A stretch of 64,000 nucleotides of DNA from Pseudobutyrivibrio sp. (GTDB lineage: Bacteria; Bacillota; Clostridia; Lachnospirales; Lachnospiraceae): NCBI GenBank assembly GCA_017557435.1, contig JAFYYR010000006.1, forward strand, positions 38,118 through 102,117, given 5' to 3'. Position 1 is the first letter of the stretch. Each line of letters starts with the position of its first letter. A program made the translations under genes and the position numbers. Below are positions 1-64,000 of the stretch, one piece after another. The notes beneath the pieces were generated by a model. It was not told the origin of the DNA, searched no databases, and saw only the letters and a program-made list of their open reading frames with translations.

Positions 1-1
1 A

Positions 2-145
2 GTTCCACTGTATGCCATAGACCGTGCACAGGCTTTTTCTGAGTATGGCTTTGAAAAATCAGATGGGTTGATGGTGGGCACAAATGATCACTATGCCTAC
101 AAGGATTATTGGACTATTCAAAATGGACCTAGGGGACGGGGTTAG
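2..145 (+). CDS. C-terminal end of an unrecognised protein
   Basis: An open frame enters from the left edge and stops with TAG at 143-145, giving 47 residues. The tail contains an aromatic-rich stretch (GTNDHYAYKDYWTI) and ends PRGRG. I do not recognise the family, and no start is present because the gene is cut by the window edge. It lies 40 bp upstream of the kinase at 186 and may share its transcript. Confidence 0.45.
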   Translation, partial: VPLYAIDRAQAFSEYGFEKSDGLMVGTNDHYAYKDYWTIQNGPRGRG

Positions 146-185
146 TGGTCCATTTTTGGAATATAGATAGATTCGAGGAAAGATA

Positions 186-935
186 ATGATAGATTACAAA
201 GTAATGATAAATGGCTTAGCTGTGGATGCTGTTTATTCTGAGGAATGTGTTAATGAGATTTTCATTCCACTGCTTAAGAGACTGACAGATTTACAGAGAC
301 TTAAAAATAGAAGAATACTTGTGATGTTTGCGGCGCCTCCAGGGGCAGGCAAAAGCACTCTCTGTTCATTTTTAGAGAAGCTTTCTAAGGAGACTAATGG
401 AGTCACTCCACTTCAGGCTATTGGCATGGATGGCTTTCACCGCAGACAGGAGTATCTGACTAGTCACACTACCATTAGAGATGGCAAAGAGATTAAGATG
501 GTTGAGATAAAGGGAGCGCCAGAGACCTTTGATTTAGATTTAATGAAAAGCCGTATTCAATCAATTACAAGGAAAGATTCTTTGGGCTGGCCTATATACG
601 ATAGGACTCTCCATAATCCAGTGGACAATGCTATTCAGGTAGAATCAGACATTGTTCTATTAGAGGGCAACTATCTTTTATTAAATCAGCCGGGCTGGGA
701 TGATATTTCAAAATATGCTGATTACACCATTTCTATTGTGGCAGATGAAAATCAGCTGAGACAGCGTTTGATTGAAAGAAAGGCACTCAGTGGCAATTCA
801 ATTGAAAAAGCCACAGCCTTTGTAGACTATAGCGACATGGTCAATGTGAAGACCTGCCTGAACTGTAGCAAAGAAGCTGACCTTGTACTGCAGGTAAAAT
901 CAGACAATACAATAGAGTGTATAAGCAGCAAATAG
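186..935 (+). CDS. P-loop nucleoside/sugar kinase-like protein (uridine kinase / pantothenate kinase fold)
   Basis: The protein has 249 residues with a Walker A loop APPGAGKST at about residues 50-58. A GMDGFHR segment follows (about 79-85), and a strand ending in EGNYLLL (about 159-165) matches the Walker B and lid region of the uridine kinase/phosphoribulokinase superfamily. This resembles the YggC/FrcK-type 'nucleoside/nucleotide kinase family', which phosphorylates a small sugar, nucleoside or pantothenate-like substrate in the cytoplasm. The substrate cannot be read from the sequence. The start is preceded by GAGGAAAG. It follows the truncated frame by 40 bp and is followed by about 600 bp without a protein gene. 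Confidence 0.8.
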   Translation: MIDYKVMINGLAVDAVYSEECVNEIFIPLLKRLTDLQRLKNRRILVMFAAPPGAGKSTLCSFLEKLSKETNGVTPLQAIGMDGFHRRQEYLTSHTTIRDGKEIKMVEIKGAPETFDLDLMKSRIQSITRKDSLGWPIYDRTLHNPVDNAIQVESDIVLLEGNYLLLNQPGWDDISKYADYTISIVADENQLRQRLIERKALSGNSIEKATAFVDYSDMVNVKTCLNCSKEADLVLQVKSDNTIECISSK

Positions 936-1059
936 GGGGGCATTTTCTGACAGATCCTTATGGCTTCGGCCTTCCCAATTTTACAATTGTAAATTTTTAC
1001 AAAACAAACAATCGAACATTGAACTATCTGACAAATATGATACAAATTGTGAATTTATC

Positions 1060-1088
1060 TTGCAATTTAATAAAACCAAGCTATAATA
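1060..1088 (+). promoter_or_regulatory. Promoter of a candidate noncoding RNA
   Basis: TTGCAA (1060-1065) and TATAAT (1083-1088) are separated by 17 bp, close to the vegetative consensus. No protein gene of normal size follows before the terminator at 1402. Transcription would start near 1095. Confidence 0.6.
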
Positions 1089-1094
1089 TACTTA

Positions 1095-1458
1095 ACAGCA
1101 GAAAAAATGGTTTCAGAAAGGGAGGTATTGTTCAAGAGAGAGTAGATTATTATTTTTTATTTTAAGTTGGTATTAAAATTCAGAGAATGGAGGTACGGTC
1201 CACCAGAGGATTAAATTTTAAAACCAAGTTACAATGTTAAAATCTAGGGAATGGAGGTATGGTCCACCAGAGAATTAACATTAAAAACACGCGACAATTT
1301 CATGATGAGGTCCATCACTGATAAAAAAGCTTTCAAATGGACAGTGACATGAAAAAATAAAACAGAATGTGAGGTATTAGTCCATTGGGATCGATTTTCA
1401 GGGGCGGCATCAGCTAGGAATCAAGTGATTTCGAGTTGGTGTCGCCCGTTTATTGTGT
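1095..1458 (+). ncRNA. Candidate intergenic noncoding RNA, about 360 nt
   Basis: The stretch is bounded by a good promoter (1060-1088) and a strong hairpin plus T-rich tail (1402-1465), and contains no convincing protein gene. It carries at least five copies of a GAGGT-containing motif near 1121, 1188, 1253, 1305 and 1370. Two of these sit in near-identical 62-bp units. Several copies can form tiny hairpins, such as TGGA..TCCA and GATG..CATC. It does not show tmRNA, SRP RNA or T-box signatures. A short frame, ATG at 1259 (about 20 codons), is possible but its ribosome site is poor. Function unknown. Confidence 0.4.
1164..1287 (+). repeat. Two 62-bp tandem repeat units with a GGAGGTAYGGTCCACCAGAG core
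   Basis: Unit 1 (1164-1225) and unit 2 (1226-1287) both begin AAGTT and share GGAGGTAYGGTCCACCAGAG followed by RATTAA. They differ at few positions. More diverged copies of the core occur at 1121-1140, 1304-1318 and 1369-1386. The direct tandem arrangement is visible by eye. Confidence 0.7.
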
Positions 1459-1465
1459 TTTTATT
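1402..1465 (+). terminator. Rho-independent terminator-like hairpin
   Basis: GGGCGGCATCAGCT (1402-1415) pairs over 14 positions, with three G-U pairs, with AGTTGGTGTCGCCC (1434-1447). A T-rich tail follows (1449-1465). It closes the candidate noncoding RNA. Confidence 0.65.
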
Positions 1466-1489
1466 GGAGAAAATATGAGGGAAAACACC

Positions 1490-1518
1490 TTGACTAAAGG
1501 CCCTAAATTCCTTAGAAT
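1490..1518 (+). promoter_or_regulatory. tRNA-Leu promoter
   Basis: TTGACT (1490-1495) and TAGAAT (1513-1518) are 17 bp apart, immediately upstream of the tRNA at 1530. Confidence 0.7.
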
Positions 1519-1529
1519 ACTAAATGTTT

Positions 1530-1613
1530 GCAGGAATGGCGGAATTGGCAGACGCGCAGGCTTCAGGTGCCTGTGGTAGCAATATCGTGTGGGTTCAAGT
1601 CCCATTTCCTGCA
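1530..1613 (+). tRNA. tRNA-Leu (anticodon CAG)
   Basis: The acceptor stem GCAGGAA (1530-1536) pairs with TTCCTGC (1606-1612), followed by discriminator A. The anticodon stem CAGGC/GCCTG encloses the loop TTCAGGT, giving anticodon CAG. A long variable arm and a GGTTCAAGTCC T-arm fit a class II leucine tRNA. CCA is not encoded. It has its own promoter (1490-1518) and terminator (1617-1648). Confidence 0.95.
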
Positions 1614-1616
1614 TTT

Positions 1617-1648
1617 AGCCTAGACACATTTGTGTCTGGGCTTTTTTT
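1617..1648 (+). terminator. Terminator of tRNA-Leu
   Basis: AGCCTAGACACA (1617-1628) and TGTGTCTGGGCT (1631-1642) form a 12-bp stem with G-U pairs, followed by a run of T. Confidence 0.9.
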
Positions 1649-1736
1649 ATTATTAAAAAAGATTTTTCTTTAAAGATTTTTTAAGAATTGATTTGTTAAC
1701 ATGTCATCACAACGAGAATTTGGAGGATTATTTCAG

Positions 1737-4163
1737 ATGTTTTTCAGAATGTTGAAAAAAGATTTGGCGGATAAAAAGCGGTTGAATATTATCCTTTTAA
1801 TATTTATGTGTATGACATCCGTTTTAACTGTATGTAGCGCAATAATGCTATACACCAATATATTTGGAATAAAATCTGATAGAGAAAAAGTCAATGCTGC
1901 AGATGTAGTAATAATCAACAGTAGAGATTTAGGCGGTATTGAGGAAAAGCAAAAAAAGCTATCTGAGTGGTTTTTAAATAGAGATGGTGTAACTGAGTTA
2001 GAGTTAGGCGAAACAATTTCATTTAGACAAAACGCAGTAGATTTTGAGGGATTTGAAGAAGACTCACAGGCTTTTTTGAAAGATGCTAAGTATTTTGCAT
2101 ATGACCTGAACATGAAACACAATCGAGTAACTGACATGAACAGCCAATTCTTTGATTTAGATCACGGCACAATTGCGGTGCCTCAGATTATTCACAAATA
2201 TGCTGGCGTAAATATTGGTGATACGGTGAGAATTACAACTCAGTTAGGAAATATATATGAGTTTAAGGTCACAGTTATAACTAAAGATCCGGGCATGAAT
2301 GGACATCTTAGACTTTTTTTTAATGAAGAGGATTATGAAGTACTAAAGAAAGATAGCCCAATAATAGAAGATGTATATATGGTGAAGCTTTTCGAAGGGA
2401 ATACATATCTAGACCAAAGTAGTTTGGTTAACGATTTTTCTGGGATGAAGGAATCAGAGGCTGAATATATTAGAGGATACAAACTAGATGATTCATATAC
2501 GGATCAGGAAGTTTCATCAACGCTTACAGCTTTGATGATTGTATTTTCCGTGTTATTGATTCTTATGGTTTTTATGACCATTAGTTTCACTATAAAATCT
2601 GCAATAAAAAATGAAGAAAAAGAGTTGGGAATGCTAAAAGCACTGGGAATAGAATCGATGTCCTTTAACTGGCTTTTTGCAGCGAAATACATAGCTATTT
2701 CATTGTTTTCCAGCATAGTAGGTTTCCTTGGTGGAATATATTTTTCAAGACTTGAAATAAAGTATCTTACCTTTGGATATCTAGAACCTGAGCTTGTAAA
2801 TACCATACCTGTAGCAGTAATAACATCATTGATGTCCTTTATCATTATAGTGCTATTTGTTGCTATTGCCTTAAGGCGAATGAAACGTATCAGCATAATT
2901 GATGTAATTTCAGGTGAAAACAGAGGAGAGCGATTTGGTAAGCATCCAGGATTATTTCTCCATAAGATGAAGAAAATTAATGTTCCTTTTTATTTGGCGC
3001 TTACTGATTTAACAAATCGAATAAAGCGATATAAATTCCTTATATTTGCATATACCTTTGGAATAGCAATAATTATCACTCTTCTCGAAATTTATAATAC
3101 AGTCTATTCTTCATATTGGATTGAAAGAGTGTGGGGCCGACCAGAGTTTGATTTTGTGTTAGATATGCCAAAAGGGATGTCTGATGCATATATTCAAAGG
3201 GGTGGAAGCCTAGGTGGTGCCATAGATATTGTAAATGAAGAACTAAGAGAGGCCATTATTCCAGCAACAGTAGGTTATTGCAGTTATGTTCCTGATATAG
3301 AGCTTACACATAATAATGAAATCCATATGGCGGGCATGTATTTCGACTGCGATTATATATCTGACTTTGAGCTGTATGAGGGAGTGCATCCAAAGTTAAG
3401 GAATGAGGTTTTAATGGACGCTATTGATGCAAAAAAAAGTGGCATAGAAGTTGGCGATTCCATAAGTGTAAAGTACAAAAAATACAATGATGATGGGCTT
3501 ACATACAAAGAGGTGGAGGAAGAGTTTATAGTTGTAGGTCTACTAGATGTTGCGGAGGGACAGATAAGTATTTACGCCAGTGATATGTTTGAAGGAGCTG
3601 CCGAGGCAGAACGAATGATTGTTGGATCTAAAATAGACGCCCCTGAGAGTATGAAAGATGAATATATAGAACAAATGAGAGAACTGTATGGTCAAAGTAG
3701 TATCAGAAATAAGATTGAAGAAATTGACTATTCTCTCAGTGGATATGGTGCTGTGTACTCATCGATTCTTATGTTGTTTATACCAATGATATTGATTTTG
3801 ATGATTATGGTCACAGTGTTGTATCAATCAGTGAATATGGTAGATGAGACGCCAGATATTGCTCTATTAAAATGTGGTGGTTTTACAAATGGTAACGTCA
3901 AAGCTTGGCAGCTGATTAGAAGTACTATGATATCTATTGGTTCATCCATACTAGCCATCTTATTGGTAAACACAGTGATTGCTTCTGGATTAAAAAAATT
4001 GTTCTTTAATTTGGGATATTTATTGAACTACCATTCAAATCAAGATGTCTTTAGGTTTTATATAGTACTTCCTATTTTGATTACAGTCATTATCGACTTT
4101 ATCACATATCTAACCCTAAAGAGAGTTGATGATATGGAGATATCAAAAATTCGTGACATTTAA
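1737..4163 (+). CDS. ABC transporter permease with two FtsX/MacB-type halves
   Basis: The membrane subunit of an ABC exporter has about 808 residues. I chose ATG 1737 because TGGAGG lies 10 bp upstream; the in-frame ATG at 1701 has no ribosome site. Each half has one N-terminal helix, a large extracytoplasmic domain of roughly 200-230 residues, and a three-helix FtsX bundle (helices near 259-285, 305-330 and 352-378, and again near 677-700, 725-745 and 767-790). The duplicated MacB-like layout fits transporters that act on lipids, peptides or antimicrobials. The ATPase follows 22 bp downstream. The neighbouring two-component system suggests inducible export or defence. Substrate unknown. Confidence 0.85.
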   Translation: MFFRMLKKDLADKKRLNIILLIFMCMTSVLTVCSAIMLYTNIFGIKSDREKVNAADVVIINSRDLGGIEEKQKKLSEWFLNRDGVTELELGETISFRQNAVDFEGFEEDSQAFLKDAKYFAYDLNMKHNRVTDMNSQFFDLDHGTIAVPQIIHKYAGVNIGDTVRITTQLGNIYEFKVTVITKDPGMNGHLRLFFNEEDYEVLKKDSPIIEDVYMVKLFEGNTYLDQSSLVNDFSGMKESEAEYIRGYKLDDSYTDQEVSSTLTALMIVFSVLLILMVFMTISFTIKSAIKNEEKELGMLKALGIESMSFNWLFAAKYIAISLFSSIVGFLGGIYFSRLEIKYLTFGYLEPELVNTIPVAVITSLMSFIIIVLFVAIALRRMKRISIIDVISGENRGERFGKHPGLFLHKMKKINVPFYLALTDLTNRIKRYKFLIFAYTFGIAIIITLLEIYNTVYSSYWIERVWGRPEFDFVLDMPKGMSDAYIQRGGSLGGAIDIVNEELREAIIPATVGYCSYVPDIELTHNNEIHMAGMYFDCDYISDFELYEGVHPKLRNEVLMDAIDAKKSGIEVGDSISVKYKKYNDDGLTYKEVEEEFIVVGLLDVAEGQISIYASDMFEGAAEAERMIVGSKIDAPESMKDEYIEQMRELYGQSSIRNKIEEIDYSLSGYGAVYSSILMLFIPMILILMIMVTVLYQSVNMVDETPDIALLKCGGFTNGNVKAWQLIRSTMISIGSSILAILLVNTVIASGLKKLFFNLGYLLNYHSNQDVFRFYIVLPILITVIIDFITYLTLKRVDDMEISKIRDI

Positions 4164-4185
4164 TGAAATATAGTTGGAGGAAAAG

Positions 4186-4950
4186 ATGGGTAAAACAGTT
4201 TTAGAAGCAAAGGAATTGTGCAAGACATATATTGTTGATAAATACAGTAATAATGTCCTGAGAAATGTTGATTTCAAGCTTAATGAAGGCGAGTTTACAG
4301 CTATTATGGGGCCTTCTGGTTCAGGTAAATCAACACTTTTGTACACTTTAAGCGGTATGGATGAAGTTACCTCAGGAAGTGTTTTGTTTGATGGAAAAGA
4401 CATTTCTATAATGAATCATAAGCAGCTTAGCAACCTGCGACTGAATGAAATGGGATTTGTTTTTCAGCAGATGTATATGCTTAAAAAGCTATGCATTTTG
4501 GATAATATCATTTTGCCGGGATATCAGACATCTAAAGCAAGTAAAACTGAGGTTAACGACAGGGCAAGAAAGCTTATGCACAATTTGGGTATAGAAAGCA
4601 TTGCTCAGAATGAAATATTTGAAGTGTCAGGTGGCCAGCTTCAACGGGCTTGTCTGTGCAGAGCTCTAATTAACTCCCCGAAAATTCTGTTTGCAGACGA
4701 GCCAACTGGAGCGTTAAATTCAAAAGCGTCTACAGAGGTTATGAAAGAGCTGAGAAAAGCTAACAGTGAAGGTATGACCATTCTAATGGTAACTCACAGT
4801 GAAAAGGTGGCAGCTAGTTCAGAAAGAGTGGTTTTTTTGGTAGATGGAAATATAAAAGGGGAGCTATATCTTGGAAAACAAGAGGATGATAGTGATGGCT
4901 TGGTGCGAGAAAGAAAACTCAAAATCTGGCTTGATGAGATGGGATGGTAA
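4186..4950 (+). CDS. ABC transporter ATP-binding protein (MacB/LolD type)
   Basis: This 254-residue cytoplasmic ATPase powers the permease just upstream. Visible motifs are Walker A GPSGSGKST, a Q-loop in FVFQQMYML, the signature VSGGQLQRA, Walker B ILFADEPTGAL and the switch histidine in VTHS. Start ATG 4186 is set by TTGGAGG five bases upstream. The upstream TTG at 4174 overlaps that ribosome site and is unlikely. The gene overlaps or nearly touches the next gene (stop at 4950), so the two are probably translationally coupled. Confidence 0.93.
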   Translation: MGKTVLEAKELCKTYIVDKYSNNVLRNVDFKLNEGEFTAIMGPSGSGKSTLLYTLSGMDEVTSGSVLFDGKDISIMNHKQLSNLRLNEMGFVFQQMYMLKKLCILDNIILPGYQTSKASKTEVNDRARKLMHNLGIESIAQNEIFEVSGGQLQRACLCRALINSPKILFADEPTGALNSKASTEVMKELRKANSEGMTILMVTHSEKVAASSERVVFLVDGNIKGELYLGKQEDDSDGLVRERKLKIWLDEMGW

Positions 4951-4955
4951 TATTT

Positions 4956-6353
4956 ATGAAAAGGATAATAGCTATAGTCATAGTAGGAGCCCTGCTTTTA
5001 CTAGGCTCAAAAACAGCTAAATGTGAAGAGGTGGAAGGGCAAAGTGAGCCTGTGAAGCCGGTGGCAAATTACGATACAAAAGAAACTGCGGTATACACTG
5101 AAGACGGCATAGAAGCAGATGTATTATTTGAATACACTACTCCAGATGGGATATGCACCATAAAAGTGACAGAGGCCTATTATGACGTTACTTTGGATGA
5201 GGAAAACGCTACATCCTATCAGGCGGGGCTGGCATACGGAAAGGCTATATCAGAGGTGTATCCCAATTACTGCACTGATTTGGAACCCTATATTCATGAA
5301 AATATTAGGTATGCTTTTCCGAATGTTAAGGATGATTTTTCTCCTGTAACCACGCGACTGGGTAGTCTTTATCACTCTATAAATGGAGATTATCAGCAGG
5401 AGATAAAGGGACTTTCTGATGGTCTTGGCCTTAAAAAACGTGGTATCAAAAAGGATGGAGTTTTAAGTGTTGAAGAGTTTTTGGCAGGCCAGCTCCTTCC
5501 AGATGCATTGAGGCAGACAGCCTGCTCAGGATTGTCATTGTGGGGAGAGAAGACTATCACAGGTGATATGCTAGCTGTTAGATGCTTAGAGTGGCAATTG
5601 GGAAGTGATAATACTATGTGTAAAATTCACTCTGTCCTTCACTTGAAAAATGGAGAAAAAAGTATCGCTTCAATAGGGTTTTTAGGATTGCTTGAGATGA
5701 TTTCAGGTATAAATAATGATGGTGTATTTGGAGCTATTTTAGATGTAGATACTGGTCAAGAATATGATTTTGAAGGAAAGACCTGTTATACCTATTCGTT
5801 AAGAAAGGCATTGGAGGAATACAATACTGCCAAGGATGTTGGGGAATACATGGTATCTAACAGCGATAGATTCACCTATAGCCACAACATTATGATTACA
5901 GATGGAAATGAATCCTACTGTGCAGAAGATGCAGTTTTAAAAATAAAAGAAAAGGGAAAGGGATATTCTGTTTTAAGAGACAACAAAACCCCTATGATGA
6001 AGGATGTAAAATGGGAAAGCCCTGATAGCTTCTGCATTATTAATTCCTTTGTGACTGAGAATAACTATGACATCATGTCGGGCTTTTTACCTAATGTGGC
6101 TAGATTTGTAAAATACAATGAGTGGGTAAAAAACACCGATAAGTTTAATGTGGTAGAACTTAAGAATACAATGACTCAGGAGCAGGTAGAGACGGATCTT
6201 TATGGTTCTCCAGTTATCTATAATGTCCACAAGGACGATTTGACACAGATGATTCTCATAGACTATCATCAAGGTAGCGTGCAGGTTGTATTTACTGGGC
6301 TTGACGGTGTGGAGGATAAGCCTGTTTTTTATCAGGTGGAGAAGTTTAAATAA
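4956..6353 (+). CDS. Secreted Ntn-hydrolase-like protein (C45/choloylglycine hydrolase-like)
   Basis: The protein has about 465 residues with an N-terminal signal segment (MKRIIAIVIVGALLLLGS). A possible nucleophile lies in QTACSGLSLWG (Cys about 190). It is followed by a MLAVRCLEW segment and a GINNDGVFGAI segment, which resemble the order of the acyl-CoA:isopenicillin N acyltransferase (peptidase C45) and bile-salt hydrolase fold. If so it cleaves or transfers an amide-linked acyl group outside the membrane. An alternative start at 4944 adds MVIF and overlaps the ATPase gene by 7 bp. It sits between the transporter and its regulators, so it may modify or inactivate the transported or sensed compound. 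The family call is by motif resemblance only. Confidence 0.6.
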   Translation: MKRIIAIVIVGALLLLGSKTAKCEEVEGQSEPVKPVANYDTKETAVYTEDGIEADVLFEYTTPDGICTIKVTEAYYDVTLDEENATSYQAGLAYGKAISEVYPNYCTDLEPYIHENIRYAFPNVKDDFSPVTTRLGSLYHSINGDYQQEIKGLSDGLGLKKRGIKKDGVLSVEEFLAGQLLPDALRQTACSGLSLWGEKTITGDMLAVRCLEWQLGSDNTMCKIHSVLHLKNGEKSIASIGFLGLLEMISGINNDGVFGAILDVDTGQEYDFEGKTCYTYSLRKALEEYNTAKDVGEYMVSNSDRFTYSHNIMITDGNESYCAEDAVLKIKEKGKGYSVLRDNKTPMMKDVKWESPDSFCIINSFVTENNYDIMSGFLPNVARFVKYNEWVKNTDKFNVVELKNTMTQEQVETDLYGSPVIYNVHKDDLTQMILIDYHQGSVQVVFTGLDGVEDKPVFYQVEKFK

Positions 6354-6365
6354 TGGTGAGGCGCT

Positions 6366-7037
6366 ATGGATATTTTGCTTATAGAGGATAATAAAGAGCT
6401 GGGACAGCTAATATTCGATTTTATTAGGACTACCGAATACACAGTCTCATGGGTACAATCGGCAGAGGAGGCTTTACAGGAGATTGAAAATACTAATTAC
6501 AGACTGCTTTTATTAGATGTAATGCTTCCAGGCCGGGATGGTTTTAGCGCTCTTGCCTGTATTCGGAAAAATTATAATATGCCGGTGCTAATGATGAGCG
6601 CCAGGACTGATGATGAAAGCAAAATTCTTGGAATGGAAACAGGGGCCGATGATTACATCGAAAAGCCCTTTTCCATTCCTGTTCTTTTATCTAAAATTAG
6701 GGCTCTCCTTAGACGGTCATACCCTAATCAGGAATCGAATATAATGATTTATAAAAATATCAAAGTTGATATTGGGGCACGCACTGTTATGAAAAGCGGC
6801 CAGAGTGTAGATGTTTCAGGAAAAGAATTTGACATTCTTGTGTGCCTCATGAAAAAGCCAGGACAGATTGTGGATAAAAATGAACTTTTTGATGAAGTGT
6901 GGGGATATTATAGCGATACTGAAATGAGTTCGTTAAATGTATATATCAGATGGCTTAGGGAGAAAATTGAAGATGACCCTAAAGAACCCATTTTTATAAA
7001 AACAGTCTGGGGAAAGGGATATAAGTTTGGAGAATAA
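6366..7037 (+). CDS. OmpR/PhoB-family response regulator
   Basis: The protein has 223 residues. The receiver domain has an acidic pair near E7/D8, phospho-acceptor D51 (LLLLDVMLPG) and K100 in the EKPFS motif. A winged-helix DNA-binding domain occupies about residues 125-222 and ends WGKGYKF. The start is 12 bp behind the previous stop with GGTGAGG upstream. The partner kinase starts 4 bp after its stop. It most likely controls the upstream transporter genes. Confidence 0.93.
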   Translation: MDILLIEDNKELGQLIFDFIRTTEYTVSWVQSAEEALQEIENTNYRLLLLDVMLPGRDGFSALACIRKNYNMPVLMMSARTDDESKILGMETGADDYIEKPFSIPVLLSKIRALLRRSYPNQESNIMIYKNIKVDIGARTVMKSGQSVDVSGKEFDILVCLMKKPGQIVDKNELFDEVWGYYSDTEMSSLNVYIRWLREKIEDDPKEPIFIKTVWGKGYKFGE

Positions 7038-7040
7038 TTT

Positions 7041-8318
7041 ATGAGAAGATATTATAAATATTGGATTTTTCTAATTTTATATTATATCTGCTGGGGACTG
7101 ATTATTTTTTCCTTATGGAAAAAGTTATCTGTCAGTGAGACTCGAAATCGCATGGCATTTATGAATAGGATGACGAACCAGATTAGTATAACATCTAACG
7201 CGGGTGTAACCCCTTTGCTGCGTGATTTTTCTGACAAGGACATACCTGAAAAAATAGAAGTCTTTTATGAAAAAGATGGCAATATGAAAATCATTGGAGG
7301 AGCTGATAATACCTATTTATTCCCACTTGAGGGTAAGGAGGGTGAGGTCATAGGCTTTGTAGTTTATGGATACAAATCTACGGTAACAAAGCAGATGCTG
7401 TTTTTGGCAGAGATATCAGCTTTTGTATTTTTTATTCCTGTATTTATAGCGGCGTTTATAATTAATAAAAAGATTTTGAGGCCATTTCAAGAGTTTTCTG
7501 ATTATCCAGAAAAGCTTTCAAAGGGGCTAGTGTCCGATGGCTTACCTGAGACAAAAAGCCGATTGTTTGGCAGATATGTTTGGGGTATGAATATGCTTGG
7601 CAACAAAATCGATGAGGACAAACGGGAGATTGATAGGCTCCTCTTCGATAGAAAACAGTTCATTTCAACTTTGGCCCATGGAATAAAGACTCCTGTATCT
7701 AATATAAAACTATATTCTGAGGCAATAGAAACAGGCTTGTATCGGGATGGTAATCCGGATCCAAAAGACAGCGAGATAGCTGCTAAAATTAAAAAGAATG
7801 CTGATGATATAGCAGAACTTGCAGGGAAAATATTAGATGACCCAGGTTCTCTTCAGAGTAAGTATTCTCCTGAAATTGAGAATTTTTATTTAGATGAAAT
7901 AAGAAGCCGTGTTGTAGAAGATTTTCAAAATAGGTGCAATGTGAACAACATTCCATTTGCAATAGAGCTAAGTGGGAATCCTCTTGTAAATAGTGACATT
8001 AATTTAGTCATAAAGTGCCTGACTCAGTTTATTGAAAATGCCATTAAGTATGGGGATGGAACAGGCATAAAATTAAAATGCTTTAGACAAGATGATATGA
8101 TGTTTTACAGTGTGATTAACAACGGAGTAACTATTGATAGTAGGGAGATTCCATACGTTTTCAACTGTTATTATAGAGGTTCTAATTCATATAATCATGA
8201 GGGCAGCGGCATTGGATTATATGAGGCAAAGTCAATTGCCAAGGCATTGGGTGGTGATATTATTATGAAAATATGGGAAAATACCACAGAGGTATTGATG
8301 TATATTCCTGATAATTAA
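7041..8318 (+). CDS. Sensor histidine kinase
   Basis: The protein has 425 residues. Transmembrane helices lie near 7-27 and 119-141 and enclose an extracytoplasmic sensor region of about 90 residues. This is longer than the minimal loop of BceS-type kinases. The phospho-acceptor is H213 in LAHGIKTPVS. The catalytic domain shows an N box (QFIENAIKYG) and a G box (GSGIGLYEAKSIAKALGG). It pairs with the response regulator immediately upstream, and the unit ends at the palindrome at 8338. Confidence 0.92.
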   Translation: MRRYYKYWIFLILYYICWGLIIFSLWKKLSVSETRNRMAFMNRMTNQISITSNAGVTPLLRDFSDKDIPEKIEVFYEKDGNMKIIGGADNTYLFPLEGKEGEVIGFVVYGYKSTVTKQMLFLAEISAFVFFIPVFIAAFIINKKILRPFQEFSDYPEKLSKGLVSDGLPETKSRLFGRYVWGMNMLGNKIDEDKREIDRLLFDRKQFISTLAHGIKTPVSNIKLYSEAIETGLYRDGNPDPKDSEIAAKIKKNADDIAELAGKILDDPGSLQSKYSPEIENFYLDEIRSRVVEDFQNRCNVNNIPFAIELSGNPLVNSDINLVIKCLTQFIENAIKYGDGTGIKLKCFRQDDMMFYSVINNGVTIDSREIPYVFNCYYRGSNSYNHEGSGIGLYEAKSIAKALGGDIIMKIWENTTEVLMYIPDN

Positions 8319-8337
8319 ATAAATTTAAAAAAAATTG

Positions 8338-8368
8338 CGCAGAAAAAAGGATATCCTTTTTTTCTGCG
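8338..8368. terminator. Bidirectional terminator-like palindrome
   Basis: CGCAGAAAAAAGGAT (8338-8352) is followed directly by ATCCTTTTTTTCTGCG, a near-perfect palindrome with an A/T-rich arm. It ends the transporter/two-component operon. Confidence 0.75.
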
Positions 8369-8394
8369 TAATTTGTATTATAGAGGTGTCGAGC

Positions 8395-8478
8395 GCACTA
8401 AGGAGGGGCCCTTTTAGGGAAGATGCCTTAGTGCTACAGCACAGTCCCATTGCCGAAGGCAATTATTATGGCTGTGCT
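8395..8478 (+). repeat. Tandem double-hairpin intergenic element, copy 1
   Basis: Hairpin A has the outer stem GCACTAAGG (8395-8403) with CCTTAGTGC (8426-8434) around GGGGCCC..AGGG. Three bases later, hairpin B has the outer stem AGCACAG (8438-8444) with CTGTGCT (8472-8478) around the core ATTGCCGAAGGCAAT (8449-8463). The same core and layout recur near 12750, 39374 and, inverted, at 49809. Confidence 0.75.
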
Positions 8479-8530
8479 TTCCCGTCGTATTATAGGACTT
8501 ATTATTGTTTCACATATTTGGGAGGCTAAA

Positions 8531-9547
8531 ATGGGCACAATAAGAGAAATGATTGAGCAGATGGAGAGGGAGACTCTTAGTTGTTATGCAACGCTCAATG
8601 AAAATTCAAAAGGGCGCGCAAAAGACGAGCCACAATGTGATATCAGACCTCTTTTTCAGAGGGATAGAGATAGAATCTTACATAGCAAGGCGTTTCGTAG
8701 ATTAAAAAATAAAACGCAAGTATTTCTTACTCCTCAGGGTGATCACTATAGAACGAGATTATCTCACACATTAGAAGTTTCACAGAATGCTAGGACTATT
8801 GCCAAGGCCCTCAGACTTAATGAGGATTTGGTTGAGGCAATTGCCCTTGGTCATGACTTGGGACACACTCCTTTTGGTCATGCAGGTGAGGCACAGCTTA
8901 ATGCTATGTGCTCTACGGGATTTATCCACTCAGAGCAGAGTGTGCGTATAGTTGAGAAATTGGAAAAGGGCGGTCAGGGTCTTAACCTTACATGGGAGGT
9001 TATTGATGGTATCAGAAATCATCAGACCAGTGGACATCCAGCCACACCAGAGGGACAGATTGTTAGACTTTCTGACAAGATAGCCTATGTTAACAGTGAT
9101 ATAGATGATGCCATCAGAGCGCAGATTCTTACAGAGGAGGATATTCCTCTTGAGATTAGAAAGACTCTAGGAATGTCTTCTGCTGTTAGACTTGATACAC
9201 TTATTCACGATGTAATCATCAGCAGCCAGGATAGCCCTGTTATTAAGATGTCACCTGAAATTGAGGAGGCTATGGCAGAGCTTCGCCGCTTCATGTTTGC
9301 CAATGTCTATAAGGATTCAGTGGCAAAAGTAGAAGAGGTCAAGGCTAAGCGTATGATTCGCGAATTATACGAGTACTACACAGTTCATTTTGATGAGCTT
9401 CCAGACCGCTATCGCGCCATGGAGGACGAGGGCGAGAGTGAGGAGCGCATCATTTGCGATTATATTTCTGGTATGACAGACCAGTATTGCATTACTAAAT
9501 TTAACGAATACTTTATGCCAAAGGCATGGGTAGTAGATGGATTTTAA
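8531..9547 (+). CDS. dgt: Deoxyguanosinetriphosphate triphosphohydrolase-like HD protein
   Basis: This 338-residue dNTPase-family enzyme hydrolyses dNTPs to deoxynucleosides and triphosphate. The HD-domain metal ligands are visible as HTLEVSQ, then GHDLGHTPFGH, then a later D in the KIAYVNSDIDDA helix. ATG 8531 is set by GGGAGG six bases upstream. A longer in-frame extension from 8450 runs through the repeat element and is unlikely. It heads a dgt-dnaG-rpoD series with short gaps (19 and 13 bp), a common clostridial order. Confidence 0.93.
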   Translation: MGTIREMIEQMERETLSCYATLNENSKGRAKDEPQCDIRPLFQRDRDRILHSKAFRRLKNKTQVFLTPQGDHYRTRLSHTLEVSQNARTIAKALRLNEDLVEAIALGHDLGHTPFGHAGEAQLNAMCSTGFIHSEQSVRIVEKLEKGGQGLNLTWEVIDGIRNHQTSGHPATPEGQIVRLSDKIAYVNSDIDDAIRAQILTEEDIPLEIRKTLGMSSAVRLDTLIHDVIISSQDSPVIKMSPEIEEAMAELRRFMFANVYKDSVAKVEEVKAKRMIRELYEYYTVHFDELPDRYRAMEDEGESEERIICDYISGMTDQYCITKFNEYFMPKAWVVDGF

Positions 9548-9566
9548 TAAATATACGGGAGAATAA

Positions 9567-11336
9567 ATGCCTTATTATTCAGAGGACGTTGTTGAGGAGG
9601 TCCGTTCCAGGACTGACATTGTAGACGTCATTTCAAAGTATGTTAACTTACAAAAAAAGGGCAGCCAGTATTTTGGACTATGTCCCTTTCATAATGAGAA
9701 GACGGGTTCTTTTTCCGTAAGCCCACAGAAGCAGATGTATTACTGCTTTGGTTGCGGCGCTGGGGGCAATGTTTTCAGCTTTCTTATGAACTATGAGAAC
9801 ATGACCTTTAAGGAGGCAGTTGAGGAGCTTGCTGGTCAATGCGGAGTTACCTTGCCTCAGAGAGAGATGACCTATCAGGAGAGGCAGCATGCTGATAAGC
9901 GCAGTCGTCTCTTTGAGATTAACAAAGAGGCAGCAGCTTATTACTACAAGTTACTTCGTTCCCCAGCAGGTGAGCAGGCTATGGCCTATTTCACCAAGCG
10001 TGGATTGTCTCAGGAGACTCTTCACAAATTTGGACTTGGATGCACCAGCAAGTATTCTGATTCCCTTTATAAATATTTGAGGGAAAAGGGATACGATGAC
10101 AACATCCTTAAGGATTGCGGTCTTATCACTATCGATGAGAAGCGTGGTGGTCATGACAAGTTCTGGAATAGAGCTATGTTTCCTATATTTGATGCCAATG
10201 GCAAGGTAGTTGCCTTTGGTGGTCGAGTAATGGGAGATGGCGAGCCTAAATACCTTAACTCTCCAGAGACTGAGATTTTCAACAAATCCCGCACATTGTT
10301 TGGACTATATTTTGCTAGGAAGACTCGCAGAGAGCAGTTCATTTTGTGCGAGGGATATATGGATGTTATATCCTTACATCAGGCTGGATTTGACAATGCA
10401 GTAGCATCACTTGGTACAGCCCTTACAGAGGGGCATGCTGGTATGCTTAAGCGCTATGTTAAGGACGTATACCTTAGCTATGACTCGGATGGAGCTGGTC
10501 AAAAGGCGGCTCTTAGAGCTATTCCGATTCTGAAGCGAGCGGGGATTTCCTGCCGCATTATAAATATGACTCCTTACAAGGACCCTGATGAGTTTATCAA
10601 GGCACTGGGAGCCGAGGAATATGAGAAGCGTATTTTAAATGCAGAGAATAGTTTTATGTATCAGATACGCATGCTTCAGAACAATTACGATATGACTGAC
10701 CCTGAGAAGAAATCAGACTTCCAGAAAAAGGCAGCAGAGATGATAGTGCTAGAGTTTCCTACTCAGCTTGAGAGGGAAAATTACACCGAGGCTGTGGCTG
10801 CTAAGTTCAATATTCCAAAGGATGCTCTGGCTAAATACATTATTGAGCTAGGTGCCTCAGGAATTACTGCTAAGTCAGAGAATCAGGGATTTGAAAGTCG
10901 CACCAAGGTCCAAAAGGCCAAGGACGACGGAATGAAGTTCTCCCAGCGACTGCTTATTACATGGCTGGTTGAAGACCCATCCATTTTCCCAAAGGTTCAG
11001 CCTTTTGTGGGACCTGATGATTTTGAGGATGGTGTATATAAAAAAGTTGCCGAAGAGGTTTTCAAAAACTGCGAGGACAACAAATCCGTAGACACTGCCA
11101 GAGTGGTTGATATGTTTATGGATGAGGAGGAGCGCAAGACTGTTGCTGCACTTTTTAACACCACTGTTGGAGAACTGACAGACAATGCTGATTTGAGCAA
11201 GGCTCTTAAGGAGACTTTGCTTAGAATAAAGAAAAATTCGCTCGCGCTGTTAAAGGCAAATAATGCCGATTTTGCTAGATTTAAACAGACTAATGACAGC
11301 TTAAAGAAACTTGAGCGTACCAATATTTCACTTTAA
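9567..11336 (+). CDS. dnaG: DNA primase
   Basis: The protein has 589 residues and synthesises RNA primers at the replication fork. The CHC2 zinc ribbon uses C39, H42, C60 and C63 ([15 protein letters not shown]...YYCFGCG). The catalytic core follows, with the TOPRIM glutamate in CEGYMDVI (about residue 262) and the acidic [11 protein letters not shown] motif. The C-terminal third is the DnaB-interacting region. GGGAGA precedes the ATG. It lies in the dgt-dnaG-rpoD cluster. Confidence 0.96.
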
Positions 11337-11349
11337 GAAAGGAATAACA

Positions 11350-12747
11350 ATGGCAAAGAAGAAAGTTGATGAGTTAATCGAAAACGGAGATTTAAAGGCT
11401 GCTGCTGATGAGTTTTTAGCTCAGGCAGAGGCAGATGAGGTTGATGAAGTAGATGAGGACACAGATGACAAAGATGTAGATTTTGGCGATATCGAGGAGA
11501 TTTCGGCAGAAGACTTAGAGTTTAATGAGCATGACTTCGACAACATCGATGAGAAGGAAGATGACGATGATGTTGATGAATTCTTAGCTTCAGTTGGAGC
11601 AAAGACTTCAATGCTTATGGATGACGATGATGATGACGATGATGACGGGGATTCATTTGGTAGTGATGAGCTTGATTCAAAGGTAGCAGAGCTTATTAAG
11701 ATTGCTAAGGCTCAGAAGAGCATCATCGAGGATTATGAGATTTCAGAGTTCTTAAAGGATTACAAAATCGATGCAAAGCAGATGGAGCGCATCCTTTCAT
11801 ACTTAGACAAGAAGGGTATCGATGTTAACTTCTCATCAGGCCCATCTGATGCACTTTTACTTGCAAGCGACGATGAGGATCTTGAAGATATCGATATGTC
11901 AGTGCCTGACTCAGTCAGCATTGAGGATCCAGTTCGTATGTACCTTAAGGAAATCGGTAAGGTACCACTTCTTTCAGCTGAGGAAGAGGTTGAGCTTGCT
12001 CAGAGAATGGAAGATGGAGATCAGGAGGCTAAGAACAAGCTTGCTGAAGCTAACCTTCGTCTTGTTGTTTCAATTGCTAAGCGTTACGTAGGACGTGGTA
12101 TGCTTTTCCTTGATCTTATTCAGGAAGGTAACCTTGGTCTTATGAAGGCAGTTGAGAAGTTCGATTACCACAAGGGTTACAAGTTCTCTACATATGCTAC
12201 ATGGTGGATTCGTCAGGCTATCACACGTGCTATCGCTGACCAGGCCCGTACAATTCGTATTCCTGTACATATGGTTGAGACTATCAATAAGCTCATCAGA
12301 GTTTCTAGACAGTTACTTCAGGAGTACGGCCGTGAGCCATCTCCAGAAGAGATTGCATCAGCTATGGGTATCACAGTTGACCGTGTACACGAGATTCTCA
12401 AGATTTCTCAGGAGCCAGTTTCACTTGAGACTCCTATCGGTGAGGAGGAAGATAGCCACCTTGGAGATTTCCTTCCAGATGAGAATGTTCCTGTACCAGC
12501 TGAGGCAGCTACATTTACACTCCTTAAGGAGCAGCTCCATGAGGTGCTTGATACACTTACAGAGCGTGAGCAGAGAGTACTTATCCTTAGATTTGGTCTT
12601 GAGGATGGCAAGGCTCGCACACTTGAGGAAGTAGGTAAGGAATTCAACGTTACTCGTGAGCGTATTCGTCAGATTGAGGCTAAGGCACTTAGAAAGCTTC
12701 GTCACCCTAGCCGCAGTAGAAAATTAAAGGATTATTTAGACCAGTAA
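11350..12747 (+). CDS. rpoD: Primary sigma factor (sigma-70/SigA)
   Basis: The housekeeping sigma factor has 465 residues. The N-terminal region is very acidic, with a run of nine aspartates near residues 91-99. Region 1.2 begins [14 protein letters not shown]. Regions 2.3-2.4 read [16 protein letters not shown]. Region 4.2 contains [26 protein letters not shown] 11350 is set by GAAAGGA; an extension from 11311 would overlap dnaG. It matches the -35/-10 promoters seen throughout the window. Confidence 0.97.
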
Positions 12748-12749
12748 AG

Positions 12750-12834
12750 GCATAATATAATCCGAACATTAGTGAAGGATTATGTTATGCTCAAGAACTG
12801 CCCATTGCCGAAGGCAATCTTAAATGCAGTTCTT
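12750..12834 (+). repeat. Tandem double-hairpin intergenic element, copy 2
   Basis: GCATAATATAATCC (12750-12763) pairs with GGATTATGTTATGC (12777-12790). Next to it, AAGAACTGC (12793-12801) pairs with GCAGTTCTT (12826-12834) around the core ATTGCCGAAGGCAAT (12804-12818). It lies between rpoD and trmK and could also attenuate read-through. There is no T-run. Confidence 0.75.
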
Positions 12835-12868
12835 CCTTGAATATTATTACAACAGAGTAAATATTATA

Positions 12869-13582
12869 ATGCTAAAATTATCACCTAGATTACAAATTGT
12901 ATACGATATGGTTCCTTGTTGCGGTGTTGTTGCCGATGTGGGCTGCGACCATGGCTATTTAACCATTTCTCTTTTGGAAAATGGTGTAGCAGATTCTGCC
13001 ATAGCTATGGATATCAATGCAGGCCCACTTAAAAAGGCGGAGGAGAATATTAGAGCTGCCGGGCTTTCTTCTAAAGTGTCTCTTAGAATCTCTAATGGAT
13101 TACAAAAGCTTGAAGAAAATGAAGCAGATGTTATATGTATTTGTGGCATGGGTGGCACACTTATTGGTAAAATAATAGTAGCAGAGGAAAGGGTGGCCAA
13201 GTCAGCTTCCACCCTTATCATAGAACCTCAGTCAGATTACTTTTCCTTAAGAAAGGCTCTTATGGAAATGGGGTTTGTAATTACTGACGAGGATTTAACC
13301 TGCGAGGAAAATAAGATTTATCCTATAATAAAGTTATATTACGAGCCGGATGAGAGTAAGCGAGTTTTATTAAATGAAGCCCAGCTTGAGTACGGCCCTG
13401 TAATTATAAAAAAGGTACCTGAGCTTTTGATTAAGCTATTAGATAAAAATCAGCAGGAATATTCATCTATTTTACGGTCATTAGAATCTAAGGATGGCGA
13501 TAAAAGTGATGCTATTTTATCTAGAATGGAGCAGCTTAGACATGAGCTTGATTTGATTGCACAGGTGCGAAATACAATCTAG
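12869..13582 (+). CDS. trmK: tRNA (adenine(22)-N1)-methyltransferase
   Basis: The protein has 237 residues of the TrmK family, which methylates A22 in tRNA using S-adenosylmethionine. The SAM-binding motif VADVGCDHGYLTISLL lies at about residues 20-35, followed by an AMDINAGPLKKAEENI segment and ICGMGG. I chose ATG 12869; a start at 12824 lies inside the repeat element. The ribosome site is weak (AGAG). In many Firmicutes trmK sits directly downstream of rpoD, as here. Confidence 0.88.
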   Translation: MLKLSPRLQIVYDMVPCCGVVADVGCDHGYLTISLLENGVADSAIAMDINAGPLKKAEENIRAAGLSSKVSLRISNGLQKLEENEADVICICGMGGTLIGKIIVAEERVAKSASTLIIEPQSDYFSLRKALMEMGFVITDEDLTCEENKIYPIIKLYYEPDESKRVLLNEAQLEYGPVIIKKVPELLIKLLDKNQQEYSSILRSLESKDGDKSDAILSRMEQLRHELDLIAQVRNTI

Positions 13583-13595
13583 GAGGAGTGGGGCT

Positions 13596-15260
13596 ATGGC
13601 AAAAGTAATCATTAACGATCAGGAAGAGACTTACGAGGATGGCATTCGTTTAGTTGATATTGCAGCCATTCATCAGGATGAGTACAAAGACGATATTGTG
13701 CTTGCTAAGTACAAAGGAAGTCTTACAGAGCTACACAAGGTGATTAATGGAGTAGGGACTCTTGAGTTTCTTACTACTGCAGACAAGGATGGACGTAGAG
13801 CCTACAGGCGAAGTGTGGTTTTCTTGCTTCAGCGTGCTCTTATGGATGTTTACCCTTTGCCAGCAAATCCATACCTTAGAGTTGAGCATTCTCTCGGACA
13901 GGGAGATTTCTGCACAATCGAGGGTGTTGGAGATATAACAGAAGACAAATTACAGGAATTAAAAACTGTTATGCTTGATTTGGTTGAGCAGGATATTCCC
14001 CTTAAGAAATATTCCATCAAAACCACTCAGGCTAAGGAGATGTTCCACAGCTTCAACATGAAGGACAAGGAGCAGCTTCTGAAATATAGAACGAGTTCTA
14101 ATATCAATGTATATGATTTGGACGGTTGCATAGACTATTTCTATGGCTATATGGTGCCATCTACCAAGTATCTCAGATATTTTGACTTGCTTAAATTTGA
14201 AAATGGGTTTATGCTAATGTTCCCTAATGGGGACAAGCTAGTTGGTGACACTAAAAAGGTTGCAGAGTTTAATAACCCAATCAAGCTATTTAGTGTTCAG
14301 CAGGCATCTTCTGAGTTCGGTCGCACAATGGGTGTGGCAACAGTAGGTGCTTTAAATGAAGCTATCGCCACTGGTAGAATCAAGGACATTGTCCTTTCTC
14401 AAGAGGCGATAATGGAGCGCAATATCGGCGATTTGGCTCGCACAATTGCATCCAATCATGATGTGAAGTTTGTTATGATGGCAGGACCTTCGTCATCAGG
14501 AAAGACCACATTCTCACACAAGCTTTCGGCTCATTTAAGAGCATTAGGCTGTGTGCCTCATCCATTGCCACTGGATGATTTTTATCTTAATAGAGATCAG
14601 ATGCCAATCGATGAGTATGGAGAAAAGGATTTTGAGTCTATAGAGGGACTTGATATTCCATATTTCAACGAATGCATGGTTAAGCTTCTTAATGGTGAGA
14701 AAGTTTTACTTCCAAACTTCAACTTCAAAACTGGTAAGAGAGAGTACAATGACCATTACATGCAGCTTGGTCCTAATGATATTCTTGTTATCGAGGGTAT
14801 CCACGGACTCAATGACAGAATGAGTGCATCTCTTCCAGCAGAGAGCAAATACAAAATTTACTTGTCAGCTTTAACACAGCTTTCAATAGACGAGCACAAC
14901 CCACTTTCTACAGCAGATGGGCGTCTTATTAGAAGAATCGTAAGAGATTCTCGTACACGTGCCACATCAGCTGCAGAGACAATAGCAATGTGGGATTCAG
15001 TTAGACGTGGTGAGGAAAAATACATTTTCCCATTCCAGGAACATGCAGATTATTTATTTAATACAGCTTTAATTTATGAGATGGCTGTGCTAAAATTGTA
15101 CGTCGACCCACAGCTTTATGCTATTGAACCAGATCATCCGATGTATGCAGAGGCCAAGAGACTTATCAAGCTTTTGGATTACTTCTTACCTATGTCACCG
15201 GATGTGATTCCTAATAATTCTCTTGTTAGAGAGTTCATCGGAGGCAGCTGTATCCTATAG
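13596..15260 (+). CDS. TGS-domain nucleoside (uridine) kinase-like protein
   Basis: The protein has 554 residues. The N-terminal part resembles the TGS and second additional domains of threonyl-tRNA synthetase (a long stretch with VFLLQRALMDVYP and VEHSLGQGDF). The C-terminal half is a uridine kinase/phosphoribulokinase-type P-loop domain with GPSSSGKTTF near residue 300, PLDDFYLNRDQ and VIEGIHGLND. This composite architecture is known in Firmicutes, but the substrate is not settled. AGGAGG precedes ATG 13596, and the gene starts 13 bp after trmK. Confidence 0.85.
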   Translation: MAKVIINDQEETYEDGIRLVDIAAIHQDEYKDDIVLAKYKGSLTELHKVINGVGTLEFLTTADKDGRRAYRRSVVFLLQRALMDVYPLPANPYLRVEHSLGQGDFCTIEGVGDITEDKLQELKTVMLDLVEQDIPLKKYSIKTTQAKEMFHSFNMKDKEQLLKYRTSSNINVYDLDGCIDYFYGYMVPSTKYLRYFDLLKFENGFMLMFPNGDKLVGDTKKVAEFNNPIKLFSVQQASSEFGRTMGVATVGALNEAIATGRIKDIVLSQEAIMERNIGDLARTIASNHDVKFVMMAGPSSSGKTTFSHKLSAHLRALGCVPHPLPLDDFYLNRDQMPIDEYGEKDFESIEGLDIPYFNECMVKLLNGEKVLLPNFNFKTGKREYNDHYMQLGPNDILVIEGIHGLNDRMSASLPAESKYKIYLSALTQLSIDEHNPLSTADGRLIRRIVRDSRTRATSAAETIAMWDSVRRGEEKYIFPFQEHADYLFNTALIYEMAVLKLYVDPQLYAIEPDHPMYAEAKRLIKLLDYFLPMSPDVIPNNSLVREFIGGSCIL

Positions 15261-15285
15261 TGGCCTCACTTAAAAAGTTAATAAA

Positions 15286-15626
15286 GGTCCGATGAGTAGT
15301 CGCTGCTTTACTGTAATGGTAGAGGAGAGGAAAGTCCGGGCTTCACAGGGCAAGGATGCCAGCTAACGGCTGGTGGAGGTGACTCCAAGGATAGTGCAAC
15401 AGAGATATACCGCCTATAGCAATATAGGTAAGGGTGGAAAGGCGGTGTAAGAGACCACCGTGCCGCTGGTAACAGCGGTAGCCATGTAAACCCCATCCGA
15501 AGCAAGTTCTAAAAAGCGCGTACGTGGCCCGCCAGCGCTAGGTTGAACGCTTGAGACCACTGGCGACAGTGGCCCTAGATAGATGACTACTTTAAAAGAC
15601 ATAACCCGGCTCACAGTCGGGCCTTT
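15286..15626 (+). ncRNA. rnpB: RNase P RNA
   Basis: This is the catalytic RNA of RNase P, which matures tRNA 5' ends. The universal segment GAGGAAAGTCCGGGC is present, together with ACAGGGCAAGGATGCC, GAAGCAAG and the 3' block CCCGGCTCAC. P1 is GGTCCGA (15286-15292) with TCGGGCC (15617-15623). The next helix is AGTAGTC with GACTACT. The 3' P1 strand is followed by five T, so P1 and the T-run may serve as the terminator. Length is about 340 nt, normal for the class. Confidence 0.96.
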
Positions 15627-15627
15627 T

Positions 15628-15796
15628 TGTATCTATTCAGAGCTAAGTAAAAAATACACTAACCTAGTCTGCTTGCAAGCTAGTTTAGTGTATTTTTTAT
15701 TTAGCGAGATACACACATGAGCAAAAGTAAAGCGCGTTAGCGCAATTTTGCGAATGGGTGACTGAATAGATACAACAGTATGGGTGGCTGAATAGA
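15628..15796. repeat. MITE-like element with 13-bp inverted ends and internal hairpin
   Basis: TGTATCTATTCAG (15628-15640) and CTGAATAGATACA (15762-15774) are perfect inverted repeats 147 bp apart, end to end. Inside is a strong hairpin, AAAATACACTAA (15651-15662) with TTAGTGTATTTT (15685-15696), around GCTTGCAAGC. ATGGGTGRCTGAATAGA occurs twice with a 26-bp period (15754-15770 and 15780-15796). No target-site duplication is evident. Confidence 0.55.
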
Positions 15797-15919
15797 GGGG
15801 CTGGGAGGCGAGTATTTTCTGACTATATTGTGATTTTTACTAAAGGATGACGAAAAATTGGCGCGACAGTGGCAATTATTTACAAATGTGAAATTTTTGT
15901 GTCCTAAATCCTTGAATCG
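15797..15919. other. Gene-free stretch upstream of the CarD-like gene
   Basis: No gene or strong structure is seen between the MITE-like element and the promoter at 15920. Together with that element it forms a 370-bp gap between rnpB and the next gene. Confidence 0.5.
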
Positions 15920-15928
15920 TGCTATAAT
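15920..15928 (+). promoter_or_regulatory. Extended -10 promoter of the CarD-like gene
   Basis: TGCTATAAT is a perfect extended -10 (TG-N-TATAAT). The -35 region is poor (TGTCCT with 17-bp spacing). The 5' untranslated region would be about 65 nt. Confidence 0.55.
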
Positions 15929-16000
15929 TATTGTAGTTTATGCGGGAGAATGTAGTTGTGGAGGTACTTTGTTGTTGTGGTTTAAAAGGATGGTGTAATA

Positions 16001-16534
16001 ATGGAATATCACGTAGGCGATTATTTAGTTCATGAGGGTAGTGGAGTATGTCAGATCGAGGATATTGATGACATGGAGCTTATGGGCAAAGGTTCTCGCA
16101 AAACTTATTATTGTATGGCCCCTGTATTTAAGGCAGGAGCAAAGGTATTCACACCTACAGTTGGGTCTACTGTTAGACTTCGTCCAGTAGCAGAGGCTGA
16201 GACTTTTACTAGAATTCTTGAGAACATCGACGACATTCAGTGTCTGGAGGAGCCTAATGACAGAGCTCTTCAGGAGCGCTTCAAAGAGGTTATGGCGGAG
16301 TTTACACCAGAGGCTATGGCATCTGTAGTTAAGACAGTTCTTCTTAGAAAATGGCAGCGTATACAGTCAGGTAAGAAAGTTATGGCATTAGATGAGAAGA
16401 CTCTTAATGTTGCAGGAAGAAAGCTTTACGAGGAAATGGCTTTTTCTATGGGCAAGGATATTACTTATGCTCAGGATTTGTTTGAGAGTACTCTTAAGGC
16501 ACATGCAGCTGATTCAGTTTTGATAGGGGCATAA
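16001..16534 (+). CDS. CarD/CdnL-family RNA polymerase-binding regulator
   Basis: The protein has 177 residues. The N-terminal 60 residues (YHVGDYLVHEGSGVCQIEDI...) form the CarD/TRCF RNA polymerase-interacting Tudor-like domain, and the helical remainder is the usual DNA-binding part. Family members bind the beta subunit and stabilise open complexes at some promoters, often rRNA promoters. GGATGG precedes the ATG. The PAP2 gene follows after 3 bp. Confidence 0.85.
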   Translation: MEYHVGDYLVHEGSGVCQIEDIDDMELMGKGSRKTYYCMAPVFKAGAKVFTPTVGSTVRLRPVAEAETFTRILENIDDIQCLEEPNDRALQERFKEVMAEFTPEAMASVVKTVLLRKWQRIQSGKKVMALDEKTLNVAGRKLYEEMAFSMGKDITYAQDLFESTLKAHAADSVLIGA

Positions 16535-16537
16535 TTA

Positions 16538-17074
16538 ATGGTTTTTCCTTATACTAGAATTACTAATAACATAAAAAATAATAATGGTCTTGTTACAGCT
16601 TTAAAAGTGGTGGACAAGACCATTACTTATATTACGATTATATTTTATCTTTATTTCCTTTATTTCTGCTATAAGTGGATTCCTGGGGATGGTGGAGTAC
16701 TTCTCTATAGGAGCATTTTAGTGCCGGGAGTTTCTTTTGTAGCAGTTTCTATTTTTAGAAAGATTCTCAGTGCACCTAGACCTTACCAGGTTTTTGGGTT
16801 TACTCCAGTTTTAGACAAGGACACTGTGGGCAAGAGTTTTCCTAGCCGACATGTGTTTTCTATATTCATGATTTCTATGACATATCTGCAGTCATCAGTT
16901 CTTATGGCTGTTGTTATTTCTGTGCTTGGAATCTGCCTTGCTATCATCAGGGTAGTTGGCGGCGTTCATTTCATTAAGGACGTTGTGGCAGGTGCAAGTA
17001 TCGCAATTATTATTTCCATCATTTGTTATGGTATTTTTGGTGGCGTTTTTGGACTTCTTATGCTACCATTTTAA
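16538..17074 (+). CDS. PAP2-family membrane phosphatase
   Basis: This integral membrane protein has 178 residues and about five helices. All three signature blocks are present: RKILSAPRPY, SFPSRH and RVVGGVHFIKDV, including the catalytic histidine. Such enzymes dephosphorylate lipid phosphates such as undecaprenyl pyrophosphate or phosphatidate at the outer membrane face. It starts 3 bp after the CarD-like gene and is probably cotranscribed with it. Confidence 0.88.
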   Translation: MVFPYTRITNNIKNNNGLVTALKVVDKTITYITIIFYLYFLYFCYKWIPGDGGVLLYRSILVPGVSFVAVSIFRKILSAPRPYQVFGFTPVLDKDTVGKSFPSRHVFSIFMISMTYLQSSVLMAVVISVLGICLAIIRVVGGVHFIKDVVAGASIAIIISIICYGIFGGVFGLLMLPF

Positions 17075-17135
17075 TTAAATATAAGTAAATATTGGAGATA
17101 GTTCTTCTAAATAAGAGGGAACAGGAGAATTACTA

Positions 17136-17396
17136 ATGAAAAAGAACGTAAAAAGGGCGCTAGCTGTATTCTTCAGCGTTCTTGGTACAGTACTTGGCAT
17201 ATACATTGGTGGATACTGGTTATTTGTTCGTCCGGTATACTGGCTGGTTACCAGTTTTACTGGCGGTACTCTTACAGCGGGGATTCTACTTATCAATGTC
17301 ATCAAGATTTTTGTCGCATCCACAGTTGGAGGAGCAATATGGATTATTTGCGACATTATAGCAAGCTACTTTAGGGACTTGCCTACCGATGACTAG
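17136..17396 (+). CDS. Small membrane protein, unknown function
   Basis: The protein has 86 residues with a basic N-terminus and two or three hydrophobic segments (about 8-28, 38-58 and 60-75). It ends in a short acidic tail. ACAGGAGAA precedes the ATG. I do not recognise the family. It lies 61 bp after the PAP2 gene and 45 bp before pfp. Confidence 0.65.
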   Translation: MKKNVKRALAVFFSVLGTVLGIYIGGYWLFVRPVYWLVTSFTGGTLTAGILLINVIKIFVASTVGGAIWIICDIIASYFRDLPTDD

Positions 17397-17441
17397 ATAG
17401 AGAATTAATAAACAAAAGTATTTATTGGGAGGTAAGATGTA

Positions 17442-18686
17442 ATGACAGGGAACGTAATTGTGGGACAATCAGGCGGACCGACCGCCGCAATTAACTCTTC
17501 ATTAGCGGGAGTTATCAGAACAGCTAAAGACCGTGGTGCTAAAAAAGTATTCGGTATGCTCCATGGTATCAAAGGATTAATGGATGAACAGTACATTGAT
17601 CTTTCCGATTACATCAAAAATGATTTGGATGTTGAGCTTTTAAAGCGTACACCAGCGGCATATTTGGGGTCATGCCGTTTCAAGTTACCAGAGATTCACG
17701 AGGATATGAAGACTTACGAGAAGATTTTCGAAATCCTCAATAAGCTAGAGATCGAAGCGCTTATATATATTGGTGGAAATGATTCCATGGACACCATTAA
17801 AAAGCTTTCTGATTATGCTATTCTTACAGGTTCAGATATCAGATTCGTCGGCTGTCCTAAGACAATCGATAACGATCTGGCTCTTACTGATCACACACCG
17901 GGATATGGTAGTGCAGCTAAATACATCGGTACTTCTGTAAAGGAAATCATCAGAGATAGCTATTGCCTTGAGTACGGCAAGGGCCTTGTTACCATTGTGG
18001 AGATAATGGGACGTAATGCAGGCTGGCTTACTGGTGCTTCTATCCTTGCTAAGGGAGAGGACTGCGAGGGTCCTGATTTGATTTATTTACCAGAGGTTGC
18101 CTTTGATATTGAGAAGTTTAAGCAGAGAGTTGAAAAATTACTTAAGACTCAGTCTTCTGTAGTTATCTGTATTTCAGAGGGTATTCATACTAAGGACGGC
18201 AAATATGTCTGCGAGCTTGGCAATAATGTAGAGTTCGTCGATGCATTTAACCATAAGCAGCTTACAGGTACAGCAGCATATCTCTGCAATTATATTGGTG
18301 CAGAGCTTGGCTGCAAGACCAGAGCTATCGAGCTTTCTACATTACAGAGAGCTGGTTCACATCTTGCATCTCGTGTTGATATCCTAGAGGCATATCAGGT
18401 AGGTGGTGCAGCTGTTCTTGCTGCAGATGAGGGCGATACAGGCAAGATGGTTACACTTACACGTCATTCTGATGACCCATATCAGTGCGGTACAGAGGTT
18501 AAGGATGTACACAAGATAGCTAATGACGAGAAGCTAGTTCCTCGTAACTGGATTACTCATGATGGTACCTATGTTACAGAGGCTTTCATCACATACGTAA
18601 GACCATTGATTCAAGGTGATGTATCTCCAATCATGGTTGATGGTATACCAAGACATATATATAGACCAACTAAGAAATCTAATTAA
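17442..18686 (+). CDS. pfp: 6-phosphofructokinase, pyrophosphate-dependent type
   Basis: The protein has 414 residues and phosphorylates fructose 6-phosphate in glycolysis. Motifs are GQSGGPTAAINSS at the N-terminus, GGNDSMDT near 108-115, PKTIDNDL, and EIMGRNAGWL. Lysine in PKTIDND, where ATP enzymes have glycine (PGTIDND), together with the GGND form points to pyrophosphate as phosphoryl donor. PPi use is an inference from these residues and would make the step reversible. GGGAGG lies upstream of the ATG. Confidence 0.9.
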   Translation: MTGNVIVGQSGGPTAAINSSLAGVIRTAKDRGAKKVFGMLHGIKGLMDEQYIDLSDYIKNDLDVELLKRTPAAYLGSCRFKLPEIHEDMKTYEKIFEILNKLEIEALIYIGGNDSMDTIKKLSDYAILTGSDIRFVGCPKTIDNDLALTDHTPGYGSAAKYIGTSVKEIIRDSYCLEYGKGLVTIVEIMGRNAGWLTGASILAKGEDCEGPDLIYLPEVAFDIEKFKQRVEKLLKTQSSVVICISEGIHTKDGKYVCELGNNVEFVDAFNHKQLTGTAAYLCNYIGAELGCKTRAIELSTLQRAGSHLASRVDILEAYQVGGAAVLAADEGDTGKMVTLTRHSDDPYQCGTEVKDVHKIANDEKLVPRNWITHDGTYVTEAFITYVRPLIQGDVSPIMVDGIPRHIYRPTKKSN

Positions 18687-18712
18687 TAGTTTTATTTTGG
18701 GAGGGGGTATAA

Positions 18713-20260
18713 ATGCAGGTATTTCATGGAACAATTCTCACATGCGACGAGAATAATACTGTAGCGAACTATCTGGTAGAAAGAGAAGGCAGAATTGCCT
18801 ATATCGGAGAGACGCTACCGACTCAGTATGAGGTTGTACCACCTATTGAATTGGGAAATAATGTTATGATACCAGCTTTTGTTGATACCCATTTACATTA
18901 CTCAGGTTTTTCTGTTTTACACAGGATGTTTCCAATTAGCGATACAGATTCCAATGCAAATATTTTGGAGCAGTTAAAGGATTACTCTGTTAATACCCGA
19001 GAAAACATAATAGTTGGATTTGGCGCTACTGAGTATGCAGTTAGCGAGGGACATCTTATCCTTAGGGAGCAGCTTGATTTGGCCTGCAATGACAAGCCAG
19101 CATTTATTATCAAGCATGATGCCCACTCAGGTGTTGCCAACACTTTGTTTTTAAATGCTATTCAATCTAAAATCGCTAATTTAAGAGGCTATAATCCAGA
19201 TACTGGTGAATTGAGACAGGAGGCCTTTATGGCAGCCTGCGAGTTTATCACTCACGGCCTTTCTACCAAAAAGGTTATCGACTCTATGGTAGAGACAGCT
19301 GACTTTCTTGCCAGCAAGGGTATAGGACTTATCTGTTCAGCCAGTGGACTTGGTTTTATCAGAGACTACGATTTTGATATGGAGCGCTCTGTTGCCAAGG
19401 GACTTGATAATGGCATGCAGATTCGTGCAGCATACCAGACGGCCAATATGGATAAGATAGCCAAAAAGGACATGACTCGAGTAGTGTTTGCCAATTTGGA
19501 TGGCACCTTCTCCAATATGGATGCGGCGCTAATCGATAATTATGAGACTATTAATAACAAGGGATTGTCTTATTTTGAAGATGTAGATGTTCAGAAGTTT
19601 TGTATTAATGCCAATAGAGCAGGCTATCAGATAGCTCTTCATGCTGTTGGAGACGCGGCCTTTGAGCAGGCGGTCAATGCTATCGCCATGGCTTTAGAGG
19701 ATTATCCTAGATATGATCATCGTCATGTGATACTTCACGGTAGTTTACCAACTGAGCAGGGACTAAAGACTTGTGCCAAATACAAGATAATGATATCTAT
19801 GAAGCCTTCCATGCTATCCCATACTGACGGAGCAGAGGAGTTCCTTGAAAGTATGATAGGCAAGGACCGTCTAGACAGAATCAATCCTCTTAGAACTATT
19901 CAGGATTTAGGTATAAAAGTGTGCTTCAATTCAGATGCACCAGCGTCAAATCCAGACCCAATTCTTTGGATTCATGATGCATGCAATAACAGAAACAAAT
20001 CACAGTCTGTTTCAGTATACGAGGCTCTCAGGATGGCTACCTTCAACGGAGCATATTCTGTTTTTGATGAAAAGGAGAGAGGCTCCCTTGAAATGGGCAA
20101 GAGCTGTGATTTAACTATTCTTGATGCCAATCCATTTGAGGTACCTGTGGATGAGATTAAGAATATCAACGTGGTAGATATGTATCTTAAGGGCAAGCCA
20201 TATCAGCGTTCAAGAATGGGCTCTATGGCCACTATGTTAAGAGGTATGTTCCCACAATAA
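18713..20260 (+). CDS. Metal-dependent amidohydrolase (YtcJ-like)
   Basis: The protein has 515 residues of the amidohydrolase superfamily TIM barrel. Metal ligands are H60 and H62 in VDTHLHYSG. Later histidines occur in IALHAVGDAAF and VILHGSLP, and the catalytic aspartate is in CFNSDAPASNPDP. The C-terminal strand returns to the N-terminal beta sandwich (KSCDLTILDANPFEV). Substrate unknown; relatives act on amides, imides or formamides. GGGAGGGGG precedes the ATG. The gene ends at a terminator at 20278. Confidence 0.85.
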   Translation: MQVFHGTILTCDENNTVANYLVEREGRIAYIGETLPTQYEVVPPIELGNNVMIPAFVDTHLHYSGFSVLHRMFPISDTDSNANILEQLKDYSVNTRENIIVGFGATEYAVSEGHLILREQLDLACNDKPAFIIKHDAHSGVANTLFLNAIQSKIANLRGYNPDTGELRQEAFMAACEFITHGLSTKKVIDSMVETADFLASKGIGLICSASGLGFIRDYDFDMERSVAKGLDNGMQIRAAYQTANMDKIAKKDMTRVVFANLDGTFSNMDAALIDNYETINNKGLSYFEDVDVQKFCINANRAGYQIALHAVGDAAFEQAVNAIAMALEDYPRYDHRHVILHGSLPTEQGLKTCAKYKIMISMKPSMLSHTDGAEEFLESMIGKDRLDRINPLRTIQDLGIKVCFNSDAPASNPDPILWIHDACNNRNKSQSVSVYEALRMATFNGAYSVFDEKERGSLEMGKSCDLTILDANPFEVPVDEIKNINVVDMYLKGKPYQRSRMGSMATMLRGMFPQ

Positions 20261-20277
20261 TATGATTTGTATTTATG

Positions 20278-20310
20278 AGGCGCCCCTTATATTGAAGGAG
20301 CGCCTTTATT
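20278..20310 (+). terminator. Terminator after the amidohydrolase gene
   Basis: AGGCGC (20278-20283) and GCGCCT (20300-20305) form the stem; TTTATT follows. Confidence 0.65.
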
Positions 20311-20329
20311 GCTTAATAGGAAATATCTG

Positions 20330-20350
20330 GAGTTTTGCAGAGCAAAACTC
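20330..20350 (+). promoter_or_regulatory. Hairpin in the addB leader
   Basis: GAGTTTTGC and GCAAAACTC form a perfect 9-bp stem with loop AGA. It ends 10 bp before the ribosome site of addB. It could protect the mRNA end or influence translation; no T-run follows closely. Confidence 0.5.
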
Positions 20351-20369
20351 TATTTTATAGGAGAATAAT

Positions 20370-23300
20370 ATGTCACTTTCCCTTATTATTGGAAATTCAG
20401 GCAGCGGAAAATCAACAAGCATCTATACTCGAATCATCAAAGAGTCTATGGAACACAAGGACAAAAATTTCTTAGTGATTGTACCAGAGCAATACACTAT
20501 GTCCACCCAGAGACTTTTAGTTTCCATGCACCCTAACAAATGCATAATGAATATCGATGTGCTCTCATTTAACAGACTGGCATATCGTGTCTTCGAGGAG
20601 CTTGGAGCGGCTGTTCACGCTGTTTTGGATGATACAGGAAAGTCACTTGTCATAAGAAAGCTTGTAGAAAATCATTTAAATGACCTAAGTGTATTAAGAA
20701 ATAATATTACTAGAGTAAGTTATATCACTCAGGTTAAGTCGCTGATTTCTGAGATGACTCAGTACAATATTACTCCAGAGAAGCTAAAGTCCATGATAGA
20801 TTCTCCTACTATGTCTGAGAGCTTCAAAAGAAAAGCTACTGATTTATCAGTTTTGTATACAGCGTTTCTTGATTTTATAGATGGCAAATTTGTCACAACA
20901 GAATCTATTTTATCTACTTTAAATTCTATGATAGATGATTCTGATATAGTTTGCGGTTCGACGGTAGTACTTGATGGATTTACTGGATTTACTCCAATCC
21001 AGTACCAGCTTGTAGAGCATATGCTTAAGATTTGCTCAGAAGTTGCGGTAACAATCACAGCAGACGAGGATACCCCTCTTTTTGAAAATTTGGCAGATGA
21101 TGAACTTTTTTCTATGTCATCAGAGTTTGTCCGCAAGCTAACTACTATTTCGAAAAATGCTAAGGTTCAGATTAATGAGCCTTATTATATAAATGAGGAA
21201 AATGGTTGGCTCAGTGCCAATCCAGTTCTTACCCATCTGGAGAAAAACATTTTTAGAAACAAGACCAAAGCATACCAGGGTCAGGTAGGGGATTCTATCA
21301 ATCTTGTGAGCCTTAAAAATGCCAGAGAAGAATTAGAATTTGTTGCCATTAATATCAGCCGCCTTGTAAGAGCTGGGATGCATTACAAGGATATAGCTGT
21401 TGTTGCTCCTGACTTGGAGCAGTATAGATACCTTGTATCAGGGATTTGGTCAGATTACAACATCCCTTACTTTGTTGACGCCAAAACTGAGATCCTATTC
21501 CATCCAATGTCTGAGATGGTAGATTCTATTTTTGATATTTTCACTAGAAATTTTAGAAGCGAAGATGTCTTTAGGTTTTTACGAACAGGATTAACAGATT
21601 TATCCTTTGAAGAAATTGATTATCTGGAAAACTATATTATTGCAACTGGAATACGTGGAAAAAATAAATATTTTCATCCATTTGCAATCAGGTCCAACTC
21701 ATATAGAGAAGATGATGATTTACTAAAAGTAAATGAGATAAGAGAAAAATTTATAAAGCCATTTGTTGAGTTTGATAAGGCTATAGAAAAGGAAGCTACA
21801 GTTGAAAATATAGCACGAGCATTATATGGATTTTTCTTAGCCTATGATGTAGAAAAAAAGATTAATGCCAGAGGCAAGCTATATGAAGAAACTGATGCAG
21901 TTAAATCAAAAGAGTACAGCCAGATTTATCCTGTAATCATAGATATTTTAGACAAAATGGTTTCTATATTAGGTGAGGATGTAATGGATATAGAGGAGTT
22001 CCATGACATTTACGAGGCAGGTCTTTCTGCTGCTTCTATAGGTGTCATCCCACCAGCAGCCGACAGTGTTATTCTAGGTGATATAGAAAGAACCAGATTA
22101 TCAAATATCAAGGTACTATTTTGTCTGGGAGCATCTGATGATTCTATTCCTAAAAAGGTAGAAAATGGCGGTATCCTTTCTCAATTAGAAAGAGAGCAGT
22201 TGCTAGATTTAGGATTTGAACTTGCGCCTTCTGATAGACAAAAATCGTTTAGACAGCGATTCTATCTCTATTTGATGCTGACAAAGCCAAATGAAAAACT
22301 TTTCCTTACTATGCCTCGAGTAGATGGTGCAGGTAAGGGAGTTAATCCATCTTATCTTGTGGATGTGATTACAAAACTTTTCCCAGCAGTAAGCCTTAGG
22401 GAGATAGAGGATTTTGAAATAGCAGATAGGACTCTTGCAAAAAAAAGCAGCTTAAAGCTCTTGATAGAGCTTATCAATCGCATTAGCACATACGGAATTG
22501 ATACTTTAGATGATGTGGAAAAAGATGTATTTGTCCACCTGGTTGATTGGGCAAAAAATGAAGAGTCAGTGGATTTTGATACCTGCTTAAAGGCTGCATT
22601 TTATGAGCATTCACCGGAGCGAGTTGATGAAGATATAATGCTTGCTGTCAATGAGGCATTTAACGAGGATGAGACTGTTTCAGGTTCTGTGTCTAAGTTT
22701 GAGGAATACAATGAGTGCGGATACAAATATTTCCTGACCTATGTTTTAAACCTCAAGGAGCGAGAAGAATTTGAGCTATCAAGTATCGACATGGGTAACT
22801 TTTACCATGAGGCAATTGAGCGCTATTCTGATAGCCTAAAGGCCGATGGCAAAAGCTTCAAATCTGTTTCAAAAGAAGAGCGAGAAGCCTATATTGATAT
22901 GGCTATTAATCAGACATTTGAGGCTATGGCAAAGGTAAATACTTTAGAGGACTCTACCCAGCGATACATAGTAGAATCCATGAAGGATACCTTAAGATAC
23001 ACTGTGGAGGTCATCACCACTCAGATAAAAAGAGGCGAATTTGAACCTGCATTTTTTGAGGAGCCAATTCAAACATCTATTACGGATACTTCAAATGGAG
23101 AGACTATTGCCAACCTTAAGGGCAAGGTAGATAGAATAGATATTGCAGGGGATGATGACAAAGCAGTTAGAATTATCGATTATAAGTCTAGCGGACATAA
23201 GTTAGATTTAAGTGAGTGCTACTATGGCCTTTCTATGCAGCTGCCTATTTATATGGGAGTTGTTCTTGAAAAGTTAAAGGAGCGTTATCCAGATTCTAAG

Positions 23301-23807
23301 CTACACTCATCAGCTATGCTTTATTATGAGATGGCTAACAAATATTTAGAGACTACAAAGAGTGCTTCCTCTAGTGAGGAGGAGAGACTAAAGCTTAGCA
23401 AGATGGATGGACTGTTGTCATCTGACAAGGATGATTTATTTGCCAACGATTCTACAGTAGGTACAGAAGAGGGGCAGACAGATAAGTCATCTATAGTTCC
23501 TTATGCAATCAAAAAGGACGGAGAGCTTGCTAAGACTACCAATGCTGTAAGCAGAGAGGATATGGATACTGTAATTAAGTATGGAGCTTTTACAGCAAGC
23601 CAGGCAGCCAAAGACATTATCGCCGGCAAATTTGATTGCAAACCAGCAAGACTTGGTACAATCGATGCATGTCGATTCTGTAGATATAAAAGCGTTTGTC
23701 ATTTCAATGAAAATGAACAGGGATTTGAAGCCAGAAACTTTTCTAAGCTTGAGGATAGAGATGAAGTAATCAGGCTTATGAAAGAGAAGATGGAAGAAGG
23801 AGAATAA
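20370..23807 (+). CDS. addB: ATP-dependent helicase/deoxyribonuclease subunit B
   Basis: This 1145-residue AddB subunit of the AddAB helicase-nuclease processes double-strand ends for recombination. Walker A is GNSGSGKST (residues 8-16). The C-terminal RecB-like nuclease shows KGKVDRIDI and IIDYKSS. Four cysteines for the 4Fe-4S cluster are C783 (NECGYKYF), C1101, C1104 and C1110 (CRFCRYKSVC). Length is normal for clostridial AddB. addA begins 3 bp after its stop. Confidence 0.96.
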   Translation: MSLSLIIGNSGSGKSTSIYTRIIKESMEHKDKNFLVIVPEQYTMSTQRLLVSMHPNKCIMNIDVLSFNRLAYRVFEELGAAVHAVLDDTGKSLVIRKLVENHLNDLSVLRNNITRVSYITQVKSLISEMTQYNITPEKLKSMIDSPTMSESFKRKATDLSVLYTAFLDFIDGKFVTTESILSTLNSMIDDSDIVCGSTVVLDGFTGFTPIQYQLVEHMLKICSEVAVTITADEDTPLFENLADDELFSMSSEFVRKLTTISKNAKVQINEPYYINEENGWLSANPVLTHLEKNIFRNKTKAYQGQVGDSINLVSLKNAREELEFVAINISRLVRAGMHYKDIAVVAPDLEQYRYLVSGIWSDYNIPYFVDAKTEILFHPMSEMVDSIFDIFTRNFRSEDVFRFLRTGLTDLSFEEIDYLENYIIATGIRGKNKYFHPFAIRSNSYREDDDLLKVNEIREKFIKPFVEFDKAIEKEATVENIARALYGFFLAYDVEKKINARGKLYEETDAVKSKEYSQIYPVIIDILDKMVSILGEDVMDIEEFHDIYEAGLSAASIGVIPPAADSVILGDIERTRLSNIKVLFCLGASDDSIPKKVENGGILSQLEREQLLDLGFELAPSDRQKSFRQRFYLYLMLTKPNEKLFLTMPRVDGAGKGVNPSYLVDVITKLFPAVSLREIEDFEIADRTLAKKSSLKLLIELINRISTYGIDTLDDVEKDVFVHLVDWAKNEESVDFDTCLKAAFYEHSPERVDEDIMLAVNEAFNEDETVSGSVSKFEEYNECGYKYFLTYVLNLKEREEFELSSIDMGNFYHEAIERYSDSLKADGKSFKSVSKEEREAYIDMAINQTFEAMAKVNTLEDSTQRYIVESMKDTLRYTVEVITTQIKRGEFEPAFFEEPIQTSITDTSNGETIANLKGKVDRIDIAGDDDKAVRIIDYKSSGHKLDLSECYYGLSMQLPIYMGVVLEKLKERYPDSKLHSSAMLYYEMANKYLETTKSASSSEEERLKLSKMDGLLSSDKDDLFANDSTVGTEEGQTDKSSIVPYAIKKDGELAKTTNAVSREDMDTVIKYGAFTASQAAKDIIAGKFDCKPARLGTIDACRFCRYKSVCHFNENEQGFEARNFSKLEDRDEVIRLMKEKMEEGE

Positions 23808-23810
23808 AAA

Positions 23811-26800
23811 GTGGCGTTAACTAAAGAACAGATTAAAGTTCGTGATACAAGAAAAAAGAATATGTTAGTAAGCGCTGCTGCCGGAAGTGGAAAGACATTT
23901 GTGTTGGTAGAGCGCATTATATCTCAGATACTTGATGAGAAAAATGGCATCGATGTAGACAGAATTCTTGTGGTGACATTTACAACTGCTGCCGCTGCTG
24001 AGATGAAGGACAGAATTCGCGTAGCCATTGACAAGGCTGTTGCAGAAAAAGCGGACAATGGCAGAATTCGCTCTCAGGCTACCCTTATTCACAATGCCCA
24101 GATTCGTACTATAGATAGTTTCTGTAATTGGGTGGTTAAGAATTATTTCTACGAGATAAATATGGATCCATCCTTCAGAGTTGGAACTACTGGCGAGCTT
24201 AAGATGCTTTCAGATGAGGTATTCTCTGATTTGCTTTCAAATAGACTTCAGGAGAATGAAGGGGACTTTAGACTATTAGCTGATTCATATATAGTGGGCC
24301 GTAATATAGACACTCTTAAAAATATGGTCTTTGAGCTTCATAAAAAGGCTACCAGTTTTGCATGGGTTGACGAATGGTACGAGGACGCACTTCGTATATA
24401 CGATATAGATTCAATAGAAGCCCTTCAGTCATCTGATTTTATGAAGGCATTACTTGATTACACTAATATGAGCTTAGACTCTATTATAGGAAGAATTAAA
24501 AGAATTATTAGCTTATATACAGTGGATTGTGATTCAAAGGACAAGACTATTCTTTCAAATGAACTATCATATTTTACAGCTATTTATGATGCTGCCACCT
24601 ATGATGAAAAGAGGACTTTATTTGATGGATTTGTGCCTGAAAGATGGTCTAGTAAAAACACATCTTTAAATGATTATGAGCTAGCTCAGGCAAAAGATTT
24701 TCGAGATTCATATAAAAAGCTGATTGAAGGTTTGAAAGCAGACTTTTTTAATCAGTCCCTTGATGAGCTTTTTGACAGTCTTTTATATGTAAAAAGACAG
24801 GCTGTGGCTCTTATTGATTTTGCCAGAGATTACTCAGATGCGTTGATGGCGGAAAAAAGAAAAAAGAATATATTTGATTTTAATGATGTGGAGCATATGG
24901 CTCTTGAGATTCTTAGAAACAAAGAATCAAAGGAACATGAAAAGCGTCCAGTAGCAATAGAGCTATGCAATCACTTTAAGGAAGTAATGGTAGATGAGTA
25001 TCAGGATTCCAATGAATTGCAGGAACAGATTCTTACTGCAGTTAGCTCTGACAATAATTACTTTACTGTAGGTGATGTAAAGCAGTCTATCTATGCCTTT
25101 AGACAGGCTAGCCCACAGCTTTTTATAGATAAGCTAGGCACCTATCCTCAGGATGATTCATCTGATTCAATTCGAGTTGATTTAGATTGTAATTTCAGAA
25201 GTAGAGGAGAGGTTTTACATTTTTGTAATCAGGTCTTTAGACCTCTTATGCAACCAGATATGGGTGGAGTTACTTATGATGACAAAGCAGCCCTTAAAGT
25301 AGGTGACGACACTTTCCCTGGAGATCCTAGTGATTATAAGCCAGAGATGATTATAGCCGCTCAGAATCCTGAGGACATGGCTACAATGGATATTGATGAT
25401 GCTGATGAACTAGAGGCCCACGTGGTTGCATCTAAAATCAAAAAGCTTTTAGCTGATGGATTTCAGGTTAGTGCTAAGGGAGAAGATGGTCGCATACTTC
25501 GTCATATGAAATTATCAGATGTGGTTATTTTAATGCGTGCCACAACAGGTCATGCAGATAAATATATTAGTGTTTTAAAAGACAGTGGTATTCCAGCCTA
25601 TGTGGCAGAGGAAAAGGGATTTTTTGAGCGAGAAGAAATCGAGACTGTTTTATCTATGCTGAAAATCATCGATAATCCATTTGATGATATTCCACTTGCA
25701 GCAGTTTTGCATTCTCCTATGTTTGGATTCACATCCAATAGATTGGCCCAGATAAGAGCCACAGATGGTAAGTCACCTTTATATACATGTCTAAGAGAAT
25801 ATAGTGAAAAACACTCAGCAGATGATGTAAAATACTTCCTTGATTCACTTGAGAATCATAGAAATGCAGCGGTAGATACACCTATTCACAAGATGATAGA
25901 AAAGGTTCTTGAGGATACAGGTTATGGACTGTATGTAAGTGCGCTACCTCTTGGCAAGATGGCTAGAGCTAATCTAGATAAGCTTATTGATGAGGCTGTT
26001 GCATTTGAGAGCACCAGCTTTAAGGGACTGTCTAGATTCGTTAATTATATAGAGGGACTTAAAAGCTATGACGAGGATTTAGGTGTTGCCAAGACGGTTG
26101 GTGAAAATGATAATGCAGTTCGTATTATGACCATTCATAAGAGTAAGGGACTTGAGTTTCCTGTATGTTTTGTTTCAGGACTAGGCAGAGGTTTCAAAGA
26201 CGAAGCAGGTACATTTGCCTACGATAATTCTCTGGGACTGGCTCTTAATTACAGGAATCCTAAGGAGCGTATTACATTTAAAACCAGCTTTTATAATCTG
26301 ATAAAGAAAAAAGCCAATGCAAGTAGCAAGGGAGAGTTACTTAGAATCTTATATGTTGCGCTCACCCGTCCAGTTGATAAGCTTATTCTTACAGCTGCAA
26401 TTAAGCCTACATCAAAAAAGAGTGTGCCAGATATTTTGGATGAATATACAGCAAATGATACAGTCCTTGATTACTATACAAAGGAAAAGGCACAGTCTTC
26501 CATTGAGCTTATCATTAGAGCTCTTAATGCATCAGCGGCAGACTATAGCAGGACTATTGTAGACTGCAGCCAGCTTTTGGTGCAGGAGGTGGAAAAGTCT
26601 ATTGTGAAAGAGCAGGCCCGCAGATTAATTGAAGAATTAAAAGCTAATGATTCAGAGGAAGACAATCCTATCGTAAATACGATTTCATTTGAGTACGAAG
26701 GCGACGCTGATAGCAAATATAAAAATAAATACTCTGTTTCAGAAATTAAGCATCAGGCAATGGAGATGGCGTTTGAGTTCAATGCAGATGCTGCTCCTGC

Positions 26801-27407
26801 ATTTATACATACTGAAGAAGAAGCTTACATTCCTAAGTTTATGCTAAAGGGAAATACTGACGCAGATACTGACTTAGGAGATGGTGTTCCTGCAGGTGCA
26901 CTTTATGGTACAGCTATGCATAGATTCATGGAGTGCTTTGATTTTGCCAGAGAGGATTTTGCTTCATCATTTAAGGAACAATTATCATACATGACAACAG
27001 TTCATAGTCTATCTGATGATGAGCAAAAGAGAATTAATTATAAAAAGCTACAGGGATTTTTAAATGATGACATTGCTGCTAGAATGAGTAAAGCTGCCTT
27101 AAAGGGCAAGCTCTACAAGGAGAAGCCGTTTGTATACGGAAGCAATGGTAAAGAGCTTTTTGGCGATGAATCCTCAACAGAAGAAATGCTTTTAGTGCAA
27201 GGCATCATAGATGTTTTCTTTGAAGAAGATGATGGAATAGTACTTCTTGATTATAAGACTGATAGAGTGGACGAAGACAGTCAATTAGTGCTAAGATATG
27301 AAAAGCAATTGCAGCTCTACAAGGAGGCAATTGAAAAAGCTTACAATATACCAGTGAAGGAAGTGTTATTATATTCCTTCGCACTGGAGAAAACGATAGG
27401 AGTTTAG
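23811..27407 (+). CDS. addA: ATP-dependent helicase/nuclease subunit A
   Basis: The protein has 1198 residues. Walker A is SAAAGSGKTFVLVERI (residues 21-36). Walker B reads MVDEYQDSNELQ. Motif VI lies in ILYVALTRP, and motif V near RIMTIHKSKGLEFPV. The C-terminal nuclease has LLDYKTDRV. The start is GTG at 23811 with AGAAGGAGAA upstream. It partners with AddB, encoded immediately upstream. Confidence 0.96.
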   Translation: MALTKEQIKVRDTRKKNMLVSAAAGSGKTFVLVERIISQILDEKNGIDVDRILVVTFTTAAAAEMKDRIRVAIDKAVAEKADNGRIRSQATLIHNAQIRTIDSFCNWVVKNYFYEINMDPSFRVGTTGELKMLSDEVFSDLLSNRLQENEGDFRLLADSYIVGRNIDTLKNMVFELHKKATSFAWVDEWYEDALRIYDIDSIEALQSSDFMKALLDYTNMSLDSIIGRIKRIISLYTVDCDSKDKTILSNELSYFTAIYDAATYDEKRTLFDGFVPERWSSKNTSLNDYELAQAKDFRDSYKKLIEGLKADFFNQSLDELFDSLLYVKRQAVALIDFARDYSDALMAEKRKKNIFDFNDVEHMALEILRNKESKEHEKRPVAIELCNHFKEVMVDEYQDSNELQEQILTAVSSDNNYFTVGDVKQSIYAFRQASPQLFIDKLGTYPQDDSSDSIRVDLDCNFRSRGEVLHFCNQVFRPLMQPDMGGVTYDDKAALKVGDDTFPGDPSDYKPEMIIAAQNPEDMATMDIDDADELEAHVVASKIKKLLADGFQVSAKGEDGRILRHMKLSDVVILMRATTGHADKYISVLKDSGIPAYVAEEKGFFEREEIETVLSMLKIIDNPFDDIPLAAVLHSPMFGFTSNRLAQIRATDGKSPLYTCLREYSEKHSADDVKYFLDSLENHRNAAVDTPIHKMIEKVLEDTGYGLYVSALPLGKMARANLDKLIDEAVAFESTSFKGLSRFVNYIEGLKSYDEDLGVAKTVGENDNAVRIMTIHKSKGLEFPVCFVSGLGRGFKDEAGTFAYDNSLGLALNYRNPKERITFKTSFYNLIKKKANASSKGELLRILYVALTRPVDKLILTAAIKPTSKKSVPDILDEYTANDTVLDYYTKEKAQSSIELIIRALNASAADYSRTIVDCSQLLVQEVEKSIVKEQARRLIEELKANDSEEDNPIVNTISFEYEGDADSKYKNKYSVSEIKHQAMEMAFEFNADAAPAFIHTEEEAYIPKFMLKGNTDADTDLGDGVPAGALYGTAMHRFMECFDFAREDFASSFKEQLSYMTTVHSLSDDEQKRINYKKLQGFLNDDIAARMSKAALKGKLYKEKPFVYGSNGKELFGDESSTEEMLLVQGIIDVFFEEDDGIVLLDYKTDRVDEDSQLVLRYEKQLQLYKEAIEKAYNIPVKEVLLYSFALEKTIGV

Positions 27408-27409
27408 TT

Positions 27410-27664
27410 ATGTACGATAAGAAGACAGTAGAAGCATTCCTTAAAAATCAGCTTCAGCTTTTCCCTGAGACAGTAGTGGATACACCAGAGGAGGCAGCAG
27501 AGTTTTTAGAGGATGTATGTGCAGTTGTCTGCAAAAATAAAAAAGAAGTTATTGAGTATCTTGAAGATGAGATGGACGTTACAGGCATGTCTGAGGATGA
27601 GATTCTTTCATCTGAAGAAGTTTTTGCAATTGGTGATGGCAGATATCTCATCGTAGAGGGTTAA
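27410..27664 (+). CDS. Small acidic protein, unknown function
   Basis: The protein has 84 residues, is rich in Glu and Asp, soluble, and probably mostly helical (EEAAEFLEDVCAVVCKNKKEVIEYLEDEMD). It has two cysteines near residues 37 and 41. It starts 2 bp after addA and ends 2 bp before the next gene, so it is clearly part of the operon. No family is recognised. Confidence 0.75.
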   Translation: MYDKKTVEAFLKNQLQLFPETVVDTPEEAAEFLEDVCAVVCKNKKEVIEYLEDEMDVTGMSEDEILSSEEVFAIGDGRYLIVEG

Positions 27665-27666
27665 TT

Positions 27667-28659
27667 ATGAAGTTTATAAAAAGAATTACTGCATTCGTAT
27701 TTACGATATGTCTTACTTTTAGCTTATCTGGATGCACATTCAAGGATAAGACAATATATTTTGATACATCAAGTGGTCGCAGCACAGTTTTTAAAATTGG
27801 AGATATGAAATGCTCTAAAAGAGAGGCCCTTGTTTATCTTTTAAATGAGAAAAATATCTATGGTTCAGTTGATGGAGTTAATCTTTGGACTGAGGATTTT
27901 GATACGGAGACAATGACAGACTCTATCAAGGATCTGACATTAGAGCATCTTACTAAGGTATATGTTCTTAATCTCTATGCACAGGAGCATGAGATAGAGC
28001 TTACCGATGCTGAGTCAAAGGCTTGTGAAGATGCAGCAGAAGAGTATTATGATTCACTTTCTTCTGCAGAGAAATCATTTACCGGTGCCAAGAAAAAAGA
28101 CATCAAAAATATGTATATACGATATGCTCTTGCAACAAAAGTTTACAACGAGCTGATGGATTCAGTTGATGAGGAAGTATCAGAAGATGAGGCTCGTGTA
28201 ATGGAGGCTTTTGTTCTCTTTGTTTCTGACGAGGCAAAGGCAAAAGAGATTCAGGGTATGATTGATTACGGTTATACTTTTGAGCGCCTTGCATCTACAT
28301 ATACTGAGCTTGATACATACCAGGTAACATTTGCAAGAGGCGAGTATCCTGAGGAAGTAGATGAGGTTGTTTTTAACCTTGATACAGAAGAAGTTTCAGG
28401 GGCTATTGCAGCTGATGATGGCTATTATTTCTTCCAGTGTTTGGATAAATATAATGAAGAATTATCAGAGGAAAATAAGACTGTAATCATCGAAAAAAGA
28501 AGACAAAAAGTTTTGGAAGATATTGTTTCAGATTTGGAAGAAAAATATTTTTCTGATATGAATACAAAACTTTGGGAAAGCATTACATTCCCAGAGGATG
28601 CATCAGAATTAATTAGTGGAACCTTCTTTGAGACACTTAACAAATATCTGAAAAATTAA
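27667..28659 (+). CDS. PrsA/SurA-like peptidyl-prolyl isomerase lipoprotein
   Basis: The protein has 330 residues. The signal peptide ends in the lipobox LSGC (Cys23), so it should be anchored on the outer membrane face. A helical SurA-like chaperone region follows (about 45-165). A parvulin-like region lies at about 170-265 (VMEAFVLFVSDEAKAKEIQ..., with FARGEYPEEVDEVVFNL and DDGYYFFQCLDKYN). The role is folding of exported proteins. The parvulin domain is diverged. It is the last gene of the addBA operon. Confidence 0.8.
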   Translation: MKFIKRITAFVFTICLTFSLSGCTFKDKTIYFDTSSGRSTVFKIGDMKCSKREALVYLLNEKNIYGSVDGVNLWTEDFDTETMTDSIKDLTLEHLTKVYVLNLYAQEHEIELTDAESKACEDAAEEYYDSLSSAEKSFTGAKKKDIKNMYIRYALATKVYNELMDSVDEEVSEDEARVMEAFVLFVSDEAKAKEIQGMIDYGYTFERLASTYTELDTYQVTFARGEYPEEVDEVVFNLDTEEVSGAIAADDGYYFFQCLDKYNEELSEENKTVIIEKRRQKVLEDIVSDLEEKYFSDMNTKLWESITFPEDASELISGTFFETLNKYLKN

Positions 28660-28719
28660 TTTAATTTAATGTTATTTTTACAATAAACCATTAATATATC
28701 CTACAAATATTAGTTAATT

Positions 28720-28771
28720 GGTAGAAAATTACCACAATAGACTAGAAATAGTCGAACTAAATGACTATAAT
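28720..28771 (+). promoter_or_regulatory. Promoter region with two small palindromes (DUF6465 gene)
   Basis: TATAAT lies at 28766-28771 with a weak -35. Just upstream are GGTA-gaaaat-TACC (28720-28733) and GACTA-GAAA-TAGTC (28740-28753). The palindromes could be an operator. The ribosome site AGGAGGG lies further down, before 28825. Confidence 0.4.
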
Positions 28772-28824
28772 AAGTTTTAAATAAAATTATTTATTTTGTT
28801 TCATAAAATAGGAGGGTATTAGAA

Positions 28825-29247
28825 ATGGTTACTAGTGCAAAGATTACAGTTGACGACGTAAAGAAGTCAGCTGCTTCTGCCGCAACAGCAGTTAAGTCTG
28901 CAGCAGCAGAGGTTAAGAAGGAAGCTGCAACAGCTAAAAAGGCTGCTACTAAGACAGCAGCAAAAGCTAAGGCTACAGCTACTAAAAAAGCTACAGCAGC
29001 AAAGAAGACTGTTAAGAAAGCTACAGCTAAGAAGACTACAGCTAAAAAGAAAGTAGCTACAACAGCAGTTGTTCAGTATCAGGGACTTGAGTTCTCTGAG
29101 GCAGAGTGCTTAAAGAAAGCACAGGCAGCCTTCAAGAAGGATTATAAGGGAAAGACTCTTGAAGAGCTTAACATCTACATCAAGCCAGAGGAGCGCAAGA
29201 TTTATTATGTAGCTAACAAAGATTGCGTTGGTTCTGCTGATCTTTAA
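28825..29247 (+). CDS. Histone H1-like basic protein with DUF6465-type C-terminal domain
   Basis: The protein has 140 residues. Residues 1-80 are repeats of Ala, Lys and Thr (AAKKTVKKATAKKTTAKKK), like eukaryotic H1 tails. Residues 81-140 form a compact domain (VQYQGLEFSEAECLKKAQAAF...). I associate it with the DUF6465 family seen in Lachnospiraceae. Nonspecific DNA or RNA binding is likely from composition. It is monocistronic, with AGGAGGG upstream and a strong terminator at 29284. Confidence 0.8.
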   Translation: MVTSAKITVDDVKKSAASAATAVKSAAAEVKKEAATAKKAATKTAAKAKATATKKATAAKKTVKKATAKKTTAKKKVATTAVVQYQGLEFSEAECLKKAQAAFKKDYKGKTLEELNIYIKPEERKIYYVANKDCVGSADL

Positions 29248-29283
29248 AATTATTTTTTAGGGTTTAATTTAATGTCGTAGCGC

Positions 29284-29319
29284 AGAGCTATATCGTATAT
29301 ACGGTATAGCTCTTTTTTT
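29284..29319 (+). terminator. Strong Rho-independent terminator
   Basis: AGAGCTATA (29284-29292) pairs with TATAGCTCT (29305-29313), followed by seven T. Confidence 0.9.
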
Positions 29320-29336
29320 ACCAAATTGGAAATCAA

Positions 29337-29365
29337 TTCAACTTCTATGGAGAATCGTTTATAAT
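29337..29365 (+). promoter_or_regulatory. Promoter of the thioesterase gene
   Basis: TTCAAC (29337-29342), a 17-bp spacer, then TATAAT (29360-29365). A second TATAAT overlaps at 29365-29370. Confidence 0.55.
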
Positions 29366-29397
29366 ATAATGAGATTTTAAGTGGAAGGGTTTATTTT

Positions 29398-29799
29398 ATG
29401 AGCAAGGAATTATTAGAAAAGCTTCGTCGTTCTTATGAAGCAAATGAATTTGTTAAATACAATCACATAGTAATTGATGACATAGAAGTGTCGGGAGCTA
29501 CCGCACATATTGATATTGTTCCTGAGACATTAAATGTTTTGGGAGTGGCTCACGGTGGTGCACATTTTTCTCTTGCTGATACCTGTGCTGGATATTCATC
29601 TAGAGCAGATGGAAGAGAGTATGTTACTCAGCAGTCTAACTTTTATTTTTTAAAAGGAGCAAAGTCAGGTCGAATTACAGCAAAGGGAAATGTCATAAAA
29701 AGAACTAGAAAGTTCTGTGTGGTAGATGTGGATGTGACAGATGATAATGGGGAGCTAGTTAGCCGTGGTACATTTAATTATTACTGCGTGTCTGAATAA
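29398..29799 (+). CDS. PaaI-type hotdog-fold thioesterase
   Basis: The protein has 133 residues with the hotdog signature GVAHGGAHFSLADTCAGYSS (about residues 50-69). The conserved HGG and acidic residue are those that activate water in PaaI-like acyl-CoA thioesterases. It likely hydrolyses a small or aromatic acyl-CoA in the cytoplasm; the substrate is unknown. A lipoprotein gene follows after 24 bp. Confidence 0.85.
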   Translation: MSKELLEKLRRSYEANEFVKYNHIVIDDIEVSGATAHIDIVPETLNVLGVAHGGAHFSLADTCAGYSSRADGREYVTQQSNFYFLKGAKSGRITAKGNVIKRTRKFCVVDVDVTDDNGELVSRGTFNYYCVSE

Positions 29800-29823
29800 A
29801 TAGTTTTAGAAAAGGAGAATAAG

Positions 29824-30963
29824 ATGAGTAGAAAAATTTTATGTATGCTTTTAGCCAGTGCTTTGGTTTTTGCAGGATGTGGCAAGACAAATGTAACTGG
29901 TGATTCTTCACAGTCTAACCAGTCACAATCAGATTCTAAGGCTGATGGATCACAGACTGATGATTCAAAAGATGATGTAGTAGAGTATTCAAATGATTTA
30001 TTTAAAATCAAATTGCCAGCTGAACTAGATGAAATAGCTGAGGTAGATACTGAATCGGATAAGATGTACGTCTATTACAAAGAAGCAAAGGACGCTGGAT
30101 TTAATGGATTAGCATTTATCGTATGGGCGGCTGATAGTCCTAGCGATTATGCAGGTGGGCCATATGAAAAAGTGGGCGAACTATCTAGCGAAAATGGTGA
30201 TATATACAATGTTGTAAAGGGCTATGCCACAGAGGTTCAGTGGGATTATAATGAGCCTGATATGCCAGAGGGCTTTGCTAAGCTCTACGATGCTGCAGAT
30301 TCAGTAGTAGAATCCTTAGAAGGAATTAATGGATATACATATACCTATGAAGCTGGTACAAAAGGTGAGGACTTATACAACACAGTATTATCTCAGTATG
30401 TAAAAGCAGTTAATGAAAAATGGGATGCTACAAAGCTTGAAGAAAAAAACATGAGTCCTGAATTCGCATATGCGATACATGAAATGGACAATCCACTTGA
30501 GCATATCGGATATGCGTATAAAGACATTAATATAGATGGTGTGGATGAGCTTTTTGTAGGCATAATCTATGATGATGATGAATTGCCGGGAGCAATCTAT
30601 GATATCTATACAATCGTAGACAATAGACCAGCTCTTGTAGTTAGCGGCACAGCTAGAAATAGATATTACAATTTCGATAACCACTTTATTAGTAACGTAT
30701 GGTCAGGTGGAGCAGGGGTATATGGTATAGGCATATATAATCTAGAGTCCAATTCAACTGAAATGGTTTATCAATGGGGATATAAATGTGATACCTATGA
30801 AAATGAGGATGCCCCATGGTTTAAAACATACGATGGTGAAGAGTATGAGGCTGCGACAGATGAAGAGATAGAAGCAGCAGAAAAATTGGAAGAGAAAAAT
30901 GTAATGTTTGATTACACTCCTCTTGCAGACAATCAGGACGCCATTGAGGCGGCAAATATATAG
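29824..30963 (+). CDS. Lipoprotein of unknown function
   Basis: The protein has 379 residues. The signal peptide ends in the lipobox FAGC (Cys19). A Ser/Gln/Asp-rich linker follows (about 22-55), then a mixed domain with many aromatics. AAAGGAG precedes the ATG. No enzyme motif is recognised. A second domain from about residue 180 (YAYKDINIDGVDELFVGIIYDD) resembles the DINxDGxxEL repeats common in surface proteins of gut clostridia. Confidence 0.7.
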   Translation: MSRKILCMLLASALVFAGCGKTNVTGDSSQSNQSQSDSKADGSQTDDSKDDVVEYSNDLFKIKLPAELDEIAEVDTESDKMYVYYKEAKDAGFNGLAFIVWAADSPSDYAGGPYEKVGELSSENGDIYNVVKGYATEVQWDYNEPDMPEGFAKLYDAADSVVESLEGINGYTYTYEAGTKGEDLYNTVLSQYVKAVNEKWDATKLEEKNMSPEFAYAIHEMDNPLEHIGYAYKDINIDGVDELFVGIIYDDDELPGAIYDIYTIVDNRPALVVSGTARNRYYNFDNHFISNVWSGGAGVYGIGIYNLESNSTEMVYQWGYKCDTYENEDAPWFKTYDGEEYEAATDEEIEAAEKLEEKNVMFDYTPLADNQDAIEAANI

Positions 30964-30977
30964 TGAAAAAGTTATTG

Positions 30978-31004
30978 TTAGCACTCTTATTAAAAGAGTG
31001 CTAA
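30978..31004. promoter_or_regulatory. CIRCE operator (HrcA binding site)
   Basis: TTAGCACTC (30978-30986), nine bases, then GAGTGCTAA (30996-31004) is a perfect match to the CIRCE consensus. It lies just upstream of the htpG promoter, so HrcA heat-shock control of htpG is predicted. The following TTTTTT could also make it terminate the upstream gene. Confidence 0.93.
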
Positions 31005-31011
31005 TTTTTTA

Positions 31012-31040
31012 TTGACTTCTTATTTTTGCAGTATTATCAT
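31012..31040 (+). promoter_or_regulatory. htpG promoter
   Basis: TTGACT (31012-31017), a 17-bp spacer, TATCAT (31035-31040). It begins 8 bp after the CIRCE element. Confidence 0.6.
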
Positions 31041-31059
31041 ATATTTCAGTGAGAAAAAT

Positions 31060-31143
31060 AGCTGTAGATAACAAGCTCTAATAATTTTTAAGCGAATCGT
31101 TTTAGATGAGCGAAGAAATATTAGGCTTGTTATTGTAACAGCT
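31060..31143 (+). promoter_or_regulatory. Structured leader shared with type III glnA (htpG copy)
   Basis: AGCTGT-AGA-TAACAAGC (31060-31076) faces GCTTGTTA-TTGTA-ACAGCT (31125-31143). This forms a lower helix, an internal loop AGA/TTGTA and a middle helix. The middle of the element pairs further (TAATA with TATTA). The same pattern precedes the gene at 47693, with the same distance of about 22 nt to the start codon. Confidence 0.65.
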
Positions 31144-31165
31144 AGTACTAAAGGAGTGATATATA

Positions 31166-33247
31166 ATGGGAAACAAAAAAGGTAGTTTATCTATTACAAG
31201 CGAAAATATTTTTCCAGTGATTAAGAAGTGGTTATACTCTGATCACGACATTTTTTATAGAGAGCTTATCTCCAATGGTTGCGATGCTATTACAAAGCTT
31301 AAAAAGCTTGATATGATGGGAGAGTATTCACTTCCACTTGATTATAAAGCTAAGATTCAGGTAGTTGTTAGCCCTGAGGACAAGACACTTACATTCATTG
31401 ATAATGGTCTTGGTATGACAGCTGATGAGGTTGATGAGTACATTAACCAGATTGCATTCTCTGGTGCAACAGACTTCCTTGAGAAGTACAAGGACAAGGC
31501 AGACAGCGACCAGATTATCGGTCACTTTGGTCTTGGATTCTACTCAGCATTTATGGTAGCTGACGAGGTTCACATCGATACACTTTCATACAAGGATGGA
31601 GCGACAGCAGTTCACTGGGAGTGTGATGGTGGTACAGAGTTCGAGATGAGCGATGGCGATTGGGACCAGGTAGGTACTAAGATTACATTATTCTTAAATG
31701 AGGATTGCCTTGAGTTTGCTAACGAATACAGAGCTCGTGAGGTTATCACAAAGTACTGTTCATTTATGCCTACTGAGATTTTCCTTTCTAAGAAGGATGC
31801 TCCAGAAGAGTACGAGACAATCGACGCAGCTGACAAGAGAGACACTGACAAGGTAATCGAGGAGATTCACGAGGAAGCTAAGTTCGAGGAGAAGGAAAAT
31901 GAAAATGGTGAGAAGGAGAAGGTAGAAGTTTCTCCTGCTAAGGACAAGCTTAAGATTGTAAAGCGTCCAGTTCCTCTCAATGAGACACATCCACTTTGGA
32001 CTAAGAATCCATCTGAGTGTACAGATGAGGATTACAAGGTATTCTATAGAGACGTATTCCATGACTATAAGGAGCCACTTTTCTGGATTCACCTTAACAT
32101 GGATTATCCATTTAATCTTAAGGGTATTTTATACTTCCCTAAGATTAATACAGAGTATGATTCAATCGAAGGCACAATCAAGCTCTACAACAATCAGGTA
32201 TTCATCGCTGACAATATTAAGGAAGTTATCCCTGAGTTCTTGATGCTTCTTAAGGGCGTTATCGATTGTCCAGACCTTCCTCTTAACGTATCACGTTCTG
32301 CGCTTCAGAATGATGGATTCGTTACAAAGATTTCTGAGTACATCACCAAGAAGGTAGCTGACAAGCTTACTGGTATGTGCAAGACTGATAAGGAATCATA
32401 CGAGAAATACTGGGACGACATTGCTCCATTCATCAAGTTTGGTTGCTTAAAGGATAACAAGTTCTGCGATAAGATGAATGACTACATCTTATTCAAGGAC
32501 ATTAATGATGCTTATATTACTCTTCCAGAGCTTCTTATTAAGGAAGAGGAGAAGGCTACTGATGAAAATGGTGATGCAGTTGAGGCAGAAGTTGTTGATG
32601 AGAACAAGGAAGCAGATGCTGCTAATGAGGCTCCAGAGGACAAGCGAAAGACAGTTTACTATGTAACTGATGTAGCTCAGCAGGGCCAGTACATTAACAT
32701 GTTCAAGGAACAGGGCATGAATGCAGTTATCCTTGATCATGCAATTGATACATCATTTATTACTCAGCTTGAGCAGCGCAATGAGAACTACAAGTTCAGC
32801 CGTATCGATGCTGATGTAACAGAGTCTATGGTTGAAGAGACATCTGAGGATGAGCTTAAGACTGAGACAGAGACCCTTACAGAGGTATTTAGAAAGGCTC
32901 TTAATAACGAAGGTCTTGAGGTCAAGGTTGAAAAGTTCAAAAATAAGGACCTTTCATCTATGATTACTGTTTCTGAAGAGAGTCGCCGTATGCAGGATAT
33001 GATGAAGATGTATGCTATGGGTGGCATGGATATGAGCATGTTTGGTTCAGCTTCAGAGACACTTGTATTAAATGCTAACAATGATTTAGTTCAGTACATT
33101 CTTAACAATAAGGATGGCGAGAATGTAGATGTATTTGCTGCACAGCTTTACGATTTGGCTAAGATTGCAAATGCACCACTTTCTCCTGAGGCAATGACAG
33201 AATTTGTTGCTCGTTCAAACAAAATAATGATGCTTTTGGCTAAATAA
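31166..33247 (+). CDS. htpG: Hsp90-family chaperone HtpG
   Basis: The protein has 693 residues. The ATP-binding GHKL domain occupies about 1-230 (RELISNGCDAITKL, DNGLGM, GHFGLGFYSAFMV). The middle domain includes WTKNPSE and LNVSRSALQND. The C-terminal dimerisation domain follows. An acidic charged insert lies near 455-495 (KEEEKATDENGDAVEAEVVD). GGAGTGAT precedes the ATG. Regulation by heat shock through CIRCE is predicted, plus a structured leader. A terminator follows at 33276. Confidence 0.96.
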   Translation: MGNKKGSLSITSENIFPVIKKWLYSDHDIFYRELISNGCDAITKLKKLDMMGEYSLPLDYKAKIQVVVSPEDKTLTFIDNGLGMTADEVDEYINQIAFSGATDFLEKYKDKADSDQIIGHFGLGFYSAFMVADEVHIDTLSYKDGATAVHWECDGGTEFEMSDGDWDQVGTKITLFLNEDCLEFANEYRAREVITKYCSFMPTEIFLSKKDAPEEYETIDAADKRDTDKVIEEIHEEAKFEEKENENGEKEKVEVSPAKDKLKIVKRPVPLNETHPLWTKNPSECTDEDYKVFYRDVFHDYKEPLFWIHLNMDYPFNLKGILYFPKINTEYDSIEGTIKLYNNQVFIADNIKEVIPEFLMLLKGVIDCPDLPLNVSRSALQNDGFVTKISEYITKKVADKLTGMCKTDKESYEKYWDDIAPFIKFGCLKDNKFCDKMNDYILFKDINDAYITLPELLIKEEEKATDENGDAVEAEVVDENKEADAANEAPEDKRKTVYYVTDVAQQGQYINMFKEQGMNAVILDHAIDTSFITQLEQRNENYKFSRIDADVTESMVEETSEDELKTETETLTEVFRKALNNEGLEVKVEKFKNKDLSSMITVSEESRRMQDMMKMYAMGGMDMSMFGSASETLVLNANNDLVQYILNNKDGENVDVFAAQLYDLAKIANAPLSPEAMTEFVARSNKIMMLLAK

Positions 33248-33275
33248 TTCAGTGAAGGCTAACTTGCATATAATT

Positions 33276-33309
33276 ACAACGGCAGACGCATATATCTGCC
33301 GTTGTTTTA
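33276..33309 (+). terminator. htpG terminator
   Basis: ACAACGGCAGA (33276-33286) pairs with TCTGCCGTTGT (33295-33305), followed by TTTTATT. Confidence 0.88.
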
Positions 33310-33378
33310 TTATTTTGTGGATAACTTGATATTGTAAAGACTATTTCCTGGATATGTGTATAAATTGTGAAAAAATTA

Positions 33379-33444
33379 TTGTAAAACTATGTTTAATGCT
33401 ATATATTAGAAGTAGTGGTAGTTTTGGGGTGTGAAAATACCACT
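33379..33444 (+). promoter_or_regulatory. Promoter plus inverted repeat of the GH13 gene
   Basis: TTGTAA (33379-33384), 17 bp, TATATT (33402-33407). At the predicted transcript start, AGTGGTA (33414-33420) and TACCACT (33438-33444) form an inverted repeat that could be an operator or a leader hairpin. Confidence 0.5.
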
Positions 33445-33461
33445 AATACGGGGAGACGAAA

Positions 33462-34856
33462 GTGGGGAAATTTATGGCTGCATCTAGTGCAAAAAAATGG
33501 TGGAAAAACGCTATAATTTACCAAATCTATCCTAGAACCTTCTGCGATAGCAATGGTGATAATATTGGAGATATTCCAGGTATCATATCAAAATTACATT
33601 ATCTAAAAGAATTAGGAGTTGATGTTATTGCGTTAGGTCCTATCTTTCCTAGCCCATACCATGACAAGGGGTACGATACATCAGATTTCAGGGCTATTGA
33701 TCCAGATTTAGGCACAATGGAAGATTTTGACCGACTTATTAGCCGAGCTAAAAGAGTCGGAATAAAAGTAATGATGGATATTTGCATCGCATCTACTTCT
33801 GACGAGCATCAGTGGTTCAAAAAGGCTTTGGCCGGAGATGAAAAATACCGAAATTATTACTATTTAAGTGCATATAAGAGAAACAATTGGCGTGGTATAA
33901 GAAGTCGTAGCGCATGGAATAAAGCCGAAAATGGTGAGTGGTTCTTAAGTGTTTTGGGCAAGAATCAACCAGATCTAAATTGGAATAATCCAGATGTTTA
34001 TGAAGAGATGGCTGATGCAATGAAATTTTGGCTTGATAAGGGTGTAGCTGGATTTAGACTTGATAGTGTCAATATTATATATAAAAATTCCTTGGCTGAC
34101 GGCGGATTTAACATGTTTGTCAAAGGCGGAGAGCATTACCTAAATACAAAGGGATGTCTTGATATTTTAAGGAGATTAAATCACGATGTTTGGTCTAAAC
34201 ATAAGTGTTTTATTGTAGGTGAGGGCGTATATATAATGCCTGAGGATTCAAAGCACATGTGTGATGGTGGCGTTGATGCGGTATTTTTCATCGGAAGAAT
34301 TGATTCGGAAAGCAAATTCATTCAGAGACTTCAAAATCGCCACAACAATAAAAAGCTTATCAAGTTAGTAGATAAGGGTCAAAAGACAGTAGAGAACCCT
34401 ATCAATTATGTTGAGACAGGTGATAATGCTAATTATGTTAAATTCTTTGGAAATGATAAAATTAACTGCTTAAATTTCTCAAAGGTATATACAGGAATGC
34501 ATCTTTCTCTAATGGGAGTTCCATTTATTAATGATGGAGAGTACTGTAGAGACCCTAAGGTAGAGGATGATCCTACTAGTTTATATTCTTTTACATCTAA
34601 GATGATTGAGTTCAGAAAGAATTCAAAAGCTTTATCTGAGGGAGTATACCACAGAGTAGCGGCACCATACGATGTTCTGATTTTTACTCGAGAGGCAAAA
34701 GAAGAGAGATTATATATCTATTGCAATCTGACTCCATCAAATAGACAGGTGGAATTTTATGGAGATAGAATTGTGTTTAGCACCTACGATATTGAAAGTC
34801 TTGAACCATTCTTTTTAAAGCCTTATGAGTTTCGTATAATAGCATCCAATATTTAA
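33462..34856 (+). CDS. GH13 alpha-glucosidase-like protein with altered active-site motifs
   Basis: The protein has 464 residues and no signal peptide. The family is clear from WWKNAIIYQIYPRTFCDSNGD and GVAGFRLDSVN. The catalytic triad appears intact: D201 (nucleophile, FRLD), E254 (acid/base, IVGEG) and D321. However, region I reads MDICIASTSDEH where oligo-1,6-glucosidases have MDLVVNHTSDEH, so the N-H pair is A-S. Region IV reads ETGDNAN instead of ENHDQPR. Both substrate-binding histidines are therefore missing. It is also shorter than the usual 540-560 residues. Specificity or activity is probably changed. The start is GTG 33462 with GGGGAGA upstream; ATG 33474 is an alternative. Confidence 0.82.
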   Translation: MGKFMAASSAKKWWKNAIIYQIYPRTFCDSNGDNIGDIPGIISKLHYLKELGVDVIALGPIFPSPYHDKGYDTSDFRAIDPDLGTMEDFDRLISRAKRVGIKVMMDICIASTSDEHQWFKKALAGDEKYRNYYYLSAYKRNNWRGIRSRSAWNKAENGEWFLSVLGKNQPDLNWNNPDVYEEMADAMKFWLDKGVAGFRLDSVNIIYKNSLADGGFNMFVKGGEHYLNTKGCLDILRRLNHDVWSKHKCFIVGEGVYIMPEDSKHMCDGGVDAVFFIGRIDSESKFIQRLQNRHNNKKLIKLVDKGQKTVENPINYVETGDNANYVKFFGNDKINCLNFSKVYTGMHLSLMGVPFINDGEYCRDPKVEDDPTSLYSFTSKMIEFRKNSKALSEGVYHRVAAPYDVLIFTREAKEERLYIYCNLTPSNRQVEFYGDRIVFSTYDIESLEPFFLKPYEFRIIASNI

Positions 34857-34865
34857 ACAAAATAA

Positions 34866-34904
34866 AAGCTCTGTTAAGCATGTGCCTAACAGAGCTTATT
34901 TTAT
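34866..34904. terminator. Bidirectional terminator between convergent genes
   Basis: AAGCTCTGTTA (34866-34876) pairs with TAACAGAGCTT (34887-34897), with A-rich and T-rich flanks on the two sides. Confidence 0.88.
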
Positions 34905-34917
34905 TTATTCGACTTAT

Positions 34918-37900
34918 TTATGCCTCTTTGAGATTTTTATTAGCTGTTGAAAGCATAAGCTTAATACGGTTAAGCTGGTTAACCTCTGATGCACCTGGAT
35001 CATAGTCGATAGCTACGATATTAGCATCTGGATGCTCGTGACGGATACGCTTGATTACACCCTTGCCAACAACGTGGTTAGGTAAGCAGCCGAATGGCTG
35101 AATACATACGATGTTGCTAGCGCCATTTTCAATAAGCTCAAGCATTTCGCCTGTAAGGAACCAACCCTCACCAGTCTGGTTACCAATAGACACGATTTCC
35201 TTGGCAGAATCAGCAGTATCAGTAATATAAGCTGGAGCAGTAAATCTCTTTGACTTGTTAAATTCATCTCTTGCAGCACTTCTAAGCCACTCGAAGAATT
35301 TGATTCCCATGTTGCATAAGAACTTTGTCTTCTTGCTTGTTCCAAGATTCTCTTCCTTGAAGTTAGCATTGTAGAAGCTGTAGAGTAGGAAGTCTGTTAA
35401 ATCAGGAACAACAGCCTCTGCACCTTCCTGCTCAAGAAGCTCAGCTAAGTTATTGTTGGCAGCTGGAAGGAACTTAACAAGAATCTCACCAACGATACCA
35501 ACTCTAGGCTTAACAAGGCCCTCAATAATAGGAAGATTATCGAAATCTCTAATCATCTCGCGGCAAAGCTTCTTAAACTTTCTATGAGAAAGTACCTTTT
35601 TATTAGAAACAAATGCGATTGCTTTCTTTCTCCATTTATCATGAAGCTCATTAGTAGAACCAGGAACTGCTTCGTATGGACGGATTCTGTATACACATCT
35701 AAGGAGAATATCTCCAAAAATAAGAGCGTAGAAACCGTGCTGTAATAAGCTAAATGAAAGCTTAAATCCAGGGTTCTTCTCTAAACCGCTAAGGTTAAGT
35801 GAGATAACAGGTACATCTGGATATCCGGCCTTAGCAAGAGCACGACGGATGAATCCGATGTAGTTAGAAGCACGACATCCACCACCTGTCTGAGAAATCA
35901 TAAGAGCAGTGTGATTCATATCGAACTTGCCTGTATTAATAGCAGCCATAAGCTGTCCAATTACCATAAGTGAAGGATAGCAAGCGTCGTTGTTAACGTA
36001 CTTAAGTCCCTCATCTACACATGTACGTGTAGGGATATCTGGTACCACAAGATTGTATCCGGCAGCATTAAAAGCTGGCTCAATCAAATCAAAGTGGATA
36101 GGAGACATCTGTGGACAGAGAATTGTGTATTTCTCCTTCATCTCCTCTGTAAATATTACACGGTCGTAGCTAGCTGGTACGATTTCGCGAGTATCCTTTT
36201 TCTTTTTCTTGACGCGAAGTGCAGCAAGAAGAGAACGAATACGGATACGTGCAGCACCAAGGTTGTTAACCTCGTCAATCTTAAGGCATGTGTAAATCTT
36301 GCCTGAGTTTGTAAGAATATCAGCAACCTGATCTGTTGTAACAGCATCAAGACCGCAACCGAATGAGTTAAGCTGAATCAAATCAAGGTTGTCATGCTTT
36401 TTAACATAGTTAGCTGCAGCATACATACGAGAGTGGAACATCCACTGATCCATTACAATAAGAGGTCTTTCTACTTCTCCAAGATTAGAGATAGAATCCT
36501 CAGTTAATACAGCGATGCCGTAGCTATTGATAAGCTCAGGAATACCGTGATTAATCTCTGGGTCAACGTGGTATGGACGGCCTGCAAGAACAATACCGTG
36601 CTTTCCAGTCTCCTCAAGATACTTAAGGACTTCCTGACCCTTAGCATACATATCATTTCTGAAATTCTCCTGCTCTAACCAAGCGGCGTGAGCAGCATTT
36701 CTAACTTCTATAGCACCGATATTAAACTCATCAGCAAATACCTTTATAAGCTGATTTGTAAGAATATCTTCGCTTGAAAATGCCATGAATGGATTAAGGA
36801 AACGAACCTTTCCTGATGTAATCTCATCCACGTTGTTTTTAATATTCTCTGCGTATGAAGTAACGATAGGGCAGTTGTAGTGATTGTTTGAATCAGGGAA
36901 CTCATTTCTCTCATAAGGTACACATGGGTAAAAAATGAAATCTACATTGCCTTCGTTGATAAGCCACTGAACATGACCATGGGCCATCTTAGCAGGGTAA
37001 CATTCTGACTCAGATGGAATTGACTCGATTCCAAGCTCGTAAACCTTGCGGTTAGAACGAGGAGAGAGAACAACTCTGAATCCAAGCTTCTTAAAGAATG
37101 TAGCCCAGTATGGATAATTCTCATAGAGGTTCAATACTCTAGGAATACCTACTGTACCACGTGTGCATTCCTCCTCTGAAAGTGGCTCATACTCAAATAA
37201 TCTATTGTATTTATACTCGTAAAGATTAGGAATATTCTCTTTATTCTTAACTCCGCCGGCACCCTTCTCACAACGGTTTCCAGTGATGAATGAACGTCCA
37301 CCAGAGAATCTGTTGATTGTAAGGAGACAGTGGTTAACACATCCCTGACAACGAGTAAGCTTTGTATCAAATGTAAGATTATTAATCTCATCGATTCCAA
37401 GTGTTGTAGTTGTAGGATTCTCCTCATAGCGCTCCTTAGCAATAAGAGCACAACCGAAGGCACCCATGATACCTGCAATATCAGGACGGACTACATCTAC
37501 ACCTGCTACTTTTTCAAGGGAGCGAAGTACAGCGTCATTGTAGAATGTACCACCCTGTACAACGATATTCTTTCCAAGCTCTGAAGCATCAGAAAGCTTG
37601 ATTACCTTAAATAAAGCATTCTTAATAACAGAGTAAGCAAGACCAGATGAGATATCAGCAACTGAAGCACCTTCCTTTTGAGCCTGCTTAACCTTTGAAT
37701 TCATAAATACTGTACAGCGTGTACCAAGGTCGATTGGGTTAAGTGCAAAAAGTGCTTCCTCAGCGAAATCCTGAACGCTAAAATCAAGAGACTTAGCGAA
37801 AGTCTCGATGAAGGAACCACAACCTGAAGAACATGCTTCATTAAGCTGTACACTGTCAACTACGCCATTTTTGATGCGGATACATTTCATATCCTGACCA

Positions 37901-39168
37901 CCGATATCGAGAATACAGTCTACATCTGGATTGAAAAATGCAGCTGCATAGTAGTGAGCAATAGTCTCAACCTCACCGTCATCAAGCTGAAGTGCAGCCT
38001 TAAGAAGTGCTTCACCATAACCTGTAGAGCATGAGTGAACGATGTGAGTATCCTCTGGCATAATAGAGTAGATTTCCTTCAGTGCCTTAAGTGATGTGGC
38101 AAGAGGACTACCATTATTGCTAGAGTAGAATGAATATAATAACTTGCCATCGTCGCCTACAACTGCAAGCTTTGTAGTTGTAGAACCAGCATCGATACCA
38201 AGATATACATTGCCGTGATAGTTAGCTAAGTCGCCCTTTTCTACCTGAGCCTTAGCATGTCTGTCCTTAAACTCTCTGAAGTCTTCCTCAGACTCAAATA
38301 ATGGCTCAAGTCTGGCAACCTCAAAGTCCATCTTAATACCCTCAGAAAGCTTGTCGATAAGCTGATCCATAGGCATAGATGATTCTTCCTTTGAATTAAG
38401 TGCTGAACCAATGGCAGCAAAAAGATGAGAGTTATCAAGTAAGATAGCGTGCTCATCATCCAACTTAAGAGTACGGATAAATGCCTCTCTAAGCTGGTCT
38501 AAGAAATGAAGTGGACCACCTAAGAAAGCTACGTGACCTCTGATTGGCTTACCACATGCAAGACCAGAAATAGTCTGGTTAACAACAGCCTGGAAAATAG
38601 AAGCGGAAAGGTCTTCCTTTGAAGCTCCTTCATTAATAAGAGGCTGGATATCTGTCTTTGCAAAAACGCCGCAGCGGGCTGCGATAGGATAGATAGCCTT
38701 GTAGTCCTTAGCGTATGTATTAAGACCAGGAGCATCTGTCTGAAGTAGAGATGCCATCTGATCGATAAATGAACCAGTACCACCTGCGCAGATACCATTC
38801 ATTCTCTGTTCTACATTACCGTTTTCAAAATATATAATCTTTGCGTCCTCACCACCAAGCTCAATGGCTACATCAGTCTGTGGTGCATAGAAAGTAAGTG
38901 ATGTGGAAACTGCTATAACTTCCTGTACAAACTCAACTCCAAGATGCTTTGCAAGTGTAAGACCACCTGAGCCTGTAATCATAGGCTTAACATCTATGGT
39001 GCCCAGCGTTGATTTTGCCTGTGTCAACAAGTCTGTAAGAGTCTGCTGGATGTTGGCAAAGTGTCTCTGATAATCTGAGAATAAAATTTTGTTGTCATCA
39101 TCTAAAACAGCTATTTTAACAGTTGTTGAGCCGATGTCGATTCCGAGTTTGAATAAATTGTTTTTCAT
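34918..39168 (-). CDS. Giant 2-hydroxyacyl-CoA dehydratase activator / BadF-BcrA ATPase protein
   Basis: The protein has 1416 residues. There are two ASKHA ATPase modules: the first has [21 protein letters not shown] and [13 protein letters not shown], the second [26 protein letters not shown] and [15 protein letters not shown]. Cysteines for a bridging 4Fe-4S cluster are visible (RCGVFAKTD and RCTVFMNSK). After them comes a Cys-rich DUF2229-type region ([23 protein letters not shown]). The C-terminal part is related to dehydratase HgdB-like domains. Relatives use ATP to drive low-potential electron transfer to dehydratases; the actual partner here is not known. It is the only large minus-strand gene and is transcribed alone. 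Confidence 0.85.
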
Positions 39169-39216
39169 AATTGTGATTATTCTTTCCTTATTAAATACAT
39201 TTTTCCAACTTTACGT

Positions 39217-39245
39217 ATTATAAATGTACTGTAACAAAATAACAA
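39217..39245 (-). promoter_or_regulatory. Promoter of the minus-strand activator gene
   Basis: On the minus strand TTGTTA (39245-39240) and TATAAT (39222-39217) are 17 bp apart, about 50 bp upstream of the start codon at 39168. Confidence 0.6.
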
Positions 39246-39278
39246 TAAACAAAATATTAAATTTGTTAAGAATGGGCT

Positions 39279-39306
39279 TGCATAATTATTTAAATAGTTG
39301 TATAGT
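39279..39306 (+). promoter_or_regulatory. Possible gltB promoter
   Basis: TTGCAT (39279-39284), 16 bp, TATAGT (39301-39306). The transcript would begin shortly before the AAAGGC hairpin. Confidence 0.4.
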
Positions 39307-39314
39307 TTTGCACA

Positions 39315-39370
39315 AGACAAAGGCGTCTAAAGAAATTCCCAAAGTGGGAGTTTCTTTAGGCGCCTTTTTT
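39315..39370 (+). promoter_or_regulatory. ANTAR-type antiterminator hairpin and terminator, gltB leader
   Basis: AGAC-AAAGGC-GTCT (39315-39328) is a short hairpin with hexaloop AAAGGC. It overlaps the 5' arm of a 22-bp terminator stem (39320-39341 with 39345-39366) followed by T6. The two structures exclude each other. The same arrangement precedes asnB, amt and the GS-like gene. Confidence 0.7.
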
Positions 39371-39373
39371 AAT

Positions 39374-39451
39374 GCAAATAGGAGGGCCCACGAAGTGGGA
39401 GAACCTGTTTGCCACGGCACACCATCGCACAGCGATTTTTAAATGTGTGCC
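39374..39451 (+). repeat. Tandem double-hairpin intergenic element, copy 3
   Basis: Hairpin A is GCAAATAGG (39374-39382) with CCTGTTTGC (39404-39412) around CCCAC-GAA-GTGGG. Hairpin B is GGCACAC (39416-39422) with GTGTGCC (39445-39451) around ATCGC-ACA-GCGAT. It has the same A-then-B layout as copy 1, with a different inner core. Confidence 0.65.
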
Positions 39452-39491
39452 TTCCCATTTATGATAGGAAGAGTTGGAAGGAGTAGCAAAA

Positions 39492-42400
39492 ATGGATAAT
39501 CAACAGATGGGATTGTATAGTCCCGAGTTTGAGCACGACAACTGTGGTATCGGAGCTGTGGTTTCCATCAAAGGAATCAAGACTCACCAGACAGTGTCAG
39601 ATGCTCTGAAAATTGTAGAGAACCTTGAGCATAGAGCTGGTAAAGATGCTCTTGGTGAGACTGGAGATGGAGTAGGTATTTTACTTCAGATTTCTCATAA
39701 ATTCTTTTCTAAGGTAACTAAGGAAATTGGAATTTCCATTGGCGGTGAGAGGGATTATGGCGTTGGTATGTTTTTCTTCCCTGGTGAGGAGTTGAAGAGA
39801 AAACAGGCCATGAAGATGTTTGAAATCATCGTGGAAAAGGAGAATCTTCAGTTCTTAGGATGGAGACAGGTTCCTACAAAGCCAGAGATTTTAGGTAAGG
39901 CGGCTGTTGATTGCATGCCTACAATATACCAGGCTTTCATTAAAAGACCTGCAAATTGTAGTAAGGGACTTGATTTCGATAGAAAGCTTTATGTGGCTCG
40001 TCGTGTATTTGAGCAAACAGCAGAGGATACCTATGTAGCTTCTCTTTCAAGCAGAACTATCGTATATAAAGGAATGTTCCTTGTAAATCAGCTTAGACTT
40101 TTCTTTGCGGACTTACATGATGAGGATTACGAGTCAGCTATTGCTACAGTACATTCTCGTTTTTCTACTAATACAAATCCATCATGGGAGAGAGCACATC
40201 CAAACCGCTTTATTGTACATAACGGTGAGATTAATACAATTAAGGGTAATGCTGATAAGATGCTTTCTCGTGAGGAGACAATGGTTTCTCAGGTTCTTGA
40301 GCCAGAGATGTCAAAAATTACACCAGTATGTAATCAGGCTGGTTCCGATTCAGCCATGCTTGATAATGCCCTGGAGTTCTTAGTAATGAATGGTATGCCA
40401 CTTCCTCTTGCAGTTATGATTACTATTCCTGAGCCATGGGTAAAAAATAAGGCAATGGATCAGGCTAGACGTGACTTCTATCAGTACTACTCAACAATGA
40501 TGGAGCCATGGGATGGACCAGCATCTATTCTTTTCTCTGACGGCGATATTATGGGTGCAGTCCTTGATAGAAACGGACTTCGTCCATCTAGATATTACAT
40601 TACAAATGACGACTATCTTATCCTTTCATCAGAGGTTGGTGTACTTCCAATTCCTGAGAGCAGAATTAAATTAAAGGATAGATTAAAGCCAGGCAAGATG
40701 CTTCTTGTTGATACAGTTGAAGGAAGACTTATTGATGACAATGAGCTTAAGGCTACATATGCAGCTAGACAGCCATACGGTCAGTGGCTTGATGCTAATC
40801 TTGCACATTTGGCAGATATTAAGATTCCTAATGAGTCTGTTCCTAAATATTCTCCAGAGGAGAGAGACAGACTTCAAAAGGCCTTTGGATATTCTTATGA
40901 GGAAATCAAGGATTCAATCCTTCCAATGGCATTAAATGGTGGTGAAAATACAGGCGCAATGGGTATAGATGTTCCTCTTGCTGTTCTTTCAGAGAATCAC
41001 CAGCCACTATTTAATTACTTTAAGCAGCTTTTTGCACAGGTAACAAATCCACCTATCGATTCTATTCGTGAGGAGATTGTTACAGCTACAACTATATATT
41101 TAGGTACTGCTGGAAATGTGCTTGAGGAAAAGGAAGAGAACTGTAATATGTTACAGATCAATAATCCGATCCTTACAGTAACTGATTTGATGAAAATCAA
41201 GTCAATGAATGTGCCAGGTATCCATGCAGAGACTGTGCCTATCACATACTACAAAAACACTTCTCTTGAGAAGGCTATTGATCACCTTTTTGTAGAGGTG
41301 GATAGAGTTAATCGTGAGGGTGCCAACATCATCATACTTTCCGATAGAGGTGTGGATGAAAATCACGTTGCAATTCCTTCATTACTTGCTGTTGCAGCAG
41401 TTCAGCATCATTTGGTACAGACTAAAAAGAGAACTAGCCTTTCAGTGATTTTGGAGTCAGGTGAGCCACGTGAAGTTCATCACTTTGCAACTCTTTTAGG
41501 CTATGGTGCATCTGCCATCAACCCATATTTAGCTCAGGAGACAATTGCTGAGCTCATTGAAAAGGGACAGCTTAAAAAGGATATTCACGCAGCAATCGAT
41601 GCGTACAATGAGGCTGTTATTTCCGGCATCATCAAGATTGCATCTAAGATGGGTATTTCAACAGTACAGTCTTATCAGGGTGCCAAGATTTTTGAGGCTA
41701 TCGGTATCAGCTCAGATGTTATTGATAAATATTTTACTGGCACAATCAGCCGTATCGGTGGAATCACAATAGAGGATATTCAGGCTGATGTGGAGATGCA
41801 GCATTCAAAGGCATTCGATCCACTTGGACTTTCAGTTGACGAGACTCTTGATTCAAGAGGCCAGCATAAGATGCGCTCAGGTGCAGAGGAGCATTTATAC
41901 AACCCAGCTACAATTCACCTGCTTCAACTTTCTACTAGAACAGGTGACTACAATACATTTAAGGAATACACAGCCCTTGTGAATAAAGAGGATGCTGTGA
42001 GAAATCTTCGTGGATTAATCGACTTTAAATATCCAAAGAAGGGTATAAGTATTGATGAAGTTGAGTCTGTAGATTCAATTGTAAAGCGCTTTAAGACAGG
42101 CGCCATGAGTTATGGTTCTATCTCAAAAGAGGCACATGAGACTATGGCAATTGCCATGAATATTCTTCAGGGTAAATCCAACTCTGGTGAAGGTGGCGAG
42201 GAAGAAAGTCGCTATACAGTTGGCCCGGACGGACTTAATCGTTGTTCTGCAATCAAGCAGGTGGCGTCAGGTCGATTTGGTGTTACTAGTAGATACTTGG
42301 TTAGCGCAAAGGAAATCCAGATTAAGATGGCTCAGGGTGCTAAGCCAGGTGAGGGTGGTCATCTTCCAGGAAAGAAGGTATATCCATGGATTGCAAAGAC

Positions 42401-44024
42401 TAGACTTTCAACTCCAGGTGTAGCTTTAATTTCTCCACCACCTCATCACGATATCTACTCAATTGAGGATTTGGCAGAGCTTATTTACGACCTTAAAAAT
42501 GCAAATAAGGATGCACGTATTTCTGTAAAGCTTGTATCAGAAGCAGGTGTTGGAACTATTGCCTCTGGTGTTGCAAAAGCAGGTGCTCAGGTAATTCTTA
42601 TTTCTGGCTACGATGGAGGAACTGGTGCAGCTCCTAAATCATCTATCCACAATGCAGGTCTTCCATGGGAGTTAGGACTTGCTGAGGCTCATCAGACACT
42701 TGCCATGAATGGACTTAGAAATAAGGTTGTTATCGAAACAGATGGTAAGCTTATGAGTGGACGTGATGTGGCTATTGCCTGCGCACTTGGTGCAGAGGAA
42801 TTTGGTTTTGCTACAGCTCCACTTGTAACTATGGGCTGTGTAATGATGCGTGTATGTAATCTTGATACATGTCCTGTAGGTGTAGCTACTCAGAATCCAG
42901 AGCTTAGAAAGCGTTTTGCTGGTAAGCCTGAGTATGTAGTTAACTTTATGAGATTTATCGCTCAGGAGCTTAGAGAATACATGGCAGAGCTTGGCTGCAA
43001 GACTGTAGATGAGCTTTGTGGTAGATATGACCTTCTGAAGCTTAAGGATGTAGATGAAAGCAAGCGCATGGGCAAGGTTGATTTGTCTGCAGTTGTATCT
43101 AATCAACATCCATATGAGAAGATTGAATACGACAAGAAAAATGTATTCAACTTTGAATTAGAGAAGACAGTAGATGAAAAGGTTCTTTTAAAAGAGCTTA
43201 AAAAGGCTATTTCATCAGGTGCTAAGGGTGAGGTTGATGTCCAGGTTTCAAATGTGGACAGATCTCTTGGTACACTTTTAGGTGCGCAGCTTACCCGTCA
43301 GTATGGTGAGACTCTTGAGGAGGATAGCTATGTTGTAAATTGCCATGGGGCAGGTGGTCAGTCATTTGGTGCCTTTGTACCTAAGGGACTTACACTTAAG
43401 CTTGAGGGTGATTCTAACGACTACTTTGGTAAGGGACTTTCAGGTGGAAAGCTTGTGGTTTACCCTTCTAAGGATGCTACATACAAGCAGGATGAGAATA
43501 TCATCATCGGTAACGTCGCTCTCTATGGAGCTACATCAGGAAAGGCATTTATAAATGGTGTGGCAGGCGAACGTTTTGCAGTTCGTAATTCCGGAGCAAC
43601 AGCAGTAGTAGAAGGCTGTGGTGACCATGGTTGCGAGTATATGACAGGTGGTAGAGTTGTTGTCCTTGGTACAACTGGCAAGAACTTTGCTGCAGGTATG
43701 TCAGGTGGTATCGCCTATGTACTTGATGAGGACGCCACTTTATACAAGAGACTCAATAAGTCTATGGTTAGCCTTGAAACTGTTACAGACAAATATGATG
43801 TTCTTGAGCTTAAGAGCATTATTGCAGAGCATGTGGCAGCAACTGGCTCTGTAAAGGGCAAGGAAATCTATGATAATTTCAGTGATTATCTGCCTAAGTT
43901 TAAGCGAATAGTGCCATTTGATTACAAGTTAATGATGCAGACCATTGTCCAAATGGAGGAAAAGGGATTGTCATCAGAGCAGGCACAGATTGAAGCGTTT
44001 AATCTTTTGATGGGAAGGAGATAG
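39492..44024 (+). CDS. gltB: Glutamate synthase (NADPH) large subunit
   Basis: The protein has 1510 residues and transfers glutamine amide nitrogen to 2-oxoglutarate. ATG 39492 is set by AAGGAG nine bases upstream; the in-frame TTG at 39474 is unlikely. A 17-residue propeptide precedes the amidotransferase nucleophile Cys18 (DNCGIGAVV). The FMN synthase domain contains the 3Fe-4S cysteines C1116, C1122 and C1127 (GCVMMRVCNLDTCPVG). The GXGXG beta-helix domain forms the C-terminus. gltD starts 2 bp after it. Expression is probably controlled by antitermination in the leader. Confidence 0.97.
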   Translation: MDNQQMGLYSPEFEHDNCGIGAVVSIKGIKTHQTVSDALKIVENLEHRAGKDALGETGDGVGILLQISHKFFSKVTKEIGISIGGERDYGVGMFFFPGEELKRKQAMKMFEIIVEKENLQFLGWRQVPTKPEILGKAAVDCMPTIYQAFIKRPANCSKGLDFDRKLYVARRVFEQTAEDTYVASLSSRTIVYKGMFLVNQLRLFFADLHDEDYESAIATVHSRFSTNTNPSWERAHPNRFIVHNGEINTIKGNADKMLSREETMVSQVLEPEMSKITPVCNQAGSDSAMLDNALEFLVMNGMPLPLAVMITIPEPWVKNKAMDQARRDFYQYYSTMMEPWDGPASILFSDGDIMGAVLDRNGLRPSRYYITNDDYLILSSEVGVLPIPESRIKLKDRLKPGKMLLVDTVEGRLIDDNELKATYAARQPYGQWLDANLAHLADIKIPNESVPKYSPEERDRLQKAFGYSYEEIKDSILPMALNGGENTGAMGIDVPLAVLSENHQPLFNYFKQLFAQVTNPPIDSIREEIVTATTIYLGTAGNVLEEKEENCNMLQINNPILTVTDLMKIKSMNVPGIHAETVPITYYKNTSLEKAIDHLFVEVDRVNREGANIIILSDRGVDENHVAIPSLLAVAAVQHHLVQTKKRTSLSVILESGEPREVHHFATLLGYGASAINPYLAQETIAELIEKGQLKKDIHAAIDAYNEAVISGIIKIASKMGISTVQSYQGAKIFEAIGISSDVIDKYFTGTISRIGGITIEDIQADVEMQHSKAFDPLGLSVDETLDSRGQHKMRSGAEEHLYNPATIHLLQLSTRTGDYNTFKEYTALVNKEDAVRNLRGLIDFKYPKKGISIDEVESVDSIVKRFKTGAMSYGSISKEAHETMAIAMNILQGKSNSGEGGEEESRYTVGPDGLNRCSAIKQVASGRFGVTSRYLVSAKEIQIKMAQGAKPGEGGHLPGKKVYPWIAKTRLSTPGVALISPPPHHDIYSIEDLAELIYDLKNANKDARISVKLVSEAGVGTIASGVAKAGAQVILISGYDGGTGAAPKSSIHNAGLPWELGLAEAHQTLAMNGLRNKVVIETDGKLMSGRDVAIACALGAEEFGFATAPLVTMGCVMMRVCNLDTCPVGVATQNPELRKRFAGKPEYVVNFMRFIAQELREYMAELGCKTVDELCGRYDLLKLKDVDESKRMGKVDLSAVVSNQHPYEKIEYDKKNVFNFELEKTVDEKVLLKELKKAISSGAKGEVDVQVSNVDRSLGTLLGAQLTRQYGETLEEDSYVVNCHGAGGQSFGAFVPKGLTLKLEGDSNDYFGKGLSGGKLVVYPSKDATYKQDENIIIGNVALYGATSGKAFINGVAGERFAVRNSGATAVVEGCGDHGCEYMTGGRVVVLGTTGKNFAAGMSGGIAYVLDEDATLYKRLNKSMVSLETVTDKYDVLELKSIIAEHVAATGSVKGKEIYDNFSDYLPKFKRIVPFDYKLMMQTIVQMEEKGLSSEQAQIEAFNLLMGRR

Positions 44025-44026
44025 TC

Positions 44027-45523
44027 ATGGGAAAAGCAACTGGATTTTTAGAATATGACCGTGTAGAGGCTGAGGCATTCAGCCCTCTTGAGAGAATTAA
44101 AAACTTTAATGAATTTCATCTTCCTCTCAGTGAGGAGGAGCAAAAAAGACAGGGTGCCCGCTGCATGGACTGTGGCGTACCATTCTGTCAGTCGGGTATG
44201 ACAATAAAGGGCATGACATCAGGCTGCCCACTTAACAACCTTATTCCTGAGTGGAATGAGCTTGTATATCAGGGAAATTATGACTTGGCTTATAAGCGTC
44301 TTCATAAGACTAGCAACTTCCCTGAATTCACATGTAGAGTATGTCCAGCTCTTTGTGAGAAGGCTTGTACATGTGGACTTAATGGTGATGCTGTATCCAC
44401 AAAGGAAAATGAAAAGGCGATAATTGAGTATGCTTATGCAAATGGTTTGGCAAATGCAAAGCCACCAAAGGTAAGAACAGGAAAAACTGTTGCAGTTATA
44501 GGTTCTGGTCCTTCTGGTCTTGCTGTAGCTGACCAGCTTAACCGCCGTGGACACCAGGTTACTGTCTATGAGAGAAATGACAAGGTAGGCGGATTGCTTC
44601 GCTATGGCATTCCAAACATGAAGCTTGAAAAGCAGATTATAGACCGTAAGATCAAAATCATGGAGGAGGAAGGCGTTAGCTTTATTGTAAATGCGGATGT
44701 TGGAGCAGAGGTGAAAGCATCTGATTTGGTAAAGAAGTACGATGCAGTAGTATTGTGCTGTGGTTCCTCAAATCCTCGAGATATTGACGCTGTAGGAAGA
44801 AAGGAAGCCAAGGATATTTACTTTGCTGTGGATTTCCTTACCTCTACAACAAAATGCCTCTGGGCTAATGATATGCACCTTGTAGATGGTCAGTATATTT
44901 CTGCCAAGGGCAAGGATGTAATTATCATTGGTGGTGGTGACACAGGTAATGACTGTGTTGGTACATCTATCCGTCATGGCTGCAAGTCTGTCACACAGCT
45001 TGAGATGATGCCAAAGGCTCCAGATGTAAGAGCTGAGACTAATCCATGGCCTCAGTGGCCACTTGTCTGCAAAACAGACTATGGTCAGGAGGAGGCTATT
45101 GCTAAATTTGGTCACGACCCACGTGTCTACACAACTACAGTCAAGGAATTTAAGACAGATAAAAATGGCAACTTAAAATCAGCTGTACTTGTATCTCTTG
45201 AGTCAAAGGTAGACAAGAAGAGTGGCCGTAGAATGATGGTGCCGGTAGAGGGTACAGAGAAGGAAGTGCCATGCCAGCTTTGTCTAATTGCAGCAGGATT
45301 TTTAGGCTCACAAAAATATGTTACAGATGCCTTCAAGGTAGGTCTTGATGGCCGTACAAATGTGGCATCCGTGAGCGGGGATTCCTTTGCTACAAACGTG
45401 AAAAAGGTATTTACTGCAGGAGATATGCATACAGGTCAGTCTCTCGTTGTAAAGGCTATTCGTCAGGGCCGCGATTGCGCCCGAGAGGTGGATGAATATT
45501 TGATGGGCTACACCAATCTATAA
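44027..45523 (+). CDS. gltD: Glutamate synthase small subunit
   Basis: The protein has 498 residues and passes electrons from NAD(P)H to GltB. The N-terminal Fe-S region has C46, C49 and C54 (RCMDCGVPFC) and a second set in CRVCPALCEKAC. The FAD site is VIGSGPSGLAVADQL, the NAD(P)H site IIGGGDTGNDC, and the C-terminal FAD block FTAGDMHTGQSLVVKAI. It is cotranscribed with gltB (2-bp gap). Confidence 0.96.
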   Translation: MGKATGFLEYDRVEAEAFSPLERIKNFNEFHLPLSEEEQKRQGARCMDCGVPFCQSGMTIKGMTSGCPLNNLIPEWNELVYQGNYDLAYKRLHKTSNFPEFTCRVCPALCEKACTCGLNGDAVSTKENEKAIIEYAYANGLANAKPPKVRTGKTVAVIGSGPSGLAVADQLNRRGHQVTVYERNDKVGGLLRYGIPNMKLEKQIIDRKIKIMEEEGVSFIVNADVGAEVKASDLVKKYDAVVLCCGSSNPRDIDAVGRKEAKDIYFAVDFLTSTTKCLWANDMHLVDGQYISAKGKDVIIIGGGDTGNDCVGTSIRHGCKSVTQLEMMPKAPDVRAETNPWPQWPLVCKTDYGQEEAIAKFGHDPRVYTTTVKEFKTDKNGNLKSAVLVSLESKVDKKSGRRMMVPVEGTEKEVPCQLCLIAAGFLGSQKYVTDAFKVGLDGRTNVASVSGDSFATNVKKVFTAGDMHTGQSLVVKAIRQGRDCAREVDEYLMGYTNL

Positions 45524-45566
45524 ACCCTCATTGTGGTGTATTTGGCGTAAATATTTTTAGAGAGAT

Positions 45567-45740
45567 GCTTACATAGTCTTGGTAAGCGCGAGCAGGAAGG
45601 CTCCATATCTCCATGGGTGGGGCCCACGCCGGCGGGAAAGGAGTAATAGTTTCCAAGCTCTGCGTCGGAAACTATTGCTCTAGTAAGCGAAGCTTACATA
45701 TCCGGAGGAGGGCCCATGGGGAATATGGAAGGTGGCCTGC
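45567..45740. other. Large branched palindromic element between gltD and asnB
   Basis: GCTTAC/GTAAGC (45567-45572 with 45582-45587) is followed by a long stem. In that stem CCATAT..CCATGGG (45603-45617) pairs with CCCATGG..ATATGG (45714-45728). The stem encloses two hairpins: GAGTAATAGTTTCC (45641-45654) with GGAAACTATTGCTC (45667-45680), and GTAAGC-GAA-GCTTAC (45683-45697). GGGCCC occurs twice. It is GC-rich compared with its surroundings. Function unknown; it fills most of a 440-bp gap. Confidence 0.65.
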
Positions 45741-45772
45741 GGGAGCATGAAAGACTTGGATAGCATCTCGAT

Positions 45773-45790
45773 AGGATTGTTATCGTAACA
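45773..45790 (+). other. Isolated 3' half of the htpG/glnA leader motif
   Basis: AGGATTGTTATCGTAACA matches the 3' strand of the leader motif at 47651-47668 and 31123-31140. No 5' partner is seen nearby, so it may be a remnant. It lies upstream of the asnB promoter. Confidence 0.4.
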
Positions 45791-45824
45791 AAAAGGGTGA
45801 AATTAAAAATTTTAAAAAAAGTAG

Positions 45825-45853
45825 TTGACAAGGAATTGTCAAAGGAATATTAT
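45825..45853 (+). promoter_or_regulatory. asnB promoter
   Basis: TTGACA (45825-45830), 17 bp, TATTAT (45848-45853). The transcript would start near 45860, about 20 nt before the AAAGGC hairpin. A small palindrome GACAA-GGAA-TTGTC overlaps the -35. Confidence 0.7.
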
Positions 45854-45878
45854 TCTAGACAAATATTAATCAATGGAA

Positions 45879-45935
45879 CGACAAAGGCGTCGGAAATGAT
45901 ACTACTAAGTATCGTTTTCGACGCCTTTTTGTTTT
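45879..45935 (+). promoter_or_regulatory. ANTAR-type antiterminator hairpin and terminator, asnB leader
   Basis: CGAC-AAAGGC-GTCG (45879-45892) overlaps the terminator stem, whose 5' arm starts AAAGGCGTCG (45883) and whose 3' arm ends CGACGCCTTT, followed by T. The inner part is GATACT/AGTATC. The 28 bp to the asnB start carry GGGAAGG as ribosome site. Confidence 0.72.
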
Positions 45936-45963
45936 ATAAAAAATCTGGGAAGGGAAAAGAAAT

Positions 45964-47550
45964 ATGTGTTCAATAATGGCGTTAAGCAAATGCCACGTTT
46001 CCATGAAGGAATTTGAAGAGGCATTTTCTAAGACAGTTTCTAGAGGGCCGGATATGCAAAAGGTCATTCAGGTGAGTGATTCGGTTCTTGGATTTCAAAG
46101 ATTGTCAATTATGGGATTGACTGAAGCTGGAATGCAGCCTTTTGAATTGGATGGCAATTATGTCATATGCAATGGTGAGTTGTATGGATTCAAAAAGGTG
46201 AGAGAAGAGTTGAAAGCAGATGGCTATAAATTCTTCAGCGATAGCGATTGCGAAATCATTTTACCAATGTATCGTAAATACGGAACAGAAATGTTTAATA
46301 TGCTTGATGCAGAATATGCATTGGTTATTTACGACAAGGATGCAGATGATTTGGTAGCAGCAAGAGATCCAATAGGAATCAGACCTTTGTTTTATGGTTA
46401 TGACAGTGAAGGCTCTATCATGTTTGCTTCAGAAGCAAAGAATCTTGTTGGTTTAACTGATGAAGTAAAACCATTTCCACCAGGACATTATTACAAGGCA
46501 GGTCAGTTCATTTGCTACAGAGATTTGTCAAAGCGCAAGCCTTACAGCAAGGACGGCGTAGAGGAAACAGCACCAAAGATTAAAGAGCTTCTTGTTAAGG
46601 GGGTTGAGAAAAGACTAGATGCTGATGCACCAGTTGGATTCCTTCTTTCAGGTGGACTTGATTCATCACTTGTTTGTGCAATAGCACAGAAGATGATGGA
46701 TAAGCCGATAAAGACATTCGCCATAGGAATGAACGAAGATGCCATCGATTTGAAATATGCAAAAGAGGTTGCAGATTACATCGGCAGTGAGCATCACGAA
46801 ATAATCATCAACAAGGACATAGTTCTTGAAAGCTTAGAAGAAGTTGTGGCAGCTCTTGGAACTTATGATATTACAACCATAAGAGCCAGCATGGGAATGT
46901 ATTTGATTTGCAAAGGAATCAAAAAAGAATTTCCAGATATTAGAGTTCTTCTTACTGGTGAGATTTCAGATGAGATTTTCGGTTATAAATACACTGATTT
47001 TGCACCAAATGCTGAGGAGTTCCAAAAGGAAGCAGAAAAGCGACTGAGAGAGCTTTATATGTACGATGTACTCAGAGCTGACAGATGTATCTCAGTTCAC
47101 TCCATGGAAGCAAGAGTTCCATTTGGTGATTTAGCTTTTGTGGATTATGTAATGAGCATTAATCCTGAAATAAAGATGAACAAGTACAACAAAGGAAAAT
47201 ACTTGTTAAGACATGCATTCGAAGGTGATGACTACTTACCATACGACATTCTCTTCAGAGAGAAGGCAGCATTTTCAGATGCGGTAGGTCATTCAATGGT
47301 TTATTACCTTAAGGAATATGCAAACAGCATTTACACAGATGAGGATCTGGAAAATGCAAAACGTAAATACGAATATAGAACACCATTTACAAAGGAATCG
47401 CTGTTATACAGAGATTTGTTTGAAAAATATTACAAGGGTCAGGCTCACATGATAGCAGACTTTTGGATGCCAAATAAAAATTGGAAAGGCTGTGATGTAA
47501 ATGACCCATCAGCCCGCGTCCTTTCAAACTACGGCGCAAGCGGAATCTAA
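45964..47550 (+). CDS. asnB: Asparagine synthetase B (glutamine-hydrolysing)
   Basis: The protein has 528 residues and makes asparagine from aspartate, ATP and glutamine. The amidotransferase nucleophile is Cys2 (MCSIMALSK). The glutaminase domain extends to about 190. The synthetase domain carries the PP-loop SGGLDSS (about 230-236) and a TGEISDEIFGY segment. It sits between glutamate synthase and glutamine synthetase genes and has its own promoter and terminator-antiterminator leader. Confidence 0.95.
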   Translation: MCSIMALSKCHVSMKEFEEAFSKTVSRGPDMQKVIQVSDSVLGFQRLSIMGLTEAGMQPFELDGNYVICNGELYGFKKVREELKADGYKFFSDSDCEIILPMYRKYGTEMFNMLDAEYALVIYDKDADDLVAARDPIGIRPLFYGYDSEGSIMFASEAKNLVGLTDEVKPFPPGHYYKAGQFICYRDLSKRKPYSKDGVEETAPKIKELLVKGVEKRLDADAPVGFLLSGGLDSSLVCAIAQKMMDKPIKTFAIGMNEDAIDLKYAKEVADYIGSEHHEIIINKDIVLESLEEVVAALGTYDITTIRASMGMYLICKGIKKEFPDIRVLLTGEISDEIFGYKYTDFAPNAEEFQKEAEKRLRELYMYDVLRADRCISVHSMEARVPFGDLAFVDYVMSINPEIKMNKYNKGKYLLRHAFEGDDYLPYDILFREKAAFSDAVGHSMVYYLKEYANSIYTDEDLENAKRKYEYRTPFTKESLLYRDLFEKYYKGQAHMIADFWMPNKNWKGCDVNDPSARVLSNYGASGI

Positions 47551-47588
47551 CCCATGTGGCCCGCGAACAAATAAACAGTTTTCTATGA

Positions 47589-47671
47589 GGCTGTAGATAA
47601 CAATCTCTACATACTCTGGACAATCACATTAGTGATGGGAAGAGTATTGTAGGATTGTTAGCGTAACAGCC
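47589..47671 (+). promoter_or_regulatory. Structured leader shared with htpG (glnA copy)
   Basis: GGCTGT-AGA-TAACAATC (47589-47605) faces GATTGTTA-GCGTA-ACAGCC (47653-47671). Inside, CTACATACTCT pairs with AGAGTATTGTAG, and ATCAC-ATTA-GTGAT caps the stem. The whole forms one long hairpin with a conserved AGA/NYGTA internal loop. The AAGGAGG ribosome site of the next gene lies 8 nt downstream. Confidence 0.68.
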
Positions 47672-47692
47672 GGATTACAAGGAGGATATATT

Positions 47693-49786
47693 ATGAGTAA
47701 AGTTACAGAGATATTTGGAAGCAAGGTTTTTAATGATGAAACCATGAAAGAGCGTCTTCCTAAGGATGCCTACAAGGCCCTTAAGAATACAGTAGAAGAA
47801 GGAAGACCTCTAGATAGAGAGCTTGCAAATGTCATCGCTCATGCCATGAAGGAATGGGCAATCGAACTTGGAGCAACACATTTTACACATTGGTTCCAGC
47901 CAATGACAGGTGTTACAGCTGAGAAACATGATTCATTTATTCAGCCAGAGGAAGGTGGAAAAGTTATTATGACTTTCTCAGGCAAGGAGCTTATTAAGGG
48001 CGAGCCTGATGCATCTTCATTCCCTTCTGGTGGACTTAGAGCTACATTTGAGGCAAGAGGTTATACAGCATGGGACCCAACATCATATGCATTTATTAAG
48101 GATGATACACTTTGCATTCCAACAGCATTTTGCTCTTACTCAGGTGAGGCTCTTGATAAGAAGACTCCACTTCTTCGTTCTATGGAGACACTTGATAAGT
48201 CAGCTGTTAGAGTTTTAAAGCTTTTTGGTCATGACGATGTTAAGAGAGTTATTACTACAGTTGGACCAGAGCAGGAATATTTCCTTATTGATTCAGAGAT
48301 GTACAACAAGCGTCCAGATTTAATCTACTGCGGACGTACACTTTTTGGAGCAAAGCCTCCAAAGGGACAGGAACTTGAGGATCACTATTTTGGAACAATC
48401 AAGCCAAGAGTTTCTGCTTATATGAAAGAGTTAGACGAGGAGTTGTGGAAGCTGGGAGTACTTGCTAAGACTAAGCACAATGAAGTTGCTCCAGCACAGC
48501 ATGAGTTGGCACCAGTTTTCTCGACCACTAATATAGCAACCGATCATAACCAGCTCACCATGGAGATGATGAAGGTGGTGGCAGGCAGACATGGCATGAC
48601 TTGCCTCCTCCATGAGAAACCATTCGCTGGTGTAAACGGCTCAGGTAAACACAACAACTGGTCTATATCAACTGATACTGGAGTAAACCTGTTAGAACCT
48701 GGCGCTACTCCTTCCCAGAATGCTCAGTTCTTATTATTCCTCACAGCTGTTATCAAGGCTGTTGATGAATATCAGGAGTTACTCCGAGTATCTGTTGCTT
48801 CTGCAGGAAATGATCACAGACTAGGCGCAAACGAGGCACCACCAGCAATCATTTCTATGTTCCTTGGGGATGAGCTTGAGGCTATTGTAGAGTCAATCAT
48901 CGATGGAACAGATTACAAAGACATTAAGAAACAAAAGATGTCAGTTGGTTCTGAGGTAATTCCAAGCATTTCAAAGGATACAACAGACAGAAATAGAACA
49001 TCGCCATTTGCATTTACAGGAAATAAATTTGAGTTCCGTTCTCTTGGTTCAACTGCTTCAATTTCTGGTCCAAACATTGTACTTAACACAATTGTTGCAG
49101 AAGAGCTTGATAAGTTCGCAGATGAGCTTGAGGGCAAGGCTGATTTTGATAAGGCACTTGGAGAACTTTTAAAGAGAGAGCTTACAGCTCATAAGAGAAT
49201 CATCTTCAATGGAAATGGTTACTCAGAAGAGTGGGTTAAGGAAGCTGAAAGAAGAGGACTTGCTAATCTTAAGTCTACAGTAGATGCACTTCCTGCATTC
49301 ATCGCAGATAAGTCTATTGATGTATTTACAAAGCATAATGTATTTACTAAGGATGAGCTTTACAGCCGTTACGATATTCTTCTTGAGAATTACTATAAGG
49401 TAATCGATATCGAGGCACTTACATTTGATTCAATGGTTAAGAAAGATATCGTTGCTGCAGCTAGTGATTATCAGTTTACACTTGCTGAGACACTTAATGC
49501 TAAGGCGGCTACAGGACTTTCAGTTGATTCAACTGTTGAAAAGAAGCATCTTGAAAAGGCTTCTAAGCTTGCATTCGAAATGGATGAAAGACTTGAGAAG
49601 CTTGAGGCAGATATTGAAAAGGCAAAAGAGCTTTCAGAGACATATGAGCTTGCTAAGTTCCATCATGATGTAATCTTTGCTGATATGAATGAGCTTCGCG
49701 AGGTTGTAGATGAGCTTGAGACAGTTATCCCAAGTGACATCTGGCCATATCCTACATATGGAGAGATTCTTTACAGTGTAAAATAA
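47693..49786 (+). CDS. glnA: Glutamine synthetase type III
   Basis: The protein has 697 residues, the length of GSIII (GlnN) enzymes. Diagnostic blocks are [52 protein letters not shown] and [14 protein letters not shown]. It makes glutamine from glutamate, ammonia and ATP. AAGGAGG precedes the ATG. Its leader lacks the AAAGGC hairpin of its neighbours and carries the other conserved motif instead, so it may be regulated separately. Confidence 0.95.
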
Positions 49787-49859
49787 GATTTTTCACATAA
49801 GACGGGAAAACACACCCATTATGATTGCCTTCGGCAAAGGGGGTGTGTTGTGGAAAATC
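49787..49859 (-). repeat. Intergenic hairpin element, inverted copy (also likely glnA terminator)
   Basis: Outer GATTTTTCACA (49787-49797) pairs with TGTGGAAAATC (49849-49859). Inside, AACACACCC (49809-49817) pairs with GGGTGTGTT (49841-49849) around TTGCCTTCGGCAA. On the minus strand the inner part reads like hairpin B of copies 1 and 2, including the TTGCCGAAGGCAAT core. Confidence 0.65.
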
Positions 49860-49892
49860 ATTTTTAAAACAAGTTTAAAAATAATTTTCTTT

Positions 49893-49944
49893 GTACAAAG
49901 GCGTACATGACTCAGGATAATTACCTGAGCATGTGCGCTTTTTT
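49893..49944 (+). promoter_or_regulatory. ANTAR-type antiterminator hairpin and terminator, amt leader
   Basis: GTAC-AAAGGC-GTAC (49893-49906) overlaps a terminator. In that terminator GCG-ACATG-CTCAGG (49901-49916) pairs with CCTGAG-CATGT-CGC (49924-49938), followed by T6. The two folds exclude each other. Confidence 0.7.
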
Positions 49945-49973
49945 AATAAAGTAATAATTAGGAGGAAAATATT

Positions 49974-51719
49974 ATGGAAGAGTACACAAGTCTACTATTT
50001 GGAGTGTGGTTCCTAATTGGCGCTGCATTAGTATTCTGGATGCAGGCAGGATTTGCTATGGTGGAGGCTGGTTTTACCAGAGCCAAAAACACCGGCAATA
50101 TTATTATGAAAAATCTTATGGATTTTTGTATTGGTACAGTAATGTTTGTTTTGTTAGGCTTTGGTCTTATGTTTGGTGAAGACACATTTTTCGGTCTTAT
50201 AGGAAAGCCTTCACTTCAGATTTTTACAGACTATGCCAGCTTTGATTGGAGCAACTTTGTATTTAACTTAGTATTCTGTGCTACAACAGCTACAATTGTT
50301 TCCGGTGCTATGGCAGAGCGTACAAAGTTCATCAGCTACTGTGTTTATTCAGGTGTTATTTCACTTGTAATTTACCCAATCGAGGCTCACTGGATTTGGG
50401 GCGGCGGCTGGTTAGCACAGCTTGGTTTCCACGATTTCGCAGGTTCATGTGCAATTCACATGGTTGGTGGTATCTGTGCCCTTATTGGTGCAAAAATCTT
50501 AGGACCACGTATTGGTAAGTTCTCACATGATAAGAATGGCAAGATTGCAAAGGTAAATGCTTTCCCTGGTCATAACATCGCACTTGGTGCACTTGGTGTA
50601 TTTATTCTTTGGCTCGGCTGGTACGGATTCAACGGTGCAGCTGCAACATCACTTGATCAGCTCGCTTCAATCTTTGTAACAACAACAATTGCACCAGCAG
50701 TTGCAACTTGTACAACAATGGCTTTCACATGGGTTAAGTATGGTAAGCCAGATGTTTCAATGTCTTTAAACGCATCACTTGCAGGTCTTGTAGCTATTAC
50801 AGCTCCATGCGACGTAACAGATGCACTTGGTGCAGCAATCATCGGTATTGTTTCTGGTTTCCTTGTAGTATTTGGTGTATGGCTTCTTGATTATAAGCTT
50901 CACGTTGATGATCCAGTAGGTGCCGTTGCAGTTCACATGATGAACGGTATCTGGGGAACACTTGCTGTAGGTCTTTTTGCTACAACTTCAGCTCCTGACA
51001 GCGAGCTTACAGGTCTTTTCTATGGGGGCGGTTTTAAACTTTTAGGATTACAGGCACTCGGTGTAGTAACAGTAGGCGCTTGGGCAGCAGTAACAATCAC
51101 AATTACATTCTCAGTTATTAAGGCAGTCATCGGTCTTCGTGCTTCAGCAGAAGAGGAAATCGTTGGTCTTGATAGAACAGAGCATGGTCTTCCATCAGCA
51201 TATTCAGGATTTAACATGCTTGAAGATGATTTCGATACAGATGATTATGATGAGGAGACAGCAAGCCTTATTACAGAAACTCTGGAGGCAGCAGGCCTCG
51301 CTACTCCTGATGAGGCAATTGAAGTTGAGTACGCTCCTTCACAGATTACATCAGCAGGCAAGCCTCGTATGACAAAGGTTGAAATCCTTTGCAAGGAACG
51401 CAACCTTGAGAAGCTTAAGAATGCTTTATTGAAGCTTGGTATTACAGGTATGACTGTTTCTCACGTAATGGGTTGTGGCATTCAGAAGGGTGCGCCAGAG
51501 TACTACAGAGGTGTAGCTTTAGAGCCAGCACTTCTTCCTAAGATTCGTGTAGACGTAGTCGTATGTAAGGTACCAGTACAGCAGGTAATTGACACAGCTA
51601 AGAAGGTTCTTTACACAGGCCACATCGGCGATGGCAAGATCTTTGTTTACGATGTAGAGCAGGTTGTTAAGATTCGTACAGGCGAAGAAGATTTTGCAGC
51701 TTTACAGGATGTTGAATAA
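49974..51719 (+). CDS. amt: Ammonium transporter fused to a PII signalling domain
   Basis: The protein has 581 residues. Residues 1 to about 400 are a full Amt channel with the DFAGSCAIHMVGG block and a second pore histidine in VAVHMMNGIWG. After an acidic linker (about 415-460), residues 466-575 are a complete PII domain. Its B-loop is TGHIGDGKIFV and its C-loop KIRTGE, as needed for ATP/ADP binding. The T-loop reads YRGVALEPALLPK, without the Tyr51 that is uridylylated in proteobacteria. AGGAGG precedes the ATG. Normally GlnK is a separate protein that plugs Amt; here it would be tethered. Confidence 0.93.
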   Translation: MEEYTSLLFGVWFLIGAALVFWMQAGFAMVEAGFTRAKNTGNIIMKNLMDFCIGTVMFVLLGFGLMFGEDTFFGLIGKPSLQIFTDYASFDWSNFVFNLVFCATTATIVSGAMAERTKFISYCVYSGVISLVIYPIEAHWIWGGGWLAQLGFHDFAGSCAIHMVGGICALIGAKILGPRIGKFSHDKNGKIAKVNAFPGHNIALGALGVFILWLGWYGFNGAAATSLDQLASIFVTTTIAPAVATCTTMAFTWVKYGKPDVSMSLNASLAGLVAITAPCDVTDALGAAIIGIVSGFLVVFGVWLLDYKLHVDDPVGAVAVHMMNGIWGTLAVGLFATTSAPDSELTGLFYGGGFKLLGLQALGVVTVGAWAAVTITITFSVIKAVIGLRASAEEEIVGLDRTEHGLPSAYSGFNMLEDDFDTDDYDEETASLITETLEAAGLATPDEAIEVEYAPSQITSAGKPRMTKVEILCKERNLEKLKNALLKLGITGMTVSHVMGCGIQKGAPEYYRGVALEPALLPKIRVDVVVCKVPVQQVIDTAKKVLYTGHIGDGKIFVYDVEQVVKIRTGEEDFAALQDVE

Positions 51720-51768
51720 TAATTAAATTTTCTCTTTACAAATAAGTACGCTTATTGTACACTTTTTG

Positions 51769-51829
51769 AGTACAAAGGCGTACTTTTTTTGCGAGAGGTG
51801 ACTCTTGTAAAAAAAAACGCCTTTTTTTT
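51769..51829 (+). promoter_or_regulatory. ANTAR-type antiterminator hairpin and terminator, GS-like leader
   Basis: AGTAC-AAAGGC-GTACT (51769-51784) overlaps a terminator whose 5' arm AAAGGCGT-ac-TTTTTTT (51774-51790) pairs with the A-run and ACGCCTTT, followed by T. The small hairpin AGAG-GTGA-CTCT lies in its loop. Confidence 0.7.
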
Positions 51830-51847
51830 GTTTTTATAGGAGGAATT

Positions 51848-53095
51848 ATGTCTCAGCTATCAGTCAGTGATATCATCGATTTTGTAGAGGAAAATGACGT
51901 AAAATTCATACGTCTTGCATTTTGTGACCTCTACGGTAAACAAAAGAATATTTCAATAATGCCACAAGAGTTGAAACACGCCTTTGAAGAAGGTGTTAAT
52001 TTCGACTCTTTTCTTATTTTAGGGTATGACGATGAACAGGGAGAGGACTTATTTCTTAAGCCTGATCCAGATACCATGCACGTTTTGCCATGGCGACCAC
52101 AGTCTGGTCGAGTTATTCGTTTTTACTGCGACGTGGTACTTTCAGACGGTAGTCCATACAAATACGACTATCGTAACTTCCTTAAGGAGACACTGGCAAA
52201 ATGTGGCCAGCTAGGTGTTTCTACAAGAATGGGGCTTAAGTCAGAGTTTTACTTATTTAAAACTGATGAGGATGGAAATCCTACAAATGAGCCATTTGAT
52301 AATGGCGGATATTTTGATGTAGCTCCAAATGATAAGGGCGAGAATATCAGAAGAGAAATCTGTCTTACTTTGGAGGAGATGGGTATCAACCCTCAGTCAT
52401 CTCATCATGAGCGTGGTCCAGGTCAAAATGAAATTGATTTCATATCTGGCGACGTGCTTACTACAGCAGACAATCTTGTTACATATAAAAATGTAGTTGA
52501 AAATATTGCAGCCAGAAATGGTGTGTGGGCTTCATTTGATCCACTTCCACTTCCAAATGCTCCAGGTAATGGTCTTCATATTAAAATGGCAAATTACCGT
52601 GGCGGTGTAAATCTTCAGAATGAGGACAAGGAATTCTCAGAAGGTTTCATGGCTGGAATTATTAATAGAATGAGGGACATTACATTGTTCTTAAATTGCC
52701 GCAAGGATTCCTATGACAGATTTGGAATGAATGAGGCTCCAAAGTATATTACTTGGTCAGAACAGAATAATTCCCGTCTTTTTAGAGTTCCAGAATTTAA
52801 GGGAAAGAGAGAGCATTTTATTCTTCGTTCACCGGATTCTTGTATTAATCCATATTTAGCAAGTGCGATTATTATTCAGGCTGGTCTTGCGGGAGTTAAT
52901 AATAAGGAAAAGCTTCCACCAGCACTTGAGGTTAATTCTCGTCAGCTTACAGATGATATTTCAGCAAACTTAGAGATGCTGCCATTATCACTGGATGAGG
53001 CTATAGAATGTGCCGAGAATAGTCAGTTCATTAAGAACTCAGACTTTGCAGATATTGCTACTCATTATATAGAAAAGATCAAATCTACTAATTAG
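51848..53095 (+). CDS. Degenerate glutamine synthetase I-like protein
   Basis: The protein has 415 residues, about 30 fewer than B. subtilis GlnA; the C-terminal segment after the last helix is missing. Overall similarity to GSI is clear. E188 and E195 (SHHERGPGQNEIDF), H244 (GNGLH) and E133 are kept. The first metal glutamate of GPEPEF is K131 (GLKSEF). The later n2 ligand in VEVR is I325 (FILR). The D50-loop SSI is FLI, and NSYKRL is DSYDRF. Two of three n2-metal ligands are therefore gone and catalysis is doubtful. The ANTAR gene follows 20 bp downstream. It may be a sensor or a regulatory partner. Confidence 0.85.
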   Translation: MSQLSVSDIIDFVEENDVKFIRLAFCDLYGKQKNISIMPQELKHAFEEGVNFDSFLILGYDDEQGEDLFLKPDPDTMHVLPWRPQSGRVIRFYCDVVLSDGSPYKYDYRNFLKETLAKCGQLGVSTRMGLKSEFYLFKTDEDGNPTNEPFDNGGYFDVAPNDKGENIRREICLTLEEMGINPQSSHHERGPGQNEIDFISGDVLTTADNLVTYKNVVENIAARNGVWASFDPLPLPNAPGNGLHIKMANYRGGVNLQNEDKEFSEGFMAGIINRMRDITLFLNCRKDSYDRFGMNEAPKYITWSEQNNSRLFRVPEFKGKREHFILRSPDSCINPYLASAIIIQAGLAGVNNKEKLPPALEVNSRQLTDDISANLEMLPLSLDEAIECAENSQFIKNSDFADIATHYIEKIKSTN

Positions 53096-53115
53096 TTTCC
53101 TAGAAGGAGTTAAAT

Positions 53116-53688
53116 ATGGAAAGGGCTTTGATTGTCTGCGACAATGAAAAAGGCACTTCTTTTTATAAATCCTTTCTAAAAGAAAACGGGTTTGTAGATA
53201 TGATTGTTGCTGAGAATGCTCCAGAAGCAAAGCGAATCATTTCGGACTATGATTTTGATATATGTCTTATAAATGGTCCTATTGGTGGTTCCAGTGGAGA
53301 GGAGCTTTCCATTGATATAGCAGAGAAAAATATCTGCCAGGTTATTTTATTTATTAAGGCAGAGTATGCTGAGGAAATAGCATCAAAGGTAGAGGATTTC
53401 GGTGTAATTACCGTTCCCAAGCCTATCAATAAGCAGCTTTTCTGGCAGGCGCTTAAGCTTGCCCGTGTGGCCCAGAGTCGTATCAATATGGCTCACAAAG
53501 AAAGTGCAAAGCTGGAGAAAAAGCTTAGTGATTTAAAAATTATTTCCAGAGCAAAATTGCTTCTGATTATCAATAGAGATGTTTCAGAAGAAGAAGCACA
53601 TAAGATTATCGAAAGACAGGCAATGGATTCCCGGTTATCCAGGGCTGATGTGGCTAAAGAAATAATAAGAGAATATGAAGGAGAGTAA
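53116..53688 (+). CDS. ANTAR-domain RNA-binding antiterminator with atypical receiver
   Basis: The protein has 190 residues. Residues 1-115 form a receiver-like domain. The phospho-acceptor position is Asn53 ([11 protein letters not shown], where DxxLLDxxLPG is expected), and only a lysine in VPKPIN is typical, so phosphorylation is unlikely. A coiled coil leads to the ANTAR domain (about 125-186: [19 protein letters not shown] ... [14 protein letters not shown]). ANTAR domains bind RNA hairpins with A1/G4 hexaloops and prevent termination. Four such hairpins lie in this island. AGAAGGAG precedes the ATG. Confidence 0.9.
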
Positions 53689-53689
53689 A

Positions 53690-55282
53690 ATGACAAAGCA
53701 TGTATTTGTTACAGGTGGCGTAGTATCAGGATTAGGTAAGGGTATTACAGCAGCCTCACTTGGACGATTACTTAAAATGAGAGGATATAAGGTGGCTTCA
53801 CAGAAATTGGATCCATATATGAATGTTGATCCAGGAACTATGAGCCCATACCAGCATGGCGAGGTTTTTGTTACTGATGATGGTGCAGAGACTGATTTGG
53901 ATTTAGGTCACTATGAGAGATTTATCGATGAGAGCCTTAACAAATATTCTAATCTCACATCTGGAAAAGTATATTGGAACGTACTTAACCGTGAGAGAAA
54001 GGGAGAATATTTGGGACAGACAGTTCAGGTGATCCCACATATCACAGAGGAAATTAAGCGATTCATCTATATGGGTGCCAAGACTTCTGACTGTGATGTG
54101 CTTATCACAGAAATCGGTGGTACAACAGGTGACATTGAGTCCCAGCCATTTTTGGAGGCAATCAGACAGGTGTCTTTGGAGCAGGGCAGAGAAAATTGCC
54201 TATTTATCCATGTAACACTTGTACCATGGCTTTCAGGTTCTGAGGAGCACAAGTCAAAGCCAACACAGCATTCTGTTAAGGAGCTTCAGTCTCTTGGTAT
54301 TTCACCAAATATTATTGTTTGCCGTGTTGACCACCCACTTGAGCAGTCTATCAAGGACAAGATTTCACTTTTCTGTAATGTAAAAAAGGATTGCGTAATT
54401 GAAAATGATACTCTTGATTGTCTTTACGAAGCACCTCTTATGATGCACAAGTACGGACTTGATGATGTGGTTTGCCGTGAGCTTGGTCTCGAGAACAACC
54501 CTCCTAAAATTGATGAGTGGGAGAAGATGGTTGAGAACATCAAGGGCCTTAAGAAGACAACTAAGATTGCAATCGTTGGAAAGTATGTAGCTTTACATGA
54601 TGCATATCTTTCAGTTAGAGAGGCCCTTTACCATGGCGGCTATGCAGATAGCGCCCATGTGGATATTAAATGGGTTGATTCTGAGGAAATCACAAAAGAA
54701 AATGTAGAAGAATACCTTGGAGATTGCGATGGTATTTTAGTTCCAGGCGGATTTGGAGATAGAGGCGTTGAAGGCAAAATCGAAGCCTGCAGATATGCAA
54801 GAGAAAATGATATTCCATATCTTGGCATTTGCCTTGGAATGCAGGTGGCTGCAATTGAATTTGCCAGAAATGTATGTGGTATCGAGGATGCCAACTCTCG
54901 TGAGTTTAATAACACAGGTAAGAATTGCGTAATTGACCTTATGGAAGAGCAGATGGCAGTTCTTAGAAAGGGTGGCACAATGAGACTTGGTGCATACCCA
55001 TGTGCTGTTCGAAAGGACACTAAGCTTTATGAGGCTTATGGTTCAGATAATATTTCCGAGCGTCATAGACATAGATTTGAGTTTAACAATTCATATAGAG
55101 ATGTAATGACAGAAAAGGGACTTACTATTTCTGGTACATCACCTAATGATGAGGTAGTTGAGGCTATTGAGGTATCAACAAATAAATTCCATGTGGGAGT
55201 TCAGTTCCACCCAGAGTTTAAGAGCCGTCCTAATAAGCCACATCCTTTATTTGCGGCATTTATTAAAGCAAGTTTAAAATAG
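53690..55282 (+). CDS. pyrG: CTP synthase
   Basis: The protein has 530 residues and aminates UTP to CTP with glutamine. The synthetase domain starts [16 protein letters not shown]. The glutaminase domain has GICLGMQ with the catalytic Cys and ends with [13 protein letters not shown] 53690 is set by GAAGGAG and begins one base after the ANTAR stop codon. It is probably cotranscribed with the nitrogen regulators, as another glutamine consumer. Confidence 0.96.
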
Positions 55283-55376
55283 TACTGTACAAAAGTAACT
55301 GTTTCCGATTAAAATAGAGTCGTATGAGGTATATTTACCTTGAAATCTAACAAATCTTATTTGATGGGAGGAAAAT

Positions 55377-56804
55377 ATGTTAGAAAAAAGATTCAAACTC
55401 AGCGAAAACAATACTACTGTTAAAACAGAGATTATCGCTGGACTCACAACATTCATGACAATGGCATACATCATTGCATTGAATCCAAACATTCTTACAG
55501 GCTACCGTGCAGGTGGAGATGAGCTTTGGAATGGTATATTCCTTGCTACATGTCTTTCATCAGCAGTTGCTATGTTTGTAATGGCATTTCTTGCAAACAA
55601 GCCATTCTGTCTTGCTCCAGGTATGGGTCTTAACTCATTCATGGCAATTGTTATCGGCAACTTAGTTGCTATGACAGGTATGGGATATGTTGAGTCATTC
55701 CAGTCAATGCTTTGCATTATCCTTATCGAAGGTGTTGTATTCTTGATCCTTTCACTTCTCAATGTCAGAGAGAAAATTGTTGACGCTATTCCACTTGGCA
55801 TTAGACTTGGTATTTCACCAGCTATTGGTCTTATGCTTCTTAACATTGGTTTTGGCTCAAATGTATACATTGCAGATTCAAACTTCAATCAGTTCTTTGT
55901 TATGAAGGATTTCTTTGGAGCTCTTACAGCTGGTTATGCTAGAGATACAATGACAGATGCTTATCCAATTATGGTTCTTTCTGCAATTACAATGTTCGTA
56001 GGACTTTTTGTAATTGTTGTACTTGCATCTAAGGGCGTTAAATCAGCAGTTATTCTTGGAATGTTTGCTGCATCTATCCTTTACTGGATTTGTGATTTTG
56101 CAGTACTTGGCAACAATCCATTTGCTTCACTTGAGACAGCTTCATTTGTTCCAGCATTTGGAGATATGGCTGCTACTACATTATTTAAGTTTAACTTTGC
56201 TGGACTTGCTCAGATGGGGTGGTTCACAGCTATTACTCTTGTTATCACATTCTGTATCATCGATATGTTTGATACAATTGGAACACTTGTTGGTACAGCT
56301 TCACGTGCAGGTATGGTAGACCGCGAGGGTAACATGCCTAACATGAAAGAGGCACTTCTTTCAGATTCAATTGGTACAATCGTAGGTTCTTGCACAGGTA
56401 CATCGACAGTTACTACATTCATCGAGTCTGCATCAGGTGTTGAGGCAGGTGGACGTACAGGTCTTACAGCGCTTACATGTGGTATCGCTTTTGCAGCATG
56501 TATTTTCCTTGCTCCAATCGCAGCTATCATTCCAGCAGCAGCTACATCAGCAGCACTTATCTATGTAGGTGTTCTTATGATGACAGGTCTTAAGAAGGTT
56601 AACTTTGATGATCTTTCAGTTTGTGTACCAGTTACAATCATGCTTATTGCAATGCCAATCTCTGGTTCTATCGGACATGGTATTGGTCTTGCTATGATTT
56701 CATACACAATAATCAAGATATTTACTGGTAAGGCTAAGGAAGTTTCAGCACTTACATATGTGATTTCACTTCTTTTCCTTATTAAGTTCTTCTTAGCAGT
56801 TTAA
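55377..56804 (+). CDS. Purine permease of the AzgA/NCS2 type
   Basis: The protein has 475 residues and about 12-14 helices. AzgA-type landmarks are the N-terminal KTEIIAGLTTFMTMAYIIALNP, GMGLNSF, and GTSTVTTFIESASGVEAGGRTGL. Homologues import guanine, hypoxanthine or adenine with protons. GGGAGG precedes the ATG. No purine riboswitch is seen in the 94-bp leader. The terminator is at 56828. Confidence 0.9.
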   Translation: MLEKRFKLSENNTTVKTEIIAGLTTFMTMAYIIALNPNILTGYRAGGDELWNGIFLATCLSSAVAMFVMAFLANKPFCLAPGMGLNSFMAIVIGNLVAMTGMGYVESFQSMLCIILIEGVVFLILSLLNVREKIVDAIPLGIRLGISPAIGLMLLNIGFGSNVYIADSNFNQFFVMKDFFGALTAGYARDTMTDAYPIMVLSAITMFVGLFVIVVLASKGVKSAVILGMFAASILYWICDFAVLGNNPFASLETASFVPAFGDMAATTLFKFNFAGLAQMGWFTAITLVITFCIIDMFDTIGTLVGTASRAGMVDREGNMPNMKEALLSDSIGTIVGSCTGTSTVTTFIESASGVEAGGRTGLTALTCGIAFAACIFLAPIAAIIPAAATSAALIYVGVLMMTGLKKVNFDDLSVCVPVTIMLIAMPISGSIGHGIGLAMISYTIIKIFTGKAKEVSALTYVISLLFLIKFFLAV

Positions 56805-56827
56805 GACTTATATAATTAGTTAATTTG

Positions 56828-56860
56828 AGAGCGCATTGCAATTTGCAGTGCGCTCTTTTT
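56828..56860 (+). terminator. Terminator of the purine permease gene
   Basis: GAGCGCA (56829-56835) and TGCGCTC (56849-56855), with further TGC/GCA pairing inside, are followed by T5. Confidence 0.88.
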
Positions 56861-56980
56861 ACTATTCACAGTTAAATATGGATAGAAAATAATGCTCACA
56901 GCAATGTGGGCTTTATTTTTGCAGAGGGAACAATTAGAATTGTTTTATTAAAAAATCGGGATTTGTGGAGGATGATAAAT

Positions 56981-57289
56981 ATGAAAAATAGATTATCTTG
57001 GCTGTTAATTTTGTTAAATGTGATTGGCTGCCTATGTCTTGCTTATAGCAGCTACTTGTTTCTTTCCGGAAGCACTATAGTTGATGTACCGGATGCAATG
57101 CTGCCAATGGAAAGATGGGAAAGAGGAGGTTGGCTACTTACTATTGGAATGATTCCACTGATAATAGCAAACTTCTTAGGTTATGGATATATTCAATTTG
57201 GAAATAAGAAAAACAGACTGCTTATCTTCATTCCCTCTGTTATCTGCATAATTTTAGTAGCATGCTTTTGGGGGAAGGGAATAATATAA
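56981..57289 (+). CDS. Small membrane protein, three helices
   Basis: The protein has 102 residues. TGGAGG lies 9 bp before ATG 56981; upstream in-frame starts lack a ribosome site. Hydrophobic segments lie at about 7-27, 50-70 and 80-98. It resembles SdpI/DUF-type small inner-membrane proteins only in general shape; no family is recognised. Confidence 0.6.
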   Translation: MKNRLSWLLILLNVIGCLCLAYSSYLFLSGSTIVDVPDAMLPMERWERGGWLLTIGMIPLIIANFLGYGYIQFGNKKNRLLIFIPSVICIILVACFWGKGII

Positions 57290-57318
57290 TTTCAGTTTGG
57301 TGAAATAATGGCATCATT

Positions 57319-57346
57319 ACTAGGCGGGGCTTATGCTCCGCCTAGT
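57319..57346. terminator. Perfect GC-rich hairpin
   Basis: ACTAGGCGGGGC (57319-57330) pairs with GCTCCGCCTAGT (57335-57346), with one mismatch. No T-run follows, so termination is uncertain. Confidence 0.5.
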
Positions 57347-57453
57347 AGTTCGTTTAAGGTATATGGATTTTTATTTTTGATGGGATTATTTAGGGACACC
57401 TCTGTCTTTTATTATTTACACAGTTGATAAATGAGAGAGACGGAGGTTATAAC

Positions 57454-57648
57454 ATGAAAAAGAGAGGCTTAGATAAGGGATTGATTGTTTCATTTGGCAC
57501 ACTTGCATTGTTGTTTGCAGTTGGGATATTGTTTTTTGTTCTATTTATTTTTGATATCGATATAACAGAGAATTTGACTAGCGTAGTTGGCTCATATTCA
57601 GGACTTTCTGGAGGGATTTGGCTTATATTACTTCTGAGAAATTGTTGA
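57454..57648 (+). CDS. Small membrane protein, two helices
   Basis: The protein has 64 residues. CGGAGG lies 7 bp before ATG 57454. Two hydrophobic segments (about 10-32 and 42-60) are separated by a short polar loop. No family is recognised. Its stop codon overlaps the -35 of the next gene. Confidence 0.55.
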   Translation: MKKRGLDKGLIVSFGTLALLFAVGILFFVLFIFDIDITENLTSVVGSYSGLSGGIWLILLLRNC

Positions 57649-57673
57649 CTATGTATAGTGCTTTTTCTATAAT
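57645..57673 (+). promoter_or_regulatory. Promoter of the surface protein gene
   Basis: TTGACT (57645-57650), 17 bp, TATAAT (57668-57673). Confidence 0.65.
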
Positions 57674-57756
57674 TAAATTATCTATATGTAGTGTGGCTTT
57701 TGTTCCAAAATGCTAATTCTAGTATTGATGCCACAGAAAGTGGAAGGTAATTGATT

Positions 57757-59145
57757 ATGAATAAATTGTTTAAAAGGACTATAAATATTGTTGCTATTGG
57801 GATTATGGTTTTTGCGATGAACATCGTTGCTTTTGCTCAGGGCACAACCACGATTTCTGTTTCCAAAAGCTCTGCTGCGGTGGGAGATTCTATTACAGTT
57901 TCCGTAACTGCCACAGAGAGCGGTACAGTTACTGTTAAGTACACATCTAGTATGTTGACTCTCAGTAGTTGTTCAGCTTCAGGATATAGTTCTCAGGGTA
58001 ATTCAGTTACTTTTGATGGCAAGACAGGAGATTTAGTATTTTCAGCAGCGGCAGAGGGTACAGCTTCTATTATAGTTTCATCATCTAGCTGTTCAGGTAG
58101 TAGTACTACTCTTACTATAGGTGGCGGGTCAGCAGCGGCAGCTGAGGCTCCAGCTGAGCCAGAGCCAGCAGCAGAGGAACCTGCAGCTGAAGAGCCAGCG
58201 GCAGAAGAGCCTACAGAGCAGCCAGCAGCTCCAGCGGCACCATCAGGTTCAGCAGTTGGTACTCTTAATGCAGACGGTGGATTTGATATAGGTGGAGTTC
58301 CTTACGTAGTTTCAGAGCGTTACAAGGACAATGAAATCCCAGCTGGTTTTGATAAGACTACAATCAAAATCGGTTCTGGTACATACAGTGAGCTTACTAA
58401 TGGCGCTATAACACTTTTATATTTGAAGCCTGCTGATAATACACAGGGTTCAGGTGTTTTCTATATTTATGATGAGGCTGCAGGTACAGTTTCCAATTTC
58501 GTATTATTAGGTGATGCTGACAAATACGTCCTCGTTAAGGAGGCAACAGATGCACCTGGTAGCGGTTTCTCACAGACAGTAGTTAATGTTAATGGAGTTG
58601 ATGTTCCAGCATTTACCATTGATGGCGCAGAATTCTTCTATGTATATGGTCAGAATCAGGATCAGGTAGAGGGATGGTTTGTTTATGATCAGACTTATGG
58701 CACTGTATCACGTGTTGATACATCAGCACTTGCATCAGGTTCAGATTCTTCAGATGATGCTGCAGAGGCTACAGCAAGTGAGCCTACTGACAATAGCGTA
58801 TACAAGGAAAAGCTTGGCTTATACAGAAAGATAATAATGGGACTTATTGTTCTTTGTGTTATCCTTCTATTCATTACAATTAATAAGATTCTTAAGTCTC
58901 GTGGAGATGACGATGATTTCGATGGAGATGTTTTTGCTAAGTCTCCAGTTAAGGCTTCTAGAAAATTACCTCGTTCAATCGTTTTCAATAATCCTGATGA
59001 GGATGAAGAAGAGGAAGAAGATGAGGATATCTTCGAGGACGAGGAAGAGGAATACGACGATTACGACGACTTCAGCACTAGCGAGGGCTCTTTTGAGGAG
59101 CGTCGTGATGCTAGTCTTAATATGATGGATCTTAATGATCTTTAA
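57757..59145 (+). CDS. Membrane-anchored surface protein with Pro/Ala/Glu linker and acidic cytoplasmic tail
   Basis: The protein has 462 residues. The signal peptide ends near AFAQ (about 28). An Ig/cohesin-like beta domain follows (about 29-125, very Ser/Thr-rich). An AEEPAAEEP repeat linker (about 128-165) leads to a second extracytoplasmic domain (about 170-325). One helix (about 352-372) is followed by a cytoplasmic tail dominated by Asp and Glu. The topology suggests a link between the cell surface and the cytoplasm; there is no sortase signal. ATG 57757 has GGAAGG upstream. clpC starts 24 bp later. Confidence 0.7.
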   Translation: MNKLFKRTINIVAIGIMVFAMNIVAFAQGTTTISVSKSSAAVGDSITVSVTATESGTVTVKYTSSMLTLSSCSASGYSSQGNSVTFDGKTGDLVFSAAAEGTASIIVSSSSCSGSSTTLTIGGGSAAAAEAPAEPEPAAEEPAAEEPAAEEPTEQPAAPAAPSGSAVGTLNADGGFDIGGVPYVVSERYKDNEIPAGFDKTTIKIGSGTYSELTNGAITLLYLKPADNTQGSGVFYIYDEAAGTVSNFVLLGDADKYVLVKEATDAPGSGFSQTVVNVNGVDVPAFTIDGAEFFYVYGQNQDQVEGWFVYDQTYGTVSRVDTSALASGSDSSDDAAEATASEPTDNSVYKEKLGLYRKIIMGLIVLCVILLFITINKILKSRGDDDDFDGDVFAKSPVKASRKLPRSIVFNNPDEDEEEEEDEDIFEDEEEEYDDYDDFSTSEGSFEERRDASLNMMDLNDL

Positions 59146-59169
59146 TCTGATTTGGCAAAGGAGCTAAAT

Positions 59170-61611
59170 ATGGAATATTCAAAACAGGCTAAAAGAGCCA
59201 TTACTGGTGCTTCAAAGCTATCTAAGTCTTTACAGCACAGTTATGTTGGCACAGAGCATTTGCTTATTTCTATTATTGACCAGGAAAATTCTCTTGCTGC
59301 AAAGGTTTTGAATTCAAATGGTGTTAATAGAGATAATCTACTTAAATTAGTAGAAGAACTTATTTCTCCAGGTGGAGAAGTGGCTGTTCAGGAGCGCGAT
59401 GGTTACACTCCAAAGATGGAACAGCTCTTAGATCACGCTGCAGATGAAGCAGACAAATGTAATTCAAAGACAATAGGCACAGAGCACTTACTTCTTGCTA
59501 TGATTCGCATGCAGGATTGTTCGGGAGCTAGACTCCTTAACTCTCTTGATGTTAATCCGCACAAGCTATTTTCAGAGCTTGTAGCAGGTATGGGTGCCGA
59601 GGGTGCTGTATATAAGGAAGAGATGCAGGCTATTAACAATGGCCGCAAGAAAAATGATGTCTCATATTTGGACCAGTTTTCTAGAGATTTGACTCAGATG
59701 GCAGAGGACGGAGAACTTGATCCTATTGTAGGCAGAGACTCAGAGATTCAGCGAGTTATACAGATTCTTTCTAGACGTGGTAAAAATAATCCATGTCTTA
59801 TTGGTGAACCTGGAGTTGGTAAGACAGCTATAGTAGAGGGCCTTGCTGAGAGAATTGTGGAGGGAAGTGTTCCTGATTCTGTTAAGGACATTAGAGTACT
59901 TTCACTTGATCTATCTGGCATGGTTGCAGGTTCTAAATATCGTGGTGAGTTCGAGGAGAGAATCAAGCGAGTTATTGCAGAAGTAATCGAAGAGGGTAAT
60001 ATCCTTCTATTTATAGATGAGATTCATACGCTTATTGGTGCCGGCGGAGCAGAGGGAGCTATTGATGCTTCCAATATTTTAAAGCCTGCTATGGCAAGAG
60101 GCGAGATTCAGATTCTCGGTGCTACAACTATTACTGAGTATCGTAAATACGTAGAAAAAGATGCAGCTTTAGAGCGTCGTTTCCAGCCAGTTGTTGTGGA
60201 GGAGCCATCTACAGAGGAGACTATCGCTATTCTTAAGGGCGTTAGATACCTGTACGAGGAGCATCATGGAATAGTTATTCCAGATGAGGCTGTTGAGGCT
60301 TGCGTTAATCTTTCAGAGAGATATATTGCAGATAGATTTCTCCCTGACAAGGCTATAGATTTAATGGATGAGGCAGCTGCTTCATTGAAACTATCATATG
60401 TTAAGAAGACTGATAATAAGGATGATGGTCTTGACGATCGTATAGCAGTTTTGGCTGAGGAGATGGAAGAGGCTATTATTGCAGGAGATATTGCTCTTGC
60501 CAGCCAGCTTAAGCAGGAGAAGGACAATCTTCTTGAGCAGAAGCTTGCAGCTGAGAAAAAAGCTTCTCGTAAGAAACAGACTAAAAAGGCAGTCCTTACA
60601 GAGAATGATGTGGCTGCAGTTGTTGCCCTTTGGACTAAGATACCTGTTGCTAAGCTTACAGAGCAGGAGTCAGTTAGACTTAGAAAAATCGAAAGCATTT
60701 TACATAAGAGAGTTATTGGACAGGAGGAGGCAGTTTCTGCTGTCGCTCGTGCTGTCAGACGTGGTAGAGTTGGCCTCAAGGAAAAGGGAAGACCTATTGG
60801 TTCATTCCTATTCTTAGGTCCTACTGGTGTTGGTAAGACAGAGATTTCCAAGGCTCTTGCAGAGGCAGTCTTTGGTAATGAATCATCTATGATTCGTGTC
60901 GATATGAGTGAGTACATGGAGAAGCACTCAGTATCTAAGATGATTGGTTCGCCTCCAGGATATGTTGGATACGAAGAGGGAGGTCAGCTTTCAGAGAAGG
61001 TTCGTCGCAATCCTTATTCGGTTATCCTATTCGATGAGATTGAAAAGGCACATCCAGATGTGTTTAATGTGTTGTTACAGATTCTTGATGACGGTCATGT
61101 TACAGATTCTCAGGGACGCAAGGTAGACTTCAAGAATACCATCATTATTATGACAAGTAATGCCGGAGCTCAGGCTATTGTTGAGCCTAAGAAACTTGGT
61201 TTTGCTTCAAAAGAAGATGCAAGCAAGGATTACGAGTTCATGAAAAATGGCGTTATGGAAGAGGTTAAGCGTATTTTCAAGCCAGAGTTCTTGAATCGTA
61301 TTGATGAGACTATTGTATTTAGAGCTCTCACTAAGGACGACATGAAGAAGATCGCAGCTCTTCAGGTTAATCAGTTTATTTCTCGCTGCAAGGAGCAGAT
61401 GGATATTACAGTATCTATCCCAGCAGCAGTTAAGACATGGATTGTGGAGAAGGCTTTTGACCCTAAATACGGTGCTAGACCTATCCGCAGAAAGATTCAG
61501 ACTGCCCTTGAAGATGTTATGGCAGAAGATATTTTAGCAGGCAAAATCAAGTCCTATGACTCAGTTAAGGCTAAGGTTAAAAAGGATGAAGTTGTTTTTG
61601 AAAAATGCTAA
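59170..61611 (+). CDS. clpC: ATP-dependent Clp protease ATPase subunit ClpC
   Basis: The protein has 813 residues. Two Clp N repeats (about 1-145) precede AAA1 with GEPGVGKT and AAA2 with GPTGVGKTE. Between them is a short middle domain with UVR-like character ([27 protein letters not shown]), typical of ClpC rather than ClpB. It unfolds substrates for ClpP. ATG 59170 is set by AAAGGAG. Unlike in Bacillus, no ctsR, mcsA or mcsB lies upstream and no CtsR site was noticed. Confidence 0.95.
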
Positions 61612-61630
61612 TTTTTATGGTCTATGATTA

Positions 61631-61659
61631 TTGTTAAAAACAAGTTCCTTTGTTATAAT
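61631..61659 (+). promoter_or_regulatory. Promoter of the gene at 61706
   Basis: TTGTTA (61631-61636), 17 bp, TATAAT (61654-61659), with an extended TG. Confidence 0.65.
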
Positions 61660-61705
61660 CGGACTAAGACAAGCCGTTCATGGCAGCAATACAGGAGGAT
61701 TTGAG

Positions 61706-62119
61706 ATGGCTGTAATTAGCGAATTGATTCGCAGCGAAGCAGACGGAACTATCAGTTTTGGTGACTACACACTTTCTGATAAGAAAAAGCTTGATAATTA
61801 CAAGCATGAAGGGGATTTATACAAGGTTAAGACTTTTGCAGACATTACAAAGCTTGAGCGCAATGGCATGTTTGTATATGAGTCAGTACCTGGTACAGCA
61901 GTTGCTAATTTTAATTGTACTTCAGAGCAGGTATCATTTACCGTTGAGGGTAAGGAAGATGCCATGGTTACATTAGAACTTGAGCCAGAGACAGATTACG
62001 AGATTACTGTTGATGGTGCTAACGCAGGTCAGATGAAGACCAATGTAGGCGGTAAGCTTAATATTTCAGTTGAGCTTGATCCAGGCGTAGCTGTTAATGT
62101 AACTGTTAAGAGAGTTTAA
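61706..62119 (+). CDS. Conserved small protein, unknown function
   Basis: The protein has 137 residues, is soluble and predicted mainly beta. The N-terminus MAVISELIRSEADGTISFGDYTL is followed by a compact domain ending in alternating hydrophobic strands. AGGAGG precedes ATG 61706. Similar Lachnospiraceae proteins are often labelled 'endosialidase', but I see no glycosidase motif to support that name. It is monocistronic, with its own promoter and terminator. Confidence 0.65.
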   Translation: MAVISELIRSEADGTISFGDYTLSDKKKLDNYKHEGDLYKVKTFADITKLERNGMFVYESVPGTAVANFNCTSEQVSFTVEGKEDAMVTLELEPETDYEITVDGANAGQMKTNVGGKLNISVELDPGVAVNVTVKRV

Positions 62120-62136
62120 TACTGCAGACGATTTAT

Positions 62137-62167
62137 AATCTTCCCATAGAAATATGGGGAGATTTTT
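62137..62167 (+). terminator. Terminator of the gene at 61706
   Basis: AATCTTCCCATA (62137-62148) pairs with TATGGGGAGATT, followed by T. Confidence 0.82.
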
Positions 62168-62202
62168 CTATATAATATAGATAAAAATGAGAGGAGAATA
62201 AT

Positions 62203-63588
62203 ATGGCAAAAAAGAATGTATCTGTATTCTTTTGTCAGGAATGTGGGAATGAGACATCTAAGTGGTCTGGACAGTGTCCTGCTTGCGGTGCATGGAACAC
62301 TCTTGTAGAAGAGGTGGTTGATAAGTCCACTATCAAGACCCGTGCTAAGGTTTCAGATGTTAAGCCTACAAAGATAATTGATGTTACAGCCTCAAATGAA
62401 AATAGAATCTCTACTAATATAGAAGAGTTTGATAGAGTACTTGGCGGTGGTATAGTTCCGGGCTCCATGGTATTAGTCGGCGGCGACCCAGGAATTGGTA
62501 AGTCTACCTTGCTTTTACAGACCTGTAGAGAACTCTGTCTAGCTGGTGTAGATGTTATGTATGTATCTGGTGAGGAGTCTCTTCAACAGATTAAGATTCG
62601 CGCAGATAGAATAGGCAAGTTTAATGACAAGTTGGATCTTTTATGCGAGACCAATCTAGATACTATTAAGGCAGTGGTAGAGCGAGAGAAGCCTACAGTA
62701 CTTATAATCGATTCTATCCAGACTATGTACAATGAATCTGTTACATCGGCTCCTGGTTCTGTATCTCAGGTTAGAGAGTCCACAAGTGTTCTTATGGAGA
62801 TTGCCAAGGTACAGGGGATAGCTGTATTTATAGTTGGTCATGTTACTAAGGAAGGTACTGTGGCGGGCCCTAGAGTTTTAGAACACATGGTAGATACAGT
62901 TTTATATTTTGAAGGTGATAGACATGCTTCCTATAGAATACTTCGTGGCGTAAAAAATCGATTTGGTTCTACAAATGAGATAGGCGTCTTTGAAATGCGA
63001 GATGTGGGACTTATGGAGGTTAAGAACCCGTCAGCTGTTATGTTGGATGGTAGACCAGAGAATGCAACTGGTTCTATTGTTACATGTTCTATGGAAGGAA
63101 CTCGTCCTATTCTTGTTGAAATACAGTCTCTAGTTAGCAAGACTGCTTTTGAGATACCTAGACGTATGGCTACTGGCTGTGATTATAATAGAGTGAATCT
63201 GCTTGTGGCGGTTTTGGAGAGAATGCGTGATGCAAAAGCTAATAGGTCCTGTGGTATTTTTCTAGGCCGTTCTGATATATATGTAAATATAGCAGGTGGT
63301 ATCCGTATAAATGAGCCGGCAGTAGACCTTGCGATAGCTATGGCTATCTACAGTAGCGAGAAGGAGATTGCTGTAGATGCTAAGACCATTATATTCGGAG
63401 AGATAGGATTATCTGGCGAGGTGCGTTCTGTAAGTATGGCAGAGCAGCGTGTAAGTGAGGCCAAAAAGCTTGGCTTTGAAAAAGCTATTATTCCATATTC
63501 CAATATGGCATCTGTTTCTAATATAAAAGGAATAGAAGTGGTTGGAGTGGCAAATGTAAAAGAAGCAGTAGATGCTATATCTCGTTAA
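62203..63588 (+). CDS. radA: DNA repair protein RadA
   Basis: The protein has 461 residues. The zinc ribbon has C11, C14, C25 and C28 (CQECG...CPACG). The RecA-like ATPase has GGDPGIGKST. The RadA motif KNRFGSTNE is present, and the C-terminal Lon-like domain lies at about 300-461. It promotes branch migration in recombination. AGAGGAG precedes the ATG, and TATAAT lies nearby at 62171-62176. Confidence 0.96.
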   Translation: MAKKNVSVFFCQECGNETSKWSGQCPACGAWNTLVEEVVDKSTIKTRAKVSDVKPTKIIDVTASNENRISTNIEEFDRVLGGGIVPGSMVLVGGDPGIGKSTLLLQTCRELCLAGVDVMYVSGEESLQQIKIRADRIGKFNDKLDLLCETNLDTIKAVVEREKPTVLIIDSIQTMYNESVTSAPGSVSQVRESTSVLMEIAKVQGIAVFIVGHVTKEGTVAGPRVLEHMVDTVLYFEGDRHASYRILRGVKNRFGSTNEIGVFEMRDVGLMEVKNPSAVMLDGRPENATGSIVTCSMEGTRPILVEIQSLVSKTAFEIPRRMATGCDYNRVNLLVAVLERMRDAKANRSCGIFLGRSDIYVNIAGGIRINEPAVDLAIAMAIYSSEKEIAVDAKTIIFGEIGLSGEVRSVSMAEQRVSEAKKLGFEKAIIPYSNMASVSNIKGIEVVGVANVKEAVDAISR

Positions 63589-63594
63589 TAATAT

Positions 63595-63629
63595 GAGACC
63601 TCAAGGCAATATCTTGGGGTCTCATTTTT
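63595..63629 (+). terminator. radA terminator
   Basis: GAGACCTCAAG (63595-63605) pairs with CTTGGGGTCTC (63613-63623), followed by ATTTTT. Confidence 0.88.
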
Positions 63630-63713
63630 AATTGTAAAAATAATTAGTACAATTCACACAATTTTACCAGATACGGGCAAATAGATTTACTTTAAAAAAT
63701 CACAGAAAATCTG

Positions 63714-63770
63714 TTGACACTAGTGATTCTAGGTGCTATTATAATCGAGCACTGAGGGAAACGAAGTGCT
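63714..63770 (+). promoter_or_regulatory. rRNA operon promoter P1 and start-proximal hairpin
   Basis: TTGACA (63714-63719), 17 bp, TATTAT (63737-63742), overlapping TATAAT. It is followed at the start site by AGCACT (63748-63753) with AGTGCT (63765-63770). Confidence 0.75.
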
Positions 63771-63849
63771 GAAGCGAAACAGGAAATTGAGAAAATTGTT
63801 CATACAATTTTAATTTCTTAAAAAGTTTCAAAAATAAATAAAAAAGTTG

Positions 63850-63902
63850 TTGACAAACGGCTAGCGACATGATAGTATAAACGAGTTGCTGCTGAGGGCA
63901 AC
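63850..63902 (+). promoter_or_regulatory. rRNA operon promoter P2 and start-proximal hairpin
   Basis: TTGACA (63850-63855), 17 bp, TAGTAT (63873-63878). It is followed by GTTGC (63885-63889) with GCAAC (63898-63902). The sequence to the window end (GATAACTGAACAGTG...) looks like an rRNA leader; the 16S gene itself is not yet reached. Confidence 0.7.
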
Positions 63903-64000
63903 AACAAAGCGAAGATTGATAACTGAACAGTGAAACAAACCTTGAATTAATACAAGTTTTTAAAACATGTATCCTTGAAATTCATTTAGTTTCTAAGACG

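Follow-up and report, generated by a model that had tools for sequence, protein, structure and literature searches.

A likely nitrogen antitermination regulon of Lachnospiraceae with a single promoter-proximal hexaloop hairpin

The window, by which we mean the whole 64 kb stretch of Pseudobutyrivibrio DNA analysed here, contains four nitrogen-gene units whose leaders each carry a small hairpin with the loop AAAGGC. What reads these hairpins, and can one hairpin do the work for which the ANTAR switches studied so far need two? The need for two hairpins and, for EutV, the requirement for the upstream hairpin P1 are described in the parts of Ramesh 2012 (PMC3369931) and Walshe 2022 (PMC8934654) on which we draw. 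The latter paper shows that hexaloops are contacted singly by an ANTAR dimer, and it asks for bioinformatics on single-hexaloop targets. Judging from the sequence, we consider it likely that the four units belong to a nitrogen antitermination regulon which operates through a single promoter-proximal hexaloop hairpin, is read by an ANTAR protein and does without P1. Such a system is known in kind; its single-hairpin, promoter-proximal form is a variant of the two-hairpin ANTAR target. The features of the window are as follows.

39278..39306, + strand: gltB promoter TTGCAT-17-TATAGT, read from the sequence; the -10 box ends 12 nt before the loop
39315..39328, + strand: putative gltB antiterminator hairpin AGAC-AAAGGC-GTCT, kept in 17/17 genus leaders
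39319..39370, + strand: gltB attenuator terminator, predicted by folding; AAAGGCGTCT is common to terminator and hairpin
39474..45523, + strand: gltB-gltD, glutamate synthase large and small subunits
45825..45853, + strand: asnB promoter TTGACA-17-TATTAT, 11/12 consensus
45879..45892, + strand: putative asnB antiterminator hairpin CGAC-AAAGGC-GTCG, kept in 17/18 genus leaders
45883..45930, + strand: asnB attenuator terminator, predicted by folding
45964..47550, + strand: asnB, asparagine synthase (glutamine-hydrolysing)
47693..49786, + strand: GSIII, type III glutamine synthetase, without its own hairpin
49880..49885, + strand: weakly scoring (7) possible amt -10 box AATAAT, 11 nt before the loop
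49892..49907, + strand: putative amt antiterminator hairpin TGTAC-AAAGGC-GTACA, kept in 10/11 genus leaders with five different stems
49897..49945, + strand: amt attenuator terminator, predicted by folding
49974..51719, + strand: amt-PII fusion, ammonium transporter with a C-terminal P-II domain
51735..51763, + strand: promoter of the GS-like operon TTTACA-17-TACACT, 9/12; the -10 box ends 10 nt before the loop
51769..51784, + strand: putative GS-like antiterminator hairpin AGTAC-AAAGGC-GTACT, found in 10/28 genus leaders
51774..51829, + strand: GS-like attenuator terminator, predicted by folding
51848..53095, + strand: GS-like protein, a glutamine synthetase I homologue with three changed active-site positions; candidate sensor partner
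53116..53688, + strand: ANTAR antiterminator whose receiver is degenerate, with Asn53 in place of the phospho-acceptor
53675..55282, + strand: pyrG, CTP synthase (CTP_synth_N, 415 bits), overlapping the ANTAR stop

By consensus score the gltB and amt promoters of the window are weak (8 and 7); the gltB leaders of relatives have TATAGT or TATATT at the place of the gltB -10 box. If asnB transcription starts 7 nt past its -10 box, about 19 nt of RNA precede the hairpin, in agreement with the roughly 20 nt of the first-pass annotation. We presume that asnB and GSIII are co-transcribed.

Direct reading bears out the four AAAGGC hairpins which that annotation had placed ahead of gltB, asnB, amt (GTAC-AAAGGC-GTAC at 49893-49906; five pairs if T49892/A49907 is counted) and the GS-like gene. 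All have a hexanucleotide loop with A at position 1 and G at position 4. Across both strands of the whole window, A..G.. hexaloops closed by four or more Watson-Crick pairs number 42; the loop is AAAGGC in four, and these are the four leaders. A run of at least five T within 70 nt downstream accompanies eight of the 42, again including all four leaders. Each of the four hairpins overlaps the 5′ arm of a strong intrinsic terminator. Since the leaders fold with -26.7 to -38.7 kcal/mol in the terminator form and with -13.1 to -19.3 kcal/mol when the small hairpin is forced, the two structures are predicted to exclude each other, with the terminator favoured. The shared bases and these energies uphold the earlier claim that only one of them forms at a time.

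The loop sequence alone is weak evidence because AAAGGC must pair with the GCCTTT of any such terminator. Besides, the window contains the word 60 times where 38 were expected, a mild enrichment only. What counts is the extra complementary stem. Among the window copies variation is limited to the outer stem pairs and two of the four share GTAC, so that the constant loop with compensating stems seen by the first-pass annotation becomes convincing, as far as sequences can tell, only once relatives are added. In the Rfam search no leader matched at the gathering score; the best match below it, sau-19 (35.6 bits, cut-off 80, E 0.0012), and four weaker ones are far below the cut-off and were taken as chance or terminator look-alikes. 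For a terminator the reversed pattern makes no fair null, and the 0 matches that it gave as a control were accorded no weight.

In the genus, the hairpin is found in 44 of 46 gltB, asnB and amt leaders under a rule that demands A1, G4 and G5, with one leader longer than 500 nt (the L096 gltB fragment) left out. The amt stems are GTAC/GTAC, GCAC/GTGC, GTGC/GCAC, ACGC/GCGT and CAGC/GCTG, and their loops AAAGGC, AATGGC, AATGGG and AAAGGG. Thus, in orthologous leaders A1 and G4 of the loop are kept while the stems and the remaining loop positions vary. GSIII has a hairpin of its own in 0 of 18 genus leaders. The loop is therefore retained in close relatives for three of the units, and only in a minority of them for the GS-like leader, where the count of 10 in 28 misses L080 and L071 (G-U pair), both visible by eye. 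This sparse occurrence counts against the ANTAR-regulon reading.

Beyond the genus, pair 3 is Watson-Crick in 25 of 30 pattern-selected family loci (permuted mean 13.9) and pair 4 in 21 (9.0), only two stem pairs being fixed by the search pattern; pairs 5-6 are at chance level. The 30-locus test is less selected than the hairpin model R1, whose training set was restricted to stems of at least three pairs and whose pairing counts thus lean towards pairing. All permutation and Fisher values are approximate as the sequences are related. A match of the 10-mer at L004 was rejected, having a 2-bp stem and no promoter-terminator layout.

Of 299 Lachnospiraceae genomes, 108 (read by hand from the search output) have a match at E ≤ 1e-5 in the model search of related genomes that the first-pass annotation had proposed. 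We analysed 110 leaders, the best-scoring matches fetched (30 given with the search and 80 taken) and hence a subset; they overlap with the 37 training sequences of R1. The genes GSIII, GS-like, gltB, pyrG, amt, asnB or gdh follow 79 of the 110 leaders: GSIII 23, GS-like 12, gltB 11, pyrG 11, amt 10, asnB 8 and glutamate dehydrogenase 4; one leader precedes AsnA, one an amidotransferase with a phosphoribosyltransferase domain, and there are others. The label 'gltD' for the gene downstream of L256 (23% identity) was not trusted. The loop is AANGGC in 109 of these model-chosen matches, and A1 and G4 occur in all 110 by construction. The proposed regulon of four units holds in that all four carry the hairpin, but it is larger, with two further copies elsewhere in the same Pseudobutyrivibrio-like genome, outside the window.

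Which protein might read the hairpin? The own genome encodes one ANTAR domain, that of the protein at 53116-53688 (PF03861, 53.6 bits, Pfam cut-off 27.3). Hairpin matches at E ≤ 1e-5 are found in 105 of 265 genomes with ANTAR and in 3 of 34 without (p=2e-4), and at E ≤ 0.01 in 194 of 265 and 9 of 34 (p=2e-7); of the 34 ANTAR-less genomes 20 were listed and the other 14 deduced by exclusion within the genome list. Two ANTAR-less genomes, G224 and G229, carry strong matches; at the edge of a contig G229 shows part of an ANTAR domain (13.7 bits), and the match in G224 is without explanation. The search is lossy: 71 of the 265 ANTAR-containing genomes have no match at E ≤ 0.01. A site of the own genome, L002, was apparently also missed by it. 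The single ANTAR domain, the kept A1 and G4, the co-occurrence and P1-P2 pairs in two relatives (see below) support the regulon as first proposed, and the reader is probably the ANTAR protein encoded beside the GS-like gene.

Other readers or functions must be weighed. CsrA also favours GG in hexaloops, the loop contains GG and CsrA is present in 154 of the 299 genomes. However, the loop ends in GGC, not GGA, and in these genomes the hairpin shows no association with CsrA (55/154 with, 53/145 without, p=0.90) whereas the association with ANTAR is clear; recognition by another RNA-binding protein such as CsrA is the least probable reading of all. We likewise see hardly any chance that the element is nothing more than a terminator, serving the upstream gene or both directions, with the small hairpin as a by-product of its A-rich arm. 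AAAGGC...GCCTTT is indeed the look of any A-tract terminator and its enrichment is slight, yet such a terminator needs no bases 5′ of AAAGGC, and precisely these complement the 3′ bases at pairs 3 and 4. In addition, a promoter often lies just upstream and nitrogen genes lie just downstream of the hairpin. A DNA operator overlapping the start site and bound by a repressor is very improbable too: the position of the inverted repeat, a few bp past the -10 box, would suit it, but a centre that stays constant while the arms compensate is what one expects of an RNA loop with its stem and not of an operator, and the gltB, asnB and amt leaders of relatives, chosen with no terminator demanded, then proved to have terminators whose arm changes with the loop.

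There remains the reading that these are canonical two-hairpin ANTAR targets and that their P1, being divergent or located further upstream, escaped notice. As R1 contains nothing 5′ of the stem, the promoter and P1 tests are independent of it. A promoter of score at least 10 is present in 74 of the 110 leaders (5.3 in shuffles). In 51 of these the distance from the end of the -10 box to the loop is 10-19 nt (shuffles: 0.6), which puts the predicted start only 0-9 nt ahead of the stem and speaks against a missed P1. In favour of a missed P1, 36 leaders lack a promoter of this score and 10 of the 74 leave 31-65 nt before the stem. Nevertheless, 105 of the 110 have no P1 of at least 4 bp. The other five (2.2 in shuffles) comprise two real P1, both at gltB (L179 and L220), just past the predicted start and at distances of 29 and 31 nt from the P2 stem, and three tandem hairpin-terminator modules (L182, L257, L261). 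The scan thus recovers P1 where it is present, L179 and L220 being its only positive controls. Candidates of at least 3 bp are close to the shuffles (12 of 110, 7.9 expected). In the window the scan found no P1 candidate for asnB, amt and the GS-like gene, and for gltB one of 3 bp, AAG-AATGGG-CTT, inside the promoter. In other Clostridia families an upstream 4-bp hexaloop hairpin occurs in 1 of 24 distinct loci (after exclusion of L289, L292, L295 and one duplicate); as a terminator-like sequence of its own follows, this hairpin (L278) by its sequence either belongs to a tandem module or marks where the preceding gene ends. A dual-hairpin control around the second, EutV-like ANTAR of G323 (L299) gave one pair only, read as spurious. 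We therefore regard a missed P1 as unlikely. The first-pass annotation, which found no convincing P1 and suspected a reduced form, was right, and in the leaders surveyed the absence looks general for this hairpin class, bar a few.

For the single-hairpin regulon we infer the following mechanism, including its RNA binding, direction of control, operon extents and start sites. Each leader would act as a transcription attenuator. The polymerase would start a few nt (about 19 nt at asnB) before the hairpin of 4-5 bp with its AAAGGC loop. By default the loop and the 3′ half of the stem would pair with the downstream arm into the strong terminator and transcription would stop. Free, active ANTAR protein would bind the hexaloop, hold the small hairpin and so block the terminator, and gltBD, asnB-GSIII, amt-PII and GS-like-ANTAR-pyrG would be transcribed. 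The signal is presumably low glutamine or ammonium. No upstream P1 'recruitment' hairpin would be involved; the promoter-proximal hairpin would be the first structure to leave the polymerase. Given that EutV needs P1, a single hairpin may not suffice and an unseen feature may replace P1. It appears that Lachnospiraceae of rumen and gut turn their ammonium and glutamine genes on and off by one hairpin near the very start of the message. If one hexaloop does suffice, nature would here provide an exception to the rule that demands a P1. Many natural single-hexaloop candidates lie ahead of core nitrogen genes of bacteria from gut and rumen, and with the rare dual and tandem leaders as built-in comparisons the question what P1 is for becomes directly testable.

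As far as the sources consulted describe them, the dual-hexaloop ANTAR targets (eutP/EutV, nasF/NasR, amiE/AmiR) share with our leaders the A1/G4 hexaloop, a short stem overlapping the 5′ arm of the terminator, the control of nitrogen genes and an ANTAR protein in the genome. Unlike them, most leaders here have one hairpin, which lies where the RNA is predicted to begin or close by, and a tighter loop; EutV needs P1 and a set linker, and P1 is mostly missing here. Another related system is NitR of Clostridium saccharobutylicum and C. acetobutylicum, as cited in PMC6316151 and PMC4676874, an ANTAR antiterminator for GS/GOGAT genes like the putative one here; an antisense RNA is also reported for that system.

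The ANTAR protein has a receiver followed by an ANTAR domain as in EutV/EutW. In contrast to these, the phospho-acceptor Asp is absent, and the neighbours are the GS homologue and pyrG instead of a kinase. Asn53 occupies this place in all 11 aligned genus sequences, the window's included, and Asp is found in 2 of the 30 top-scoring family loci (L105 and L110; one row of this alignment, L125, is a wrongly chosen ORF). L105 is a separate EutV-like ANTAR without GS neighbour. By sequence the protein is a pseudo-receiver, so its activity is probably set by protein contact; AmiR is also described as having a receiver that cannot be phosphorylated. Of the EutV residues Met172, Lys149, Glu160, Lys143 and Arg175 are kept, and Leu, His (His162 for Tyr164), Glu and Ser stand at R142, Y164, R168 and R177; in the 30 family loci the R175 place is Gly in 25 and the R168 place Gln in 27. 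With these changes at contact places the RNA contacts of EutV appear only partly kept.

The adjacent GS homologue is our best candidate for the sensor partner, a proposal that we put a little short of even. In AmiC-AmiR and NasS-NasT, as described, a ligand sensor works with an ANTAR partner, and here too the candidate partner gene adjoins the ANTAR gene; unlike there, the neighbour is a GS homologue and its contact with the ANTAR protein a guess. This contact, rather than phosphorylation, would set the ANTAR activity. More tentatively, we suggest that in Lachnospiraceae and other Clostridia GS, in some a pseudoenzyme, senses glutamine and sequesters the pseudo-receiver ANTAR protein, and that one hexaloop is a complete antiterminator. 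If so, ANTAR systems would gain a new class of sensor in GS. The findings are suggestive of a nitrogen master regulator in Lachnospiraceae, with a (pseudo) glutamine synthetase as the candidate sensor.

The GS-like protein of the window has E129 changed to K, R339 to N and E357 to I, in the Salmonella numbering, where E129, E131, E212, E220, H269, R339 and E357 are the metal and catalytic residues. Its genus relatives have lost E129 and E357 in 27/27 and R339 in 26/27, and it is probably catalytically dead, judged by these residues. Outside the genus the catalytic residues are intact in 14 of 29 linked GS, the eight most similar to the window's all being changed, in 10 of another 29 linked loci, and in 5 of 6 unlinked GS. 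That about half of the linked GS there look able to catalyse weighs against our reading. A GS homologue lies within 1.5 kb of the ANTAR gene in 29 of 30 loci and is co-inherited with it: linked-type GS occurs in 54 of 55 genomes with ANTAR and in 2 of 34 without. Both linked-type GS of the ANTAR-less genomes sit at or near contig ends.

All four AAAGGC hexaloop hairpins which the first-pass annotation had described are found on direct reading of the sequence, and they precede the following genes.

39315-39328, gltB-leader hairpin: the gene pair gltB-gltD
45879-45892, asnB-leader hairpin: asnB, then a type III glutamine synthetase (GSIII) gene
49893-49906, amt-leader hairpin: an ammonium transporter gene with a fused P-II domain
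51769-51784, GS-like-leader hairpin: the gene of a glutamine synthetase homologue (GS-like), then the ANTAR gene (53116-53688), then pyrG

The 64 kb hold 42 A..G.. hexaloop hairpins with at least four Watson-Crick pairs, and the loop is AAAGGC in exactly these four leaders. Each is followed by a terminator whose 5′ arm consists of the hairpin loop plus the 3′ strand of the stem. The shared bases agree with the proposal that hairpin and terminator exclude each other. The leaders fold with −26.7 to −38.7 kcal/mol; when the small hairpin is imposed, 7 to 24 kcal/mol are lost. Termination is thus favoured and read-through therefore needs something to hold the small hairpin. The ammonium transporter (49974-51719) is a single polypeptide with the P-II (GlnK) domain at its C-terminus. 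Elsewhere in the window (15284-15794), a match to Clostridiales-1 sRNA comes immediately after RNase P RNA.

The assembly (2.84 Mb, 96% complete) encodes a single ANTAR domain and has seven copies of the core ACAAAGGCGT. Outside the four leaders, one copy (L002) lies upstream of a RelA/SpoT-domain open reading frame and another (L238) upstream of an ornithine-cyclodeaminase-family gene; the seventh has a stem of just 2 bp. Behind the RelA/SpoT-domain frame starts a frame resembling, by eye, the PPDK_N proteins that follow the hairpin elsewhere; a Pfam scan of a 125-aa piece of it gave no match.

In the named collection, 27 records code for relatives of the ANTAR protein; 24 of them bear a Pseudobutyrivibrio title, and the nearest, with 97%, is P. 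xylanivorans MZ8. We located the orthologous leaders by gene and not by motif, and required an A..GG. loop, at least three Watson-Crick and at least four standard pairs, and a terminator-like tail. The hairpin, which a common regulon should keep in close relatives, is indeed kept in the gltB (17/17), asnB (17/18) and amt leaders (10/11), but in the GS-like leaders it is present in 10/28 only. This gap is real: twelve of the 28 (L084-L094, L096) have no such leader at all, and in others it is altered. By the same rule none of the 18 GSIII leaders, the window's included, has the hairpin. The claimed compensatory stem changes are borne out by the amt orthologues, whose complementary stems come in five versions and whose loops come in four; where the loop has become AATGGG or AAAGGG, the 3′ arm of the terminator changes along. 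Two length and repeat features were also seen. In the window (39371-39473) and in L076 about 70-90 extra nucleotides separate the hairpin from the gltB start (158-159 nt versus 64-91 nt in other relatives), and palindromic intergenic repeats, GCTTCCCC...GGGGAAGC ... GGATGAGG, lie upstream of GSIII in L076, L085, L090, L091 and L092.

Of 299 Lachnospiraceae genomes, 71 contain the pattern ACAAAGGCGT-N(12-40)-CGCCTTTTT, which fixes only two pairs of the stem. In 30 of its loci the third pair, counted outward, is Watson-Crick in 25 (permuted mean 13.9) and the fourth in 21 (permuted mean 9.0), and positions five and six pair no more often than by chance; thus the stem has four pairs. The covariance-model search of related genomes proposed earlier was carried out with R1, a model of hairpin and terminator tail, which matches 203/299 genomes at E ≤ 0.01 and 108/299 at E ≤ 1e-5. 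In a sample of the class, 73/245 genomes have matches at E ≤ 0.001. Other families contribute 24 distinct loci, and in 16 of these the downstream gene is GS-like, GSIII or amt.

In 110 family leaders the first gene is GSIII (23), GS-like (12), gltB (11), pyrG (11), amt (10), asnB (8) or gltD (one, an assignment we do not trust); three have no open reading frame. The other 31 frames were all scanned with Pfam and are PPDK_N (5), glutamate dehydrogenase (4), CP-ATP-grasp (3), SBP_bac_3 (3), ABC ATPase (2), OCD family (2) and class-III aminotransferase (2), and one each of an amidotransferase with phosphoribosyltransferase domain, AsnA, RraA-like, Na/H antiporter, class-I/II aminotransferase, Na/alanine symporter, PucR, SBP_bac_5, amino-acid permease and class-II tRNA synthetase. 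For the majority, but not for every one, a connection to nitrogen is evident. The PPDK_N proteins stand behind L185, L193, L226, L239 and L253; the circularly permuted ATP-grasp type 2 proteins (L180, L206, L243) come from three genera.

Sigma-70-like promoters were searched within 110 nt and scored over 12 consensus positions, plus one for an extended −10. A score of at least 10 is reached in 74/110 leaders (5.3 in shuffles), with no such call in the remaining 36. For 51 leaders the distance from the end of the −10 to the loop is 10-19 nt (0.6 in shuffles). If the start is predicted seven bases downstream of the −10 and the stem taken as four pairs long, 0-9 nt are left before the stem. On the same prediction thirteen leaders have 11-24 nt, similar to asnB, and ten have 31-65 nt. 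In 18 of the 24 other-family loci a promoter reaches a score of 10, and eight of these have the same 10-19 nt between the end of the −10 and the loop.

A reduced target without P1, the upstream hairpin of two-hairpin ANTAR targets, had been suspected, and the leaders agree: an upstream hexaloop hairpin of at least four pairs within 60 nt is found in 5/110 (2.2 in shuffles), and just two of these are P1. These two (L179, L220) lie just past the predicted gltB start, have the loops AATGGA and AAAGGA and are 29 and 31 nt from the stem of P2, the downstream hairpin, a spacing slightly above the 2-25 nt given for targets in actinobacteria. Thus the scan sees P1 where it is present, and these rare dual leaders connect the leaders with one hairpin to the ANTAR motif already known. 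In the other three, L182, L257 and L261, two complete hairpin-terminator modules stand in tandem before GSIII, asnB and pyrG.

Nitrogen genes, among them those for glutamate and glutamine synthases and for ammonium transporters, have been widely predicted to be under ANTAR control on a two-hairpin model (Ramesh 2012, PMC3369931), and the ANTAR regulator NitR is known from Clostridium (PMC6316151, PMC4676874). In the main texts and abstracts searched, mostly of open-access papers, neither an ANTAR antiterminator with a single, promoter-proximal hairpin nor a degenerate glutamine synthetase as ANTAR partner is described. Both appear to be unreported, which is not proof of absence.

An ANTAR domain is present in 265/299 family genomes, 13 of which have two. 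R1 matches at E ≤ 1e-5 occur in 105/265 genomes with and 3/34 without ANTAR, and at E ≤ 0.01 in 194/265 and 9/34. Three genomes match strongly in spite of lacking ANTAR. G165 has a completeness of 81%, with the synthetase gene of the ANTAR-linked type running into a contig end, and G229 has a partial ANTAR match (13.7 bits) at a contig edge. The third, G224 (L219), is a near-complete genome without ANTAR or linked synthetase; it has two hairpin matches, one strong and upstream of GSIII. CsrA was considered as reader and rejected, as its presence makes no difference (matches in 55/154 genomes with and 53/145 without it).

Of the 30 top family loci, 29 have a glutamine synthetase homologue no further than 1.5 kb from ANTAR, and the remaining locus is that of a second, EutV-like ANTAR. 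In 60 genomes the linked type is present in 54/55 with ANTAR (absent from G047) and 0/5 without; it is found in 2/34 ANTAR-negative genomes, both times at or near contig ends. For this co-occurrence a simple Fisher test, uncorrected for kinship, gives p of about 1e-20. The GS-like protein of the genus has lost E129 and E357 in 27/27 and R339 in 26/27 sequences, which are metal-binding and catalytic residues of active synthetases. Outside the genus, 14/29 linked synthetases have all 11 checked positions unchanged, another seven carry no difference but E327D or R339K, and changes are present in each of the eight that most resemble the window's protein. A second sample of linked loci has 10/29 intact; unlinked ones are intact in 5/6. 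The simplest reading of these sequences is that an ancestral active synthetase was paired with ANTAR and that in one lineage catalysis may have decayed while the pairing stayed, as would be expected if its job is to act as sensor for the ANTAR protein. The moonlighting of glutamine synthetase with TnrA in B. subtilis would be a precedent.

The best solved relatives of the ANTAR protein are Rv1626 and EutV. Compared with the EutV-RNA contacts (Walshe 2022, PMC8934654), K143, K149, E160, M172 and R175 are kept as K141, K147, E158, M170 and R173, whereas K147, N173 and Y164 are replaced by Arg, Asp and His, and R142, R168 and R177 by Leu, Glu and Ser. The 30 top family loci have His at the Tyr164 place (25), Met at Met172 (28), Gly at R175 (25) and Gln at R168 (27); with Gly and Gln at the two Arg places, the contact set is unlike that of EutV. 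The phospho-acceptor Asp is replaced by Asn in 11/11 genus sequences and is present in just 2/30 top family rows. Judged from this replacement, the protein should be controlled without phosphorylation of the receiver residue, as is AmiR.
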